In this document: positions 1-64,000 of the stretch, piece by piece | How the letters are laid out: every line of letters begins with the position of its first letter | Numbering within the stretch: position 1 is the first letter of the stretch | From: Hypericum androsaemum | Lineage: Eukaryota > Streptophyta > Magnoliopsida > Malpighiales > Hypericaceae | DNA length: 64,000 nucleotides | Assembly (NCBI GenBank): GCA_963995505.1 | Contig: OZ023192.1 | Coordinates: 11,205,001-11,269,000, forward strand | Direction: 5' to 3' | Program-made: the position numbers and the translations under genes | The notes under the pieces: generated by a model | Seen by the model: only the letters and a program-made list of their open reading frames with translations | The model's database searches: none | Told to the model about the DNA's origin: nothing

Positions 1-567
1 AAGGATCACTGGCTAGCTCTGGAAAGGGTTTTACGGTATTTAAAACATACCATAAACTATGGCATACATTATGCTAAATATCTAGCTGTATTAGAAGGAT
101 ACAGTGACGCAAACTGGATATCAGACACTAAGGACTCCAAATCTACGAGTGGATACGTATTCACCATAGGAGCAGGAGCTGTGTCTTGAAAGTCCTCTAA
201 ACAAACATGCATAGCTCGATCCACCATAGAGTCAGAGTTTATAGCACTAGACAAAGCTGGGGAAGAAGCTGAATGGCTTAGAAACTTCCTAGAGGATATT
301 CCGTGCTAGAGCAAACCAGTGCCTCCCGTATTGATACATTGTGATAGCATGTCTGCAATCGGGAGAGCACAAAGTACATTGTACAACAGAAAGTCTCGAC
401 ATATCCATCGGAGACACAATACCGTTAGACAGTTGATCTCTAGTGGGGTGATCACCATTAATTACGTAAAGTCCAAGGACAACTTAGCTATTCCTTTTAC
501 GAAAGGAATCAATAGAGATCAAATGTACAATGCAGTAAGGGAAATGGGATTAAAATCCACACACTAA
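1..567 (+). pseudogene. Ty1/copia pol 3' end (RNase H), broken
   Basis: This is the C-terminal part of a copia polyprotein, entering from outside the window. Frame 1 reads the end of the RT connection ([16 protein letters not shown]), then RNase H motifs: [36 protein letters not shown] and KSRHIHRRHNTVRQLI, ending in a stop at 565-567. RNase H normally removes the RNA template strand during reverse transcription. Two in-frame stops break it: TGA at 187-189, where family members have a Trp codon, and TAG at 307-309. It is therefore not functional as it stands. The same lineage recurs on the minus strand near 41.8-42.4 kb. Confidence 0.9.
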
Positions 568-1110
568 AGAAAGTCCATAGCGGTAACTTAACCATGATGA
601 GTGGAGATCCCACAAACTTGGTTCAATGAGACAACTAAGTTTTGGAGGGTTCAGTTAATCACCTGGAACCTATCTCATTCTCAGAAGCTGCCCAGGTATT
701 AACCTGCAGAGGTGTGATAAGGTTAAGCATTACGCTTTTAATGATTCCTATATCTTGATAAAGGTGGAGTATGGCAGGATACTCCTGATATGAGATCACC
801 TATGTAAGTGTGAAGTGATGCCGCTTCAAATGGGAAAAACACTTATGAATCCAAGATACGGTCCATGGCCGAAACGGACACAACGTGAGAACCCAAATAT
901 ACTAGGGTTATTATTGTATAAATGTTATTGTCTTGGTTTACGCCAAAAGCTGACGGTTCAAGACATCACGTTCACCGAGCAGCGAGTAAATCCGATAACA
1001 TATTACTAGAGAAGGTTCAAAGCCACAAGCTACCTGTCTCGATGCAATAATAACACGTCAGAACTTTCGATTAGAGTCTGCATGCATTAATCATCATTCA
1101 TGTGGGAGAT
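568..1110 (+). other. 3' untranslated region and polypurine tract of the copia element
   Basis: No convincing coding sequence lies between the RNase H stop and the LTR. The last bases, TGTGGGAGAT at 1101-1110, form the polypurine tract that primes plus-strand synthesis, directly followed by the LTR start TGTTGG. The same CATGTGGG(G/A) motif precedes the LTRs near 41.14 kb (minus) and 61.49 kb (plus). Confidence 0.7.
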
Positions 1111-1310
1111 TGTTGGGTTTGAATGAAAATTCAATGCAAAGCCCAAAGTGGAAAGGCCCAAAGTGGAGGCCCAAAAGGAAATGGAAAGTGCAATCCCACA
1201 TTGGAAAGTGGCACCAACATTTCCTAGTTTATAAGGAGGAACTCCTTGTTGACTAGGAAATAAGTTGACCACCTGGAGGGAAAGCCAACTCGGATCGCGA
1301 CGCTCCATCC

Positions 1311-1355
1311 GAGCACGAGCACGAGCACGAGCATGAGCACGCGCACGCACACACG
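1311..1355 (+). repeat. (CACGAG)n-like short tandem repeat in LTR
   Basis: GAGCAC/CACGAG hexamer units repeat about five times and then degrade to GCGCACGCACAC. The inverted LTR copy near 31.45 kb has only a short GC-rich remnant here, so the repeat varies between family members. Confidence 0.75.
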
Positions 1356-1762
1356 CTCGCCGTGCGAAGTGCCAAGTGCGTGTGCGCATGGCGCATTGGA
1401 CGCAGGTCGCAATGGGCGCTTTGTGGCGCACTTGGCACTTCGCACGTGCGCATCGTCACAAGGAGCTGGAGGAGCCTTAAGTATTTTGCCCAGGTCCGGA
1501 GAGAGTTGCGCAGCTACCGAAGCGACGAGTAGTTGCGAACACCTTCCAGGATGGCCACCGAAGAGGCACGAAGGGCTGGAATGTCCAGGAGACTTCCAGA
1601 AGGCCGAAGGGTTGCGAGATCCCTCGCAGAAGGGCGCCATCACAGTCTGGGGGTGCCTCGAAGGATCCAAAAGCCACCGAAGGACCACGAGAGCAGCCAG
1701 CCAGCCTGGTGGCCGAACGGACGCGTCCCTTCGGGGTGGCTGCTTCCCTGCCTCCTCCAGCC

Positions 1763-1770
1763 TATAAATA
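1763..1770 (+). promoter_or_regulatory. TATA box of LTR-1
   Basis: TATAAATA sits in a CC...GG context about 320 bp before the LTR end. It is conserved in the inverted copy (31023-31030, minus). This is the expected position for the element's own promoter. Confidence 0.7.
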
Positions 1771-2083
1771 GGCCTGCCCCCTTGCTATTTTCCTCATCCC
1801 AGCAGCAACTGCATCGCATTATTGTCTTCTCCTCTCCCCCCGTTCTTCACTTCAAGAAAGTCCGTCCGAAAGTTCTGGGTATATAAGGGTTTGCCTGAAA
1901 ATTTCGAGATACGTGTGCAACGTTCTTGGAAACGCCCTAACAGTCGTTGTATCTTGGGGACGATTGCCGTAACCCGTACCGCACTGAAATATACAGGGCA
2001 ATCTCGTCTTACGGAGAAAGTGTCCAACACTTGCCTCGACTGACGTAGATCCTAATCAAGTACACCAACTCTCCGAAACAACA

Positions 2084-2357
2084 GTTGTCGCACTTTGAGG
2101 GACCCCCGCCATCTCCACCCTTCTCAAAGCTGTTAATTCCGGCTAGTTACGGGTGTCGAGCATTCGTAAGTGGTGTAGAACTTCCCAGTCTTGCAACAAT
2201 CTGAGTCGTTTTCTTTGTTGCATTGCTCCGGAGGACCGGTCTTGCCCTTGATCCTACCACTGGGTTTGCAAGTGTCTGCCTCAACGGCTAAGCAAGTGAC
2301 CGATGCGATGATGAGGTGGCCAATGAGAATAACATTGGCGAAAACATACATGACCAT
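2084..2357 (-). pseudogene. Kiwellin / ripening-related protein, 5' part, frameshifted and cut by a retrotransposon
   Basis: Kiwellins are small secreted cysteine-rich plant proteins, some of which act in defence in the cell wall space. The minus-strand ATG at 2357 opens a signal peptide ([17 protein letters not shown]..), then [37 protein letters not shown] and TPVT, the typical kiwellin N-terminal half. The original frame stops at 2133-2135. A shifted frame continues with NSFEKGGDGGGPSKCDN, again kiwellin-like, so there is an indel near 2140-2150. The gene is then cut at 2083/2084 by the copia LTR. The C-terminal part would lie left of this window. A TATA box is present upstream. The ATG was chosen because the signal peptide begins there; the upstream extension of the open frame has no ATG. 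Confidence 0.85.
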
Positions 2358-2450
2358 TTTACTTGGCAACAATTCTTGGACTTGAACACTTTACTTGGGT
2401 GTTTAGAAGTGCTTGTGTAAGTTGTTATGCTGTGGAGAAGGTGATCTGAT

Positions 2451-2459
2451 GTTTATATA
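2451..2459 (-). promoter_or_regulatory. TATA box of the kiwellin gene
   Basis: The minus strand reads TATATAAAC about 94 bp upstream of the kiwellin ATG, a normal TATA-to-ATG distance for a plant gene. The promoter therefore looks preserved although the coding sequence is destroyed. Confidence 0.6.
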
Positions 2460-3490
2460 CAGAGCAAGGTATTGGAAGGTTACGTTTTAGGATTCAACTA
2501 ATTTGAGAACAAAACAATTGAGTGGTCATCTTCTATTGCTGTACAAGTTACGGTGTTTGAGATGATTTGTTAATAAATAACCCGGACAAATTAACTCTCC
2601 TTCGTTTATGGTAATCGAGACAAATTATTTTCTTCTTTTTCGTTAGAAGACGAATTAGTTTTAAATTCGAATGAGTAGATGTTTGTGACCCTGCCGCAAA
2701 TTTGTCCTTACTTGCGAGTTGCGACTAGCACATTCTAACTTAAGTTGTATTCCTTGGATACATAATCCACTTGTCATACTAGGGTGATCATTAATTGAAT
2801 TTAATTTGAATTTAATTTAATTTGATTTATAAAAAATTTGATTTGGATTCGAACTAGATTTTTATAAATCATAATTCGTATTTGAATTTTTCTTGGACGA
2901 ATCAAATTCCAATCTGAATTCATATATAACAAATTCGTCGATTTGTTGAATAATTCGTCAAATTATATATTAAAAATCTTAAAATTATAAGTTTAATTCA
3001 AAAAAAGGTGAAGGCCATTCCCGAAATTCAAAAATTCAGTGAAAACTGTGTGTGGTCGGGTCAATTGTCAAACATTGAATTTGTCCTTGGGCATAACAAT
3101 TCATGACCCCTTGTGCAATTGTCAATTGTCAATCTTCGAGCACTTGGCCTTGGGCCTGCGTTGGTGTCAAGTCCCGTCGGCTATTAACCTAAAAAGAATT
3201 GAATAAAAGAAATAAAAAAAGAAATCAAAATTTGGAGAAATTCAATTTAAATACGGCGGTTGATTCGTATTCATATTCGAATCAGCCCTAAAACAAATTG
3301 AATATGAATCATAATTTTGATAATTCAGCGATTATAATTCGAATTCGATTTAATTCGTGGTCAACTTTAGATAAGGAGATGATCACGAAACTATATAAAC
3401 CCTTAATATACTATATCAACTAATCTAGGTTCGACCGAGATTGGAAAATAAAAAGAAATCGTATTAATTTTATCAAATTTATCACATCTA
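2460..3490. other. AT-rich non-coding stretch, possible old MITE
   Basis: No coding sequence was recognised. Between about 2780 and 3370 many TTGAATTTAATTTGAATT-like words occur. The two edges (CTAGGGTGATCA... and the complement of ...GGTCAACTTTAG) are weakly inverted. No matching target duplication was found, so a degenerate MITE is only a possibility. Confidence 0.3.
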
Positions 3491-4540
3491 CGGGCTGATC
3501 CTACATATAAATTAGGGAAAATAACAGATAAGTATCTTGTAGTTTCACATTTTTACAATGGGTACGCTGTGATTTCAAATTGGTAATTTGGTCCTTGTGA
3601 TTTTCAAAAATAATTTCGCGTAAGTTCAGGGTAGCTACCCGCCCATATGGTCTTAGAACGATATCGTATTTGGTCCTACGTGGCTGATACGTGGGTGCCG
3701 AGTTGGATAAGTTACGGCTAACTTGTAATGTGACTAATTACATAAATAGTCCCCAATTTATTTATATTTTTGTGAAAAATCTACTATTTAAATACTATAA
3801 AAAATTTATTCTTCTCTCTCATCTCTACCTCTCCCCTTCCCTCTCTCCTCCCACCTTTCTCCCTCTCCTTCGACCCCATCTCTATCCTTCCCTCAATTAA
3901 CTTAAAACTTCCTCCTCACCTCCAACTCCAAGCAAAAAAAAAAAACAAAAAGAATGTATAAAACCCAGAAAAAAGAAGAAGAATTAACTTACCGGAATGA
4001 AGGATAGGCGATTACTCTTGTTGAGTTTCATCCTAAAAGGAAAAAGAGAGCTGTTTTGTTCAAAGACGTGGGGTATCGTCTTTGAAGGAGGAAAGGACAA
4101 ATCTTTCATGGAACATTAATAACGCCGGAGCTGATACGGTGTGGACAATGAAGATTAATCAACCGCCGGTTTGTCCCGCCAAGGTCATGTGGCTATTGAC
4201 AAATCATGGCCCATTAGCAGTTAATGTTGAATGTGGAATTCGTTGGTTCCAATATATCTTGCATTATACGTTGTCTTTGAGATATGTCAAGATACTTTCC
4301 AAAAAAAAAAAAATTAAGATATTTATTCGATTGATTTTTTGGAACAAAACTCACTTCACTACTAATGTGAAGAGTACGAAAGGTTGACATCAAGTTAGAA
4401 TTGAATGGTTTTCATGGGGATTCAAGGTTGCTGCTTTCATAGCAACGAGTTTGCTTGGACGCGGTGAGAAGGGGTAACTACCCCTATCCATGTCGTGCCG
4501 ATGTATTTTGGTCGCTGCGAGGAAAATTTTTTATTCCAAT
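3491..4540. other. Non-coding stretch with pyrimidine-rich tract
   Basis: Nothing recognisable is encoded. A CT-rich tract lies at about 3810-3895. The text near 3515-3720 resembles the end of a non-autonomous DNA transposon, but no second inverted end was found. Confidence 0.3.
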
Positions 4541-5015
4541 TTGGGTGCTTACCTTTGAATTTGGATTTAGGGGACTACATAAAAATCATCCCCATGGTAT
4601 GAACTAAATATGGATCTTTAGATTTGATCAAATTTTTTTTTACAGATCTGATGGCCAGAATCTGTTGAAGATATTTTCGAATTTTTATCCAAACATACTC
4701 ATTAGGGTTCCACGAGTTTCCTATATAATCCCACAAAAAAACCTTCCCCGTCGCCCTAAAACTAATACCAATTAAGAAAATAATTGAAAAATAAAATAAT
4801 ACTAACTAATTGCCCTAAAATTACGTTATTATACAATTATTAGATGTTTAAAAAATTAATATGCCACGATCCCTAACCAATTTTTTCTAGCATTCGTTTC
4901 AACCAAAAAATCTAATAACCCTAATCCAAAAATGACGTCGAAATCTAAGGAAAAAGAATTATTGTTTATTTTTCGTGGGTCTATGAAGAAAATTGTATCA
5001 TACTAATATGTTTTC

Positions 5016-5553
5016 GATATTAGTTTCTTTCTTATAGGATATCGGTTTTCTTCTTATATGATATCGGTTTTCTTCTTATATGATATTGGTTTTCCTTTCT
5101 CGGTAATATTGGTATCTGTCTAATATGATATTGGTTTTCTTCTAATCCGATATTGGTTTCTATCTTCTCTGATATTAGTTACCTACTTATTTGATATTGG
5201 TTTCCTTCTTCTACGATATTGGTTTATTGCTTTTATAATATTGGTTTATTGCTTCTATGATATTGGTTTCCTTCTTCTATGATATTGGTTTCTTTCTTAT
5301 ATGATATTAGTTTTCTTTGCTCAGTGATATTTGTATCCTTCTAATATGACACTGGTTTCCTTCTTTTCCGATATTGGTTTCCATCTTCTTCGTTATTGGT
5401 TACTTACTTCTACGATAATAATTTTCTTCTTATATAATATTAGTTTTCCTTGCTCGGTGATATTGGTATCCTTCTAATATGATATTAGTTTTCTTCTTTT
5501 TTTATATTAGTTTCCATCTTCTTCGACATTGGTTACCTACTTCTATGATATCT
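5016..5553 (+). repeat. 22-bp minisatellite with core GATATTGGTTT (array 1)
   Basis: About 24 units of 22 bp each consist of the core GATATTGGTTT (variants GATATCGG, GATATTAG, AATATTGG) plus roughly 11 variable CT-rich bases such as CCTTCTTCTAT. The variable parts recur in the same order every six units (about 132 bp), so it is a higher-order repeat. Arrays with the same core lie at 8334-8676 and 14219-15350. Confidence 0.9.
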
Positions 5554-5846
5554 TCAAAACCAATGCGATCAAATACACCAACTTAAGCACTAAACGTTTC
5601 AACAAAATCAATCACCATCGAATCGTTTATGACACAGTCGGTAAGAACATAGCCCATGACAACTCAAGACATCAAGATCATAGCTAGGGTTTTGCACAAA
5701 ATATGTAAGCAAATTAAATTAGGGTTTTGGATCCTAGTCGGACAAAAAAGACGTCTAAATTCATCCCCACTTCTGCTCCACTCCTACCAAATCCTAAAAC
5801 CCTAATAGACTCAGAATAAGTGCGGAGAAACCCTAACAGTGCAATC

Positions 5847-6008
5847 TATGATTGAGACCGTACTGGGGGATTCGAACATGAAGGTGACAGTGTAGGAGAT
5901 GTCGGCGGCCTTGATGGTAATGATATCGTCGTTGCCGATGCAGTGTACCTAGACGTTGGCGATGTTCATCCCGATGAAGAGGTTGCGGTCATAGCACAAA
6001 TGGAGAAG
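5847..6008 (-). pseudogene. Captured PCNA fragment
   Basis: The minus strand reads CYDRNLFIGMNIANV, then a stop, then [18 protein letters not shown] and [12 protein letters not shown]. This is the PCNA sliding-clamp segment that in plants reads [34 protein letters not shown] is the replication processivity clamp. The piece is about 50 codons of a roughly 264-residue protein, with one nonsense codon, and is enclosed by the TIRs of element 1. It is a captured fragment, not a gene. Confidence 0.8.
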
Positions 6009-6359
6009 GAAATAAAGATGAAGATTTCTGTGGAACACCAAAATAGTGAGAGAGAATTTGTTCCTTGAAGAAAATTCGATTATGGGAATGGTGGGGAAGA
6101 AATTTTTTTGACAGGAATGATGGGAGAGGAAATTACGGGAATGGTGGGGGAAGAGGAAGGAAACCTAGCTGTCAATTTTTAGGATGATATGGACTAAAAT
6201 ACCCTCTAAAGAATTTGGACCGTTAGATAATTTTTTTTTATTTTTATCAAATCTAAAGGCCCATATTTAGTACATACCATGGGGATGACTTTTATGTAGT
6301 CCCCTCTGAATCCAAATTCTTCGTGGTTATGGCTGGTTGACTATGAGTTGTTTATATTG

Positions 6360-7643
6360 TATTTTTTTCTGAATGGTGTTATTGTTCATAACTTTTTATC
6401 TACCCGGTGTTACAAAAAAAATTTCCTAGAAATAGTGTCCAAGTCGACATCCAAATTTTTTTTCCTTTCTCATACCAAGAAACCGGAGAAATCCCCGTTT
6501 CCATGTATAATTTTTTTGTTAGCATGAAACCACAAAAATTTCTGTTTCTTGGTTTAAAATGGTAAAACTTTCCTTATTATTTAGACACCCAAAAGTTGCA
6601 TAATAAATGCCACAAAAGGCTGGATAATATCAATGAAAAAAATGTGTATCGGGGGCTTAAATAGGGGAAGATAAAAAGGCAAATAATTAATATAATTTCT
6701 CTATTGTTTATTGAAATAAATTAGACTCATTAGTTAAGACTAACTAAATAATTAAGGCCTCATAAATTCACCGAAATAATTACGTCAGTTATAGGCTAAT
6801 TATATATTTTTTCCACTATCTCTAGTTTTTCTTTTGTTGAGCATAACGTCTTTTAAATTGAAATCTATAAAATGAAAAAGTATCCAAATTTCTCTTTAAT
6901 CGTATATCAATTTTTTTTGCCACCATAGATGCACCAATAGAAAAAATATATGCATGATCCAATATATTCAGTTTTTAAAATTTATACGCTTCCAAAAATT
7001 ATGACATACCCAAATAATTCATTATCTCTATTAAATTAGATTAATTTTTATTTTATTAGTCTAACTCTTGTTGCTTACTAATTCAGCAAAATAATTATGC
7101 TCTTTAGGCTAATTATACTTTTTTCATAACCTTTTTATTTTCCCTATTTAACCTTTTTGTGGCATTAATTACCCCCCCTTTTAGAGTGGCTAAATAAAGA
7201 GCCATTTTTTAAACAAAAAATGGCCATAACGACCAAAAATTGAAATCATGGGAGTAATTATAGAGAGAGGGTTTAGGAGGGAGTTGAATAACGATTATCC
7301 TTAAAAAGAGAGTTTAATACGAGGGAGTTGAATAACGATTATCCTTAAAAAGAGAGTTTAATACGAGGGAGTTGAATAGAAAAATCCTTGCATGTTCCCG
7401 GAGCGCTTCCTCCTTCAAGGGAGGGAATTTTTACCGTTTTAAACCAAGAAACGGAAATTTTTGTAATTTCTTGGTAATGGAAAAATTATATATGCCTTGA
7501 TAGAAATAGGAATTTTTCTTGGTATAAAAAACAGTCAAAAATTTTGGATGACCACGTGGACACTATTTTTGCGAAATTTTTTTTTGTAACACTGGGTAGA
7601 TAAATAGCCATGAATAGTAATATCATTCAGAAAAAAAAAATCC
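6360..7643. mobile_element. Non-autonomous TIR element (MULE-like), 1.28 kb
   Basis: The left end (ATTTTTTTCTGAATGGTGTT..., with TATCTACCCGGTGTTACAAA) and the complement of the right end match over about 200 bp, including an inner ACCAAGAAAC block. The flanks TTTATATTG (6351-6359) and TTTATATTT (7644-7652) form a 9-bp target duplication with one mismatch, as expected for Mutator-like elements. The interior is AT-rich and non-coding and contains a short tandem duplication. Confidence 0.75.
7271..7378 (+). repeat. Tandem repeat, about 46-bp unit, 2.4 copies
   Basis: The unit begins GAGGGAGTTGAATAACGATT and continues ATCCTTAAAAAGAGAGTTTA. It is repeated almost perfectly twice with a partial third copy, which points to a recent duplication inside the TIR element. 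Confidence 0.85.
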
Positions 7644-7652
7644 TTTATATTT

Positions 7653-8333
7653 TAGTTGTTACACGCTATACTCTTATTTGCAGGTTAACTTGAATATGGG
7701 TAACTTGAATATGGATGTCTCATCTAAGATCTGTATGCTACTATCTTCTTCTTTTTATTGTTTTCCTTTCTATTTTCTTTTGATTAATAAAGTTCTCTAA
7801 TTATTTATTAAAAAAAGTTAAAATTAAATGGTTAAAAACTTGAATTTTCTATAAGATTGTATGAAGTTCGAATACTTGGAACAAAAGATAATTGTTTCTT
7901 CAAATGGTTTGATAATGTTCTGATTTTAGATACAAGGATTTTGTTAAAATAAATAGAAAGTCATACCAGCCAGATTACAATACAAAAAAGTTTCATCCCG
8001 TATCACTGAATTTGGCTTTCTTCTTCGTTCTTTCTTCTTTCCACGTTATGTGCCCGGAAGTTAATTTTTATGGTGACCAGAATTTTAATTCTTATCACTC
8101 TCTATCCCATCTAACGGCTGTTCTCATATGGTAGATCAGCAAGACCAGTACTTGATAGACCCCATCCATACCGAAACCCATTCTTGACTAAAGCCGCATG
8201 CATTTGTTCTCCCGTAGTACTTTGAACCGGGTTTAAATTCAGTGGGGACATGGGTAATCCCCACTGAAAGGGACATGAACAATATTGAAAATACAATAAT
8301 TAAAAAAAATATCAGCAATAAATACAAGTATGG
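7653..8333. other. Unassigned stretch
   Basis: AT-rich to about 8100. From 8111 to 8327 the minus strand has two overlapping open frames of about 60 residues with no family I recognise. No RNA gene or repeat border was seen. Confidence 0.3.
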
Positions 8334-8676
8334 GAATATTGGTTTCCATTTTCTCGGATATTGGTTTTCATCTTCTATGCTATTGGTTTCATTCTACTAT
8401 GATATTGGTTTCCATCTTCTATGTTATTGGTTTCATTCTACCATGACATTGGTTTCATCCTACTATGATAATGGTTTCATTCCACCGTGATATTGGTTTT
8501 CATCTTCTCCAATATTGGTTTTCATCTTCTCCAATATTGGTATCCCATTATAAGTGAAAATATATATCATTTGAATGTATTGGTTTTGTTCTTCTCGAAT
8601 ATTGGTTTCATTCTTCTCGAATATTGGTATCATCGTTCTAGGATATTGGTATCATTCTACTTTAATATTGGTATCA
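8334..8676 (+). repeat. 22-bp minisatellite with core GATATTGGTTT (array 2)
   Basis: About 14 units share the core and period of array 1, but with spacers such as CATTCTACTAT and TCATCTTCTCC. One unit near 8545-8575 is interrupted by an AT-rich insertion. The period of 22 is not a multiple of three, so each reading frame cycles through repeated peptides; the open frames here are probably a by-product. Confidence 0.88.
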
Positions 8677-8843
8677 GAACCACATGAAGTCGACCAATCC
8701 AACAATAATCAAAAGTTGAAACAGCATATGGTTCATTTCTTTTGGATCAAATAATCAACGAAAAAGTGGTGGAAAAAACCAAAAAAAAGGACCCACATGA
8801 AATTGACCAATAAAGTTCCAATCTTCAAGAAAAACCCAAAAAA

Positions 8844-8846
<3 letters not shown>

Positions 8847-8884
<38 letters not shown>

Positions 8885-9245
8885 CGAGGGGTTGAGCGGC
8901 GGGTTTCCAATCTTCAAAAAAACCAAAAAAAATCAACGAATCAGGGGAGGGGGGTGAGCGGCGGGTTTTCAATCTTCAAAAAAACCAAAAAAGACCAGAT
9001 GCAGACAAGGATGATGAACGCTGGATTGGCTGCTCTTCTTGCTAATGGGGGGGGGGGGGGGGGGGGGGGGCAAGGGGTTGAGCGGCGGGTTTCCAATCTT
9101 CAAAAAAACCAAAAAAAATCAACGAATCAGGGGAGGGGGGTGAGCGGCGGGTTTTCAATCTTCAAAAAAACCAAAAAAGACCAGATGCAGACAAGGATGA
9201 TGAACGCTGGATTGGCAGCTCTTCTTGCTAATGGGGGGGGGGGGG
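8847..9245 (+). repeat. Tandem duplication of about 186 bp bounded by long G runs
   Basis: The segment starting GGGGTTGAGCGGCGGGTTTC occurs at about 8886 and again at about 9072, each time running to a G run. G runs lie at 8848-8884 (about 37 G), 9048-9070 and 9231-9244. Within each unit there are also two half-repeats (GAGCGGCGGGTTT..CAATCTTC). The runs are strong candidates for G-quadruplex formation and their exact lengths may be assembly-uncertain. Confidence 0.85.
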
Positions 9246-9487
9246 AGAGGGGATCGGGATCGGGATCGGGGTGGGGTGGGGGGCGATCGAGATCGGGGGT
9301 GGGAATTATATAGTGGAACCCTAATGAGTATGTTTGGATAAAAACTCGAAAATATCCTCAACAGATTCTGACCATTAGATCTGTAAAAAAAGAATTTGAT
9401 CAAATCTAAAGGTCCATATTTAGTCCATACCATGGGGATGATTTTTATGTAGTCTCCCCTGAATCCAAATCCCTTTGAACCCATAGA

Positions 9488-10650
9488 TGATAATCAATTA
9501 TTCGCAATGTAGTAACCAAAGTTGTAAAGGAGTAAATGACGTTGTATGAAAATAAACGAAATCAAGAACGTAAATAAACGAGTTGTGAATCAATAGAGAC
9601 AAGCGAGCACGATACCCCTATCGATTAACTACCTATGTTAAGATTTTTTTTCTATGAAGTTCTAACTAGTACCCGATGTGTTCTCCTAGAGGGTTATTTT
9701 CATGATATTAAGATGTCTCATTAATACCTAAGAATATGCTAACTAGTTTTTTCATCAACTCGAGTACCTTTCGGTCCACCCTGATCATAACCTAAGTGAT
9801 CAAGTTAGATTATACATTAAGCTCACCAATTAATAACTAATACGAAAGATATTCGAACTACAATCAACATAGGCTACCAATCACTTAGTAAGGGCATCAC
9901 ATTCACAAGAGAAATACTGGCTAAGCATGGCAAGAAAGCAAGATAGATTAATGAAGAACATGATAGAAATTAACATACAGGTAGAGATGGAGAAAGCTTA
10001 GTCGTGATGATCAAGCCTTGCCAATCTCCTTCCCGTAGCTAACTGGAATCATGCTCCTTTATTAATCAGAAAATAGTCTCAAGTTGCTAGAACAATGTCT
10101 CCAATAATAATAAAACCGAAGAGCTAATGGTCTATATATAGGCAAGAATCTAACTAAAAAATAGAAAAATCTAAAGAAGGTTAACCTAAACTAGAAGTCC
10201 TAATAGCTAATCACAAGAGGCCTAGAATAAGGAAAATAACTAAAATATAATGTTCTAGGGCCAAAACAGCAGACTCGAAGCAGTTGAATTTGAAATGGGT
10301 TTAAACTTGACAAAATAGGAAGCTGTAGAAAATTTGGAATCGGATATCGGGCGGCTGCCGTGTGCCTAGCGCCAGCCATGTTACTTATTCTGGCAGCCGC
10401 TGGAAGCCTGGCGCCTGCCGTGTCCTTCATGCTTCAGCCCAAATCTCCTCTTCATCCCATCCTCGCTCCATCTGCTCGCGAACCACTCCATTCACCTATC
10501 AAAACACACGAGAAGCAGTAGAAATCTACTCCAAAACTCGAACATATAAAAATGACAAATGATTCGATGGAATAATACGAGAATGAATGAAAACATGACA
10601 TACGACATACGAAATACACAACAAATATATGAGCGTTTATACACTCATCA
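9488..10650 (-). mobile_element. Probable solo LTR, Ty3/gypsy-like
   Basis: Read on the minus strand, the block starts TGATGAGTGTATAAACGC and ends GAATAATTGATTATCA, so it has TG...CA borders. It contains a CTATATATAG promoter-like word at about 10131-10140 and then a typical untranslated leader. The length of about 1.16 kb suits an LTR. There is no coding sequence and no clear 5-bp target duplication (ATAGA versus AAGAT), so the borders are tentative. Confidence 0.5.
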
Positions 10651-12480
10651 AAGATCAACTATGATACAACCTGGTTAGACTCTTCATCGAAATCAGGAAT
10701 AGTTACAGTTGCTAGAAACGTAAAAGGCCTTCTTTTACAAGGTCAGCAGAGATTAGTGCATTTTGCAACTAGCTCTACAAATGGCTCGGACAATTTTCAC
10801 ACAAGAAAGGGCGTTACTTGAAACATATAGCAGGAATTAATATGATTGTTTGATTCTTTCCGCATATCACTTGGCAGCTTGAACCATTTGTACTAGAAGT
10901 GAGGGAGAAACTTAAAATTTCCCCTTTTTGCAGCTTGTATGTATTAGTAGACTACAATATCAAGTAGTCGATTGGATTTGTAAAAATTGTAGACTAAGAT
11001 CTCTTCCTAAGAATTGGTCCGTAAACTATCCTACGGAACTTGATACGGATTTCCCTATCTAATATTATTATATGAAACATTTATCCCCTGAAAAAATAGT
11101 ATGGCCTTCATTTTTAGCTTCCAAAGCCGAGCTAGACTTCCTAAGAGAGAAGCGAGAGAGAGGATTTAAATTTACTCAAGCAACCATAGAAGAATCATGA
11201 CAACACTGCATTAACTTAGGGAAGAGAGAAGCCAGAGAAAGGTTGAAGGAGACATCCAAAAGCCAAACCGGGGTAGGAGGGTGAGAGGAGAGATGGTGAG
11301 TTTTTTGAAAAACTATAAATAAATGTGGTACCATAATTGTAAATATCACAAGCCATGTCATTAAAAATCTATCCCATGGAATGCCGATGTGACAATCCAT
11401 GTAACATACGAAGCTGTGTCGTTTCAACAAAAAAATCATGGGCAGTTGCCCGGGCTACCTGGACCTCTCGCTGATGAAAACTAAAATAAGTTGGATGTGT
11501 TCTATGCGTTTTAAACTATAGGGTAGTTAAGTGCGAATTTGTGATACTACATTCACTAAAATGTACTTTTTCCAACAATTTATAAGGTTGACTTGTCTCT
11601 ATCGGTGACCAACATTGTTAAGGCGTCACGCCACAATCTATGTATAATATCAGCGTGGTCCATCCATGCGTGCATATCTTCACTACGAATATAGTTCTTC
11701 TTAACCTTAATATTATCAACCATATATTATTTTCTAATGATGGGTTATAGGGAGTTCCTAACTTCGTTCCTGTCCATCTAGATACAATTAATTAGAAATT
11801 TGTTTGAGATTAACATATACTTCCTTACGAGTGAGATGAATTTTTTTATAAGTGTAAAATATTTACTCATGGTATGAAAGTTCTAACATAGTACTAGAGT
11901 AGGTTGATTCCGTGACTTTATTCCTTTTAACAAGTAAATATTTGTTTATTCAAAAAATAAACGCAAAAAGAGCTAGTAATTAGATTTGCTATTGTTACAT
12001 TTGTGCTTGAGAATACATATCTCCTAAATAATCAATAACTAATAACCTATCTAAAAAGCAACACTAATTAGATAGTGACTATTTTAAAATTAATTCATCA
12101 ATATCTTCCATGATAATCTTTCATTTTATCCTAATCGTCTAGTTAATTCGTATGAAGCAAATTTTTCGAGCGAACCAAGCTTCCCGTTGAATTTGTTTAT
12201 TTGCATCTCGATATCTTCCATAAGGATCCCGTGAACTATTGTTGCTCCTTCAAATCTGAAGATCTAATATAGTAAGTCGACTTATTACTCCACGAGAAAT
12301 TGAACCTTGATTTCCGTCAATTTTATACGTTTCGTGTCATCCAGATAAGTGTGACAAAAGTTTACATACACTTAGAAAGAAGAAAAAAGGGAAACGGGAA
12401 CAGTGACAACTCCTGATTGAGAAGGATGATATACCCGGGACCATAGAACCATGAATAGGAAAGGTAGCATCTACAGTACA
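10651..12480. other. No gene recognised
   Basis: AT-rich sequence with scattered short frames. The longest (11176-11439, minus, 87 codons) shows no known domain. A stretch at about 10975-11060 resembles 24428-24520 (TGTAGACTAA...AAGAATTGG), suggesting an old shared segment near two MIR399 loci. Confidence 0.35.
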
Positions 12481-12530
12481 CATGCTTGGTTCTCTTTTTT
12501 CATTGAATCTTTCCAATCGGAATTGTACTG

Positions 12531-12538
12531 GCATATCC
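12531..12538 (+). promoter_or_regulatory. P1BS-type PHR1 site 1 of MIR399 locus 1
   Basis: GCATATCC fits the consensus GNATATNC bound by PHR1-family regulators of phosphate starvation. It lies 54 bp upstream of the TATA box. Confidence 0.65.
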
Positions 12539-12553
12539 CATTCCTTTGTCTTG

Positions 12554-12561
12554 GCATATCC
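12554..12561 (+). promoter_or_regulatory. P1BS-type PHR1 site 2 of MIR399 locus 1
   Basis: A second GCATATCC lies 23 bp after the first and 24 bp before the TATA box. Two sites this close to a TATA box are unlikely by chance and match the known regulation of miR399 by PHR1. Confidence 0.65.
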
Positions 12562-12584
12562 GGTCTCGGGTGCGAATAACGCAG

Positions 12585-12592
12585 TATAAAAG
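12585..12592 (+). promoter_or_regulatory. TATA box of MIR399 locus 1
   Basis: TATAAAAG lies about 160 bp upstream of the hairpin on the same strand as the mature sequence and just downstream of the two P1BS sites. Confidence 0.65.
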
Positions 12593-12743
12593 GGTGACTG
12601 TTTCTTGCATGGAGGACGACGAGAGGAACAGTACGAATGGAGGTGGTGATGGAGAAGGAAGAGAGAGAGATAAGAGAGGAGAAAGTTACATTAGCATACT
12701 TTTTGTGATGGATGTGGAGGAGTTGATCCAAGTGTGACGTGGG

Positions 12744-12862
12744 ATGAGGAATAACAGAGCAAATCTCCTTTGGCAGAGCGAATTTTACATACCGCTAATG
12801 CGTGCGTGTATATGTTGATTCTGCTTTGCCAAAGGAGAATTGCCCTGCCATTCTCTCCCATA
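12744..12862 (+). ncRNA. MIR399: miR399 precursor, locus 1
   Basis: A hairpin whose 3' arm carries the mature sequence at 12827-12847 (starts TGCCAAAGGAGAATTGCC, then CTG) and whose 5' arm carries the star strand at 12757-12777 (starts GAGCAAATCTCCTTTGGC). The arms pair with essentially one internal mismatch in the duplex, and the loop is about 49 nt. miR399 is induced by phosphate starvation and directs cleavage of PHO2 (UBC24) mRNA. Two P1BS sites and a TATA box lie upstream on the same strand. The minus strand also gives a near-miR399 3' arm, because the duplex is almost palindromic, but the promoter supports plus. Confidence 0.88.
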
Positions 12863-13500
12863 ACAAAGTTTAGTGAATTTCCTAAGCCAATCGGTTTGAT
12901 GTGTGCCCGGAATAAGGTGATTGTAAAAAGGCTACGCGTAAAGTGCAATGCCAAAGCAGTTATATTCAGTTTCTTGCATAAAATTAGTCTTGTTATTTTG
13001 TTGGTGAATATTCACTTTCGTGCGCTTGACATCTGATGAATATCCAATTTTGCATTACAGACATCCCACACATTTTATCTCTGTAGCAGAATCAATATTT
13101 TCTCCACAATTTACTTCGCACCGATTTCACTTTTGTATGCGGTTTTATGTTTTGTATCTATATCGATTTTTTTAAAGATTAAAAGCAGATTACAAGGGAT
13201 AGCATAAACGCTAAAGACAACATCAAGACCCGACTTAGATAATTGTAGATTGCTACATATATCATAATCGCAAAATAAGATAGTTGGATATGGGTAGTAT
13301 TGGCGAGAGACTCAGCTTTGAAAGCCTAGTCCATTTTCACGTCGGAAATACCACCCAAAAAACTGATGAGCACATGATCAACTAAAGCTCTCCTTTCGGC
13401 TACAAGCGAACCAAGAAGTCTCCAAATAAATAAATCATATGAAATATGACTTGATGGAGATATTCTTATCCAAAATACTTCGAACTAGATAGATACAACA
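12863..13500. other. Region 3' of MIR399 locus 1, no gene recognised
   Basis: AT-rich sequence. The first part is probably the 3' portion of the primary miR399 transcript. No domain or repeat was recognised. Confidence 0.35.
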
Positions 13501-14218
13501 TCTTGTTTTGCAAAAAGATACAAAACAGCAAGCAATATAAAAAAAATCGATCCAGAACTGGCTACCACAGAAGATACAAACCATTAAGAATATCAAAGAT
13601 TCAAGCCTGCCAAACCCAGTACACTACGGAGTCTGGCAAGCAAAACCCTAGCGAGCTGCAATTGAGGGTAGTTCACAACGAGCTGTGGTTGAAGAGAGAG
13701 CGGCCCTCGGCAGGCTACTGCTGTTGGCTGGTGAGCTAGAGCGGCGAGCGGCTTGAACTCCATACGACAAGCGGCCCCGGACGGTATGGAGAATCCTCGG
13801 ACGGCTGGAGGAAGGGAATAACCAGCCACTTAGGACTGGTTTGGTGTCAGGAATGGTTTCTTTCCCAAGAGAGAATTGGCCCCTTATCTATATAGTTTGC
13901 AATCCATTATCCCGGGAGGAGATTGGACGGAGACAAGGGTAGTCCCCAAATTTAGGGACTAAAGGAAAGATTGTGACAATTTAGGTATTAATTAAGTAGT
14001 TAAGGGTAAAATTGGAAAATTAATAAAAATAAAAAGAGAGATAGCAAATTAGCTGGCACACTTTTTTATGGAAATACTAAAAGGTAAAAAAAATTTAAAC
14101 CAATCTCACGTGAAAAGAAGAAGGGACTCTTTCTCTCTCTTTAAATTATTGTGAACTTCAAAAATCCTACCAACTACCAGATTTTTTTAAATAAACTCGA
14201 AAAACCAAAGAATAAAAA
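13501..14218. other. Unassigned; GC-rich block at 13600-13840
   Basis: Open frames exist on both strands in the GC-rich block (78 codons each) without any recognised family. The minus strand has a CTATATAG word near 13888-13896, followed by a leader-like sequence, so this may be a promoter plus first exon captured or left from a gene. From about 13930 on the sequence is AT-rich and probably belongs to the left part of element 3. Confidence 0.3.
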
Positions 14219-15350
14219 TTCAATAGAAAATCAATATCACTAAATTCGAAAACTAATATTACTACGTTCGGAAACCAATATCACTGCGTTCGGAAACCAA
14301 TATCACTACTTTCAAAAACCAATATCACTACATTCACAAACTAATATCACTACCTTCAGAAACCAATATCACTATATTCGAAACCAATATTACTATGTTC
14401 GGAAAACCAATATCACTACGTTCGGAAACCAATATCACGATGTTTGGAAACCAATATCACCACATTCGAAAATCAATATCACCACATTCGAAAACTAATA
14501 TATCACCACGTTCGAAAACCAAGATCACTACGTTCGAAAACTAATATCATTATAGACTAGAACCAATAGCATTACTTACTCAAACCAATATTATTACAGA
14601 CTCAAATCAATATTAGTACATACTCAAACCAATATCATTACAGACTAAAACTAATATCATTAAAGACTAAAACTAATATCAATACATACTCAAACCAATA
14701 TCAGTACAGACTAAAATCAATGTCATTAGAGACTAAAACCAATATCAATACATACGCAAACCAATATCAGTACAGACTAAAATCAACATCAATACAAACT
14801 TAAACCAATATCAATACATACTCGAACCAATATCATTACAGACAAAAACCAATATCATTACATACTCAAACCAAACAAAAGAGGTCTCCAAAATCAATAT
14901 CACCACATTTGAAAATCAATATCACTACATTCGAAAACTAATATCACTATAGTAAAAAACCAATGTCAATACATTCGGAAACCAATATCGATACATTCGA
15001 AAACCAATATCGATGCAGACTAAAACTAACATACTAAAACTAATATCAATACAAACTCAAACCAATATCATTACATATGAAAACCAATATCACTACATAT
15101 GAAAATTAATATCAGTACAGACTAAAACTAATGTCATTACGTACTCAAACCAATATCAATACATACTCAAATTAATATTATTAGCAATTGAAATCAATAA
15201 CAGTACAGAGTAAAACTAATATCAGTATAGACCAAAACCAATATCAGTATATACTCAAACCAATATCATTATATCTAAAAATTAATATTAATACATACTC
15301 AAACCAATATCATTAGCGACTGAAACCAATATCATACAGACTAAAATCAA
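14219..15350 (-). repeat. 22-bp minisatellite with core GATATTGGTTT (array 3), largest copy
   Basis: On the plus strand the unit reads AAACCAATATC plus about 11 variable bases (ACTACGTTCGG, ATTACATACTC, AGTACAGACTA). About 1.1 kb gives close to 50 units. Spacer types cluster: TTCGG types on the left and ACATACTC/ACAGACTA types on the right, suggesting several rounds of local expansion. Relative to the captured gene the array reads GATATTGGTTT. Confidence 0.9.
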
Positions 15351-15582
15351 GCCGAGTACTCGAGGAAACCCTAGAGGAGCTCGATCTCATCCTCGTCAGT
15401 CCACAGCCACTGGAACAGCAGCCGCATCTCGTCCAACAGGAGGGGCTTCCGGTCGAGCTGCAGCGGAGAGGGGAGGACGATCGCGTCGTAGGAGGTGGGG
15501 CGGAGGTCTTCCTCGTCGTCATCATCGTCCATAATCTCGGGATCGTCCTCGAGGTGGGGTAGAGGTCTTCTAGCACCGCCAT
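15347..15582 (-). pseudogene. Captured STOREKEEPER/GeBP-like transcription factor fragment
   Basis: From an ATG at 15582 the minus strand encodes an acidic N-terminus. After a frame shift it reads LEDDPEIMDDDDDEEDLRP, TSYDAIVLPSPLQLDRKPLL and FQWLWTDEDEIELL, a stop at 15371-15373, then GFLEYSA. The W..EDEI.LL.G...Y pattern fits the start of the DUF573 DNA-binding domain of STOREKEEPER/GeBP proteins, where the stop replaces a usual Gln codon. The domain ends abruptly at the array. A sister copy starts at 63889. The family call rests on this one motif. Confidence 0.6.
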
Positions 15583-15640
15583 CTCCTCTCTCTCCTACTA
15601 TTTCACCGATTGGGACTTCTTCTTCTACTTGTACTACTCG

Positions 15641-15668
15641 TTGAGAGAGAGAGAGAGAGAGAGAGAGA
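15641..15668 (+). repeat. (GA)n microsatellite
   Basis: About 14 GA units lie upstream (minus sense) of the captured STOREKEEPER-like ATG, where the sister copy near 63850 has a shorter CT-rich leader. Confidence 0.85.
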
Positions 15669-15965
15669 TTTCTCTTTTATGGGAAGAAAAGAGAGATTTC
15701 TTTTGTTTCAAGAAGAAGAGGCGGCCACGATTTTTTTTATAGAAAATTTAGGAGATAAAAAAGTTTAAATAGATGGGGTGGAAACCCTAGTTGGTATGGG
15801 ATGGGTAAAAAGTCAAAAGTATCCTTGATAGATTAATGGCCCTTGGATTTGCAGATACTGTTTTAAAATCAAATCTGACGGCCTATATTTAACTCCCCAC
15901 CTATGGACAACATTTCTTTAATCCCCACTCAATCCATTCTCCCATTATCCCTAGCGGGTTAATAT

Positions 15966-16336
15966 TCAATTTCGATTTTAATTGAATGAATTTATTTATC
16001 CTTTGAATTAAGACAAGAGGAAAAGGAGGAGAGATATCAAAATGGTATGGGCTTTTGTATAATTTTTAAAGTTCTATGATTTCATTCTCAATTTTTAAAT
16101 GAGATGTTAGAGATTTTTGGTATTTTATCTTTTTAATTAATGAGATTCAAATTACATATAAAAATTAATTAGATTCAAATTACATACTAACGATTCAATT
16201 TTAGTTATAAATAGCTTATAGTTAAATTTTTACACCAATAATTACACCTGCTAATGGTTGAAATTGGGATCACCGTCAATTTGTTCATATCTTGTGTCAT
16301 TAGGCCAAATACAATTTGATAATTACAAAGTAGTTA
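15966..16336. other. Non-coding AT-rich spacer
   Basis: Contains a short direct repeat (TTAGATTCAAATTACATA at about 16150 and 16170) and TTTTTACACCAATAATTAC near 16230, a motif that recurs inverted near 56150. No gene. Confidence 0.35.
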
Positions 16337-18220
16337 AGATAAATTATCCTCAAATTCCTGGTCTATATCATAATTAATGGTAAGCCCTACGATTCAAAAA
16401 AATATTTGGTCATCCTCATTCTTTGTTTAAATATCAGTATCGGGGTCTCTAGGTGACATCAACAATCAAAAAGTACAATTATCACCTTATACTTAAAATT
16501 AGGTCACTTAACACTTTTTACTTCTCAAAATGAGACAATTAACACCTTTAAATAAATTTTTTGTCGCCTGACAACACATCATCAATCCATGTAAACAAAT
16601 ACTATCCACCTCATTTTTTTTACTTATGAAATTAAAAAAAGTACCCTATTCTTCCCCCTCAAAGCTTTCGTCCTCCTCTACTGTATCTAATGCTTCTACC
16701 GATTCTTTTTGCATTATTACACAATGTCCGAGATCCCTATGTATCGAACCCCAAAAGGGGAGGAAAAAAAAATCGAGTTGAAAGTAACACAAGCCCTTTA
16801 CTTTGGTGAAAGTACCGTGCCTTGTTTTACTGATACCCAATGTATCAACGCCTTTCTTTCCACTATATGAACCATTAATCTTAACGACATGTCAATTCAC
16901 TAGTGTAGAGTTTCTTGTATTCATTGTTAGTTTAGTGCTTAAGCATTAAATGTTGTTTGATTTCTAGGTCTAGTAAGATAATTTAATTGTGTATTCCATG
17001 AACACTGGGTGGGGTAGATTGTTGTTTGCAATCTGATTTAACTCAAATCTAAATAATTAACCAATATACCCAATTTTGACCAAACCAAAGAAGTAAAAAT
17101 TACGAAGCACAAGGAAGAAACAGGGATGCTTTAGAGAGGACGGAGGGGGAGGCAAGCTTTTGGAGGGAAGACTAGGATATTTGTAGATATTCTTTGCTTA
17201 TGTGGATTCCTCACGTGTCGTCGGACAACAAAAAATTTTATTTACAAGTGTTAATAGTCCCATTTTGAAAAGAAAGGGTGTTAAGTATTTCAATTTTAAG
17301 TACAAAATAGTAATTGTACTTTTTGATTAAGTAGAGGATGTTATTTCATCTTTTTACCTTTTACACTGAGGTCTCATCTTTAACCTCACACTCTCTTCTG
17401 CCGTCCACCAATGAGCCACCGTCAAAAATTAAAATTAATCAAACCAAAATCAATTAAACTAAAATCAATGATGAGCAACCAAACCCAATTCAATCAAACC
17501 TAATTCAATCAACCAAAAAGCAATTAAACCCAACAGCGGGAAAGGCTCGTTTGAGATGAACCCATGGCTGATTAGCTCCGGCGACTCCTACTAGAAGGGT
17601 AACCTCCGGCTCTGAACGGTAAAGGAAGAATGTCAACCCAGATTTTCCCTTGCCGATTTCGAACGGTAGCACATCGACACTTGGAAATCTAGTCAAAAGA
17701 GCTAAGAATAAAGCCCAGATTTTCCCTTGCCAATGTCGTCGGAGTCGTTGGAGGTCTTAGAGACTTTTTGGAAGACGCGGTGTCCTCGTCTGACGAAGCT
17801 TCAGCGTCTTCCTTCCGCTTCCCTCTCCCCGTTATTTCATCCTCTTTTCTTCTTTCCTGTCTCGATTTTGAATTTTCTCTTTCTCAAAGGCCTCCGAAGA
17901 CTGCAAGCTCTTGATGTTCTTGCTTGCTTTCGTGTTATTGATTTAGGGCTCTCGGTGATTTAGTGTTCTTTACGTTGTTAATTTAGTTCGATGTTCTTAA
18001 GTGTGCAGATAGTTAATGTTCTGGGTGATTCTTGATGTTCATGGTGTTCTTGCACTTCCGTTCGTCTTCCTCCTCAACTCGCTGGTGAATTTTATTTATT
18101 TATTTTTAAGGGTATATCGGTCATTTAAACAAAGAACGAGGATGGCAAAATAATTTTTTGAATAGCAGGAACGCCGCTAATAATTATGACATAGACCAAG
18201 GACATAAGAGTAATTTGCCG
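16337..18220. mobile_element. Mutator-like element with perfect 9-bp target duplication
   Basis: Terminal inverted repeats of about 100 bp: the left reads AAATTATCCTCAAATTCCTGG, and the complement of the right reads AAATTACTCTTATGTCCTTGG; both continue CATCCTC(A/G)TTCTTTGTTT further in. Both flanks are AAGTAGTTA (16328-16336 and 18221-18229), an exact 9-bp duplication diagnostic of Mutator-like elements. No transposase was seen. The inside holds another TIR element (16455-17345) and a partly GC-rich stretch (17370-18100) with short frames on both strands that may be captured exons but are not recognisable. Confidence 0.85.
16455..17345. mobile_element. Nested TIR element inside the MULE
   Basis: The left part (ATCAAAAAGTACAATTATCA..., ACTTAAAATTAGG, CACTTAACA) and the complement of 17205-17345 match over about 140 bp, forming a second pair of inverted ends. 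A minus-strand frame of 64 codons (16646-16840) ends in an acidic tail (ESFEGEE); its origin is unknown. The exact borders and target duplication are unclear. Confidence 0.65.
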
Positions 18221-18229
18221 AAGTAGTTA

Positions 18230-18589
18230 TTATATTTTTCAATAATTTGAGGGTGAAATTTGATCCTTATTCCTAAACATGAGAGAAGCCCACACTATTA
18301 CATATTATTACTATATATTGTACTAATTGCTTAAATTGTAGAAACTACATATTGATTGTTATAAATCAAATGAAGCCCTAACCAACTCCATTTCGAGATT
18401 GGCTTCAAAAAAAGCCTCCAAATTGGCGATCACATAGGCAAAGCGGATCGTCTACATGATGATCCAAGTTGACATGGCACGTTAGGTTTCATACAACAAG
18501 GGAGATGTTGCATATATTAATAAAGTATCAAGTTATCAAACGTGAGTCACTCATCTGATGTATTTTAAATTGCATAATACTAAAGTAAA
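18230..18589. other. Non-coding spacer before the copia element
   Basis: AT-rich, no features seen. It ends with GTAAA, the target-site copy of the following retrotransposon. Confidence 0.4.
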
Positions 18590-18776
18590 TGAAAGATTAA
18601 AATGGAGAGGAAAAATGTTCTCTCATTAAGCAGCCAATCGGCAATATATACAAATGTTCTGGTCACATAATTACAGAGAGCTTCCTAATTGGCCGTGATG
18701 CATATTAGGTAAGACACCAACAGAGACCTATACAACATCTACCACTAAATAGGAAAGGGCCTTATTCGGCCCAATA
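18590..18776 (-). repeat. 3' LTR of copia-2
   Basis: 187 bp, closely matching 23174-23384 but lacking about 24 bp (CTAATACTATTATGCTACGT region) present in the other LTR. Differences between LTRs accumulate after insertion, so the insertion is not brand new. Confidence 0.9.
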
Positions 18777-18784
18777 ATTCCGTT

Positions 18785-20822
18785 CAAGTTGGAGCAAACA
18801 TATCACGAATGTCCAACTTGCCGAGAAGAAAATCGAACTGACGCTGTCCGAGAGCCTTTGTAAGGATGTCGGCGAGCTGATAATTGGTACGAATATGGTG
18901 TAGCACAATTTCTCCCGATTAAATAGCATCACGAACAAAATGGCAGTCAACTTCAATGTGTTTCGTCCGCTCATGAAATACTGGGTTAGTAGCAATGTGA
19001 ATAGCAGATTGACTATCACAAAAAAGATGAGCAGGGCGAGGACGAGAGACGCCAAGATCACGGAGCAGTTGTTTCAACCACCGGAGTTCACAGACATAGC
19101 ACGGCACTCGGCTTCCGCAGATGAACGAGCAATAGTCAGTTGCTTCTTAGTCTTCCAAGAAACTGGAGATAACCCCCACTGAACAAAATAGCAAGTCAAA
19201 GAATGCCGAGTGAGGGGACAACTTGCCCAATCAGAGTCACAATAAGCATACAGCTAAAGATCGCTATCTAAACGAAGAAAAAGTCATTGACCAGGTCGCC
19301 CCTTCAAATAGTGAACAATATGAAGGGCAGCATCCCAATGCTCTTGTCGTGGACACTGTATAAACTGCGAGAGCACATGCACAGCATAGCTGAGTTCAGG
19401 CCGTGTGATAAGAAGATAGATCAAGGGCCCAATTAGGCGACGATAAGCCTCAGAATCAGTGAGTTCCTCACCATCCACCAATGCCAACTTGTGATTTGGC
19501 TCAATAGGAAACGAAGTGGGCTTGGCACTAAGTAACCCACAGTCACCTATTATATCAAGAGCATACTTGCATTGAGAAAGAAAGATTTTGTCAGGTCCCC
19601 GAGCAATGATAATACCAAGAAAGTACTTAAGCATGCCCAAATCCTTCATGTATAAGCAACTCGATAGATATCGCTTAAGCACAAAATGGATTCTTCATGA
19701 CTCACACCAATAATAAGATCGTCCATGTAGACGAGAACACAGAGGGACATGCCATCCCGATGAGAAGTAAAGAGAGAATAATCCGCGTAAGATTGCCTAA
19801 AACTATAGGCTTTTAAGGCAGCTGTTAGCTTAGCGAACTAGTTTTGTGGAGCCTGACGAAGTCCATACAATGACTTGCAGAGATAACAAACTTTCTTTGG
19901 GACACGCGAGATAAAACAAGTAGGAAACTTCATATATACCTCTTCAGCCAAGTCCCCATGAAGAAATGCATTATGCACGTCCATCTGATGCAGGAACCAG
20001 GAGCAAACAGCAGAACCGCTAGAAAAGTACGTTCACTCACCATTTTGGCAACTTGTGCAAAAGTCTCATTATAATCCAGTCCTTCAGTTTAGCGATCGCC
20101 CCTTACGATAAGGCGTGCCTTGTACCGTTCAATAGACCCATCAGAGTGATACTTGATATGGTACACCCACTTGCATTTAATAGCGGTCTTGCCAGGAGGC
20201 AAAGATTCAACAGTCTAGGTGCATCAATCTCGAGCCGCATGACTTCACACCAACGTGCATCTTTCATAGCTTCACCAAAATGCATTGGTTCATGACCAAG
20301 AGTAATGGCAACAACAACAAGTGTCCTGTGTGGCAAGGCAAAATTAGCACTGGTAATAAAGTTGGCAATAGGATAAACCGTACCATAAGACATCGGCTTG
20401 GATGGGGCAGCGGCAGGGGGTTCTTGAATGTGGCGTGGAATGTGAAGAAATACATAATTCATAACAAAATCATGAAACTTGGCTGGTACAACATGATGCC
20501 GATGACCACGTCTAAGTACAGCATCAGTACCCGAGGAAACTACATCAGAGACAGGAGTGCCTTCAGCTTCCGGCATAGGAACATCATCTATCACAGTAGG
20601 AGGAATGTCAGAGGGATCATCGCTCCCCCTCACGTCCGAACTCCCATTGTTAGCTGAGGAAACTGGCGGATCAGAATCATCAACATCCTCAATGACCATC
20701 GGTAGATCGCATAATGGAGCAACAGAAGGAGCCAAAGATGATGTCTCATGATAAGGAAAGGACTCCTCAACAAAAATAACATCACGAGAAATGAAGGTCT
20801 CCTCGGTCTCAAGTTCATACAT
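18785..20822 (-). pseudogene. copia-2 reverse transcriptase and RNase H
   Basis: Read on the minus strand: a hinge region with the acidic-linker frame at 20822-20103, then RT pieces (MKDLGMLKYFLGIIIARG, CKYALDIIGDCGLLSAKP, AYRRLIGPLIYLLITRPELS) and RNase H ([46 protein letters not shown]). These enzymes make and process the cDNA. The frame changes several times and stops interrupt it, so no intact enzyme is encoded. Confidence 0.85.
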
Positions 20823-20829
20823 GCTTCAT

Positions 20830-22030
20830 CCCTTCTTCCCAAATGGATACCCGATGAACATGCACTTGTGACCTCTTTCCCTGAATTTGTCCTTCACTCT
20901 AGGCCGACAATGTATATAACAGAGACATCCAAACACACGAATAGAAGAGTAAGAAGGAGGTTTGCCAAATAAACCTCATATGGAGTCTTGCCGCCTAATA
21001 AAGGCGTAGGGGTTCGGTTGATCAGATACCCTGCAGTCAGAATACATTCTCCCCAAAATTGAAAGGGCAGATTCGCCTGAAATCGGAGTGCACGGCCAAT
21101 ATTCAGAATATGACGATGCTTGCATTCCACTCGACCATTGTGTTGAGGAGTATCAACGCAAGATGTATGGTGTAAAACACCATGATCAATTAGATATATC
21201 CTTAAAGCCAATAAACTCTGTGCCAATATCACTGCGGAGAGTCTTAATTCTTTGATTAAATTGAGTCAACACCATAGCATAAAACTTGGGAAATATGGTA
21301 TGAACCTCACTCTTCTCTGCCAACAGGTAAATCCAAATAGCTCGAGTACAATCATCAACAATAGTTAGGAAGTAGCGTGTACCACAAGATGAAGCAATAC
21401 GATAAGGCCCCTATAAATCTCAGTGAATCAACTAGAAAGGAGTCTCAGCTTTATTATCACTGAGTTCAAAACTATTTTGTGTTTGTTTGGCACGTAAACA
21501 TACCTCACAATGATCAAGTTTGTGAGGTACGTCAAAAAATGAAGGTACCATAGCTACTATCTTATTCGAAGGGTGGCCCATCCGTTGATGCAAAAAAGAA
21601 GAAGAATCCCCAACAATTGCCTTACACACACGAACACCAGACACTGCACGTAAGACGTAGACCCCTGCCTATTGTTCACCCACATTAATCACTGTCTTCA
21701 AAGTGTGGTCCTATAAGATGCACAACTTATTAGCAAAGCTGGCAGTGCACTTAGAATCCCGAACAAGCTGTGACACAGAAATTAAGTTACACGCCAATTT
21801 TGAACAAATAGAACATGAAGTAATTCAAGACTTCCTCCAAGCTTCACTTGGCCTACCTTGATGGCCTTCGTCTCACTACCAACGGGGAGGCCAATCGAAC
21901 AAGGCAGAACATCCATGACATCAGTTAAAAAATTTAGATCACCAGTTAAATGGTTAGAGGCTCCAGTATCCAAGAGCCAATGGTTTCGAACACTCTTACC
22001 AAACAGCTTTTCCATCGTTCTGCCCTATCC
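20830..22030 (-). pseudogene. copia-2 protease and integrase
   Basis: The protease region shows HWLLDTGASNHLTGD near 21980. It is followed by the integrase zinc-binding part (FLHQRMGHPSNKIVAMVPSF, HCEVCLRAKQTQ) and catalytic core pieces including [20 protein letters not shown] and [20 protein letters not shown]. Integrase inserts the cDNA into the host genome. Stops and shifts between pieces make it non-functional. Confidence 0.85.
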
Positions 22031-22194
22031 AGGCTTTGCACTGTTGATTGCCTCAACAACCTGGTTCCATTGATCAGTCGTCATCCAACGAAAAACTAAT
22101 AGTTCTGCTTCATGACCTTCACTACTCTCAGTCAAAGCACCTCCAACAGAACGCGCCTGAGCAGCGTTCGCTAGCTAGCTACCACGTCCACGGC

Positions 22195-23154
22195 CTACAC
22201 CATGCCCTTGAGTAGGAGCACGTCCTCCTCTACCATGGCCTTCTTTGACAGTAGACTACCACTCCGGAAAGCCAATAAGCTGAAAACACTCAGCTTTGTC
22301 ATGTCTAGGTTTACCACATTCCACTCTGTCCCATCGTGGAGGATTTTTTTTTGCGTCGACTTTGCTTGCACAACGAAGCTTAATGCTTCACTCCGTTCAT
22401 CTTTATTAATGGCCACATCACGATTTATCTCTTCATTCATCAGCCTTGCGTGAATCTGGTTCAAATTCGGTAAGGGCACCGTGCTCATTATATTGGAACA
22501 AACCATGCGGTACGTTGCATCATCCAACCCCATAAGGAATTGGTACACCTTCTCTTTTTCATGTTCTTGGAGAAGCTCTTTGTCTGCGCCGCACTTGCAA
22601 CCACACGCACATGTCGGCTGCTTGGTGTAGGCGTTGAGCTCCTCCCACATTCCTTTTAGTCGATTGTAATAGGCACTAAGACTTGTGCCAAATTGCTTGC
22701 AGCTTGCAATCTGACTTTTCAGTTGATAAATCCTCATATCATTACCAACAGAGAACCATTCTTTCAGGTCCTCCTAGAGGTCTTTGACGTTCTCCATGTA
22801 GGACATGGTGGAGCGCAGTGACGGATCGATGGTATTAAAAATCCATCCCACCAACATCGCGTTGACAGCACTCCGGTCATCGTAGTTAGGGTCTTTCGAA
22901 TATGATTCAGTCACTCTTCCATCGATAAAGGCAAGTTTTCTCTTGGCCTTCAAGACGTTGCGCACCGCCTTCATCCATTCATCATAGTTGTCTCCTTTCA
23001 ATACCACAGGTGTAATACTAGGGTTGTCAGCAGAAGTCAAGTAGTACGGCGAACTCGGATCCATCATCGGAGGCTTGCGTGCCATTGATCCTTCGCCGCC
23101 TATCCTTGATTTCCCTCCGTCGGTCATGGTCGTATTATTCTCTCCGTCAGTCAT
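22195..23154 (-). pseudogene. copia-2 gag
   Basis: The ATG at 23154 (MTDGENNTTMTDG) is chosen because it follows the primer-binding site closely. The protein shows SPYYLTSADNPSITPVVLKG, NYDEWMKAVRNVLKAKRKLA and FIDG, the standard copia gag start, then LNAYTKQPTCACG and EKVYQFLMGLDDATYRMV. A stop after ENVKDL (22774) and a shift before the zinc knuckle (CGKPRHDKAECFQLIGFPEW near 22290) break it. Gag forms the particle that packages the RNA. Confidence 0.88.
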
Positions 23155-23160
23155 GGTTGT

Positions 23161-23173
23161 GGCTCTGATACCA
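23161..23173 (-). promoter_or_regulatory. Primer-binding site of copia-2 (tRNA-iMet)
   Basis: The minus strand reads TGGTATCAGAGCC directly inside the 5' LTR. This is the standard plant retrotransposon site complementary to the 3' end of initiator methionine tRNA. Confidence 0.9.
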
Positions 23174-23384
23174 TGAAAGATTAAAGTGGAAAAAAAAAAC
23201 GTTCTCTCATTAAGCAGCCAATCGGCAATATATACAAGTGTTCTAGTCACGTAATCCTAATACTATTATGCTACGTAATTACAGAGAGCTTCCTAATTGG
23301 CCGTGATGCATATTAGGTAAGACACCAACAGAGACCTATACAACATCTACCACTAAATAGGAAAGGGCCTTATTCGGCCCAATA
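23174..23384 (-). repeat. 5' LTR of copia-2
   Basis: 211 bp; ends TTTAATCTTTCA next to the primer-binding site and starts at the GTAAA target copy. It has 24 bp more than the 3' LTR. Confidence 0.9.
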
Positions 23385-23640
23385 GTAAAAAAGGCTCATG
23401 GTATGAAATGAACTTTTTCCAATGAATATGCATGCAGTTATGAGATAGGACATACACAAAATAAATAAGATTTGATGGATTTTGTCCAACTAGTAATAAA
23501 CTTGATTATTGTGTGGAGTTTGAATATTGTGAATGGAGCAGATATTCGCATTTTTTAAAGGGCTGATAGTACTTGACTCCGGGTTTAGTCTTTACCCGCT
23601 AAATAGATATTACCATAACAAATTGGAACATGCCTGCAAC

Positions 23641-23776
23641 TGAATGCAAAAGAATTGCCGGACAAATCTCCTTTGGCAGGCTCGCGCCAACGCCATTGCA
23701 GTGTGGGGATCAGGTCCTCAATTTGTGGGTGCATGCATGCCAGAGGAGACCTTGCCCTGTAACGCAACTGCATTTC
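23641..23776 (-). ncRNA. MIR399: miR399 precursor, locus 2
   Basis: On the minus strand the 3' arm holds a miR399-type 21-mer at 23658-23678 (starts TGCCAAAGGAGATTTG, then TCCGG), one base from common miR399 forms at position 17. The 5' arm holds CAGGGCAAGGTCTCCTCTGG as star. The stem continues outward through AATGCA. Read on plus, the 3' arm would give TGCCAGAGGAGACC..., a poorer match, so minus is preferred. A TTTAAATA-like box lies about 30 bp upstream (23807-23816). No P1BS site was found on that side; one (GAATATGC, 23424-23431) lies on the other side. Expected target: PHO2. Confidence 0.72.
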
Positions 23777-24538
23777 AAAGTCACCGAATTGTGCACTGGA
23801 AGCTGGCTATTTAAAGCCTTTAACATAGGCAGCATGCCATTTACGAGTTCGGTGGGTGAAGCCTTTATTCCTGAATACGGAGATAGAAGCTTTCACTCAG
23901 AATCGGCTTCTAGATTTTTTAAATATAAAACGGAAAATGATGCTCTAATATTTATTTATCAGCAAAAAGATAATACAGATTTAATACAGCAGAGAATATT
24001 AACCTTCTTAAAATTATCCAAATACACATTAAGGCAGGGTCTTATAGAAACAACCGACATAAAATATTTATCCACTATCTAGATACATAGCTATTATTTA
24101 ATATAATTATCCAATCCAAACAACTTAATGTGCTCAACCCAATTCAGGCTTACCAGATTGATAACGGACAAGGCCCATATAAAAGTAAAATCTCTCAATT
24201 CCAGACAACGTACATTTTACGTACGCAACGAGCTCTATCCATGAGTAAACGTATCTTAGTCTACAAAAAAACATTGCAATACTCATTTGGATAACCATGA
24301 CTCCAGTCTCCCAAGTCTTTTTGCAAGTGGAACCCGTTATTTTAAAGCTTAGATAATTGTTAGTCTTTTTGGCCAAATGTAAGCTTAGTCTATTCTAGGG
24401 TGCAAAACCAAATCACAGATTGATTTTGCAAATTTTGTAGACTAACTTTACTCCGAAGAATTGGAATTTAGTCAATTCCGAGGAGTTTGATGTTTTGCTA
24501 TTCACGAATTTTTCTCATGTAATATAAATACTAAGGAA
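23777..24538. other. Region 5' of MIR399 locus 2 (minus sense), no gene recognised
   Basis: The longest open frame (23630-24082, plus) runs through the hairpin itself and shows no known domain. The part at 24428-24520 resembles 10975-11060. Confidence 0.35.
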
Positions 24539-24839
24539 TTTTTTTAATAACTAGCAAACTTTATTAATCAAAGAAAAAAAATAGAAAAGAAGAAAAAAAA
24601 TCCAAAAATACCAGACCCCAGAAAGGAGAACCATGCTCAAGCTAGCCCACAAATCACGAAGTCAGAAGTAACCTAAATTCCATAAATATAAAACCTATCA
24701 ATAGAAAAGGGAATAAAATAGCACATCCAGTATTTTTTATAGGAAAGTCAGGAATATTTCTTATGAGACACAAGTATTTTCATTGATCTCCTGTTGTCTG
24801 TCCTCTTTGGCGTATTAGTGGGCTGCTCCTCTTCCGCCA

Positions 24840-26724
24840 CGTCCCACTACTTATGACCTGTGAATAACACCATTAACTTGATAGATTTCTCATCCATGGA
24901 TTCAACTGCCTTAGGTTGTTTCCCCTCGCACCCCAGGACTTGAGCCACACCCTCGGCTGCCTCAAAGTTTTGTAGCCCTATTTGTGAAGCCAATGTCTGA
25001 TCCTGCGACTTCGAACCACCCAAACCATGTAATAAACCCTCCAAACCTACTTAATCAATCCAGTCACCTTGTATCTCAGTAAAAATCTCACCTGACCATG
25101 AAGAATTCACTATAGGTGAGTTGTTTTCCCAGGAGACCCGCTTAACTACCGCACCAGCATCTCCACCAAGTTCTACTCCTCAACTCTTACATTATCCTTC
25201 GAACTCAATGTGGGAATAACCGAGGCAGCCTGAACCGTATGGGATGTTCTATTTTGTGAGTTATCCTCATTCTCAACTGAATGAGTCATCACATCCGTTG
25301 CTGCCTCAACTTGTTGCACCCACGATAAGGGGGCCAAATCTGCACCAGACCGTGCGAGTGATAACCTTGTCGACCCATTAATCAACACACCGCCTACGTC
25401 CACTTTCGTAAGAACCTCTGCATGAGTCTCCAACTCTGTGTTCGTAGAAAGTGCAGCTACTCCCTTTTCCAGAACCACGTTAAGCAACAGATCCATTGTT
25501 TCAACACCAGCATCCATCCGAGCTGAAGGGACTTGAAGGCAGTCAAATCCTCCTCCTCGTCTTCTATTATCTCTCTTTCCTCTTAGAGAGCATCAAGAGA
25601 AGCTGCATTTGAATCTACCACAGGGTTAGAATATGGATTATTCACCGATGGCATAGTTCGGGGCACGCCTTTGAAGGCTTCATCCTCGCCACATGTGTTG
25701 TCCATTAGGAGCTGCTCCCCTATGAAACTCCCCACCCGTGTTACCCCCTTCATTGATCGGCCTCTTGCCTGGAGCTTTATCATTCTTATTTTCACCTGTT
25801 ACCCGATCTGATCTAACTTGTGACTTTCTGCAACGTGCGAGGTCATGCCCCATAATCCTGCAGTGATAACATAAACTTAGGAGGTTCTCATATGAAATCT
25901 CCACCCAAGAACTTTTGCTAGGTTATATCACATTATTCGTGAGAGATTTTGCTAAATTACCTTCAACAAGTTCCTAGACATACACTCCAAAGCTACGACT
26001 AAAAGCATATGTATCTACTCTGATTTGCTCTCCCACTACTTCAGCAATACCCAAAACAATCCCCAGATCAATATATTCTATACTAAACCCGACAAATTCA
26101 CCAAAACCTTTACTATAGAGGCTTGTTCCCTAAAAGGTACAAAATTCATCTTCCAAGGCTGCAAATACAAAGTTTCGTAAGGCAACTTCTATATAATGGA
26201 TTTCCATAACATCTCTTTGTCCTTCTTTGTATCAAAGTAAAAGCCATAATTCCCCAAACCCAAAGATATCCTTCTCTTTATCCTTCTCTTAGCTCCCTGA
26301 TAGGTACAAAATCCACCAAGGCTGCAAATACAAAGTTCTATGAGGCAACTTCCATATAATATATTTTCATAACATTTCTTTGTCCTTCTCTGTATCAAAG
26401 TAAAAGCCACAATGCCCCAAACCCAATGATATCATTCTCCATGAGGAAGTTGACCATGCCTTGGTTATGGGAGGAAAGGGAGATAAAAGAAGGAATACGA
26501 TGTTCATGCACCACAATCCTAAAATGGTCGCCTTTGAGAATTGGTCTGATGTGGTTACCTGAGTTGGTCCACCCCTCATTTTGAGTCCGTATTTGAGTGG
26601 CATATGATGGACGTGTGTCAACCATCACTGGAGTAATAAGGGCAGCCTCGAATGATTTCGATGAGATATATCCCTCAAGAGCAGCCCCATTAGTTATGAA
26701 CTTTGAAGGCTGATGTGGCTGCAC
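24840..26724 (-). pseudogene. LINE-A ORF1 (DUF4283 + CCHC zinc knuckle)
   Basis: The N-terminal part shows FISLSSHNQGMVNFLMEN and IGFGALWLLL, and a DUF4283-like part (LGLGHCGFYFDTEKDKEML, IIWKLPHRTLYLQPW). Later come VGEQIRVDTYAFSRSFGVYV and the knuckle SYENLLSLCYHCRIMGHDLARC region near 25860, then a low-complexity tail rich in Glu, Val and Thr. ORF1 protein binds LINE RNA. Stops and shifts occur throughout, and a piece is duplicated at 26131-26435. Confidence 0.75.
26131..26435 (-). repeat. Tandem duplication inside LINE-A ORF1, about 160-bp unit
   Basis: The segment containing AGGCTGCAAATACAAAGTT, ATAACAT(C/T)TCTTTGTCCTTC and TATCAAAGTAAAAGCCA occurs twice, at about 26131-26283 and 26295-26435. 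It repeats the peptide (F/Y)YFDT(K/E)KDKEMLWK. Confidence 0.8.
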
Positions 26725-26999
26725 CCCGAGAAACTCCCCCTTGCCGATGGCAACTAACTCCCTTTGGCCATTCCCTCACAACTCCTCTCCCAATTTTGAC
26801 TGTCAAAATTGTAAATTTTGTCATTGAGTCAAGCAAGTCAATAACAATATGAAAGCATCAAGCATAATGGGGTCTACTCGGTGCGTGAAAGGCGTGTTGT
26901 CATGTATGAGAGTCTATCTTGTATCGTCATTGGGATTGACCACATGCATTACAGAATGATTGGAACATATACAGACATTTCTCGAATTCAACCTACCTT

Positions 27000-28666
27000 C
27001 GAGGACGGTGCTAGGGTCTAACTTGGAAGTAAACTCGTTTGCTCTTTGCTTAGCAATTGACCGTTGGGCATCAAATCAAAATCTTCTTGGGGAACCATGG
27101 GTGTATGCGACAAGGTTGGCTCTAAAGAAGTATTATTTCTCAAAAAATATTTAAAAATATTAATATTAGAAAAATAATCATGGAAATTATTTACAACCCC
27201 TAACATGTTATGTGCAAAGATTTTGAAGGGGGACCTTTCCAAATATCTCTCTCTTGCAGACTCAATGTGGAAGAAACTGCTCTGGGATGTGGAAGAGCAT
27301 TTTTGGAGGGAATGAGTTTGTTAAGGATGATTTCATGTGGAGACTTGGAAATGGTAGAACTATCGATTTATGGTATGATTTTTGGCTGTCTAATTCGGAC
27401 TTGAAACACATCAAAATTGAGAGATATGCTCATGCCGAGATTGTGAAAGTCATTGACCTTATATATGTGATGACAAAGGAATAAGATCTTACGACTTTAA
27501 CTGACCTATATGTTTCTCAGGATCAAAATGTAATCTAAAAATTGAATTTCTCACATGGTGATATTGATAGTAAGCCATTATGACAAAAAGCAACAAAAGA
27601 AGTATATTCTGCCAAAGTTTGTTACCTCCAATGGAGGAAGGCACATGTTGATCAAAATCTGAACTTTATTCAGGTATTACAGAAGAGACCTATTGGGAGA
27701 AAATTTGGAAGCTGAAAGTCCCACCAAAGCTACAACATTTTGTCTAGAGATTGTCCTCAAGTAGCATACCTACTACAGCATCATTGATGCAGAGACAACT
27801 GGGACATGACGAGGAGTGTTGCCTCTATGGAAGCACCTCTGAATCAATTATACTCATGCTCCTAACTTTTCCTCATGCTTCTGCAACATGATTCCACTAC
27901 ACTTTAAACTATAGATCTAATCTGTAATTTTTCTCAACTTTTGCTGAGTGGTTCACCATCTGGTGGTTGAGAAATTGAAGAAAGGACATGTTCTCATTCA
28001 TTGTTTTCATGTGTTAGAAGATTTGGAAGTTTAGGAATGAGACTATCTTGCAATGTACACGCCAATTTCTGAACTGAGAGTAGCCAGGGCTGTTCAAACA
28101 TGGCAAGAATGAAACCTGGCGAATCCTCATGTATTTTCTCCTCATCCCAATCACCTAGAACTTCAGACAGAGAGAAAGAGTTGGATAGCACCTACTGGAC
28201 AAGAGGTGATAATCAACTATGATGTGGTATGTTACGATAAAAATTAAAATACAAGTTTAGCTATTGTGGCTAGAAACTATATAGGACATGTTCTTGATGG
28301 TCAAACAGAGCTTACAAAGGCAAGATCAGCCTTGGATGCAGAAGTGCAAGTCATCAGACTCACGATAAAGACGGTTTTGCTAAACTTCAGTGATATGGAG
28401 GTGCATATTTGATCGGATTACAAAGTGGCAGTCGAGTTTATCAATGGTATTACAAGTGTCATAGATTACAAAGTTGAGAACAATGCAATCTTGGCTAGGT
28501 TTTTCATTGCCCCATTGCTTCGTTGTTAGCTTATTTTTGTTCAAAGGGTAGCTAATCAGGCTGTCAATTAGCTCATGACACATTTGTGTGTGAACACAAT
28601 CATATCTAATTGGCAGCACTTTCCTCCTTCGGATCTATGCTCCTTCTTGTACCAAGATTTTCTAGT

Positions 28667-28668
<2 letters not shown>
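27000..28668 (+). pseudogene. LINE-B: 3' part of ORF2 (RT tail, zf-RVT, RNase H), decayed
   Basis: Plus strand: the RT tail shows WKLFTTPNMLCAKILKGDLS, then GGNEFVKDDFMWRLGNGRTI and DLWYDFWLSNSDLK, the standard passage before the zinc-binding region. RNase H-like pieces (SLAIVARNYIGHVLDGQT, ALDAEVQVIRLTIK, SDYKVAVEFINGI) lie at 28255-28460. Many stops and shifts. The catalytic RT core is missing, so the copy is 5' truncated. It ends near a TA microsatellite in place of an A tail. Confidence 0.75.

Positions 28669-28727
<59 letters not shown>
28669..28727 (+). repeat. (TA)n microsatellite
   Basis: About 29 TA units without interruption at the end of LINE-B. Dinucleotide repeats often grow from the tails of LINE copies. 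Confidence 0.95.
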
Positions 28728-28730
<3 letters not shown>

Positions 28731-30701
28731 TGTATTTCATTCTTAAAAACTGTGTCGGTGCATGATGTACCCAAAGTCTCTTTGTAGTTTTACTTTTTTG
28801 AAAAGACACTAGTGAAAGAGTTATTTTGATTTAACGAGGTCTCGTGTTCAAACTATTAAAAATACTTCCAGCATTAATGCTCGAACACTCTTTTTCTCCA
28901 CTTTGTTTTATTATTACAATATTTTAATGAGGCTTGCGACTGCAATCTTGTTTGAGGGTTAAAACACTTTTTTTATCAGATAAAGCTTCTAATTTAAAAA
29001 AAAATTGAGATGCATCAGTGTTAAATATTTGTTGGAAGAGTGTTGCCATCTTTTGAAAGTTCTACCCGACTCGATTCTGGATTAGTGAGTCTGTAATATA
29101 AACCAAAACAATATATTTGTACTTTTTGTTCTCCTCATTATTTCCTTTAATCCTATAAACTGTTACGTTCATAATCCAATGATTAGGACACCTCTTCAAA
29201 TGAAAAGCCACATATCTTGCACATTTGTGAGTAAGACACTTATATCCACTTAAGAAAGTGTTAGGTTCAATTTTTAATGACTTGCCAATAGAGCATTTTC
29301 CCTTTAATTTCCCTCTGCAACCCATATTTCATATTAACATTGAAGATCGGGAAACCTCAACACCTGAACTTATTCTATTTTCCCGGACGCATATACGAAT
29401 GGATAATTCTGTCTGGAGGATGGTATAAAGTGGTTGACGCATATTCTTCCTCCCGTATCTTTGTCCTCAATGGATGTGAAAAGCTAAATCATTAGATTGG
29501 AATCCGAATATAATTCGTATTTTTCTGGAATATAAACGTGTAGAAACTCGAAGCAGCCGTACTTAACAGTGGGATTCCTGAACATTGAGAACTTGTCAAC
29601 CTCGGATAGGATCTCCTCGTTTCCAGAAAATCTGTATCATGTTATTGCATAAATAGAATAAAGTAACGGACAATCGCTTATATTAATTAGAAGTGAGTTA
29701 TTCTAGTTTAACTAAGAGATTTAAAGATCGAACCCTTAAATTGCAACTGTGTTTTATATTTGTTGAGAAATTTTTTTCATTATTTAAAGATCCTATTCTG
29801 CTCGATTAGTTCATTTAGTAATGTCTCGTACCATAGGTATGAAGTTTGTCACACAAAAAAATTACCGTAGGTATGAACAAAACGGTACGACAAATGGAAA
29901 TCAAATTGGAAAAAAATGCACTTTAATATCTGTGGATTTAAAATGCATAAAACGAGTCAAACTTTTTTAAAATTTTGACCCTTGGAGAACCGGAGCAGCT
30001 GCTTTGGCATATTTTCTAAAATGTTGTCGTTCGTTGCTTACGTGGCAAGCCAGTGGCAAGTGACTGGGATAAGGCAACAATTTCATTGCTCCTGGGAAAA
30101 TTACCAAAATAGTCCCAATTGTTTTTTAAAATTTCCAAAACTGACAATATTATATACCTTTTTTTTTCCTTATTGGTTAGTGTTCCTCCAACCTCCACCA
30201 CCCGTTCTTCCTCTTCAACCTCCTCTCATCAAAATCAATCTGCTAATCCGCCCTTTGATCTCTCTAAACTAATCAATATGACTACAAATAAACGGAATTG
30301 GATTCAAGCCTGGACTCGCATTTTGCACCAGTACGGGCTTGAAATTTGTTTGGGCCGTTGGATAAGTTTTTGTAAATATTAAGGCTGATCAGATGGTCGA
30401 CAAGGAATGGGGATAACGTTGTCTCTTTACCCCTATCAGAAACCCATTTCTACCAAATTTTTAGGTGGGAGGGGAATGGAGAGAGAAAGTGTGGAAAAAA
30501 TTCAAGATAAAAATACCCAAAATTTTGCAACGAGAACAATTTCGGCGATTCGATAGGCGAATTAAGTCCTCAATATTTCCTCTCTGAGTGCATCTTCTCG
30601 ACACGTTCTTCTCGATTTTTCCTCCTTCGTACACTTTTTCTCTGGATCCATTGAGGTTTGTATTTCTTCCTCTAGGCCTTTTGCATAGAATCTAGTATTT
30701 T
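28728..30701. other. Non-coding stretch, no gene recognised
   Basis: AT-rich, with short frames lacking known domains (for example 29062-29325 minus). Pyrimidine-rich text at 30190-30240 and 30570-30680 looks like untranslated leader of an unknown gene. ATTTCTTCCTCT at 30662-30673 recurs at 31674-31685, just outside the solo LTR. Confidence 0.35.
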
Positions 30702-31673
30702 TGTTGTTTGTCGGAGGGTTGGTGTACTTGATTAGGATCTACGGCAGTCGAGGCAAGTGTTGGACACTTTCTCCGTAAGACGAGATTGCCCTGTATATTT
30801 CAGTGCGGTACGGGCTACGGCAATCGTCCCCAAGATACAACGACTGTTAGGGCATTTCCAAAAACGTTGCACACGTATCTCGAAACTTTCGGGCGAACCC
30901 TTATATACCCTGAACTTTCGGACGGACTTTGTAAGTGAAGAACGGGGGAGAGAGGAGAAGACAACAATGCCTATATAGATGCACTTGCTGCTGGGATGAG
31001 GATAATGGCAAGGGGGCAGGCCTATTTATAGGCTGGAGGAGGCAGGGAGGCAGCTGCCCCGAAGGGACGCGTCCGTTCGGCCAGCAGGCTGGCTGGCTGC
31101 GCTCGTGGTCCTTCGGTGGCTTCTGGATCCTTCCAGGCGCGCCCAGGCTGTGCTGGCGCCCTTTCGCAAGGGATCTCGCAGTCCTTCAGTCTTCTAGAAG
31201 TCTCCTGGATATTCCAGCCCTTTGTGCCTCTTCGGTGGCCAATCTGGAAGGTGCTCGCAGCTCCTCGTCACTACGGTAGCTGCGCAGCTCCTCGTCACTT
31301 CGGTAGCTGCGCAGTTCTCTCCGGACCCAGGCAAAATACTTAAGGCTCCTCCAGACGATGCGCACGAAGTGCCAAGTGCGCCACAAAGTACCAAGTGCGC
31401 CACAAAGCGCCCATTGCGACCTGCGTCCAATGCGCCATGCGCACACGCACGGGCGCGTGCTCGGACTGTGCTTCGCACCATCCTCGTAGCTAGCGGTGGA
31501 TCAGCCTTTAGGTAGTCAACCAAGTTGAGAGATAAGGAGAGAAATTCCTTATAAACAAAAAAATTCTCTTTGCTCTATTCAATGTGGTACACATTCCTTA
31601 ACTTGACTTTGGGCCTTCCACTTGGGCCTTTCCAATTTGGGCCAAATGCATTAAATATGCATTCAACCCAACA
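30702..31673 (-). mobile_element. Solo LTR of family LTR-1, inverted
   Basis: A 972-bp copy of the LTR at 1111-2083 in opposite orientation, with TGTTG...AACA borders. No internal retrotransposon sequence is attached. Flanking pentamers are ATTTT (30697-30701) and ATTTC (31674-31678), a target duplication with one mismatch. A solo LTR arises when the two LTRs of one element recombine and delete the body. Confidence 0.85.
31023..31030 (-). promoter_or_regulatory. TATA box of the solo LTR
   Basis: TATAAATA on the minus strand, same context as at 1763-1770 in the first copy, so the LTR promoter core is still present and points toward lower coordinates. Confidence 0.6.
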
Positions 31674-32835
31674 ATTTCTTCCTCTCGGGCGTTCACTTTT
31701 CTTGGGTTGCTTGTGATTTAATGGTTTCTATGATTTGGTATGGATTTTATTTGTTATGCATATATCATTTTCTGGTTTTTTTTTTAGTTTATATTTTGGG
31801 TTTGAGGATTGGATTGGAAACAGTTTTAGGTTTTGGACTAATTGGTGGTATGTTTTAGATTGGATTAGATTATATGGTTTTGGACTAAACAGTTTTATGT
31901 TTTAGATTGGAGTAAACCATTTTAGGTTTTGGAGTAAACAGGTTTAGTTTTTGATTGGAATCGGAACATTTTTAGGTTTTGGTCTTTTAGGTTCTAGTTT
32001 TTGTTGGAGTTTATGTTTTGGATTGGATTCGAGTGTTCTTACTGTGAGTGTTCTTACAGGCGTATTAAGTTTGACCATTTTATCATTACACTCAAACAAT
32101 TTCATGAAACCCATCGAACCATTATATCAGTGGTTCTCATTTTGTTTTTTCAGAGCATAGTAGACAATTATGTCTATTCTTTGGTTGACCTCTTTTCCTT
32201 GTTTGGTGTGTAGATGGAAAGGAGTCAAAAGTCTTGCGCGAGGCCTAGTTACATGAGGCTTACTGAGAGGAGGAGGAGGAGGCAGCAGCAGTGGAGTCAA
32301 AGATGGAGACGAATTGCATGTCGACGGTGGGCGGCACGTGATGGTCTTTGCCCGTGGACATGATCGGCGATCTCAGTGTTTGAATTGGGTTGTGGAGTTG
32401 GGATGGAATGGACCAATTGGAGGAGACTGGGAGGTCGTGGTGTTCCACCTTCTTCGAGCAGCGACGATGATGCGATGGGCTCAATGGCGGGAGGTCGGCT
32501 TCCCTCTTCTCTGGGCAAGACGCCGACGAAGCGGGCAGGTTAGTAGTCGAACGAAGGAAGCTGCGACATATTTTTGTATCCTTTGGGGAGGGTTTCAATG
32601 GCGGGGAATGGTAGTTCTGCGATGTCTATGTTTGTTTGGTGGCTAGAGACGTGGTCGGCGACAGAGTTGGCGTTGTCATGACCATTGTTGTTTGTGTGAT
32701 TTTTGTGATTTTACGAAGTTGTCCGGAGACATAGTCGGCGACGGAGTTGGCCTTGGATGGGGTCGTGACCATTGTTGTTTCATGATTTTGGAATTTTTTG
32801 TGTTTCTCTGATTTTGGAATTTGGTTTTCATGATC
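31674..32835. other. Unassigned; TTTTGGA-type repeats, then GC-richer stretch with open frames
   Basis: 31690-32000 repeats words such as TTTTAGATTGGA and GGTTTTGGA and looks intron-like. An ATG at 32214 after TTTGGTGTGTAG (a possible splice acceptor) opens an Arg/Gln-rich frame of about 50 codons. The minus strand has a 112-codon frame (32260-32598). Neither matches a family I know. GTCGGCGAC(A/G)GAGTTGGC is repeated at about 32654 and 32732. Confidence 0.3.
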
Positions 32836-33375
32836 AAATAGTTTATCCAGTTATATTAAATAGTTTACCCGATTATATCAAATGGTATATCCGGTTATAT
32901 CAAATAGTTTACTCGGTTATATCAAACAGTTTACTCGGTTATCTCAAATAGTTTATCCAGCTATATCAAATGATATGTCGTATTAAATAATTAATTTGAT
33001 AATATTAGTTGTGATTGTTTTAGATAAATTTAGTCGAACATATATCCAATCGGTTTACCAGGTTATATCAAATAGTTTATCCGGCTATATCAAATGGTTT
33101 ACTCGATTATATAAAATAGCTTACCCGGTTATATCAAATAGTTTACTCGATTATATCAAATGGTTTACCCAGTTATATCAAATGGTATGTCGTGTTAAAT
33201 AATTAGTTTGATAATATTAATTGTAATTTTTTATATGAATTTAGTCGAACATATATTCAAATTATTTATCCGATTATATTAAATAGTTTATTCGATTATA
33301 TCAAATGGTATAGTTAATTATATCAAATGATATAGCTGATTATATCCAATGGTCCACCCAATTATATCAAATAGT
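32836..33375 (+). repeat. AT-rich minisatellite (TATATCAAATAGTTTACCCGGT-type unit)
   Basis: About two dozen units of 20-22 bp with the core TATATCAAATAGTTTA and variable ends (CCCGGT, CTCGAT, TCCGGC). A longer interruption containing GTTAAATAATTA(A/G)TTTGATAATATTA and TTTAGTCGAACATATAT appears twice (about 32970-33050 and 33190-33265), so a larger unit was duplicated. It is unrelated to the GATATTGGTTT arrays. Confidence 0.85.
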
Positions 33376-33644
33376 ATACCAATTTGATAATATTTAAAAT
33401 TATTCATTACAAAAATTAAACAATTATAATAATAATAAAAAATGTGTAAGCCCTTTTTTTGGGGAAAAAATGCGTCAGTGTCTTTTTCGGAAAAAAAAAT
33501 GTGTCAGCCCTTTTTCTCTTTCCAATGCATGCGTCAACCCCTTTTTCAAGTTACTATACTGCCCCTGGTCACATAACTCTAGGTCTGTTGTGAGTATAGC
33601 TTTCCCCAAATAAACAGCTCAAGAGACTACTCTCACCGAGAGCG
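33376..33644. other. Short repeats of an ATGTGTCAGCCC type
   Basis: Three or four irregular units (AAATGTGTAAGCCCTTTTT, AAAATGCGTCAGTGTCTTTTT, AAATGTGTCAGCCCTTTTT, ATGCGTCAACCCCTTTTT). No gene. Confidence 0.45.
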
Positions 33645-33810
33645 AATTGAGTGAGAACTAAAGAAAATTTGTCTATAGGTGGGGATTACATTTTGGCCCG
33701 TCAGATTTGATTATCTTTAAATTTGATGGTCAATAACCTATCAGGTGATATTGGTTTGCATGTGTAATGATATTGGTTTGAGTTAGTCCCCATGGAAACT
33801 ACTCTCTCAC
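33645..33810 (+). mobile_element. Deleted remnant of a TIR type-B element with two array units
   Basis: The left part (TTGAGTGAGAACTAAAGAAA, then TTTGTCTATAGGTGGGGA, then CAGATTTGATTATC) matches TIR type B of 15836-15965 and 63628. Immediately after it come two 22-bp units with GATATTGGTTT. The captured gene and most of the array are missing. The part after 33785 (GAGTTAGTCCCC) may be the opposite end. Confidence 0.65.
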
Positions 33811-35336
33811 CGTGTAGCATTCCAAAATGACTACAGTAATATCAAAATACCCTTGCATATCACCCTGTAGCCGTCCGATCTACATGTACATTTGGATACA
33901 CCAAATCAACGATCTCCATTTTACTTGGAGCAGTGATGCACATCCTAGCTCTCAATCCAACCTTGGTGCATTTGAAGCCTCTCTCTCTCTCTTCGTAATA
34001 TTCACGGGACTTTTTCTAATACATTTAAGGAATTTAATGCGTGTAAAATATGAAAATTTTGTAATGATTGATGACCTAAATTAGCAGATAAATAGAAATC
34101 TTATTAAAGAAATGATGAGGGACAAATTCAAAATTTGGTAGTGATTAATCGAATCTCTTGAAAAGTACGTGGAAGTATTTTGACCTTTTTTTCCCTTTTT
34201 AAAATGGCCAGTTGGCTCAATCAATGTTTTACATAAAATATAATCTTTCTCCCTTAAATTTCACAAGACCAAGAAATTTTTCATGGTATTCGGTAGTACA
34301 CGCAGCTCCGTACCATGCTTTTTATACACTAAATTTGATGGCTTTTTCGCTTATCCAATTATCTTTATAGACCGTTTCAAAAAAAAATCTTTATAGACTT
34401 TTTGAAAAAAGCAATATTTTAAAAATCAAACCGGAGGATGATCCATAATTTTTCTATTTCTTGGTTCTTTCGGACAACTAATCGGATCGGTCAAATCAAA
34501 AATTTTTAATTTAAAAAATATATTATTAATTACATTTAGTATTAGAATATCAAATAAGTAAAAATATACTCTAATTTTATTGAAAATTAATAATTTACAA
34601 GCATTGAAATCTAAATTTGATCATCTCAAATTTAACAACACTTCGTAAATTAGATTTTGTTATTTTGTTATTTGGATCGACGGATCCGATAAATTAAAGT
34701 GGTAGTCAATGTGACCACCGGATGAATCGCCATCCGAGTTTATTGGAAAACAACTTGGTTTGGTCATGAGTGGTGTCGATCGGACCACAATTTTTGAAAA
34801 CTTAAAAAAACGCATAACAAAGGAATTATAAATGTTTGCTGATGTTTCTTGCTAAGACTTCGTTTGTTGATTTTTTTTTCTTTCAAATGTTCTCTCATCC
34901 ACCATCGATCTTAGTGGATCCGATTGAACAGGAGACAATCTTTTCTGTAACTTGATTATCAATGTAAGGTTGAAATGTTTATTCTAAAAAAAACGCATAA
35001 CAAAGGAATTAGAAGAAGAAAAAATATTAATTCTCTTTGGCTCTTTTGGCTCTTCAGTCCTTCAATTCGCGATATTAACTCGCTTAATAAATTTGGTAAC
35101 TATTTTCAGCATAGGGAGCATTCAAACTGTTGACAATTTCATCCGGGCAACGCAACTAAAATTCTCAACAAGAGTATTACCATTAGGCTTTGACTTTTTA
35201 TAACTGGATGGATTTATATTACTCCATATAAATATTTACATCATTTGGTTCAATCTTGCGGGGATCGTGAAAGATAAGAAATCGACTAATCTTTGATAAC
35301 CCTAGGTAAGATCAGTAGCTTCTCATCCTATTGGAG
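33811..35336. other. Non-coding AT-rich stretch, no gene recognised
   Basis: One 85-codon plus frame (33827-34084) has no known domain. AAAAAACGCATAACAAAGGAATTA(T/G)A occurs twice (34803 and 34985), a short direct repeat. Nothing else stands out. Confidence 0.35.
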
Positions 35337-35833
35337 TGCAAAAGTTCTATGCCCATAGAGATGAGTTTAGATCAAGGTTTACACTAATGGAGGTGAGTTT
35401 AACTCAAGGTCCACACCCATGGAGGCAAAGCTTAGCTCGAGGTCCACGCTCGTGGAGGTAAGGCTTAGTTCGAGGTCCACGTCCACGTTGTCTGCATACA
35501 CGGGCAATATTGAAGCATGAAAGTTCTAAGCCTTGGAAATTCAGTACCGCATGGGACCGAGTCGAGGTAGGGTTTCGTACCGCATGAGTTCAAGTCTAGC
35601 TGAGGGAGTACCCGTGCCTAGGCCGGGGCTAAGTTAGGCTTCTCTATATAAGGAGAGCTTGGGCATAGGAGCAGGACACCACAAATCACACACAAAAAAT
35701 CCAAATGTAGATTTTGTTATTATTTTTCCTATTCCATCCACTTTTTTCCCCTCTCCGTTAGGCCGACCTTGGAATGACTACTCTGGAACCGTCCTAGGTT
35801 AGTTTGACGTTCTACCACTTTTCTTCCGCAACA
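35337..35833 (+). repeat. 5' LTR of the gypsy-type element, shortened
   Basis: About 500 bp against about 1.38 kb for the 3' LTR, so roughly 0.9 kb is missing from its middle (between the GTACCGCATG and TCTATATAAGG parts). TATATAAGG at 35643-35651 is the likely promoter box. TTTTTGGCATGTC after the LTR is where a primer-binding site would lie, but it is too decayed to name. Confidence 0.7.
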
Positions 35834-35849
35834 TATTTTTGGCATGTCT

Positions 35850-37364
35850 AGTGAGTCTAAGGAGGACGTCTGAGAAGGCAGTCTAACAACTTTACCGGCC
35901 AAGTGGACCAACAACTTTGTCGCTCTAGTTCCCTCTAAGGAGTCGACACCTTCCGCTTCCTAGCTGAACACGAGAAGGAATTCATCCACAACGGCTCCCT
36001 CTCCTGAGATAATCTTTATCTCAATGGAGACATATGCCTACTTCATCGCAATACTTTATGAGTTAGCCTTATAGGCACTATAAAGAACCCATTATGAGTA
36101 CTACGGGGGCCTTTTCGGTGGTCACCAAGAATAGAATAGCACAAACATGATCATCGCCACTCATGTAGCCTACGTCAGAGCAACCTAGCCGATCCTCATT
36201 ACCCGGGGATGCGAGTCTTCTACAAGCGAGGGGACCCAAGAAGTTCCCTTTAGGGCAATAAGAGCCTGTGACTTCTAACAACTACTCAACAGCCCATGAA
36301 GTTGCTCATGTTCCAATCCTGTCGCCTCTATTTGTGAGGTTGATGTAAAAGGATCTAGACCCAAGATTTCCTATTCCCGCGCTGACTCCTTAGTTTGTGA
36401 TGTTGAGGAAAGGGGAGCTCGATAAAGATAACATCAATCGTTAGGTGATTAATGGGTCTACCCAATAACCAGAAACAGAGGGGCTACCCTTATCCTCTTA
36501 ATCTAAGGGTTCTACCCTGCATCAATTCTCAAAGGACCAACCATCGAATAATTTCTACTTTACTACTTCTGTTGCCATAGTTGACACATAACTAAGTCAA
36601 AAGGAAGAGGGCCATAAGCAAGAGAAGGCCAACCTTTAAGACCTGGGGGGCAAGACTTAGGGGCAAGGAAGGCTGCCTGATAATGGCCTTACAAGGACTC
36701 AGAAGTTTTTCAATCAAGGAGAGCTGATGATACGTGGAGGTTCTAATATCCCCATATCAAGGTGTACCTTTAAAACATGCCCAGCCCACGCCGGAATGCC
36801 TTCAACTAGTTTAGAGCAAAGAGAGTCATCCCTGAGCCACCAACACAAGACATCTTGACTAAGAGACGTTGCCTTGAGACGAATGTCAAGAAATAAAAAT
36901 AAATCATTAACAACCTCGATAGGCAGCTTGCAAAATAAAGTGCCAAGTTAGAAGAATAAAAGGTTTTTCTAGCTCGCCCACGGGATAAGCACCATTCAAC
37001 CATAACTCAAAGCTGGGCCAAGGAGGTTGAAGCCTCTAAGACAAAAAAGGGAAGGATCTCTTTCACGTTGATGAGGTTTAACCAGAGGCACCTACTGACC
37101 TATACGAGAGTTGATCCGCAAGTGGGTTCTAAGGTGAGAAGCAAAATCCACTCGAAAGAAGATCGCCCTCAAAAGGCCAATGTTGACCATAAAGAGAAGA
37201 AGGCCTTAGTCAACCTTGACACTGGGTACGTTAAGTTTGTGGACTCCCTAAGTAAGGGGGCATTTAACATGGTGCTCAAACTCCCTGCCATTTTCACATC
37301 GAAGCCCAACCAATCAAGTCACCTTAAAGGAGACATGATTGAAGAGGACCCTACTGAACTTTAG
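35850..37364 (+). pseudogene. gag region of the gypsy-type element
   Basis: Plus-strand frames carry many stops. The clearest is 37068-37364, with VGSKVRSKIHSKEDRPQK, LVNLDTGYVKFVDSLSKG and DMIEEDPTEL. This resembles the end of plant gypsy gag before the protease, by position more than by motif. Confidence 0.5.
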
Positions 37365-37394
37365 GTAGGAAAGAAGTCCTCAGTCATACCAATA

Positions 37395-37980
37395 GTGAAG
37401 GATTTCAATGACAGCATCACCACTTCGAGGCCAGCCCGGAGGATGTGCAAATATCTCAAGCCTCTCTACATCATAGCCCACATCTTTGGGAAGCCGATTG
37501 AGAGAATCCTCGTGGACAACGGGGTTTTGGTCAACATCATTCTTCAATCACTCCTCAGGAGGCGTAACAAGGAGAAGGTGGATGTCAGCCTGATCGCCAT
37601 GACCATGACTAACTTTGACGGGAAAGGTACTCACCATTTTGGGGTACTTTCGACTGGAGTGAGTGTCGGATGTGTCAGCCGAGAAAGGACTTCCCTCGTC
37701 ATCATGATCTCCTAAAAGTTTGTGTTAGGGTGACACTAGATCCATTTCACCTTGGTAGTACCACCCTTCCTTCACAAGTTTCTAATTCAATAGAAGTCTA
37801 ACGGGAGGGTGGAGATGGTGGCAGCTGATGCACATCCATTCTTATCAGCCATGAACTGCATAGAGGTAGCCTTCTACAATAGGACCACAGTGCTAACAAG
37901 GGTGGCCTAGAGCAGCGTAGACAGTTAGTTTGCCCAGTATATGATCGATCAATGCCGCACCCGGAGGGCAAGTGCTTCAA
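37395..37980 (+). pseudogene. Aspartic protease region of the gypsy-type element
   Basis: The frame at 37395-37715 reads LYIIAHIFGKPIERILVDNG, then VNIILQSLLRRRN and MTMTNFDGKGTHHFGVLSTG. Plant gypsy proteases have ...RILIDGGASVNILP..; here the active-site triplet is D-N-G. The frame stops at 37715. The next stretch (NGRVEMVAADAHPFLSAMNC) is the usual spacer after the protease. No catalytic RT follows. Confidence 0.65.
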
Positions 37981-38281
37981 CTTACTTTTGAGGAGTGAGG
38001 CAATAGGCTAGGTGACAAGAAAATTTGAGGTTTACACCTTGTCACAATACAAGTCGGTCGGGTATGTCTTTGAGAATGATGACCTAGACCCCCTAGAGCT
38101 ATCTAAGAGTAATTTATGTTCCCTTACTCTAAGCAAGTTACATGATGCCAATGCTGATATGAGGGACCCTTTGAGTAGAGTTACTACAAGCTTATCAAGT
38201 CAAGAAGAATTAATAAGGACCATGTCAACGCATCTCACCTGGCCGTACCGAAGCATTAATGCACTAAGGGAATTGCTTGAG

Positions 38282-39665
38282 TGCAAAAATTACACGCCCA
38301 TGAAGGTGAGCTCAGCTCAAGGTCACGCTCATATGGCAAACTTAGCTCAAGGTCCACGCCCATAGAAGTGAAGCTTAGTTCTAATTCCATATCCGTTGAG
38401 GTATGGCTTAGCTTAAGGCCCGTGCTCATGGAGAAAGGGCTTAATTCGAGGTCCACCTCCAGTTGTCTGCACCAACATGCAATATTGAGGCATGAATGTT
38501 CTAAGTCCCAAAAATCTTGTATCGGATGGACCCGAGTTGAGGTAGGGTCCCGTACCGCATGGAGGCCAAGTAAGGTCCCAAACTGCATGGAGGTTGTGTC
38601 AAGGGAGTGCATGTGCCATCTTAAGCCTGAGTCAAGCTGAGGGAGTACACATGCCATGTTGAGCCCGAGTCGAGCTAAGGGAGTACCCTTGCCATATTGA
38701 TCCTGAGTCGAGCTGAGGGAGTGCCCATACCATGTTGAGCCTGAGTTAAGGTAAAAAGAGTCTGTACCATATAAAGCTTGATCACGGTAAGTGAGTCCCG
38801 ACCATGCAAAGATTCACGCCAACTGAGGCTGATGCCATACAAAGGTGTACTCACATTACACCAACGCCATGAAGCTTGACTCGAAATATGTACTTGTATT
38901 ACTTAGAGCCACCCTGCGCACAACCCATATTGGGCACTGATTTTGTTCAGCCTGGCCCGTATTGGGTGCAGCCCGCGATGGACTTATCCTGGTAGGAGCC
39001 ACCCTGTGTCGTGCCAACTAGTAAAAGGCGCAGACCATAGGTGGTGCGGTTCGTAGATGGTGCAGGCCATGAAGGGCTCAGGTTATGAAGGGTACGGGTT
39101 GTGAAAGTCATAACCTTGTAGCCCATCTTGAAGATGGGAGCCCATAAAAAATACCAGATAAGGACGGACTTGGGGAGAGTTTGATGGGATCCAGAAGTCT
39201 GGATTGGATCAGACTCATAAGAAGACCAGACGGAGGTGGACTCTAAAGATCCGATGAGCATCGAAGGCAGATAAAGATGGGGCTTCGAATGGTTGAGCCC
39301 AAAACTAAAATATGGTTTAGGAGGTTGGCTTAGACTATGTTAGGTTTTCCTACATTAGGCCGATGTTAGGTTTTTCCTATATTGAACATGACTTAGGCTT
39401 TCCTAGATTAGGCCTAGGTTTTCTTATAATAGGCCGGGCTAGATTTTCCTAGTTTAGGTCGGGGCTAGGTTAGGGTTCTCTATATAAGGAGAGATTGAGC
39501 ATAGGAGGAGGACACGATAAATAACACAAAAAACTTAAGCTTAGCTTTTGTTATCTTTTTTCCTTTCCTAGCCACTTTTTTTTCCTCTCCGTTAGGCCAA
39601 CCTTGGGGTGACCACTCTAACCGTCTTAAGTTAGTTTGGTGTTCTACCACTTTTTCACCGCAACA
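38282..39665 (+). repeat. 3' LTR of the gypsy-type element, full length
   Basis: About 1.38 kb, containing a tandem part at about 38600-38760 (GAGTCGAGCTGAGGGAGT-type unit of about 50 bp, three to four copies), CCTAGGTT/TAGGTTTTCCTA repeats near 39340-39470, and TATATAAGG at 39481-39489. Confidence 0.75.
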
Positions 39666-39669
39666 CATT

Positions 39670-40166
39670 GTTTTTTCTATGCTCGAAAAAGACTGGATTG
39701 GTCTAATGTCATTTCAGAACATTGGAATCAGGAGTTGGACCTTTATCTTGAAGAAATTAAGGATTAAAGCAGCTAAAGATGATGCTCACGGGTCTCATAG
39801 TTTTAACTATTGTAAAAATTGTATCACTTTAACTCTGGTAATACAATTGTACTTATTAAATAAATAGATAACGAAATATTTACATTCGCTGCTCATACTT
39901 GGAATTCAGTCCTAAAATTGCTGGGGCTCCGGCAGTATATTGCGACTCTATTTAGGGTTTCTTTGATGATTGGATCAGCCCGGTCATAGACAAACTTCTG
40001 AAGAAGGCGCGGCTTATTCTCTTCACATCTCTGTGTTCGTGCGTTTGGAAACATAGAAATCGAGAATGGTGTTCTCATACATTCATTTTTTATGAATGGT
40101 GTGCTCGGTCAAGACTCTCTACTTTCGCTGGTCCACAGGATGGAATCCTCAGCCTTCAGGCCGTGA
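39670..40166 (+). pseudogene. LINE-C 3' remnant, left part
   Basis: The frame near 40010-40160 reads LCSCVWKHRNREW and resembles the W..WKHRN end of LINE zinc-binding regions. It stops at TTAAT (40167-40171), the target site of the copia element, and seems to continue at 47933. The call rests on this motif and on the tail at 48070. Confidence 0.4.
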
Positions 40167-40171
40167 TTAAT

Positions 40172-41138
40172 TATTCGAACAAATATTAGTAAATTATGGT
40201 ATGAGCATGTAAATATTAATCGTATGCATATAAAGAGAGGAGTTTAGAGAATGCTCACGATCACAATTGGAGCCAAGTGTGTAAACCGTCATCTTCAAGG
40301 TAGTGACTTTTGGATTGAATCCTGGACGAGGGCACACTTTAACCGTGTGCCCTTAAACTCTTATTACCCGCCTATATGCTTCAGGCCTCCATGGGTAAGA
40401 GAGTTCCCAAGGTACAATGCCCAATCACGTGTACAAAAGGAAGTACTTTCGTACACCTTGTGAACCTTTAGTAGCCTTAGAACTTCGACACTTATGTAAA
40501 TGAGAAATGCTATGCAAGGGGGAGAGAAGTAGAGAGCTCAAAGAAGAGTGTGAGCTAGGGGGTGATTTGGAATGAAGGAGGAGGCCTCTTTTTATAGGGG
40601 CCTTGGACCTCCAACATTCAAAACTAAATTTAATAGGGCCATTAACCCACCCATTGAATGAGATGTTACAAAACCCATAAAACCTCAAATTAAATGGGTT
40701 GTTACATTCATGAATTTAAATCCAAAATTTAAATTCAAATGGCATGGAAGGGGAAGAAGGTTCTAGAGCGCGGGCTTTTCCAGGTGGAAGCCCAATAGAT
40801 TTTAAGCTGAGAATCGCTTCAACAGGTCCGGCCCAGCTCTAAAAAGATAAGGCCATGGAACCTGGAACAATTCTCACAAACTCACAATCTCACAACCCGC
40901 AGCCATCCTACCTTTAAGCCAATTTTTTATTCACCCCGAGAATTGAATTTTTGCAAGTGTTATATATCGTTACGAAGCTTTATCAATGAGCTTCATATTG
41001 ATCTCACAAACACCCAAAGTCAATTGGAGTGTATTTAATTAGGATTCTTCCTCTAATTAAATATTTGGGCCCAATGCCCAATACACTCACTTGTATTGGG
41101 CCATCTCTTCCTAGGGTATTAAACTCAATTCTCCAATA
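40172..41138 (-). repeat. 3' LTR of copia-3
   Basis: 967 bp. Its plus-strand ends are TATTCGAACAAATATTAG and CTCCAATA, against TGTTGGAAGAAATATTAG and CTCCAACA in the other LTR, so both terminal TG/CA motifs have mutated. The tract CATGTGGGGAAT (minus) follows. Confidence 0.88.
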
Positions 41139-41778
41139 ATTCCCCACATGAATGCAAATGGCTTGTATGACATGAGCCTACCAATGCTACATTCAACTTG
41201 GAGTTCTGCAAGAATTTATTACATCAGAAAAGGTTTGAATTTATTACAAGAGTTCTGCAAGAATTTTTTATGAATGCTACATTGAAAGCCTTGAACCTTC
41301 CTTATTGAAATACCTTTGAATATACTTGCCAACCAGTGGACGCGATACCTTGAACTGTTCGACGTTCCATGTATACCAAGACAAGGGTACTCACACAACT
41401 CCTTCTCAAACCACCACTCGGTTCTTTCGTTGTTATCCATTTTGGCCCTAGACTGCCTTGGAAACTTCATCAAATACTCTAGAGATTTATCCCTTAAGTC
41501 ATCTCATAGAAGCGGCCCCTTCATATTCGATATAAGTGTCTCTTATAAGAAGTATCTTGCCATACCCCACTTATATATATACTCAAAGTACAAGAATTAT
41601 TAAAAGATTAAAGCTTAACCTTCACATGGACAGGTCTATCAGTCTTTCATCATAGGAATAGGTAGGGAACTCAATTTTTTAAGTGCTTTGTTCGACCCTA
41701 GCCTCACAATTCAGTTGCCCCATTGAACCTGCAGATCGGGGCTTACGATCCAGGTTGGGTTGCCATCATCGATTTAGG

Positions 41779-42400
41779 TCATTTTGTGGGCTTTAATCCC
41801 ATTCTCCTCGATGATACCTCCACTAGGTCTCTCGTTATACCTTTAATTAATGGATCCGCGATGTTCTCTTTTGACTTTATATAGTCTAAAGATATTGCAA
41901 CCGTTCTCAATAATGTTCTCACGGATTTATGTCTACGACGTATGTGTCTAGACTCTATTATACACATTATTTTATGCTCTTCCAATAGCTGACTGACTAT
42001 CACAGTGCACGCTAATGAGAGACACTGGTTTTGACCACATCGGGATATCCTCCAAGAAACTTTGGAGCCAATCTGCCTCTTCAGCTGCTAGATCCAATGC
42101 TATAAATTTTGATTCCATAGTTGATCTAACAATGCAACTTTATTTACATGACCTCCACAAGACCGCTGCTCCTCCAATTGTGAATATATATCCGCTCGTG
42201 AATTTTATATTCTTGGAGTCTGAGATCCAATTCGCATATGAATACCCTTCAAGGATGGCTGGATGTCTCATATAGTGTAATCCATAGTTAACAGTGTACC
42301 TTAGGTATCTAAGGACTCTAACTATCGCTTTCCAATGTTCATCATTGGGATTACTCATATATCTCGATAATCAGTTTACCGAGTTTGCAATATCCAGTCT
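41779..42400 (-). pseudogene. copia-3 RNase H
   Basis: Minus-strand pieces [55 protein letters not shown] and DYIKSKENIADPLIKG are copia RNase H motifs of the same lineage as positions 1-567. Frameshifts separate the pieces. Confidence 0.88.
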
Positions 42401-43170
42401 AGTATAGTACATGAGTTACATTAGACTGCTTATAACTCTAGAACAATCTAGTTGTCGCACACTATCTCCGCAATTCTTGCAAAGACTTGACACCACTTTC
42501 ATAGGAGTTCTCGCAATTACATTGTTATCCTTATCGAATTTGTCACGTATCTTTTCGACATAATGACTTTGGAAAAGTGCGTAACCTTCTAAAGTCTTGG
42601 TGATTTTCATCTCAAGTATTTTGTCAGCTTGTCCCATGTCTTTCATGTCAAAATTATGCGACAATATTCTCTTGGTAATTATGATATTATCATTATTACC
42701 AACAATCAACATGTCATCTACGTAGAGACATACTATCACATAGTCTTTATTATCTCCTTTCACTCAGACACATTTATCACATTAGTTTATCCAATATATT
42801 ACACTATCAATCTTTTCATGACATTATTTAGGTTCTTGTTTTAATCCATACAAAGATTTTACAAGTTTACTCACCTTTTGTTCTTTACCTGGAATCATAA
42901 ATCCTTCAGGTTGATCCATGTAAATCTCCTCTTCCAAATCTCCATTAAGGAAGGTGGAGCATACGTTTCAAAATAATCAACATCCTCAGTTTGCTTGTAG
43001 CCTTTAGCTACAAGTCTAGTCTTGTACTTATCCACAGTACCATCCGACTTCATCTTCTTCTTGAAGATCCATTTATGATCTAGTGGTTTGCTACTCAGAG
43101 GTAGATCCACTAGTTCCCAAGTGTGAATATGTAAGATAGACTCTATCTCACCATTCACAACTTCCTTCCA
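42401..43170 (-). pseudogene. copia-3 reverse transcriptase
   Basis: Minus strand: IHTWELVDLPLSSKPLDHKW and KSDGTVDKYKTRLVAKGYKQ open the RT domain. The active-site strand YVIVCLYVDDMLIVGNN near 42730 keeps the YVDD motif. Then FDMKDMGQADKILEMKITKT follows. Part of the fingers and palm between 42800 and 42960 is frame-shifted, so the enzyme is broken although its catalytic motif is visible. Confidence 0.88.
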
Positions 43171-43399
43171 AATAGTAGAGTCTGTAGATTACATAGCTTC
43201 TTTGTAGGTTACTGGACCTTTTTCTAACAAATATGTTGGAAAATTTGATCTGTAGGACTTCTCTTTCCTAGCCTTTTTCCCATGTCTAGGTTCTTAAACT
43301 TCATCTTGGGTTTTTTCTCTCCTCCCCCCCCTTGCTCCCACTTTGGTCAACTTGGCTGTCAACCTCAGTTCGAGTTTTGTGAGGAAAGATTTTCTCGAG

Positions 43400-43979
43400 G
43401 AATGAAGCACCCCTAGCTTCAATGATAGTATTTATGTGGACATCAAGTTATCTGACTTGTGTACCAAGAATCGGTATGCACCACTATCAAGTGCATAACC
43501 GATGAACACACAATCCACTATCGTGGGTCCTATCCTTGTCCTTTTAAGATTTGGGATTGGAACCTTAGCAAGACATCCCCAATCCCTTAGGAATTTGTAG
43601 CTAGGCACATGACCTTTCCACAATTCCTAAGGTGTTTTATCCAACCTTTTGTGTGGAACCCTATTGAGCACATAGTTGGCCAAAAGCACTGCTTCCCCAA
43701 CAACTTGGAAGATTTTTGATCTATTTCCCAAGTTGGTTCTCGACTTCATTCTTATAGTGAATGATAAATCTATTGCTTTATTTTTACTTCTCATCAAGCA
43801 GACATAGCAATCTCTTGTACAATCATCGATCAAGTCTCACACTTGTATTTAAGATCGATGTTGACTTGGATAATAGGTTTAGTGGCATAAGCCTTTGTAA
43901 AGACTATAATTCACATGACCTAATCCACCACTCCACAATTGTAATGACTCCCGAGAATATGCAAAATTTGCATTCTCCT
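43400..43979 (-). pseudogene. copia-3 integrase, internally deleted
   Basis: Minus-strand pieces: ESLQLWSGGLGHVNYSLYKG (zinc-binding end), MIDDCTRDCYVCLMRSKNKA (start of core), then directly KIFQVVGEAVLLANYVLNRV and YKFLRDWGCLAKVPIPNLKR. The middle of the catalytic core is missing, so the integrase could not work. Confidence 0.8.
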
Positions 43980-44358
43980 CAGGGGGACATGGGGTCGTAA
44001 AAAGGAAAGAGAGGGATGGAGTTTCTCTCACTTCTGGCATAACGGGCGGCCCTCGGCAGGAGGCCCGCACGACGGGCTATTTGCTCAGTGGTAGAGCGTT
44101 CCCCTGATAATTACGTCGTTGTGCCTGGGCTGTGAGGGCTCTTAGCCACATGAATAGTTCAATGTGCTTATCAGCGCCTGACCCTGAGATGTGGATCATC
44201 CAAGGCATATTAGCATAGCGTAGTTCTCATATTCAACCGGGGTTTGAAACCAAACTTCTCGTCAGGAGGATAGATAAGGCGATTCAGGTGAGATCCAATG
44301 TAAATGTAGATCCAACTTTTTATTCACTCGTAGGATCTGGGCGGTCCCATTCATTACA
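43980..44358 (+). other. Nuclear copy of chloroplast DNA (rrn16-trnI spacer, trnI-GAU exon 1, intron start)
   Basis: GGGGGACATGGGGTCGTAAA, AAAGGAAAGAGAGGGATGGA and the following text match the chloroplast inverted-repeat spacer after 16S rRNA. They are followed by the first exon of trnI-GAU and the start of its group II intron (TTGTGCCTGGGCTGTGAGGG, TGACCCTGAGATGTGGATCA, CAACCGGGGTTTGAAACCAA). It ends near CTGGGCGGTCCC. The piece is about 380 bp and lies inside copia-3, so it arrived after or together with that element. Several base changes from the conserved plastid sequence show that it is old. Confidence 0.92.
44074..44110 (+). pseudogene. trnI-GAU: trnI-GAU 5' exon of plastid origin, non-functional
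   Basis: 37 nt starting GGGCTATTTGCTCAGTGGTA and ending CCCCTGATAA, the 5' half of plastid tRNA-Ile up to the anticodon loop. The D arm has TTTGCTCAGTGG (usual TTAGCTCAGTGG) and the stem reads GAGCGTTCCCCTG (usual GAGCGCGCCCCTG). The second exon is absent, so no tRNA can form. Confidence 0.9.
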
Positions 44359-45470
44359 ACTATACTAGTGCTAACCTCACAGGTCGCACGTCCATCAATC
44401 TAAGTATTAGACTTTGCCTTGGAGGCTACAGTCATTATACTCATTTTGAAGATATTGGTCAAATAACCCTTGCCAATAGATATTTTTTCGTTCAACAGAA
44501 TGACTTTTCTGAACTCAAACACAAGTCAAAGGTCTTCCTTGTTGTGCATAATTCCGGAGATAGGATTCTTCCAAATCTCAGGCACATGCAACACATCGGT
44601 CAGCTCTTACTCGAGGTTTCCTTGGGCATAACCACCCCTTCGACCTTGGATACTGTCGAGCTTTGCATATAGCAATTCTCATTGTCCACTAGTTGATAGG
44701 TGTTGAACATCTATTTGTTCGCACAAATGTGGCGTATGGTTCTGGTGTCAACCCACCAACAAAATTCACCTCGACATAGGACCGTGAGGTTCATGTCATC
44801 AAGGTCAAAGCTCAAGCTTGTCTCCTCAACATTAGCATGAGCATGCTTCTTGTTCTTGTCCTCAGTGGCACCACATTTGTAGCAACCCGTAGGTCCAAGG
44901 CTAGATTTGCTTCAAATAAAGAAGTTATTGGTAAAGCTCTTATTATGAGCGTCTCCTTAAAAATTACTAAAGTATTTCTACTAATTCTCAGGGGAGCTCC
45001 CACCAAACTCAAACACAGTGGTCTTGGCAACCATGTCGTTTGGTTTCTTCGCAACTTTTTAATTATCTTGCTCAATACACAACCTTCTCAAAAGATCCTC
45101 AAGACTCATCATATTCCTCTTGTACTTGAGGTACATCTTTAAGTCCTTCTAAGATGGCGATGATTTTTCAATCACTATCACCACTTGGAAGGCATCATGG
45201 ATTAGAGTCTTAAGAAGATCTCTAACAATCTCATCGTGTTTACTCTCTTTGGATAATCATATCAAATTTAAGGTAGTCAAGAACAACATCATAATTTGTT
45301 GCCATCTCTTGAAATTACTACCCTGAATTTCTCCGACTTCTCAAATTGAGAACATGACAGTGGGTTTCTCATACCCGACATCACAACCTCAGCACCGCTA
45401 GCCCACACACCTGGAACCTCAGCGTTCACGTTGTTGTGGAGTTCACCTCAACCATTTATATATAGCAAAT
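44359..45470 (-). pseudogene. copia-3 protease and gag remnant
   Basis: Minus strand: CWWVDTRTIRHICANK near 44730 corresponds to the protease motif (W.DTGATRHIC) with its Gly lost. Upstream, GPTGCYKCGATEDKNKK near 44890 is the first half of the gag zinc knuckle. Further upstream (to 45470) gag is scattered over frames. Confidence 0.65.
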
Positions 45471-46688
45471 ATAATAACTTGGGCCCAACACCCACAAATA
45501 ATACTCAACACTCAATTTCACAAAATTGATCTTAATTCAGAAGGGGGAAAATTTTCCTTTTATTTATCATAAATCGGAACCACGTTCCTGCCAAAATTTG
45601 TGTTGCTGTTGTTGCCACGTTTTTTAAACTTGCATAAACAGCCACCACACTAATTTAGTCCTATGAACACTACTTAACTTCCATAGAAAAAATTAACTCA
45701 TATTTTATGCTCCATCAAGACAATATGAACATATCAATTAACGCATGATGTGCATATAAATGCTCTGTCTCTACATGAAACCATAATTATGAATTAGCTG
45801 CACACAAATTTTCCCTTAGAAAGTATAAGGATTAGGCTCACTAATTATTATAGCATTCACAGACAGCGTTCACAACACTGCTTACAATAACCAATAGTAA
45901 CCAAACGGTCAATACCAGTCCACAGAACTTTTCTGCTAGTACACCACTCACCACTCAAAAATAATAACTAATAAATAATAATTATGTACATATTACCGAG
46001 CCATTAACAGCTCCATAAAGTAGCTGACACCTTTCAAAAACTCTTCCGCAACTAAACGGAAAACTGCAACACTATGACAATATTCCACGAAATGAATAAG
46101 CCCAAAAATATTTTTGAGAACCGTAACAGCTGAGATTATAAAGCTGTTTTAATTACACAATCTGTAATCTATTGGTTTTATATTATTTTATCGATCATGC
46201 ACAGTAGATGAAACAAACACACTTTCAAATATCACAATAATTTTTAAGCATTCACTTAACTGCAGAAGTAATGAAATAATATTTAATTAGTCGTTAGTTA
46301 GCATTTGAGCACATGAAACCTCAGACTGTAAAAACGTATTACAAAACTTCTAGCGACTTTAATAGGTTACGTATTTAATCGGAAACCCATTAATAGTATG
46401 GACAGAAGCAAAATTCAATCGTGAAATAATTAATTGTTAAAAAACTATTATTTTGGTGAACTTTTTATTCCTTCACAGAAACACTCACGCAGCAACCTCC
46501 AATATATACTGTCTCATCATTTTTTTCACTACAAATCCCTTTTAACAGTTTTCCTTTTGTTTTTACAGAAGGTAGTGATCAGTTCGAAACCGAATATAAA
46601 GATTTATGTTATATGTCACAGAAGGTTTCGAACAACAGTGATTAACAAACCGGTATACTAATATTTCAAATTCCTAAGAGTTTAAGAT
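45471..46688. other. Non-coding leader or insertion next to the copia-3 5' LTR
   Basis: AT-rich with no coding signal. The sequence directly inside the 5' LTR (minus ATCTTAAACTCTTAGG) is not a tRNA-Met primer site, so the original leader may have been replaced or has decayed. Confidence 0.4.
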
Positions 46689-47927
46689 TGTTGGAAGAAA
46701 TATTAGTAAATTATGGTATGAGCATGTAAATATTAATCATAAGCATATAAAGAGAGGAGTTTAGAGAATGCTCACGATCACATTTGGAGTCAAGTGTGTA
46801 AACCGTCGTCTTCAAGGTAGTGACTTTCGGATTGAATCCTGGACGAGGCCACAGTTTAATCGTGTGCCCTTAAACTCTTATTACCCGCCTATATGTTTCA
46901 GGCCTCCATTGGTAAGAGAGTTCCCAAGGTACAACGTCCAATCACGTGTACAAAAGGAAGCACTTTCGTACACCTTGCGAACCTTTAGTAACCTTAGAAC
47001 TCCGACACTTATGCAAATAAGAAATGTTATGCAAGGGGGAGAGAAGTAGAGAGCTCAAGGAAGAGTGTGAGCTATGGGGTAATTTGGAATGAAGGAGGAG
47101 GCCTCTTTTTGCCTTGGACCTCCAATATTCAAAACTAAATTTAATAGGGCCATTAACCCACCCATTGAATGAGATGTTACAAAACCCATAAAATTCCAAA
47201 TTAAATGGGTTGTTACACTTATGAATTTAAATTCAAAATTTAAATTCAAATAGCATAGAAGGGAAAGAAGGTTCTAGAGCGCGGGCTTTTTCAGGAGGAA
47301 GTCCAATAGATTTTGGGGGAGAAGTAGAGAGCTCAAGGAAGAGTGTGAGCTATGGGGTAATTTGGAATGAAGGAGGAGGCCTCTTTTTGCCTTGGACCTC
47401 CAACATTCAAAACTAAATTTAATAGGGCCATTAACCCACGCATTGAATGAGATGTTACAAAACCCATAAAACTCTAAATTAAATGGGTTGTTACACTTAT
47501 GAATTTAAATTCAAAATTTAAATTCAAATGGCATAGAAGGGAAAGAAGGTTCTAGAGCGCGGGCTTTTCCAGGAGGAAGTCCAATAGATTTTGGGCCAAG
47601 AATCGCTTCAACAGGTCCGGCCCAGCTCTAAAAAGATAAGGCCATGGAACCTGGAACAATTCTCACAAACCCACAATCTCGCAACCCCCAGCCATCCCAC
47701 CTTTAAGTCAATTTTTTATTTACCCCGAGAATTAAATTTTTGCAAGTGTTATATATCGTTACGAAACTTTATCAACAAGCTTCATATTGATCTCACAAAC
47801 ACCCAAATCTAATTGGAGTGTATTTAATTAGAATTCTTCCTCTAATTAAATATTTGGGCCCGGTGCCCAATACACTCACTTGTATTGGGTCATCTCTTCC
47901 TAGAGTATTAAACCCAATTCTCCAACA
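46689..47927 (-). repeat. 5' LTR of copia-3, enlarged by an internal duplication
   Basis: 1,239 bp against 967 bp for the 3' LTR. The excess is one tandem duplication of about 270 bp: the block GAGAAGTAGAGAGCTCAAGG ... AGGAGGAAGTCCAATAGATT occurs at about 47040-47312 and again at 47318-47588. Confidence 0.88.
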
Positions 47928-47932
47928 TTAAT

Positions 47933-48070
47933 TGTATCTTACTAGCTGTAATTGGACTGTGTTAACTTCTGCTTCTCTGAAGCAACCACCCTTGGCACTT
48001 GTGCTGTAAATATACGACGGCGTAACCTTTCAATCTGGAATATAACTTTTATACCGTTCCAAAAAAAACC
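47933..48070 (+). pseudogene. LINE-C 3' UTR, right part
   Basis: Continues from 40166 after removing copia-3 and one TTAAT. It ends GGAATATAACTTTTATACCG, then TTCC and eight A, like a LINE 3' end with a short tail. Joining both parts would give one 5'-truncated LINE split by the copia element. Confidence 0.4.
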
Positions 48071-48987
48071 TAGGTAAAAAAATATCTCCATGATTCTAGT
48101 TACATTAGCCCTAATCATCTCCACTATTTTTAAGTACAAAATGATATCTTGATTGCACAATTCTTGAAAGATTGAGAGCAATATACTATGTATTCATCAA
48201 ACCGGTTAATTCTTATAGAAAACGAAACAATATATTCATCTATGTTTTGGTGTACATGGCTCCATCGAAAACCGCAATATTTTACAAGGGATGTGTTTTG
48301 ATTGAGAGTCTTTTAGGCATACTATTTTCCTTTTTTACAAATAGAATTCTATTAAACATAGTCAAAATCGGACAAATGGAACGCATAGTCAAAATCGGAC
48401 AAATGGAACGAGACGCCTGAGATCCGTATGAGATTTTTTTTAATAATTACAATTTATTACTCCCTAAAAGTATTTACAGCAAATGTGACAAAAAGCATAA
48501 TCTTCTACACCAATTGTTATCAAATGATAATCCAATATATAATAACTATGCAAATTAGATACTACTTATCTAGAGAAATAGGCATCATGATCCCATGTAG
48601 GATACCACCCCGCGCAAGATTTGAAGGATTATTATTACGTCACCTTCCCATCAGCACGAGACTTTGTGAAACAAAATTCAATATACTTATTAAATAAAAA
48701 AACAATTTGTTATTTTTGTTCCAGCTAGTTAAATTGGGCTTGGTACTTAGACCCCAAGGAAAAATAACAGGCTCAAAAAATGACAGTCAAGGCGCGAGCT
48801 CTCGTAAACAAATTCAGAAGACGTTTTGGTCCTATTGGGAGATTCGCATCATGCGATTTTGCAAAGCGCCTAGGGTTGATTGGAACGGGAAAGTCCTCGG
48901 GAGGCAGCAATCGAATGATAGGGCCGTAACGATATGCTACACTAAGTTCCTAGATGCATGGCTTATATGATATATTATTTATCTAGT
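48071..48987. other. No gene recognised; short tandem repeat at 48358-48410
   Basis: ATAGTCAAAATCGGACAAAT plus GGAACG occurs twice in tandem. Short frames (48172-48420, 48428-48697, 48707-48970) show no known domain. Confidence 0.35.
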
Positions 48988-48995
48988 GAATATTC
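48988..48995 (+). promoter_or_regulatory. P1BS-type site left of MIR399 locus 3
   Basis: GAATATTC fits GNATATNC. It lies 150 bp before a TATATATAAGG box (49139-49149), both on the side that would serve plus-strand transcription through the hairpin. Confidence 0.4.
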
Positions 48996-49138
48996 GTAGG
49001 AGATTGATGATGTAATCAATAACAAGTGTAATAACTTACTATTTTAGTAGGTATTTTTATTTTTGAGTAAATACAATTTTACTTATAAAAACTGACTTAA
49101 AATTGCTCTACCTCATTAATCAGCTTGCATGGCTCAAG

Positions 49139-49149
49139 TATATATAAGG
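49139..49149 (+). promoter_or_regulatory. TATA box left of MIR399 locus 3
   Basis: TATATATAAGG lies about 85 bp before the hairpin in plus sense. It competes with a minus-strand promoter on the other side; see the hairpin entry. Confidence 0.4.
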
Positions 49150-49232
49150 ATAGGACCTGAGAGCCAAACCATACTCACCCAGACTTCATCAACCTAGGGC
49201 ATGACAGACTTCTCGCAGAGAATTGACGCAAT

Positions 49233-49355
49233 GCAGAAGAATTGCCGGGCAAATCTCCTTTGGCAGAGACAAACAACCCGGCAAGAAAACTAAACTGGCT
49301 GGGCTCAAGTACTTTGTTGCCTGCCAATAGGGAGTTTGCCCGATAATTCAGCTGC
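49233..49355 (-). ncRNA. MIR399: miR399 precursor, locus 3
   Basis: On the minus strand the 3' arm contains a perfect common miR399 sequence at 49245-49265 (starts TGCCAAAGGAGATTTGCC, then CGG). The 5' arm contains the typical star with a CTATTGGCAG end (49321-49341, GGGCAAACTCCCTATTGGCA). The stem extends outward through GCAG..GAATT. A P1BS site (49444-49451) and a TATAAATTATA box (49420-49430) lie 65-95 bp upstream on the minus side. Plus-strand reading would put TGCCAATAGGG on the 3' arm, which is not miR399; still, plus-side promoter-like words exist. Expected role: repression of PHO2 under phosphate starvation. Confidence 0.85.
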
Positions 49356-49419
49356 ACTAGGACTACATTTGTGGTTGTATAAAGAGGTTGGAGTTGTTTG
49401 TGAAGTGCAATTGAGGTCC

Positions 49420-49430
49420 TATAATTTATA
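49420..49430 (-). promoter_or_regulatory. Candidate TATA box of MIR399 locus 3
   Basis: Minus strand TATAAATTATA, about 65 bp upstream of the hairpin and just downstream of the P1BS site. Confidence 0.45.
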
Positions 49431-49443
49431 CCAAATAATGGAA

Positions 49444-49451
49444 GCATATCC
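49444..49451 (-). promoter_or_regulatory. P1BS-type PHR1 site of MIR399 locus 3
   Basis: Plus GCATATCC, minus GGATATGC; both fit GNATATNC. The plus-strand octamer is the same as both sites at locus 1. Confidence 0.55.
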
Positions 49452-50045
49452 AATGGTACAATTCCACCTACGGACAACAATTCTTGTCTTTTGGGCTCAT
49501 GCAGCTTTATTCCATACGTTCCAGTTGGTGGTTTCTCATATTCTAAGATCTTGTGTGGTGTAGCTATTCCGCGGCGCATAGGAAGGTGACTTGAGTGTCC
49601 ACATGATGACATTATCCACCACCGATTCCACATAGGTAACTTGGAAGGGGGACCAAACAAGTTTTATTTTACTAACAAACATTTACACCAACTCATCTCG
49701 AGTTCAAGCACAGTCAATATTAAAATATGGCTGAGAAAAGTTTAATGAGATTTTACATTATTCAAATCTAAATTAGTTAGCATAACAAAATTTCTAGATT
49801 TAAGTAGTTTTTAAAAATTAATTTTTTTTACATTGAGTTGTAGTCGTTAAGCTTCTATAAACTCATTAAGGATAATTTTCTACTGTCAGCATAGTAAATC
49901 CAAGAATTATTATTATTACTTTTCCGTAAAATTCAACAAGAAAGAAGAAGACACTCTTATATTATTTCCATATGAGCCTTTATCATTCTGTAATCTGTTT
50001 TTTCTATAAGTTCATTGTTTAAACTGTTAACTATAGCAGACGAAT
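49452..50045. other. Region upstream of MIR399 locus 3 (minus sense)
   Basis: A minus-strand open frame (49660-49175, 161 codons) runs through the promoter and the hairpin without a recognised domain. The rest is AT-rich and non-coding. Confidence 0.35.
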
Positions 50046-50915
50046 TTGAAAACACCTCTCTCATGCACATCTCCCTAGAAACCCATCATCTTTCCCAACG
50101 GTCAAACTTCCTACCTAAAACCGTCATCTACCCAACCACCATCAACTCCGTACCTATCAGTCGCACTCTCTAGGTTCCACCGTTGCCCCCCTCCACCTTT
50201 CACTAGCGGAAAGGTTCGAGGTTGGCGGTGGAACCCCCTTCTTCTTGATGTCGACATCTTCTCTGTTTGTCGACAACCTGTCTTTACAATGGAGCCGCGA
50301 AGCTTTTTCGTGCTTTCTTCAACGAGATTTTCCCTGTGGTGGACGCATATATTGCCACCAAAAGGTCGAAGCGGCGGTCTAAGTTCGGGTTCATCCGAGT
50401 GTCGCAAAAGGAGGACACGGATTCTATCATCTTCAAGCTTAATGAAAAAAGTCTCTGTCGTTAGGCAGTGACAGAGTTTTTTACAGAGGCCTCCGGCCGC
50501 AACCATTCATTTTAGGTGTTCGGATTTTTTTTGGCTTTTCTCCTCGAGGTGGGAGGGCGGACGGATCCTTTGTGCGGGATATCTCGAGGCTAGTTTATTT
50601 TTTTAGGCGGTCTGCTACTAGACTGTTGTCAGGTTGTAGGCACACCAGACTACCGGCTTGTGGGTTCAGCTGGGTTATCTGATAGGCGATGTTCTCCTAG
50701 CCTCTTGGTTAGGGGCATCACTCCAACTCTCCAACCTGTGGGGCTCTGCAGAGTAGGACCTAGAGTGCTCAGGCTCTTTTCTGGTCTCTTGATCAGGGAA
50801 CCCCACCCCTTTGACTGCCCAGATTGTGGGATCAGTGGGGGTAGGTCATAGGGTTTGTTCCATCTTGTACTCTTCTTTCTATTTATATAGTTCCTTTCCC
50901 CCGTAAAAAAAAGGT
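50046..50915 (+). mobile_element. Internally deleted LINE with RRM-type ORF1 (LINE-D)
   Basis: Begins with a 5' leader-like stretch, continues with an RRM-containing ORF1 start and jumps to a 3' UTR ending TATATAGTTCCTTTCCCCCG, TAAAAAAAA at about 50905-50913. All of ORF2 is missing. It is the second LINE here that keeps both ends but lost the middle (compare 24539-26830). Confidence 0.65.
50225..50463 (+). pseudogene. LINE-D ORF1 fragment, RNA-recognition motif
   Basis: The plus strand reads MSTSSLFVDNLSLQWSREAF-like text over two frames: SLFVDNL (RNP2), then LFRAFFNEIFPVVDAYIATK, RSKRRSKFGFIRVSQKED (RNP1, KFGFIRV) and TDSIIFKLNEKSLCR before a stop at 50461-50463. RRM-type ORF1 proteins of plant LINEs bind RNA. 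A shift near 50285 separates RNP2 from RNP1. Confidence 0.7.
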
Positions 50916-51091
50916 TAATGAAAAAAGGTTGAACATAAGCGGATGTTCGTGTTAATGGCTAAGTTCCTATGAGGTGGTAAAAGAAGCCCCGAGTGTTCAA
51001 TATTCGCTCCGCCCAAGACTAATGTGGCTCATAAACCCCACTAGGTACGCAAGGAAAGATCATTTATTGATGCAATCTGGAATGCAAATTC

Positions 51092-51447
51092 TATCAGAGA
51101 TAATCTCACATCGAAAATTACAGTGGGTTGTACTGGTTTATAAGTGTGGATGATCCACCTACTCATAGCTTTAAGATTTTGGACAGGATATGAAAATTCC
51201 TATATGGTATCAGAGCAAATTATTTTAACTAGACCCATGGCTCGTTGTATTCGCACGGCCCGCCTTTGAAAGCACGAGAGGCAGTATCAAGCCCATACAA
51301 ACTTCAGCCTGATGGGCTTCGCTTAAGAAGGAGTGTTAGAGAGAATGCCACATCGAAAATTGCAAGTGGGTTGGGCTATTTTATAAGTATTTATGACCCA
51401 CCTACTCATATGCTTAAGATTTTGGGTAGGATATAGAAACCAACGAG
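51092..51447 (+). mobile_element. TRIM (terminal-repeat retrotransposon in miniature)
   Basis: Two direct repeats of about 113 bp lie 130 bp apart: 51092-51204 (ATCAGAGATAATCTCACATC...) and 51334-51447 (TGTTAGAGAGAATGCCACAT...). Both contain TTTATAAGT and CCACCTACTCATA..CTTAAGATTTTGG. A TGGTATCAGAGC primer-binding site follows the first. With about 356 bp and no coding capacity it is a TRIM/SMART-type element mobilised by other elements' enzymes. Confidence 0.88.
51205..51216 (+). promoter_or_regulatory. Primer-binding site of the TRIM
   Basis: TGGTATCAGAGC, complementary to the 3' end of initiator tRNA-Met, directly after the first terminal repeat. Confidence 0.88.
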
Positions 51448-51959
51448 TAAGGTGGTAGTCCTAAAGTTAGTCCCGGTGCGTAATGTGAACATAAAGCCTC
51501 CTGCTAGGCAAATTGTGGAATCAATTACCACGTCCTTGATTGCCAATTTTGAGGCTCGTGAAGATGAGTGTGATATCAAGGCTTGGAATTTAGCCTTAAA
51601 GATGGGTTGCACTTGGGAGGATGACACAAAAATGATCCTCCAACGGATCAAAGATTTGGCTCGTGAATCAGGTCAAGTTAACCTCCACGACCCTCCTTGA
51701 AGTTTCTGCTTTTTTCTTGTTATTAATTTTTGGTGTATTGGGTTCAATCTTTTGGTTTACTCAATGGTGGGATTTTTTGTAGGAGGTGTACTAGATAGCA
51801 TTTAATTACTGTGTTATTCTTATATCTGGGTATCTAGTACCTTTAGTGATGTACTCATGGCACAGTTGGTATAAATATCCTTGGTGTCCCTTTAAGAGGT
51901 AATAAAACTCTACTTATCAAAAAATTCGGTTAGCTATATCATCTCAACAAATTTTGCTA

Positions 51960-52831
51960 CAAGTGAAAACTTTATTATTCTGTACAGAAATTACACCGAT
52001 CATGTTTAAAGATAGCGATGATAACAAAAGAACGATGCTCTCATGTTGAAATGGATTTGGCACTTTCTCAATGAGCATGTTTCTCTTTGGGCGAAAGTGA
52101 TTTGGCAATTCATGGTCCTCCTGATCCTAGTCAAGCCTTCCCTCTTTCCAAGATCCTCAGCAACCCTATGTAGAATGGTGTGTGGCTTAATATCAGGAAC
52201 TTGGCTGTCTCTAATGTCCTCTTGGCCAAGAACTTCTTTTACAATACTTATATTTTGTTAAGATTTGGGGACAGAGTATAGTTCTGGTTGGATCTTTGGG
52301 TGACATCTACACCTTTATATCTAGCTTTTCCACATCTATTCTGTATCAGCCTTAATAAATGTGATGTTGTTGGCTTGGCTCACGGTGGACCTGGACTTTG
52401 TCTTGGAGCCATGACTTGAGGGCCGGCGAGTCGAATCTTGTTGGGGACCTCATGTGTGTTATCAATGAACTTCCTAGGAATTTTGGTTCCCGTCGGAATG
52501 ATGGCTATACTTGGCGCACAGACTTTTCTGATGGTTTCTCTGTCAAGAGTCTCTACTCCTCTTTGTTTAGCGGCTTCTCGATCTCGGCTCCAAAAGTGCT
52601 TCAGAAAGGTTTAATTTGTTTCATTCCTCTTAAAGTAAGTTATTTCTTGTGGATGGCTTTGCAGGGTAAGGTCAAGACTAGAGACAATTTCCTAAGAATT
52701 GGTTTGATTGGTCGCAATAGCCTTTTGTACATTCTCTGTAATCGAGAGTTAAAGTCTATTGCATAAATCATGTTCCATTGCCCTTTTACCTTGAGAATCT
52801 GGCAATACTTTGTTAGGATACTTGGTCTTTG
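51960..52831 (+). pseudogene. LINE-F ORF2 C-terminal part, left half (zf-RVT)
   Basis: Plus strand: LKWIWHFLNEHVSLWAKVIW, then DGYTWRTDFSDGFSVKSLYS and VSYFLWMALQGKVKTRDNFL are the standard LINE zinc-binding region after the RT. Stops and shifts are frequent. It ends at a target duplication (52818-52831) where LINE-G inserted, and continues at 54568. Confidence 0.8.
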
Positions 52832-54553
52832 TTTTTTTGAGGAAGAATGTGCCTGAATATATAAATAAGTCCCTTAAGTGGGAAAGTCAGTGAACAAAAG
52901 GACATCAAGCTCATCCGGGGGTACAAACATCCAATTCTCAGATAAAGACCAGAGCCTACAATGTTTACTTAACCAATCAGCTACCTGGTTAAGCAATCTG
53001 GGGACTAACCCAAGCTTACAATTTGGTAAATCAGCCAACAAAGACCTAAGCATATTCACAAGAGAGTCGACTTGCTAAACGACAGAGGCGTGGGGATCAT
53101 TTACGAAATTGGAAGCTAAGAGGCAATCAGTCTCCACCACAGTAGGAATACCAAGGTACTTCTGAGATAGCAAGATAAGTGTGAGTTCAAGAGCCAGGAG
53201 CTCCGCTTCCAAAGGCGAAAGGGCCATTTACAAACCTTCCACCACGAGACCAAGATAATTTCTAGCAACCACTGCCAACCCAGATAAAGAGCATGTATTC
53301 AACCAGGAGGCATCGCAGTTGAGCATCATGCCTCCAAAGACTGGAGCGCTCTAAGAAGCTGTGGGATTATCAGATCCGCTGCTCAGCTAAGAGTTTTGAC
53401 ATAAAACCAGTAAGAATTTGGCACAAAAATAAGAGGCATGTTGTACAGTAATAGCTGGATCGATCGCATCACCTGCAAACGGGAACTTATTTCTGGAGAG
53501 TCAGATACTTCAGCATAAGAACATAGCAAGAGTCTTAAGATCATGATCCTTATGACCCGATAGCATGTCCAAAATAGAAGAGAACCAACAGCTAAAAGTC
53601 GGATGAAAAGAGCTATCAAACCTATAACTGAAAGGGCTCATTAACTAGGTAGCTCTAGCATGAGGACAAATAAACATAACATGAAGAACAGTCTCATCTT
53701 CCAAAAAATAGACTTGCTAAATAGGGGAAGAGGTGAGACTTCTCCTATGAAGAGTAGTAGCCAAAGGGACACCATTCCTAATTAATCTCCAAACAAAATT
53801 CACCAACTTGGGGGGCACCTTCAACCTCCAATTCTTCTTCCAAATCCCAGGATCAAAGGAAGTAGAATTAGTGTCCAAGACCTGCAGAATTAGGGAAGAG
53901 AGATGCGCCGACTTAACAGAATACGCGCCATCATTACTGAACTTCCAAAGAAGCTTATCAGGGCCCTACAAGTAATGTAGGCAAATGTTAGCAATGGCAG
54001 CCTGCTCATCATAAGAAAAGAAGTGGCGAATAAGGTCCACATTCCAGCTCCCAGTAGGAAAGGAAATAAGGTCAGAGACACTAGTTAGAGATGAAGGCTC
54101 CACAATTCTAGCAGCCACATGAGACAAAAGGAGGCTAGGAATCTAAGGATCCTTCCAAATATTGATAGAGCGACCATCCCCGATTCGAAAGAAGAGACCT
54201 TCTATGAGGGCCTCTTTCCCTGCACACAAACTACTCCAAATTCAAGAAGGCCTATGGCCTTTGGAAGCTGACATAAAATCCGAGTCATAAAAATACAGCC
54301 CTTTTAAGATTCAAAAATACAAAGAGTTTTGGTTACCAACAAGCCTCCAAACCTATTTGGCAAGAGCCAAATTGAAGAAATGAAAGTTTATAAATCTGAG
54401 GCCACCTTGAGATTTGGGACAAATTAACTTATCCCAACTCAACCAATAAATTTTTCTTTTATCCACATCTCCCGACCACCAAAACCTGGCAATCAAGCTA
54501 TTCAACTTAGTGCAAAAGGTCTTAGGGAAGAGCAATACCTGCATAAGGTAGCA
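52832..54553 (-). mobile_element. LINE-G, 5'-truncated, inserted into LINE-F
   Basis: A minus-strand LINE copy of 1.72 kb: it begins in the RT tail (54545: KTFCTKLNSLIARFWWSGDV, DKRKIYWLSWDKLICPKSQG), runs through the zinc-binding region and ends with RNase H. Its A tail appears as T7 at 52832-52838. The flanks ATACTTGGTCTTTG (52818-52831) and ATGCTTAGTCTTTG (54554-54567) form a 14-bp target duplication with two mismatches. Confidence 0.85.
52870..53230 (-). pseudogene. LINE-G RNase H domain
   Basis: Minus strand: MALSPLEAELLALELTLILL, KYLGIPTVVETDCLLASNFV, NMLRSLLADLPNCKLGLVPR and NQVADWLSKHCRL. The E of SPLEAE, the D of ETD and the N..AD.L pattern are the usual plant LINE RNase H positions. 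A stop (after ASVV) breaks it. Confidence 0.82.
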
Positions 54554-54567
54554 ATGCTTAGTCTTTG

Positions 54568-54850
54568 TTGGTGCACAAGTGATTCGTTATTTGGTTGCTT
54601 GGATGCTTGGATTGCTCTGGTCAATGGTCATGTCCAAAAGAATTTTTGGTACATCCTTTTCGCTGATGTTTGCTGGTGTACATGGAAGCATCGGAAAAGG
54701 GTGATCTTCGATAGTGGTGTGACAAACCTCAATCACTTGATTCTGGCTATGAAGAGATGTTTCATTGAATGGTCTCTTTGGTGTGGCTTGGCTAATTCTT
54801 CTTATAGACAAGATGCCTTACTGTCCATCATGGCAACTAGTAACAGGTGA
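54568..54850 (+). pseudogene. LINE-F continuation (right half)
   Basis: In frame 54554-54847 the text LFGCLDAWIALVNGHVQKNF and DVCWCTWKHRKRVIFDSGVT is the usual end of a LINE zinc-binding region (W..WKHR..VIF), picking up where 52831 stopped. Confidence 0.8.
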
Positions 54851-54917
54851 TATCGTTTTTGTGTTTGCTTCAGCTACAGGGTTGGACCGAACTGTCTCAT
54901 GACGTTCTGAACCCAGC

Positions 54918-55163
54918 TCACATACTGCTTTTAAAGCCATTTACAAAATCTGCATCGGCATCTTCAGGGTCTTCTAACTCCGCCTCCTTGTCAACGGGAT
55001 CTGCAATGAGATCTTCAATGACAGTTTTAAAGGCATCTTTAATAAAATGCAAGAAATATACAATGTCTTCAAAGAGAGCGACAATCGGAAGATCAATGGC
55101 ATCTTTAAGAACATCTAAACTTATGTATGGATAGTTTGGGGTTTTCCTTGTCATTTGTCTCAT
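54918..55163 (-). CDS. Unrecognised 81-codon open frame with acidic tail
   Basis: Minus strand from the ATG at 55163: NYPYISLDVLKDAIDLPIVA, hydrophobic IVALFEDIVYFLHFI, DAFKTVIEDLIADPVDKEAE, LEDPEDADADFVNGFKSSM. It has normal protein-like composition (an amphipathic middle and an acidic end) that sets it apart from the surrounding AT-rich shadows. It may be an exon of a host gene or a captured piece. I do not recognise the family, and no neighbouring exon was found. Confidence 0.35.
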   Translation of the reverse strand: MRQMTRKTPNYPYISLDVLKDAIDLPIVALFEDIVYFLHFIKDAFKTVIEDLIADPVDKEAELEDPEDADADFVNGFKSSM

Positions 55164-56461
55164 GATATTGTTTTCGCAATATTTAACGTCAAAATAGATT
55201 TTTCTATCGAGCTGTTCTTTTCTACTACATTTTTTTCCTACAGGTTTTGGTGTGATAGGATTTTACCGAAACTAACGGTCCCAATTCTATTAATAACTTG
55301 GCAGAAAAAATACTACACTAAGTTGAATAATAATTCAAAGAGAATACTCACTAGATAATTAAAGCGGAAGCAAAAGAGTTACGCCAATAGAGTTCCCGGT
55401 GAGAAAGTAATATTTCTCTAACTTCGAAAAAATGTTAAATTATGTCTCAATGTAGATATTATGATTTGCCCTTTTTCTCGAATTTTTGCAATATTTTTAT
55501 GAAAATATGTAACGTATTTAATAAAATTTTAAAGAATCCACCCACTGAAACAGACTTGTGGCTGCGATTTCATTCCTTTTTCTTTTTCGACAAGTTTCGT
55601 TACAGACTCAAAGGCCATTTCACACAATCAAATTCGGCTTTTCGGTATAGGAATATGGCTCGTATAATAAAAGCAGAAAGTTCAAAAGGAGAAAGAAAAC
55701 AAAGAAAAGGAGAGAGAGAGAGACAGCTCTTGCGTACGGCGGATGCTTGAAGAAGGGAAGATCCGGGAGAATGTTCTCAAGTCTCTGCTAGCAAATGTCA
55801 AGACCATATCTTACTCTGCGATTCTTACATTGATATGCATGCAAAAACACGACGCTGTCCCAATACAAGTTGTGGGTATTGTTCTGGAATAATTCCTTTC
55901 ACGACGCTGAAGTATCTTGAGAATTTGTCATCTAAAAATAGATATGGAGTTGAGAAGATCAGGTGGGTGTGGTCCAAATAAATCTAGACGTTGCAATTTA
56001 ATTTCACTCAAGCTGATTTTCTTTCAGCGGTTGGTCCAACGTGTCTCTGAAGATTGACGAATTATATGCTGTGTTAAATTTCTTCCTCATTTTGCCAAAG
56101 GGTTCTGGCCTAATGGCGCAGTTCAAACTCTGACAAAGTATAATTATTGGTGTAAAAATTTACCCATAATTTTTGAGGCGTGATATAATTACTATTCTTC
56201 AATTATTATTTTTCCCTACTTAATATTGTTATGAGTCTAGGAAAATATACTTCTAAGATTATTCATGAATATTAAAAGATCAAAGGACCAACAACTTCTT
56301 TGATTTTCACCTCAACAAATACAAGCAAAGTGCTTTTAATGGTGATGAACAAATGGAGAGAGGAATAGAGAAATTGAAGAATGAATGAGTGTAAGAAACT
56401 TTTGTTTCAATAGCCATAATTCACCAAATGATTAGACATATTTATATGAAAAGGTGCATCA
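55164..56461. other. No gene recognised
   Basis: One 102-codon plus frame (55442-55750) ends in a basic, Arg/Lys-rich part and has no known domain. A GA-rich tract lies at 55690-55725. Near 56145-56190, ATTATTGGTGTAAAAATTTA and GAGGCGTGATATAATTAC have weak inverted counterparts near 57965-57990, possibly an older element around the Pack-MULE. Confidence 0.3.
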
Positions 56462-56470
56462 ATTTTTATT

Positions 56471-57766
56471 GGAAAAATTATCCTCATGTCTCTGAACTAT
56501 AGTTTTATCACTCACAGATCCCTGTGTTTTGAAAATAGTGTGTGAGGTCCTTGTGTTTAACAAAAATATTGGTCTCGGGTCCCTGGCTGATGTCAGCACT
56601 CGATTTTTCATTTTTGTATCATTAAAAAGACTAAAATACCCTCGACAAAAAATAAATTGCATTTTCTCCAAGCTCAAGAACATAAGAACACTTAACCCAG
56701 AAATCAAACCCAAAATCTTCCATGTAAGAACTAAATTCCAACAACAACAACAATAGAACAGAAAATAGAACACTCAATTCCCTCTTCACATCCCCTTCCT
56801 CTGCCAAATACTTAATATGAATTCAAAGATTTCAACACCAACGTCTGCCTTCGAGAAGCTTGAGACCATCGTCATCGGTGTCCAAATAGCTACTGGAAGC
56901 TTGAGACCATCATCGCTGGTGTCCAAATCGGGAGGTGATGAAACATGGAGGTTATAGGTCGGCCACCACCAGATTTGGGTCTGCGGCGGTGGCGGCCTGT
57001 GGTCAAAGTCAAAGGGCAACCGACGAGGTGAGGGACTACGTCGACATTGATGAAAGTGGAGCCGGATGAACCTTAATTTTCTAATCGGATGAACCCTAAT
57101 TTCTAAGGGTTGGGAATTATTTCATCCTTGACAACAACGACGTTGTCGGAAGTGGAGCCGGCGTCGAGGCTATTCTCGATGAGCTCCTTGACGGCAGAGA
57201 CGGGGCACTGGATACGCGGGGGTTGACCAGCAACTAGCTCGGCCTTCCGATAGAAGGAAACTCCACTCCTCTGACCCAGCAGTGACCCTAGCTCGCGTCT
57301 GCGAAGGAATCCCCACGATTTGGTTTTGCTGGGTCAGAAATTTTTCGTGCTCCACGCCACGACGTTGTCGGAGACGCGAGGTTTTTGAAGTTCTTGAGAT
57401 GCCATGACACAATGTCGTCGGAGATGCCACGACACCGGCGGAGGGTCTCGCTTTGGTTTTGCTGGGTTCAATGCTGCCGTTTTAATGTGATTTGGTTTTA
57501 ATGGATGGATCGGGGGTTTTTAATTTTTGGTTTCCATATATTCTTGATGTTCAAATGTTATTCCAAGGTTGAAGATGTAGATTTTTTTTGTTCAATGGCA
57601 TAAAAGTCATTTCACATGATCATAAAATAAAAAATCTAGTGTTGACGTCAGCCAGGGATCCGAGACCAATTTTTTTGTTAAACACAGGGACCTCACACAC
57701 TATTTCCAAAACATAGGGACCTCCGAGTGATAAAATATAATTCAAGGACCTGTGAATAATTTGTCC
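56471..57766. mobile_element. Pack-MULE with captured MLH1 fragment, perfect 9-bp target duplication
   Basis: TIRs of about 150 bp: the left reads GGAAAAATTATCCTCATGTC, and the complement of the right reads GGACAAATTATTCACAGGTCC. Both continue with TTTTATCACTC, GTGTGTGAGGTCC and TGTTTAACA. Flanks are ATTTTTATT on both sides (56462-56470 and 57767-57775), exact. There is no transposase. The interior includes a DNA-repair gene piece. The TIR start resembles those at 59883 and 16337, so they belong to one related group. Confidence 0.9.
57106..57250 (-). pseudogene. Captured MLH1 (MutL homolog) N-terminal fragment
   Basis: Minus strand: ELVAGQPPRIQCPVSAVKEL, then IENSLDAGSTSDNVVVVKDE and a stop at 57103-57105. 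MLH1 has AGEVIQRPVSAVKELVENSLDA....VVVKDGG in the ATP-binding GHKL fold, so the catalytic Glu and Asn positions (KEL(I/V)EN) are present. MLH1 works in DNA mismatch repair. Only about 45 codons match; upstream sequence to 57430 is open but not clearly MLH1. Confidence 0.72.
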
Positions 57767-57775
57767 ATTTTTATT

Positions 57776-58425
57776 TATGAAATGTCATCTTTTGGCATTT
57801 CTTTTCATTCATGAAATATATTTTTTCATCTTTCTTTGTTCTCTTAATTTGTTAAACATTCATGTTGTATGGATTATGAGATATCATTTGCTTTAAAATC
57901 AAATAACATCCCATTTCCAAACAACAAGAAGATTGATAGTGTAAAAAAGGATTTTTTTTTAATAAGTAATTTTTTACACCAATTACGCCTCGTATAAATT
58001 AAACCTTGGAATTTAGTCAAATTCATCTACCATTTGAGCAAGTACCCTTTGGCAACGATGATGATAGTGTGTTTTCTAAAATGATGGTACTATCTATGAT
58101 AAACGATGGTACCCCGTACCGTAAAAATGGAACGACCGGTGCAAATAGATGGTACCATTTATATGTTAAACAATGGTACCACTTGAACAATGATCGTGCC
58201 ACTTGAGCACAATGACAGTACCACCATCGTGAAATGGTACCGACGTCGCAAAGCAATGATACATATGGAATAGTCTACTAAATATCCAAAAACGAAACAA
58301 AAATTCAAAAAAAAAGGGACAATGCTTTTGGAAAACCAGGAGAATGAAAGCGGTAGGCTGGCTCACAGCTAAGCCAATCTAAAATTGTCCTTGGTTTGGA
58401 AAGAACAAGGGTGGAGGTTGGCGAG
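57776..58425. other. Non-coding, with ATGGTACC-rich stretch at 58060-58260
   Basis: AATGGTACCA/ATGGTACC words recur at irregular 20-30 bp spacing (58084, 58108, 58151, 58173, 58236) with related GGTACT and GTGCCAC variants. No gene was recognised. Confidence 0.45.
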
Positions 58426-58912
58426 TGGACGATTATTCTTTGTTAAGTTGGAAGTGCCAATCCAAAATCTTCATCTGCTCTTTTACCAATTCGTCTAATT
58501 CATAGTGTATACAAGATTATTACGAAGACGATGGCAATAGGCATGAAGTTGGTTATCCATGAAGTAGTGAGTGTAGAGCAATCATCATTAATCAAAGGGA
58601 AGGCAGATTACGGATTGCATAATATTGGCGAGTGAGCTAATCAACTTCCTGAAAAATTCTAAGAGATAGGGTGTACTTATCAAATTAGATTTCAGGAAGG
58701 CTTTCGACTGTATAGATTGGTGTTATGTGAAAGATGTATAACATGCTATGGGTTTTGGTGTGGAGTGGAGAGCTTGGATGAAGAGTTATGTAAGTTGCAC
58801 CTATGCATCCATCCTAGTAAATGGAAGCCCGACTAAGTTTTTGATCTGCAATATGGCTTGACAGGGCGATCCTTTGTCGCCTTACCTCTTTGTAATAGCT
58901 GCAGCTTTTTAA
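58426..58912 (+). pseudogene. LINE-H reverse transcriptase core
   Basis: Plus strand over shifting frames: PIRLIHSVYKIITKTMAIGM, EQSSLIKG, then LIKLDFRKAFDCIDW, AMGFGVEWRAWMKSYVSCTY, ASILVNGSPTKFLICNMAWQ and GDPLSPYLFVIAAAF. These are the classic non-LTR RT blocks, including the first catalytic Asp in (K)LDF.KAFD. The YADD block appears only after an insertion, as NADDTLL near 59336. Confidence 0.85.
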
Positions 58913-59300
58913 CATGGTGTATGTTTCGGTTGTATGGTATGATTTTCTTTCGGATGTAGCTCCTAGAGCAGGGTTGGTTTTGTTTTGTTTTTTTTGTATT
59001 TTGGGGTGGAAAGTAGTATTTTTGATGATGCTCTTTTTCTCCGGTGTGGGTTTTGCGCAAGGTGTTTTACCACATCGAGATTTTTTACTGAGGCCAACGA
59101 CTGCAATCTGTATCTACTTGCATGGTGTCGCGGGTAGAACAATATAGGTGCTCAGATGCTCTGGTGGGTTTGGTTCAATTCTAGGAGGATTGGTTCTGGT
59201 TGCCGGCCTACGCAACTGGACCTTTTTATGTTTCTCTTTTTGTATTTGTACTTTTGTTTTCGGTACAATAAAATTTACCTTTTCAAAAACAAAAAGCTGG
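58913..59300 (+). other. Insertion in LINE-H, LINE 3'-end-like
   Basis: This stretch interrupts the RT and ends GTACAATAAAATTTACCTTT, TCAAAAACAAAAA, like a LINE 3' UTR with polyadenylation signal. No clear target duplication was seen, so it could also be a deletion junction between two LINE copies. Confidence 0.45.
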
Positions 59301-59480
59301 GAGACTCTGTGTTTTGCTAAGAAATGCCGCAAATGCAGATGATACACTCTTATCTCGAGGTAAGTTTGAATAAATTACACCAAATAGTATTAATTTTTGG
59401 ATTGGTTTCTGTTGTGGTGATCAACAAGTCCAAGACAACAATGCACGTGATCAATGCAGGGTGAGAAGGAATATTTGTTG
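59301..59480 (+). pseudogene. LINE-H continuation with YADD block
   Basis: The frame with NADDTLLSRGKFE carries the second catalytic Asp pair (Y changed to N). It then decays within about 100 bp. Confidence 0.55.
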
Positions 59481-59882
59481 CACTCCAGAACTAGGGCTGC
59501 AAATGGTAGGAACTGCCGCTGGCGTACTTGGGGATCCCAATCGGCTTCAATATGCGAAGACTGAACTTCTAAAATCCATATTTTTAAAATAAGGATTTTG
59601 GTACGATCAAGATTTGGTCATTTTTTGGGTTGTTCGGTTCGACCGGTCAGACCATCACTAGAATTTTTTTATTTTAATAAAATAGTTTAAATATATACAT
59701 AAATTATTATATAGGTAAGAAAATAAATAAGCTTTAAAATCCATCTACTACAAAACAAACCCACACTTACTCTGGCCCATCTTTATTCCCTATATTTTAA
59801 AAAAGCCCATCTTCATTCTCTTTTAATCTCTGGCCCACAATCCACCCAAAAAAAAAATAAACCCACACTTACTTTTTTTTTA
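59481..59882. other. Non-coding AT-rich spacer
   Basis: Contains two copies of ACCCACACTTACT (59760, 59862) and of GCCCATCTT(T/C)ATTC (59776, 59805). No gene. Confidence 0.4.
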
Positions 59883-60162
59883 AGACAAATTACCCTCACG
59901 TCCCTGTACTTTGGTCACCCTCCCCCTAGGGTCCCTGGATTTTGGAAAAAGATTGTCCCGTCCCTAAGTTTTGATGATAATAGACTCCCGGGTCCCTGGA
60001 GTCGGAATATTCTCTTTTCTCCGGTAAACCCCCACTTGAAATGACCAAAATGCCCCTCTCACTTGAAAAAACAAAAAAATTCCTCTCTCCCCTTTCACCT
60101 TCTCCCCAATTCATCTTCAATCTCCAAACAAAAAATTTAAATAAAAATAAAAACTTAACAAA

Positions 60163-60292
60163 CAACACAGGCGGTGCACTTTAGGGCCTCGAGGGTGCCC
60201 TCCTCGCCGTCGGGCATGAACTCGCCGCACCCGTCGTAGATATTTCCCCTAACGCTCACCGCGTGGTTCCTACGAAGTACCTCTCGTAGGCC
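60163..60292 (-). pseudogene. Captured ZF-HD (zinc-finger homeodomain / MIF) fragment
   Basis: Minus strand: [18 protein letters not shown], then [25 protein letters not shown]. This is the ZF-HD dimerisation domain (YRECLRNHA...[21 protein letters not shown]), about 40 of 55 residues. The start is shifted by an indel near 60285 and the domain ends at Cys-Val-Val before the final CxxH. ZF-HD proteins are plant transcription factors. The upstream open text (to about 60440) with a His-rich piece may be the N-terminus of the same gene. Confidence 0.82.
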
Positions 60293-60441
60293 CTCATCGA
60301 GGAGGAGCGGTAGTGGTGGTGGTCTAGGGCTTGGGTGTAGGTCAGGAGAGCGGTGGTGGACACTGGAGTTTTGGAGCCATTATGATGGTTGTCGGTGCCG
60401 AAGACCCCTGACGAGAGGAACAAGGCTGTAGCTAGACCTGT

Positions 60442-60968
60442 TTGGAAGCGAAGGCAGAGGCGGGCGAGATGAAGGTCCCGTGCTGCTCGGTTTTCCAAAC
60501 GCGGTACAACAAGGAGGAGTGGGCCCCACTTCTGCTCCAGTGCGGCCACGGCTTCTGCCGCGACTGCCTCTCCCGGATGTTCGCCTCGTCCCCGGACACC
60601 ACCCTCCCCTGCCCCCGCTGCCGCCATGTGTCCCCCGTCGGCAACTCTGTCCACGCCCTTCGCAAGAACTACGCCATCCTCGCCCTCCTCAACCCCGCCC
60701 CCCCCCCCCCCACCTCGACGACTCTTCCTCCGACGACGACGCCGCCGCCGATGAGCCCGACGAGGACCGCTCTGCCTGCGGCTCCCACGCCTCCTGCTCC
60801 TCCGGCGGCGCCATCGAGGTCGGGGCGCACAGCGAGGTGAAGGCCGTGCGGAGGATCGTCGGGCAGGGGAGGGCCGAGACGTGGCCCAGGCTGGTTGTGG
60901 GTGGGCCGGGGAGGTACAGGCACCGGGTGGCGGTGAAGAAGGTGGACCTCGGGGAGGGGGTGGACGCT
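60442..60968 (+). pseudogene. Captured KEG (KEEP ON GOING) RING-domain fragment
   Basis: Plus strand from ATG 60442: MKVPCCSVFQTRYNKEEWAP, LLLQCGHGFCRDCLSRMF, DTTLPCPRCRHVSPVGNSVH and ALRKNYAILALL. KEG is an E3 ubiquitin ligase in abscisic acid signalling with this RING start; one zinc ligand (CC.VC) is Phe here. After a C run (60698-60711) the frame shifts and continues in another frame: EDRSACGSHAS, GGAIEVGAHSEVKAVRR and RHRVAVKKVDL, the beginning of the KEG kinase domain including the VAVKK lysine. The match ends near 60968. It is a fragment of a roughly 1,600-residue protein. Confidence 0.9.
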
Positions 60969-61328
60969 GGAGTTCTAGGCTTCTCGTGTTCATTCGGTGG
61001 GGATGAAAGTTCCTTTTTTTTTGGGTTCTTGAGTATTTTTTATCATTGCAGGTTCTTGTTCCACTGTAGCTAGACAAGACGTTCTTGTTTGACTGCAACG
61101 AAAGTTCCTCTAGAACAATTTCAACGAGGAAAGAGGGTATTTTTTAAGGGTATTTTGGTCATTTCAGGTGGGAGTTTACCGGAGAAAAGGGAATATTCTG
61201 GCTCCAGGGACCCGGGAGTCTATTATCATCAAAACTTAGGGACGGGACAATCATTTTCCAAAATCCAAGGACCATAGGGGGTGGGTGACCAAAGTACAGG
61301 GACGTGAGGATAATTTGTCCTTTTTTTA

Positions 61329-61490
61329 TGACAAGTATATCCGAATGTATTTCACTAAGGAAAGTTTAACATTTTCAACCGCCTTTTTTGATGCAACTAA
61401 TTCTCCCAGAACTCAAAATTGCATCTAGCATTGGTAGGCTCATATGAGAGCATATCAGCCAATTGCATTCATGTGGGGGATTGTTGGAGA
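61329..61490 (+). pseudogene. copia 3' internal remnant with polypurine tract
   Basis: Text such as CTAGCATTGGTAGGCTCATA and ATTGCATTCATGTGGGGGAT matches the region just inside the 3' LTR of copia-3 (complement of 41138-41230). The tract GTGGGGGAT precedes the LTR. Confidence 0.7.
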
Positions 61491-62350
61491 ATTAGATTTT
61501 TAATCCAACGTGGAGGTTGGTCCAACAAAATTTTATGTTGGGTTTGGGCCTAAGAGGTTAATTAGAAAGAGAATTCTAATTAAATATAATTTTTTATAAA
61601 CTTTGAGCTAATGTAGCGCCAATTGGATTTGGGTATCATATGATCAATGTGAAACACGTTGAGAAAGTTTTATAACAATGAATGACACCTGCGAAAAATC
61701 AATTCTCGGTGTGAATAGAAATTGGCTTCGAAGTGATGTGAATTTTACTGATTTTCATAAATTTGAGATTTATGACTCTGATAACCACTCATTTATTGAC
61801 CATGGTTAATAGGGAGCGTTAATAGCTGTAACCGCCTATTTGTTGACCATAGTTAATAGGGAGATTTAATGACTGCCATTTAATAGGGTCTCGAAGCCTC
61901 CCTATAAAAAGGGACCTCCTCCTTTCATTTTAAACACAATAAAACTTACATAGAGTTTTATATTCTCCTCTCTTCCCATAGATTAGCGCATTTCATTCTT
62001 GCATAGTGTCAGAGTTTTGCAACCTCCAAAGATTCACAAGGTATTCAATAGTGCTTCCTATTGTTCATGTGATTTGGTGTTGCATCTTGGGAAATCTCTT
62101 ACCTATGGAGGCCTGAAGCTATAAGGCGGGTAATAAGAGTTTAAAGGCATACGACTTGTTGTGGCCTCGTCCAAGATTAAATCCGAATTCTTAACAATCA
62201 AAGAGGAAGATTCTATCCGAAGTCCCCGCCTTAAAGATAGAGATATTCACACTTTGTTCAAAGTGTGGTTGTAGTATACTTCTACTAATTTCTATTTACG
62301 TTTATCTCAATATAGTTTTCAATACAATTATATTTGCTTATGCTAAATTG
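61491..62350 (+). mobile_element. copia LTR, related to copia-3
   Basis: Starts TGTTGGAGAATTAG and shares with the copia-3 LTR the order: AATTAGA..GAATTCTAATTAAATA, ATCAATGTGAA, AATTCTCGG.GTGAATA, GGCTT.., then CCTATAAAAAGG (61911-61922, promoter box), GGAGGCCTGAAGC, GGCGGGTAATAAGAGTTTAA. The end is uncertain (about 62290-62400). Confidence 0.7.
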
Positions 62351-62830
62351 TAAAAAACTATTGGAAACGATCATAATCTACTGGAGTAGTTTCAATAGCT
62401 GGTTTGGTCACATATTTCTTAGGAGATCAATTATCAGGTTGTGATCTTGTATTTGGAATCCTCTGCAGATCTAGAATGAGGTTTTGGAGCAGAACAGGAT
62501 TGAAGGATGATCCTCTACATTATGAATACGGGGACCGTATGTGGTTGAAGGTCTGTCATTATTGAGCTTCCGCGACATTTGATCCTAAGTATTTCATATC
62601 ATGTACGGTGAAGAAGTTGTAAAGCTAAGGAATATTTCTATGTAATAGGGGAATAGAGTGTTATTATTACTCAGCGATGTAATCGTGTATACTCTTTTCT
62701 TTACCTTTTGTTTTTTCTCATCGAACTTTACGGTGGTAGAATTTTTGATGAGGTCATTGGATACAATTCTTGTACTACCGTGCGGGGATACTTGCAATTA
62801 ATAAAGAAATTTACCTATTAAAAATTTAAC
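62351..62830 (+). other. Possible LINE or gene 3' end
   Basis: The tail CTTGCAATTAATAAAGAAATT, TACCTATTAAAAA at 62794-62826 resembles a LINE 3' end with polyadenylation signal. The preceding 350 bp have no recognised coding motif. Confidence 0.35.
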
Positions 62831-63620
62831 CAATAAATATTATACTTAAAACCTAAACTTATACATTGTACTTCTCCGGAGGAACAAATGAAATGGAATT
62901 AAAAGAAAAATAGCTAAGACAAGAATACTCCTGGATTCCAACACCACTGTGTCTATAGCTTTGTGGTGTTGTGGCAGTAGCCAGGTTGTACGTTTATTAT
63001 TTGCATGCCTGTGATGGAATGACAAAATTCAAACCGGAGAGAGAGACGTGCTGGTCTTGTCGTGGCTAAGAAAAAAGGGAATTTTGTATCTGTGTGCTAT
63101 GTTGTTGGAATTATTATAGCCCCAGATGGTATCGAACTATGAACATCATCCACAGTATTTTAATTTGTATAACATCATCCACAGTAATATAATTTGTTTG
63201 CAAAAAAACACAAGATATTGACAATTTGAGGAAGGTATATGATTCAATTTATGTCGGGTGTATTTATGGTATAAAAATTTTACCTTCAGAAAAAAATATA
63301 TAATTTGTTTTCTTGCATTCCCTCCTTTTAGCCTTCAATTTCGCATAAAGGTAATTTGTACAAGACCCTCTTGCCGTTCTCTTCCACTACTAGCATTCGG
63401 AAAGCTCTAAAATTTTCAAAAACACACAATGACCAATAAAATCTTACCACATAATGATATAAAATTAAATGAAAACAAATGAAAAATATGCAAATAACGG
63501 CCCAACGGACAAACAAATTAAGAAATAGATGAGTATATTTCATAAAGCTTAAAGATGACAGTGTTGACTACTATGATGTACTCAACATTACGTGAAACAT
63601 TTATTTGTGTTTCAACTTGA
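62831..63620. other. Non-coding AT-rich stretch
   Basis: Only a short direct repeat (AACATCATCCACAGTA at 63145 and 63170) was noticed. Confidence 0.4.
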
Positions 63621-63627
63621 GAATAGA

Positions 63628-64000
63628 TTGAGTGGGGATTAAAGAAAAGTTGTCCACAGGTGGGGACTTAAATATAGACCATTAGATTTGATTTTAAAAC
63701 AGTTTCTGCAAATCCAAGGGTCATTAATCTATCAAGGGTACTTTTGACCTTTTACCCATCTCATACCAACTAGGATTTCCACCCCATCCATTTTAACCTT
63801 TTTAAACACAACCCACAATCTCCCACGTCTCTTCCTCTTCCTCTTCTTTTCTTTCTCTCTCTCTCACATCCAATCTCCCCCAAATCCGATGGCGTCTCAG
63901 CAACACGATGCCGTCTTCGATCTCGACGATGACGACCGATCGTCCCAGTCCCATGACGACCTCGAGGCTGATCCCGAGATTATGGACGACGACGATGATG
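63628..64000 (+). mobile_element. TIR type-B element 4, start only (continues past the window)
   Basis: TTGAGTGGGGATTAAAGAAA, then GTTGTCCACAGGTGGGGACT, AGATTTGATTTTAAAAC and CAAATCCAAGGGTCATTAAT match, in order, the minus-strand end at 15965-15836. The similarity continues through GGTACTTTTGACCTTTTACC and the CT-rich leader to an ATG with the same acidic coding start as the fragment at 15347-15582. It is clearly a second copy of that gene-carrying element. Confidence 0.75.
63889..64000 (+). pseudogene. STOREKEEPER/GeBP-like coding start, cut by window end
   Basis: ATG 63889 opens MASQQHDAVFDLDDDDRSSQ, SHDDLEADPEIMDDDDD, still open at 64000. The LEADPEIMDDDDD part equals the start of the fragment in element 3 (LEDDPEIMDDDDDEE), which then runs into a DUF573-like motif. 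This copy has no stop in the visible 37 codons and lies directly behind a TIR, so the TIR may supply its promoter. It could be an intact copy or the parental gene with a TIR inserted; the window ends too early to tell. Confidence 0.5.

Follow-up and report, generated by a model that had tools for sequence, protein, structure and literature searches.

Five elements with related ends, E1 to E5, lie in the window, i.e., the whole 64,000-nucleotide stretch analysed. E1 (4557..6321, taken as 4559-6321 in the scan for target duplications, TSDs; + strand) bears on each side a type A end, identified by TIR match, and between them a tandem array and a PCNA fragment; no TSD was found in that scan, the best pair of flanks having three mismatches. 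E2 (8229..9472, + strand) consists of a short left end (the short partner end), an array and a type A right end, between exact 9-bp copies of CTTTGAACC at 8220 and 9473, and E3 (13914..15942, − strand) of a short left end, an array, a captured fragment and a type B right end, between exact copies of CATTATCCC at 13905 and 15943. E4 is a mini-element of about 165 bp (33635..33803, + strand), which has a left end of B type and two units of the array and whose TSD can be read in two ways, both exact (ACTACTCTC at 33626/33798 or CTCTCACCG at 33630/33804). The left part of E5 (63619..64000, + strand) comprises a B end and a captured fragment, and the element, which contains 33 cores, ends beyond the window at about 65387.

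TRF placed arrays with a 22-bp period at 5016-5551, 8336-8676 and 14226-15350; with the core count they extend over 5016..5553 in E1 (+ strand, about 24 units of GATATTGGTTT), 8335..8676 in E2 (+ strand) and 14226..15350 in E3 (core on the − strand). Their 11-bp core (word 1) occurs 69 times in the window at no more than one mismatch, against a mean of 2.68 and a maximum of 7 in 100 shuffles, and the core search returned the two units of E4 at 33747 and 33769. The sequence-only reading, which had noticed the same core and period in three arrays and two further units near 33745-33785, is confirmed on both points; it had also placed each array next to a type A or B TIR, and such ends were found, while the array at 8336 turned out to belong to a separate element, E2, with a short left end and an A right end. 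A second array with a different word (ATCAAATRGTTTACC...) and a 22-bp period lies at 32833..33380 (+ strand).

Within the window, the type A copies match at 93.7% (4559-4713 vs. 9313-9470) and 89.7% (4557-4632 vs. 6242-6319), and the type B copies at 91.4% (15756-15941 vs. 63619-63804). That A and B might be unrelated TIRs, a possibility the sequence-only reading had raised against itself, was rejected, since A aligns with B at 70.9% over 134 columns (E 1e-6) and with the B end of E5 at 67% over 150 (E 6e-13); judged from these alignments, the two types are homologous. The ends of the window elements were also sought in a genomic sample of array loci (the first 20 of 29 clusters, grouped by eye, from the listed places, each of the 20 necessarily containing one or more exact core pairs): the end pair of E2 recurred at 8 of the 20, that of E3 at 5, and relatives of E4 were present at 5. 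A single composite element spanning 4559-9470 was rejected, because E2 has its own exact TSD and a recurrent end pair. The outer flanks of 4559-9470 match in 8 of 9 bases. In the window elements and at the sampled loci, related ends stand in inverted orientation, mostly one long and one short.

Two kinds of captured sequence were found between these ends. The stop-interrupted PCNA fragment of E1 (5811..5988, − strand) matches PCNA_N (E 1.5e-4 for 5814-5948) and PCNA chains of the PDB (best E 4e-9), as had been read from the letters, and it constitutes a host gene fragment between MULE ends, i.e., the hallmark of Pack-MULEs, though in an element without a TSD. E3 and E5 share a coding-like fragment (15374..15676 in E3, − strand; 89.5% over 200 bp with E5); its STOREKEEPER/GeBP label is weakly supported, the E5 copy matching PF04504 at E 0.066 (14.4 bits vs. 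a cut-off of 29.5) and the E3 copy giving no Pfam match.

Exact core pairs at 22-bp spacing number 10,126 in the 385-Mb genome, with 0 in the reversed control. The 20 sampled loci, which were taken as they came in the list, all belong to elements that bear family ends, and the alternative that most arrays lie outside TIR elements finds no support among them. A 9-bp TSD with at most one mismatch flanked 17 of 24 elements (9 exact, 8 with one mismatch), vs. 1.5% of 552 mismatched pairs, the ends being free to slide by 7 bp in real and mismatched pairs alike and mini-elements being given the longer right end, located from a box. The arrays sit in Mutator-like elements (MULEs), having the 9-bp TSD, the MULE transposase domain and TIRs. 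At 19 of the 20 sampled loci an array is present with no transposase or Ulp1 coding match; units per array range from 2 to dozens, and small gene-free copies retain just the ends and a few units. The original interpretation is supported in so far as the array marks a single TIR family and has persisted through changes of TIRs, spacers and cargo.

The gene-bearing copy with a transposase that the sequence-only reading had advised looking for was found. Over 11.7 kb it holds a FAR1-MULE-SWIM transposase (PF10551, E 3.9e-18) with the N-terminal FAR1 domain (PF03101, E 1.7e-16) and C-terminal SWIM domain (PF04434, E 6.5e-6) of the Jittery/FAR1 type, and a convergent Ulp1-type (C48) gene (PF02902, E 3.5e-12), a linkage known from KIU-like elements. 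The first two exons of this Ulp1 gene gave no Pfam match, hence no DUF1985 or DUF287, and three coding stretches scanned for the partner protein gave Peptidase_C48 only. This negative derives from a Pfam scan, which a distant relative could escape. Arrays lie between and around the coding stretches, at about 2.1-12.5 kb of the 14.9 kb fetched and mostly internally, and word 1 runs in the sense of each gene. A Ulp1 match was located within 8 kb of 109 of the 144 transposase matches listed, convergent in 109 of 109, vs. a mean of 0.5 in the shifted control; match positions for the pairing and word-locus counts were transcribed by hand from the search output, and 142 of 288 transposase and 150 of 246 Ulp1 candidates were scored. 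In medians, the Ulp1 exon stands at 35% where the transposase tier is 50-60% identity, while at the 69% tier Ulp1 is also at 69%, so that Ulp1 changes no faster there. When proteins were searched with the Ulp1 exon as query, none of 19 candidates reached E 0.001.

Related transposases carry other words. From the 144 matches listed, 16 transposase loci were chosen to represent the identity tiers, with their flanks as yet unseen: transposases of about 47-59% identity have no word-1 arrays, and most have other words at 23 bp. The three words correspond to three transposase clades with 99-100% support, in a tree that excludes L039 (<100 aa). In the sampled copies the arrays occupy introns and the stretch just before the first transposase exon match, and they run in the direction of the gene; upstream of six transposases, word-1 cores were counted 115 times in sense and 0 in antisense. 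All 12 genomic loci of word 2 adjoin a transposase on the same strand, and of the 23 loci of word 3, 14 adjoin a same-strand transposase, 6 have a Ulp1 match only and 3 have neither, a class that may be overstated given the unscored candidates. For words 2 and 3, only Ulp1 matches of at most 42% identity were taken. Both these words fill the FAR1-MULE intron in their own lineages and were hardly found in gene-free copies, so that only word 1 gives a sign of use in trans. Irregular cases are L048, with the word antisense to Ulp1, L047, with a different 23-bp unit, and L035, L039 and L043, which are weak or odd. Because related lineages have different words, spaced at 23 bp, the hallmark is not limited to the one sequence first proposed; since the periods are 22 and 23, the earlier argument from two helical turns is weak, and strict helical phasing was rejected.

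The arrays had been taken for possible protein-binding regions, and we regard it as an even chance that they are cis-acting address tags of FAR1-type MULEs with a convergent Ulp1-domain gene, whose product would be a putative reader that lifts silencing. Each unit would then consist of a recognition word of 11-12 bp, set at a spacing of 22 or 23 bp, and an element protein, most likely the Ulp1-type gene product, would bind where its own word is densely arrayed and, like VANC in VANDAL elements, would free no lineage but its own from host silencing. Gene-free and gene-capturing copies would, by retaining the word, be open to activation or mobilisation in trans, and when lineages split, word and reader would change together.

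Other explanations account for parts of these data. Functionless minisatellites, carried along by the elements and made uniform by slippage, would agree with the variable unit number and the location in non-coding stretches; slippage, however, homogenises whole units, yet the core is retained while the spacers drift. Units were found via the core at no more than one mismatch, so that the agreement of all 24 sets in their core consensus is in part an effect of that selection, an objection that the mirror test alone answers: in units anchored on the spacer the core is kept at 0.823 (n=199), whereas in units anchored on the core the spacer consensus of their own array is kept at 0.655 (n=423). 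With the one orientation and the similar period of other words in sister clades also against it, this explanation appears highly improbable. Promoter or intron enhancers bound by a host factor and serving element expression only would suit the upstream and intronic position in gene orientation, but the different words of sister lineages would require different host factors in one genome and gene-free copies still carry word 1, which makes this account improbable, if less so.

The reader might also be the transposase and not the Ulp1 product. A FAR1-type transposase that reads the core, with gene-free copies keeping it for mobilisation as with TnpA sites of Spm or MURA of Mu, would explain why words track transposase clades and why small copies keep ends and a few units, and the transposase does possess a FAR1 DNA-binding domain; we nevertheless consider it unlikely, given that arrays in the gene-bearing copy are mostly internal, between coding stretches and not at both ends, and that words 2 and 3 fill the intron. 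The address-tag reading with a Ulp1-domain reader is favoured by the mirror test, the words by clade, the one orientation, the convergent Ulp1 pairing, the lower Ulp1 identity at the 50-60% tier, the word-2 and word-3 loci beside same-strand transposases, the retention of arrays in gene-free copies and the VANC-like placement; the missing Pfam DUF1985/DUF287, the equal Ulp1 divergence at the 69% tier, the near absence of words 2 and 3 from gene-free copies, the antisense word of L048 and the irregular L047, L035, L039 and L043 speak against it. More tentatively, and with odds somewhat below even, this FAR1-type, Ulp1-bearing MULE branch, separate from VANDAL, may have its own lineage-specific anti-silencing code, with a fast-changing Ulp1-domain reader and very many gene-free and gene-capturing copies that survive by the word.

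If true, escape from silencing by tandem words would not be confined to VANDAL and would recur in a FAR1-type MULE branch, and one genome would offer three word-and-protein sets at graded divergence together with very many natural arrays that vary in their spacers and in the number of units. Tests would become feasible of the way in which a transposon protein recognises its own family in a genome, of the joint change of reader and word, and of the role of the Ulp1 domain in plant transposons. Word arrays also provide an annotation handle by which gene-free and Pack-type copies with decayed ends can be located and classified.

Literature searches on the 11-mer and on Mutator elements with 22-bp tandem repeats found, respectively, no transposon title among those listed and nothing. 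A review cites Sasaki et al. 2022 for KIU motifs. As here, a MULE or Jittery-like transposase is followed by a Ulp1-type gene, which may point the opposite way, in passages on KAONASHI/KIU and grapevine Jittery-like MULEs, which mention no word arrays for the latter (PMC2528002, PMC13317346). Pack-MULEs likewise hold host gene fragments between MULE ends, as do E1 with PCNA and E3 and E5 with their fragment, while the elements described here also bear a word array. Sites of TnpA and MURA lie in terminal or subterminal regions, unlike the largely internal arrays found here. Both proteins, of Spm and MuDR, act in trans on copies and lower methylation, as mentioned in PMC10398659. The sequence-only reading knew of no described plant family like this one, yet the idea is not wholly new, as passages of PMC5735166 describe tandem motif arrays of VANDAL elements bound by VANC. 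The elements studied here, known from sequence alone, differ from VANDAL in the N-terminal FAR1 domain of the transposase, the Ulp1-domain partner without a Pfam DUF1985/DUF287 match and the recognisable TIRs. They resemble it in their dense, same-orientation, noncoding tandem arrays: VANC target motifs differ from family to family and occupy introns and the region ahead of the transposase gene, and the transposase is better conserved than the partner protein (PMC5735166, PMC10398659). Since the position and single orientation of the arrays match those of VANC targets as described in PMC5735166, the VANC-like reading is strengthened, and a MULE branch other than VANDAL perhaps encodes a fast-changing factor of its own, possibly a VANC-like anti-silencer.

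TRF recovered the 22-bp arrays that the sequence-only reading had described at three sites (5016-5551, 8336-8676 and 14226-15350), and their 11-bp core occurs 69 times in the window with at most one mismatch, against a mean of 2.68 and a maximum of 7 in 100 dinucleotide shuffles. The carriers are TIR elements with ends of types A and B or a shorter partner end (short end). In E1 (4559-6321), which has the captured PCNA fragment proposed earlier, both ends are of type A; a target-site duplication (TSD) was sought for it and none found. TSDs bound E2 (8229-9472; CTTTGAACC) and E3 (13914-15942; CATTATCCC), as well as a mini-element near 33.64-33.80 kb, E4, whose TSD can be read in two ways, both exact. 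E5, with 33 cores, runs from 63619 to about 65387, beyond the window edge. The same captured fragment is present in E3 and E5 (89.5% over 200 bp); the cargo once read as STOREKEEPER/GeBP stands as a capture, with a weak GeBP-like label (E5 copy at E 0.066, no match for that of E3). Neither the family transposase nor the Ulp1 gene had a match in the window (best E 0.77).

Other repeats were observed in the same stretch. Inside E2, 186 bp containing long G runs are tandemly duplicated (8861-9252; 98%), and a third TIR element lies between E1 and E2 (6362-7637; arms of about 215 bp, 77%, flank match 8/9). At 59884-61319, 172-bp inverted repeats (93.6%) surround a RING-finger coding fragment, which we take to be KEG-like; this is likely a Pack-type element of a different TIR family, for which no clear TSD was found. 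Similar ends, as inverted repeats of about 185 bp, occur at 56470-57767 within an exact, low-complexity 9-bp flank repeat (ATTTTTATT). The stretch 40170-41136 is duplicated at 46687-47925 (93%), the second copy having a 278-bp tandem duplication.

In the assembly (385 Mb, 29 contigs), exact core pairs at 22-bp spacing numbered 5,017 + 5,109, and 0 in the reversed control. The arrays had been expected to lie in TIR elements, and homologues of the window's element ends were indeed present at all 20 loci sampled (the first 20 contig-1 array clusters in list order, out of 29 listed): an E2-type pair (short end before the array, A end after it) at eight, an E3-type pair (B end before, short end after) at five, E4-like mini-elements at five, and two single cases, L024 and L025. 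At L024, two diverging arrays (4676-5391, minus, then plus) accompany an A end and 44 bp of the E2 left end, with an exact 9-bp flank repeat (CCTATCCCT); this is perhaps a recombinant form. L025 is a large gene-bearing copy; in the 10 kb taken for each of the remaining 19 loci, no transposase or Ulp1 coding match was found at 1e-5. Duplications of 9 bp are typical of Mutator elements. Across the 20 loci and E1-E4, the 9-bp TSD was exact in 9 cases, with one mismatch in 8, two in 4, three in 1 and four in 2, while at most one mismatch was seen in 1.5% of 552 left/right pairs from different elements, a 7-bp end slide being permitted in both sets. A kinship of the two TIR types, on which the sequence-only reading depended, is borne out by their homology (70.9% over 134 columns, E 1e-6; 67% over 150, E 6e-13 in a second alignment); judged by these alignments, A and B are one family.

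Agreement between neighbouring units was 0.887 for cores and 0.619 for spacers (69 blocks, 438 units). The comparison is biased towards core agreement since blocks were located via the core; that all 24 locus-and-strand sets have one and the same core consensus is likewise partly by construction. Neighbouring cores lay 22 bp apart in 267 cases, 44 in 40, 21 in 8 and 23 in 6. The mirror test is a fairer measure: units located through the spacer (n=199) had cores matching the common one at 0.823, those located through the core (n=423) had spacers matching the consensus of their own set at 0.655, and spacer consensuses agreed at a mean of 52% between sets. Low values of this test in three sets (gene-bearing copy, plus 0.69 and minus 0.40; window, plus 0.54) may stem from low-complexity spacers matching by chance.

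The gene-bearing copy (L025 with L029) spans 11.7 kb within an exact TSD (CCTTTTCAA). Its left end is B-type (78% over 74, E 4e-13; 63.5% over 137, E 9e-7 against A) and its right end resembles the E3 left end (70% over 145, E 1e-14). Three open stretches on one strand, inferred to be a single predicted gene, end in an Ulp1 C48 peptidase (E 3.5e-12) whose H, D, Q and C, presumably catalytic, align with yeast Ulp1. Convergent to it are transposase domains (FAR1 1.7e-16, MULE 3.9e-18, SWIM 6.5e-6); with these domains in separate open stretches, it is a candidate for the transposase-bearing copy sought by the sequence-only reading. With at most one mismatch, the Ulp1 strand holds 54 cores (53 at 2135-7953, one at 9103) and the transposase strand 41 (8089-12454); therefore, the word is nearly always sense to its accompanying gene in this copy.

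The Ulp1 exon has at least 150 scored matches genome-wide and the transposase exon at least 144, in tiers near 94, 84, 70 and 55-59% identity. An Ulp1 match lay within 8 kb of 109 of the 144 listed transposase matches, always convergent and downstream (109/109), against a mean of 0.5 and a maximum of 3 in 20 position shifts. Median identities per tier (transposase/Ulp1) were 93/91, 83/62, 69/69 and 56/35, which makes the partner the more diverged gene in two tiers and puts the pair level at 69%.

The stretch upstream of 16 transposase matches was surveyed for arrays. Six transposases at 70-94% had the first word upstream (115 sense vs. 0 antisense cores; few at L034, 6, and L035, 4), and no sense core of it was found upstream of the ten at 47-59%. 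Three of these (L037, L038, L046; 59%) have TGATAATGGCAC (word 2) at a 23-bp period, 21 sense and 0 antisense; three (L040, L041, L042; 56-57%) have GAATGGTTYGT (word 3) at 23 bp, sense only, and two (L044, L045; 47-49%) its relatives at 23 bp. L039 (58%) is a marginal case, with one window at z 4.9 and 4 relatives of the third word. At L043 (56%) the arrays are distal, of 22 and 23 bp and mostly antisense; a second 22-bp array at 32833-33380 of our window, with another word of TATATCAAATRGTTTACC type, looks like these. In the word-2 and word-3 groups, arrays occupy the gap between FAR1 and MULE exon matches and appear again directly upstream of the FAR1 match. The three word groups form three groups in the FAR1-exon tree (16 rows, L039 omitted; 99-100% support), with L043, L044 and L045 grouping with the third. 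Genome-wide, word 2 gave 22 exact pairs at 12 loci (reversed control 0), all 12 with a same-strand transposase match (54-59%) within 4 kb; word 3 gave 33 at 23 loci (reversed control 0), of which 14 adjoin a same-strand transposase match (49-57%), six an Ulp1 match only and three neither, among the matches listed. Distant Ulp1 genes also carry 23-bp arrays: L048 has the third word antisense to Ulp1, and L047, of the word-2 lineage, has ATTGTGACTTAACAGATCATGCC (2507-2658), not plainly word 2. That the word runs sense to each gene, as in the word-1 copy, is therefore not a general rule.

A core kept amid spacer drift, retained by gene-free copies, missing from sister lineages and swapped there for a different one at nearly equal period, has the look expected of a protein-binding array that changes together with its reader. 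This evidence covers one genome, 20 of 29 listed clusters and 16 of 144 listed transposase loci, at the sequence level. Since words track element clades, an element-encoded reader is probable. The FAR1-type transposase, as putative reader, is a serious rival to the Ulp1-type protein; we prefer the latter as candidate on the analogy of VANC, given that the arrays are internal and lie in introns and upstream. By the same analogy, binding of the Ulp1-type protein at the array might lead to loss of silencing.

Sasaki et al. (2022) reportedly described helical periodicity and covered eudicots at large; given that content, anti-silencing of the Ulp1 type with periodic words is no new idea. On the partner-domain feature, the array-bearing family fails as a formal member of VANDAL/VANC (MULEs with a VANC anti-silencing protein and a VANA transposase), judging from a Pfam search that found neither DUF1985 nor DUF287 in the partner gene of the gene-bearing copy. 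No report of word arrays in FAR1-type MULEs was found in the accessible literature, in which subscription journals are thinly represented; in grapevine, Jittery-like MULEs with ULP are known (PMC2528002). A 2026 review states, with reference to Sasaki et al., 2022, that Ulp1-bearing VANC genes recognize motifs of their own (PMC13317346). In VANDALs, according to Hosaka et al., 2017 (PMC5735166), VANA is far more conserved than VANC, and VANC motifs form same-orientation tandem arrays in introns and upstream regions and differ among families.
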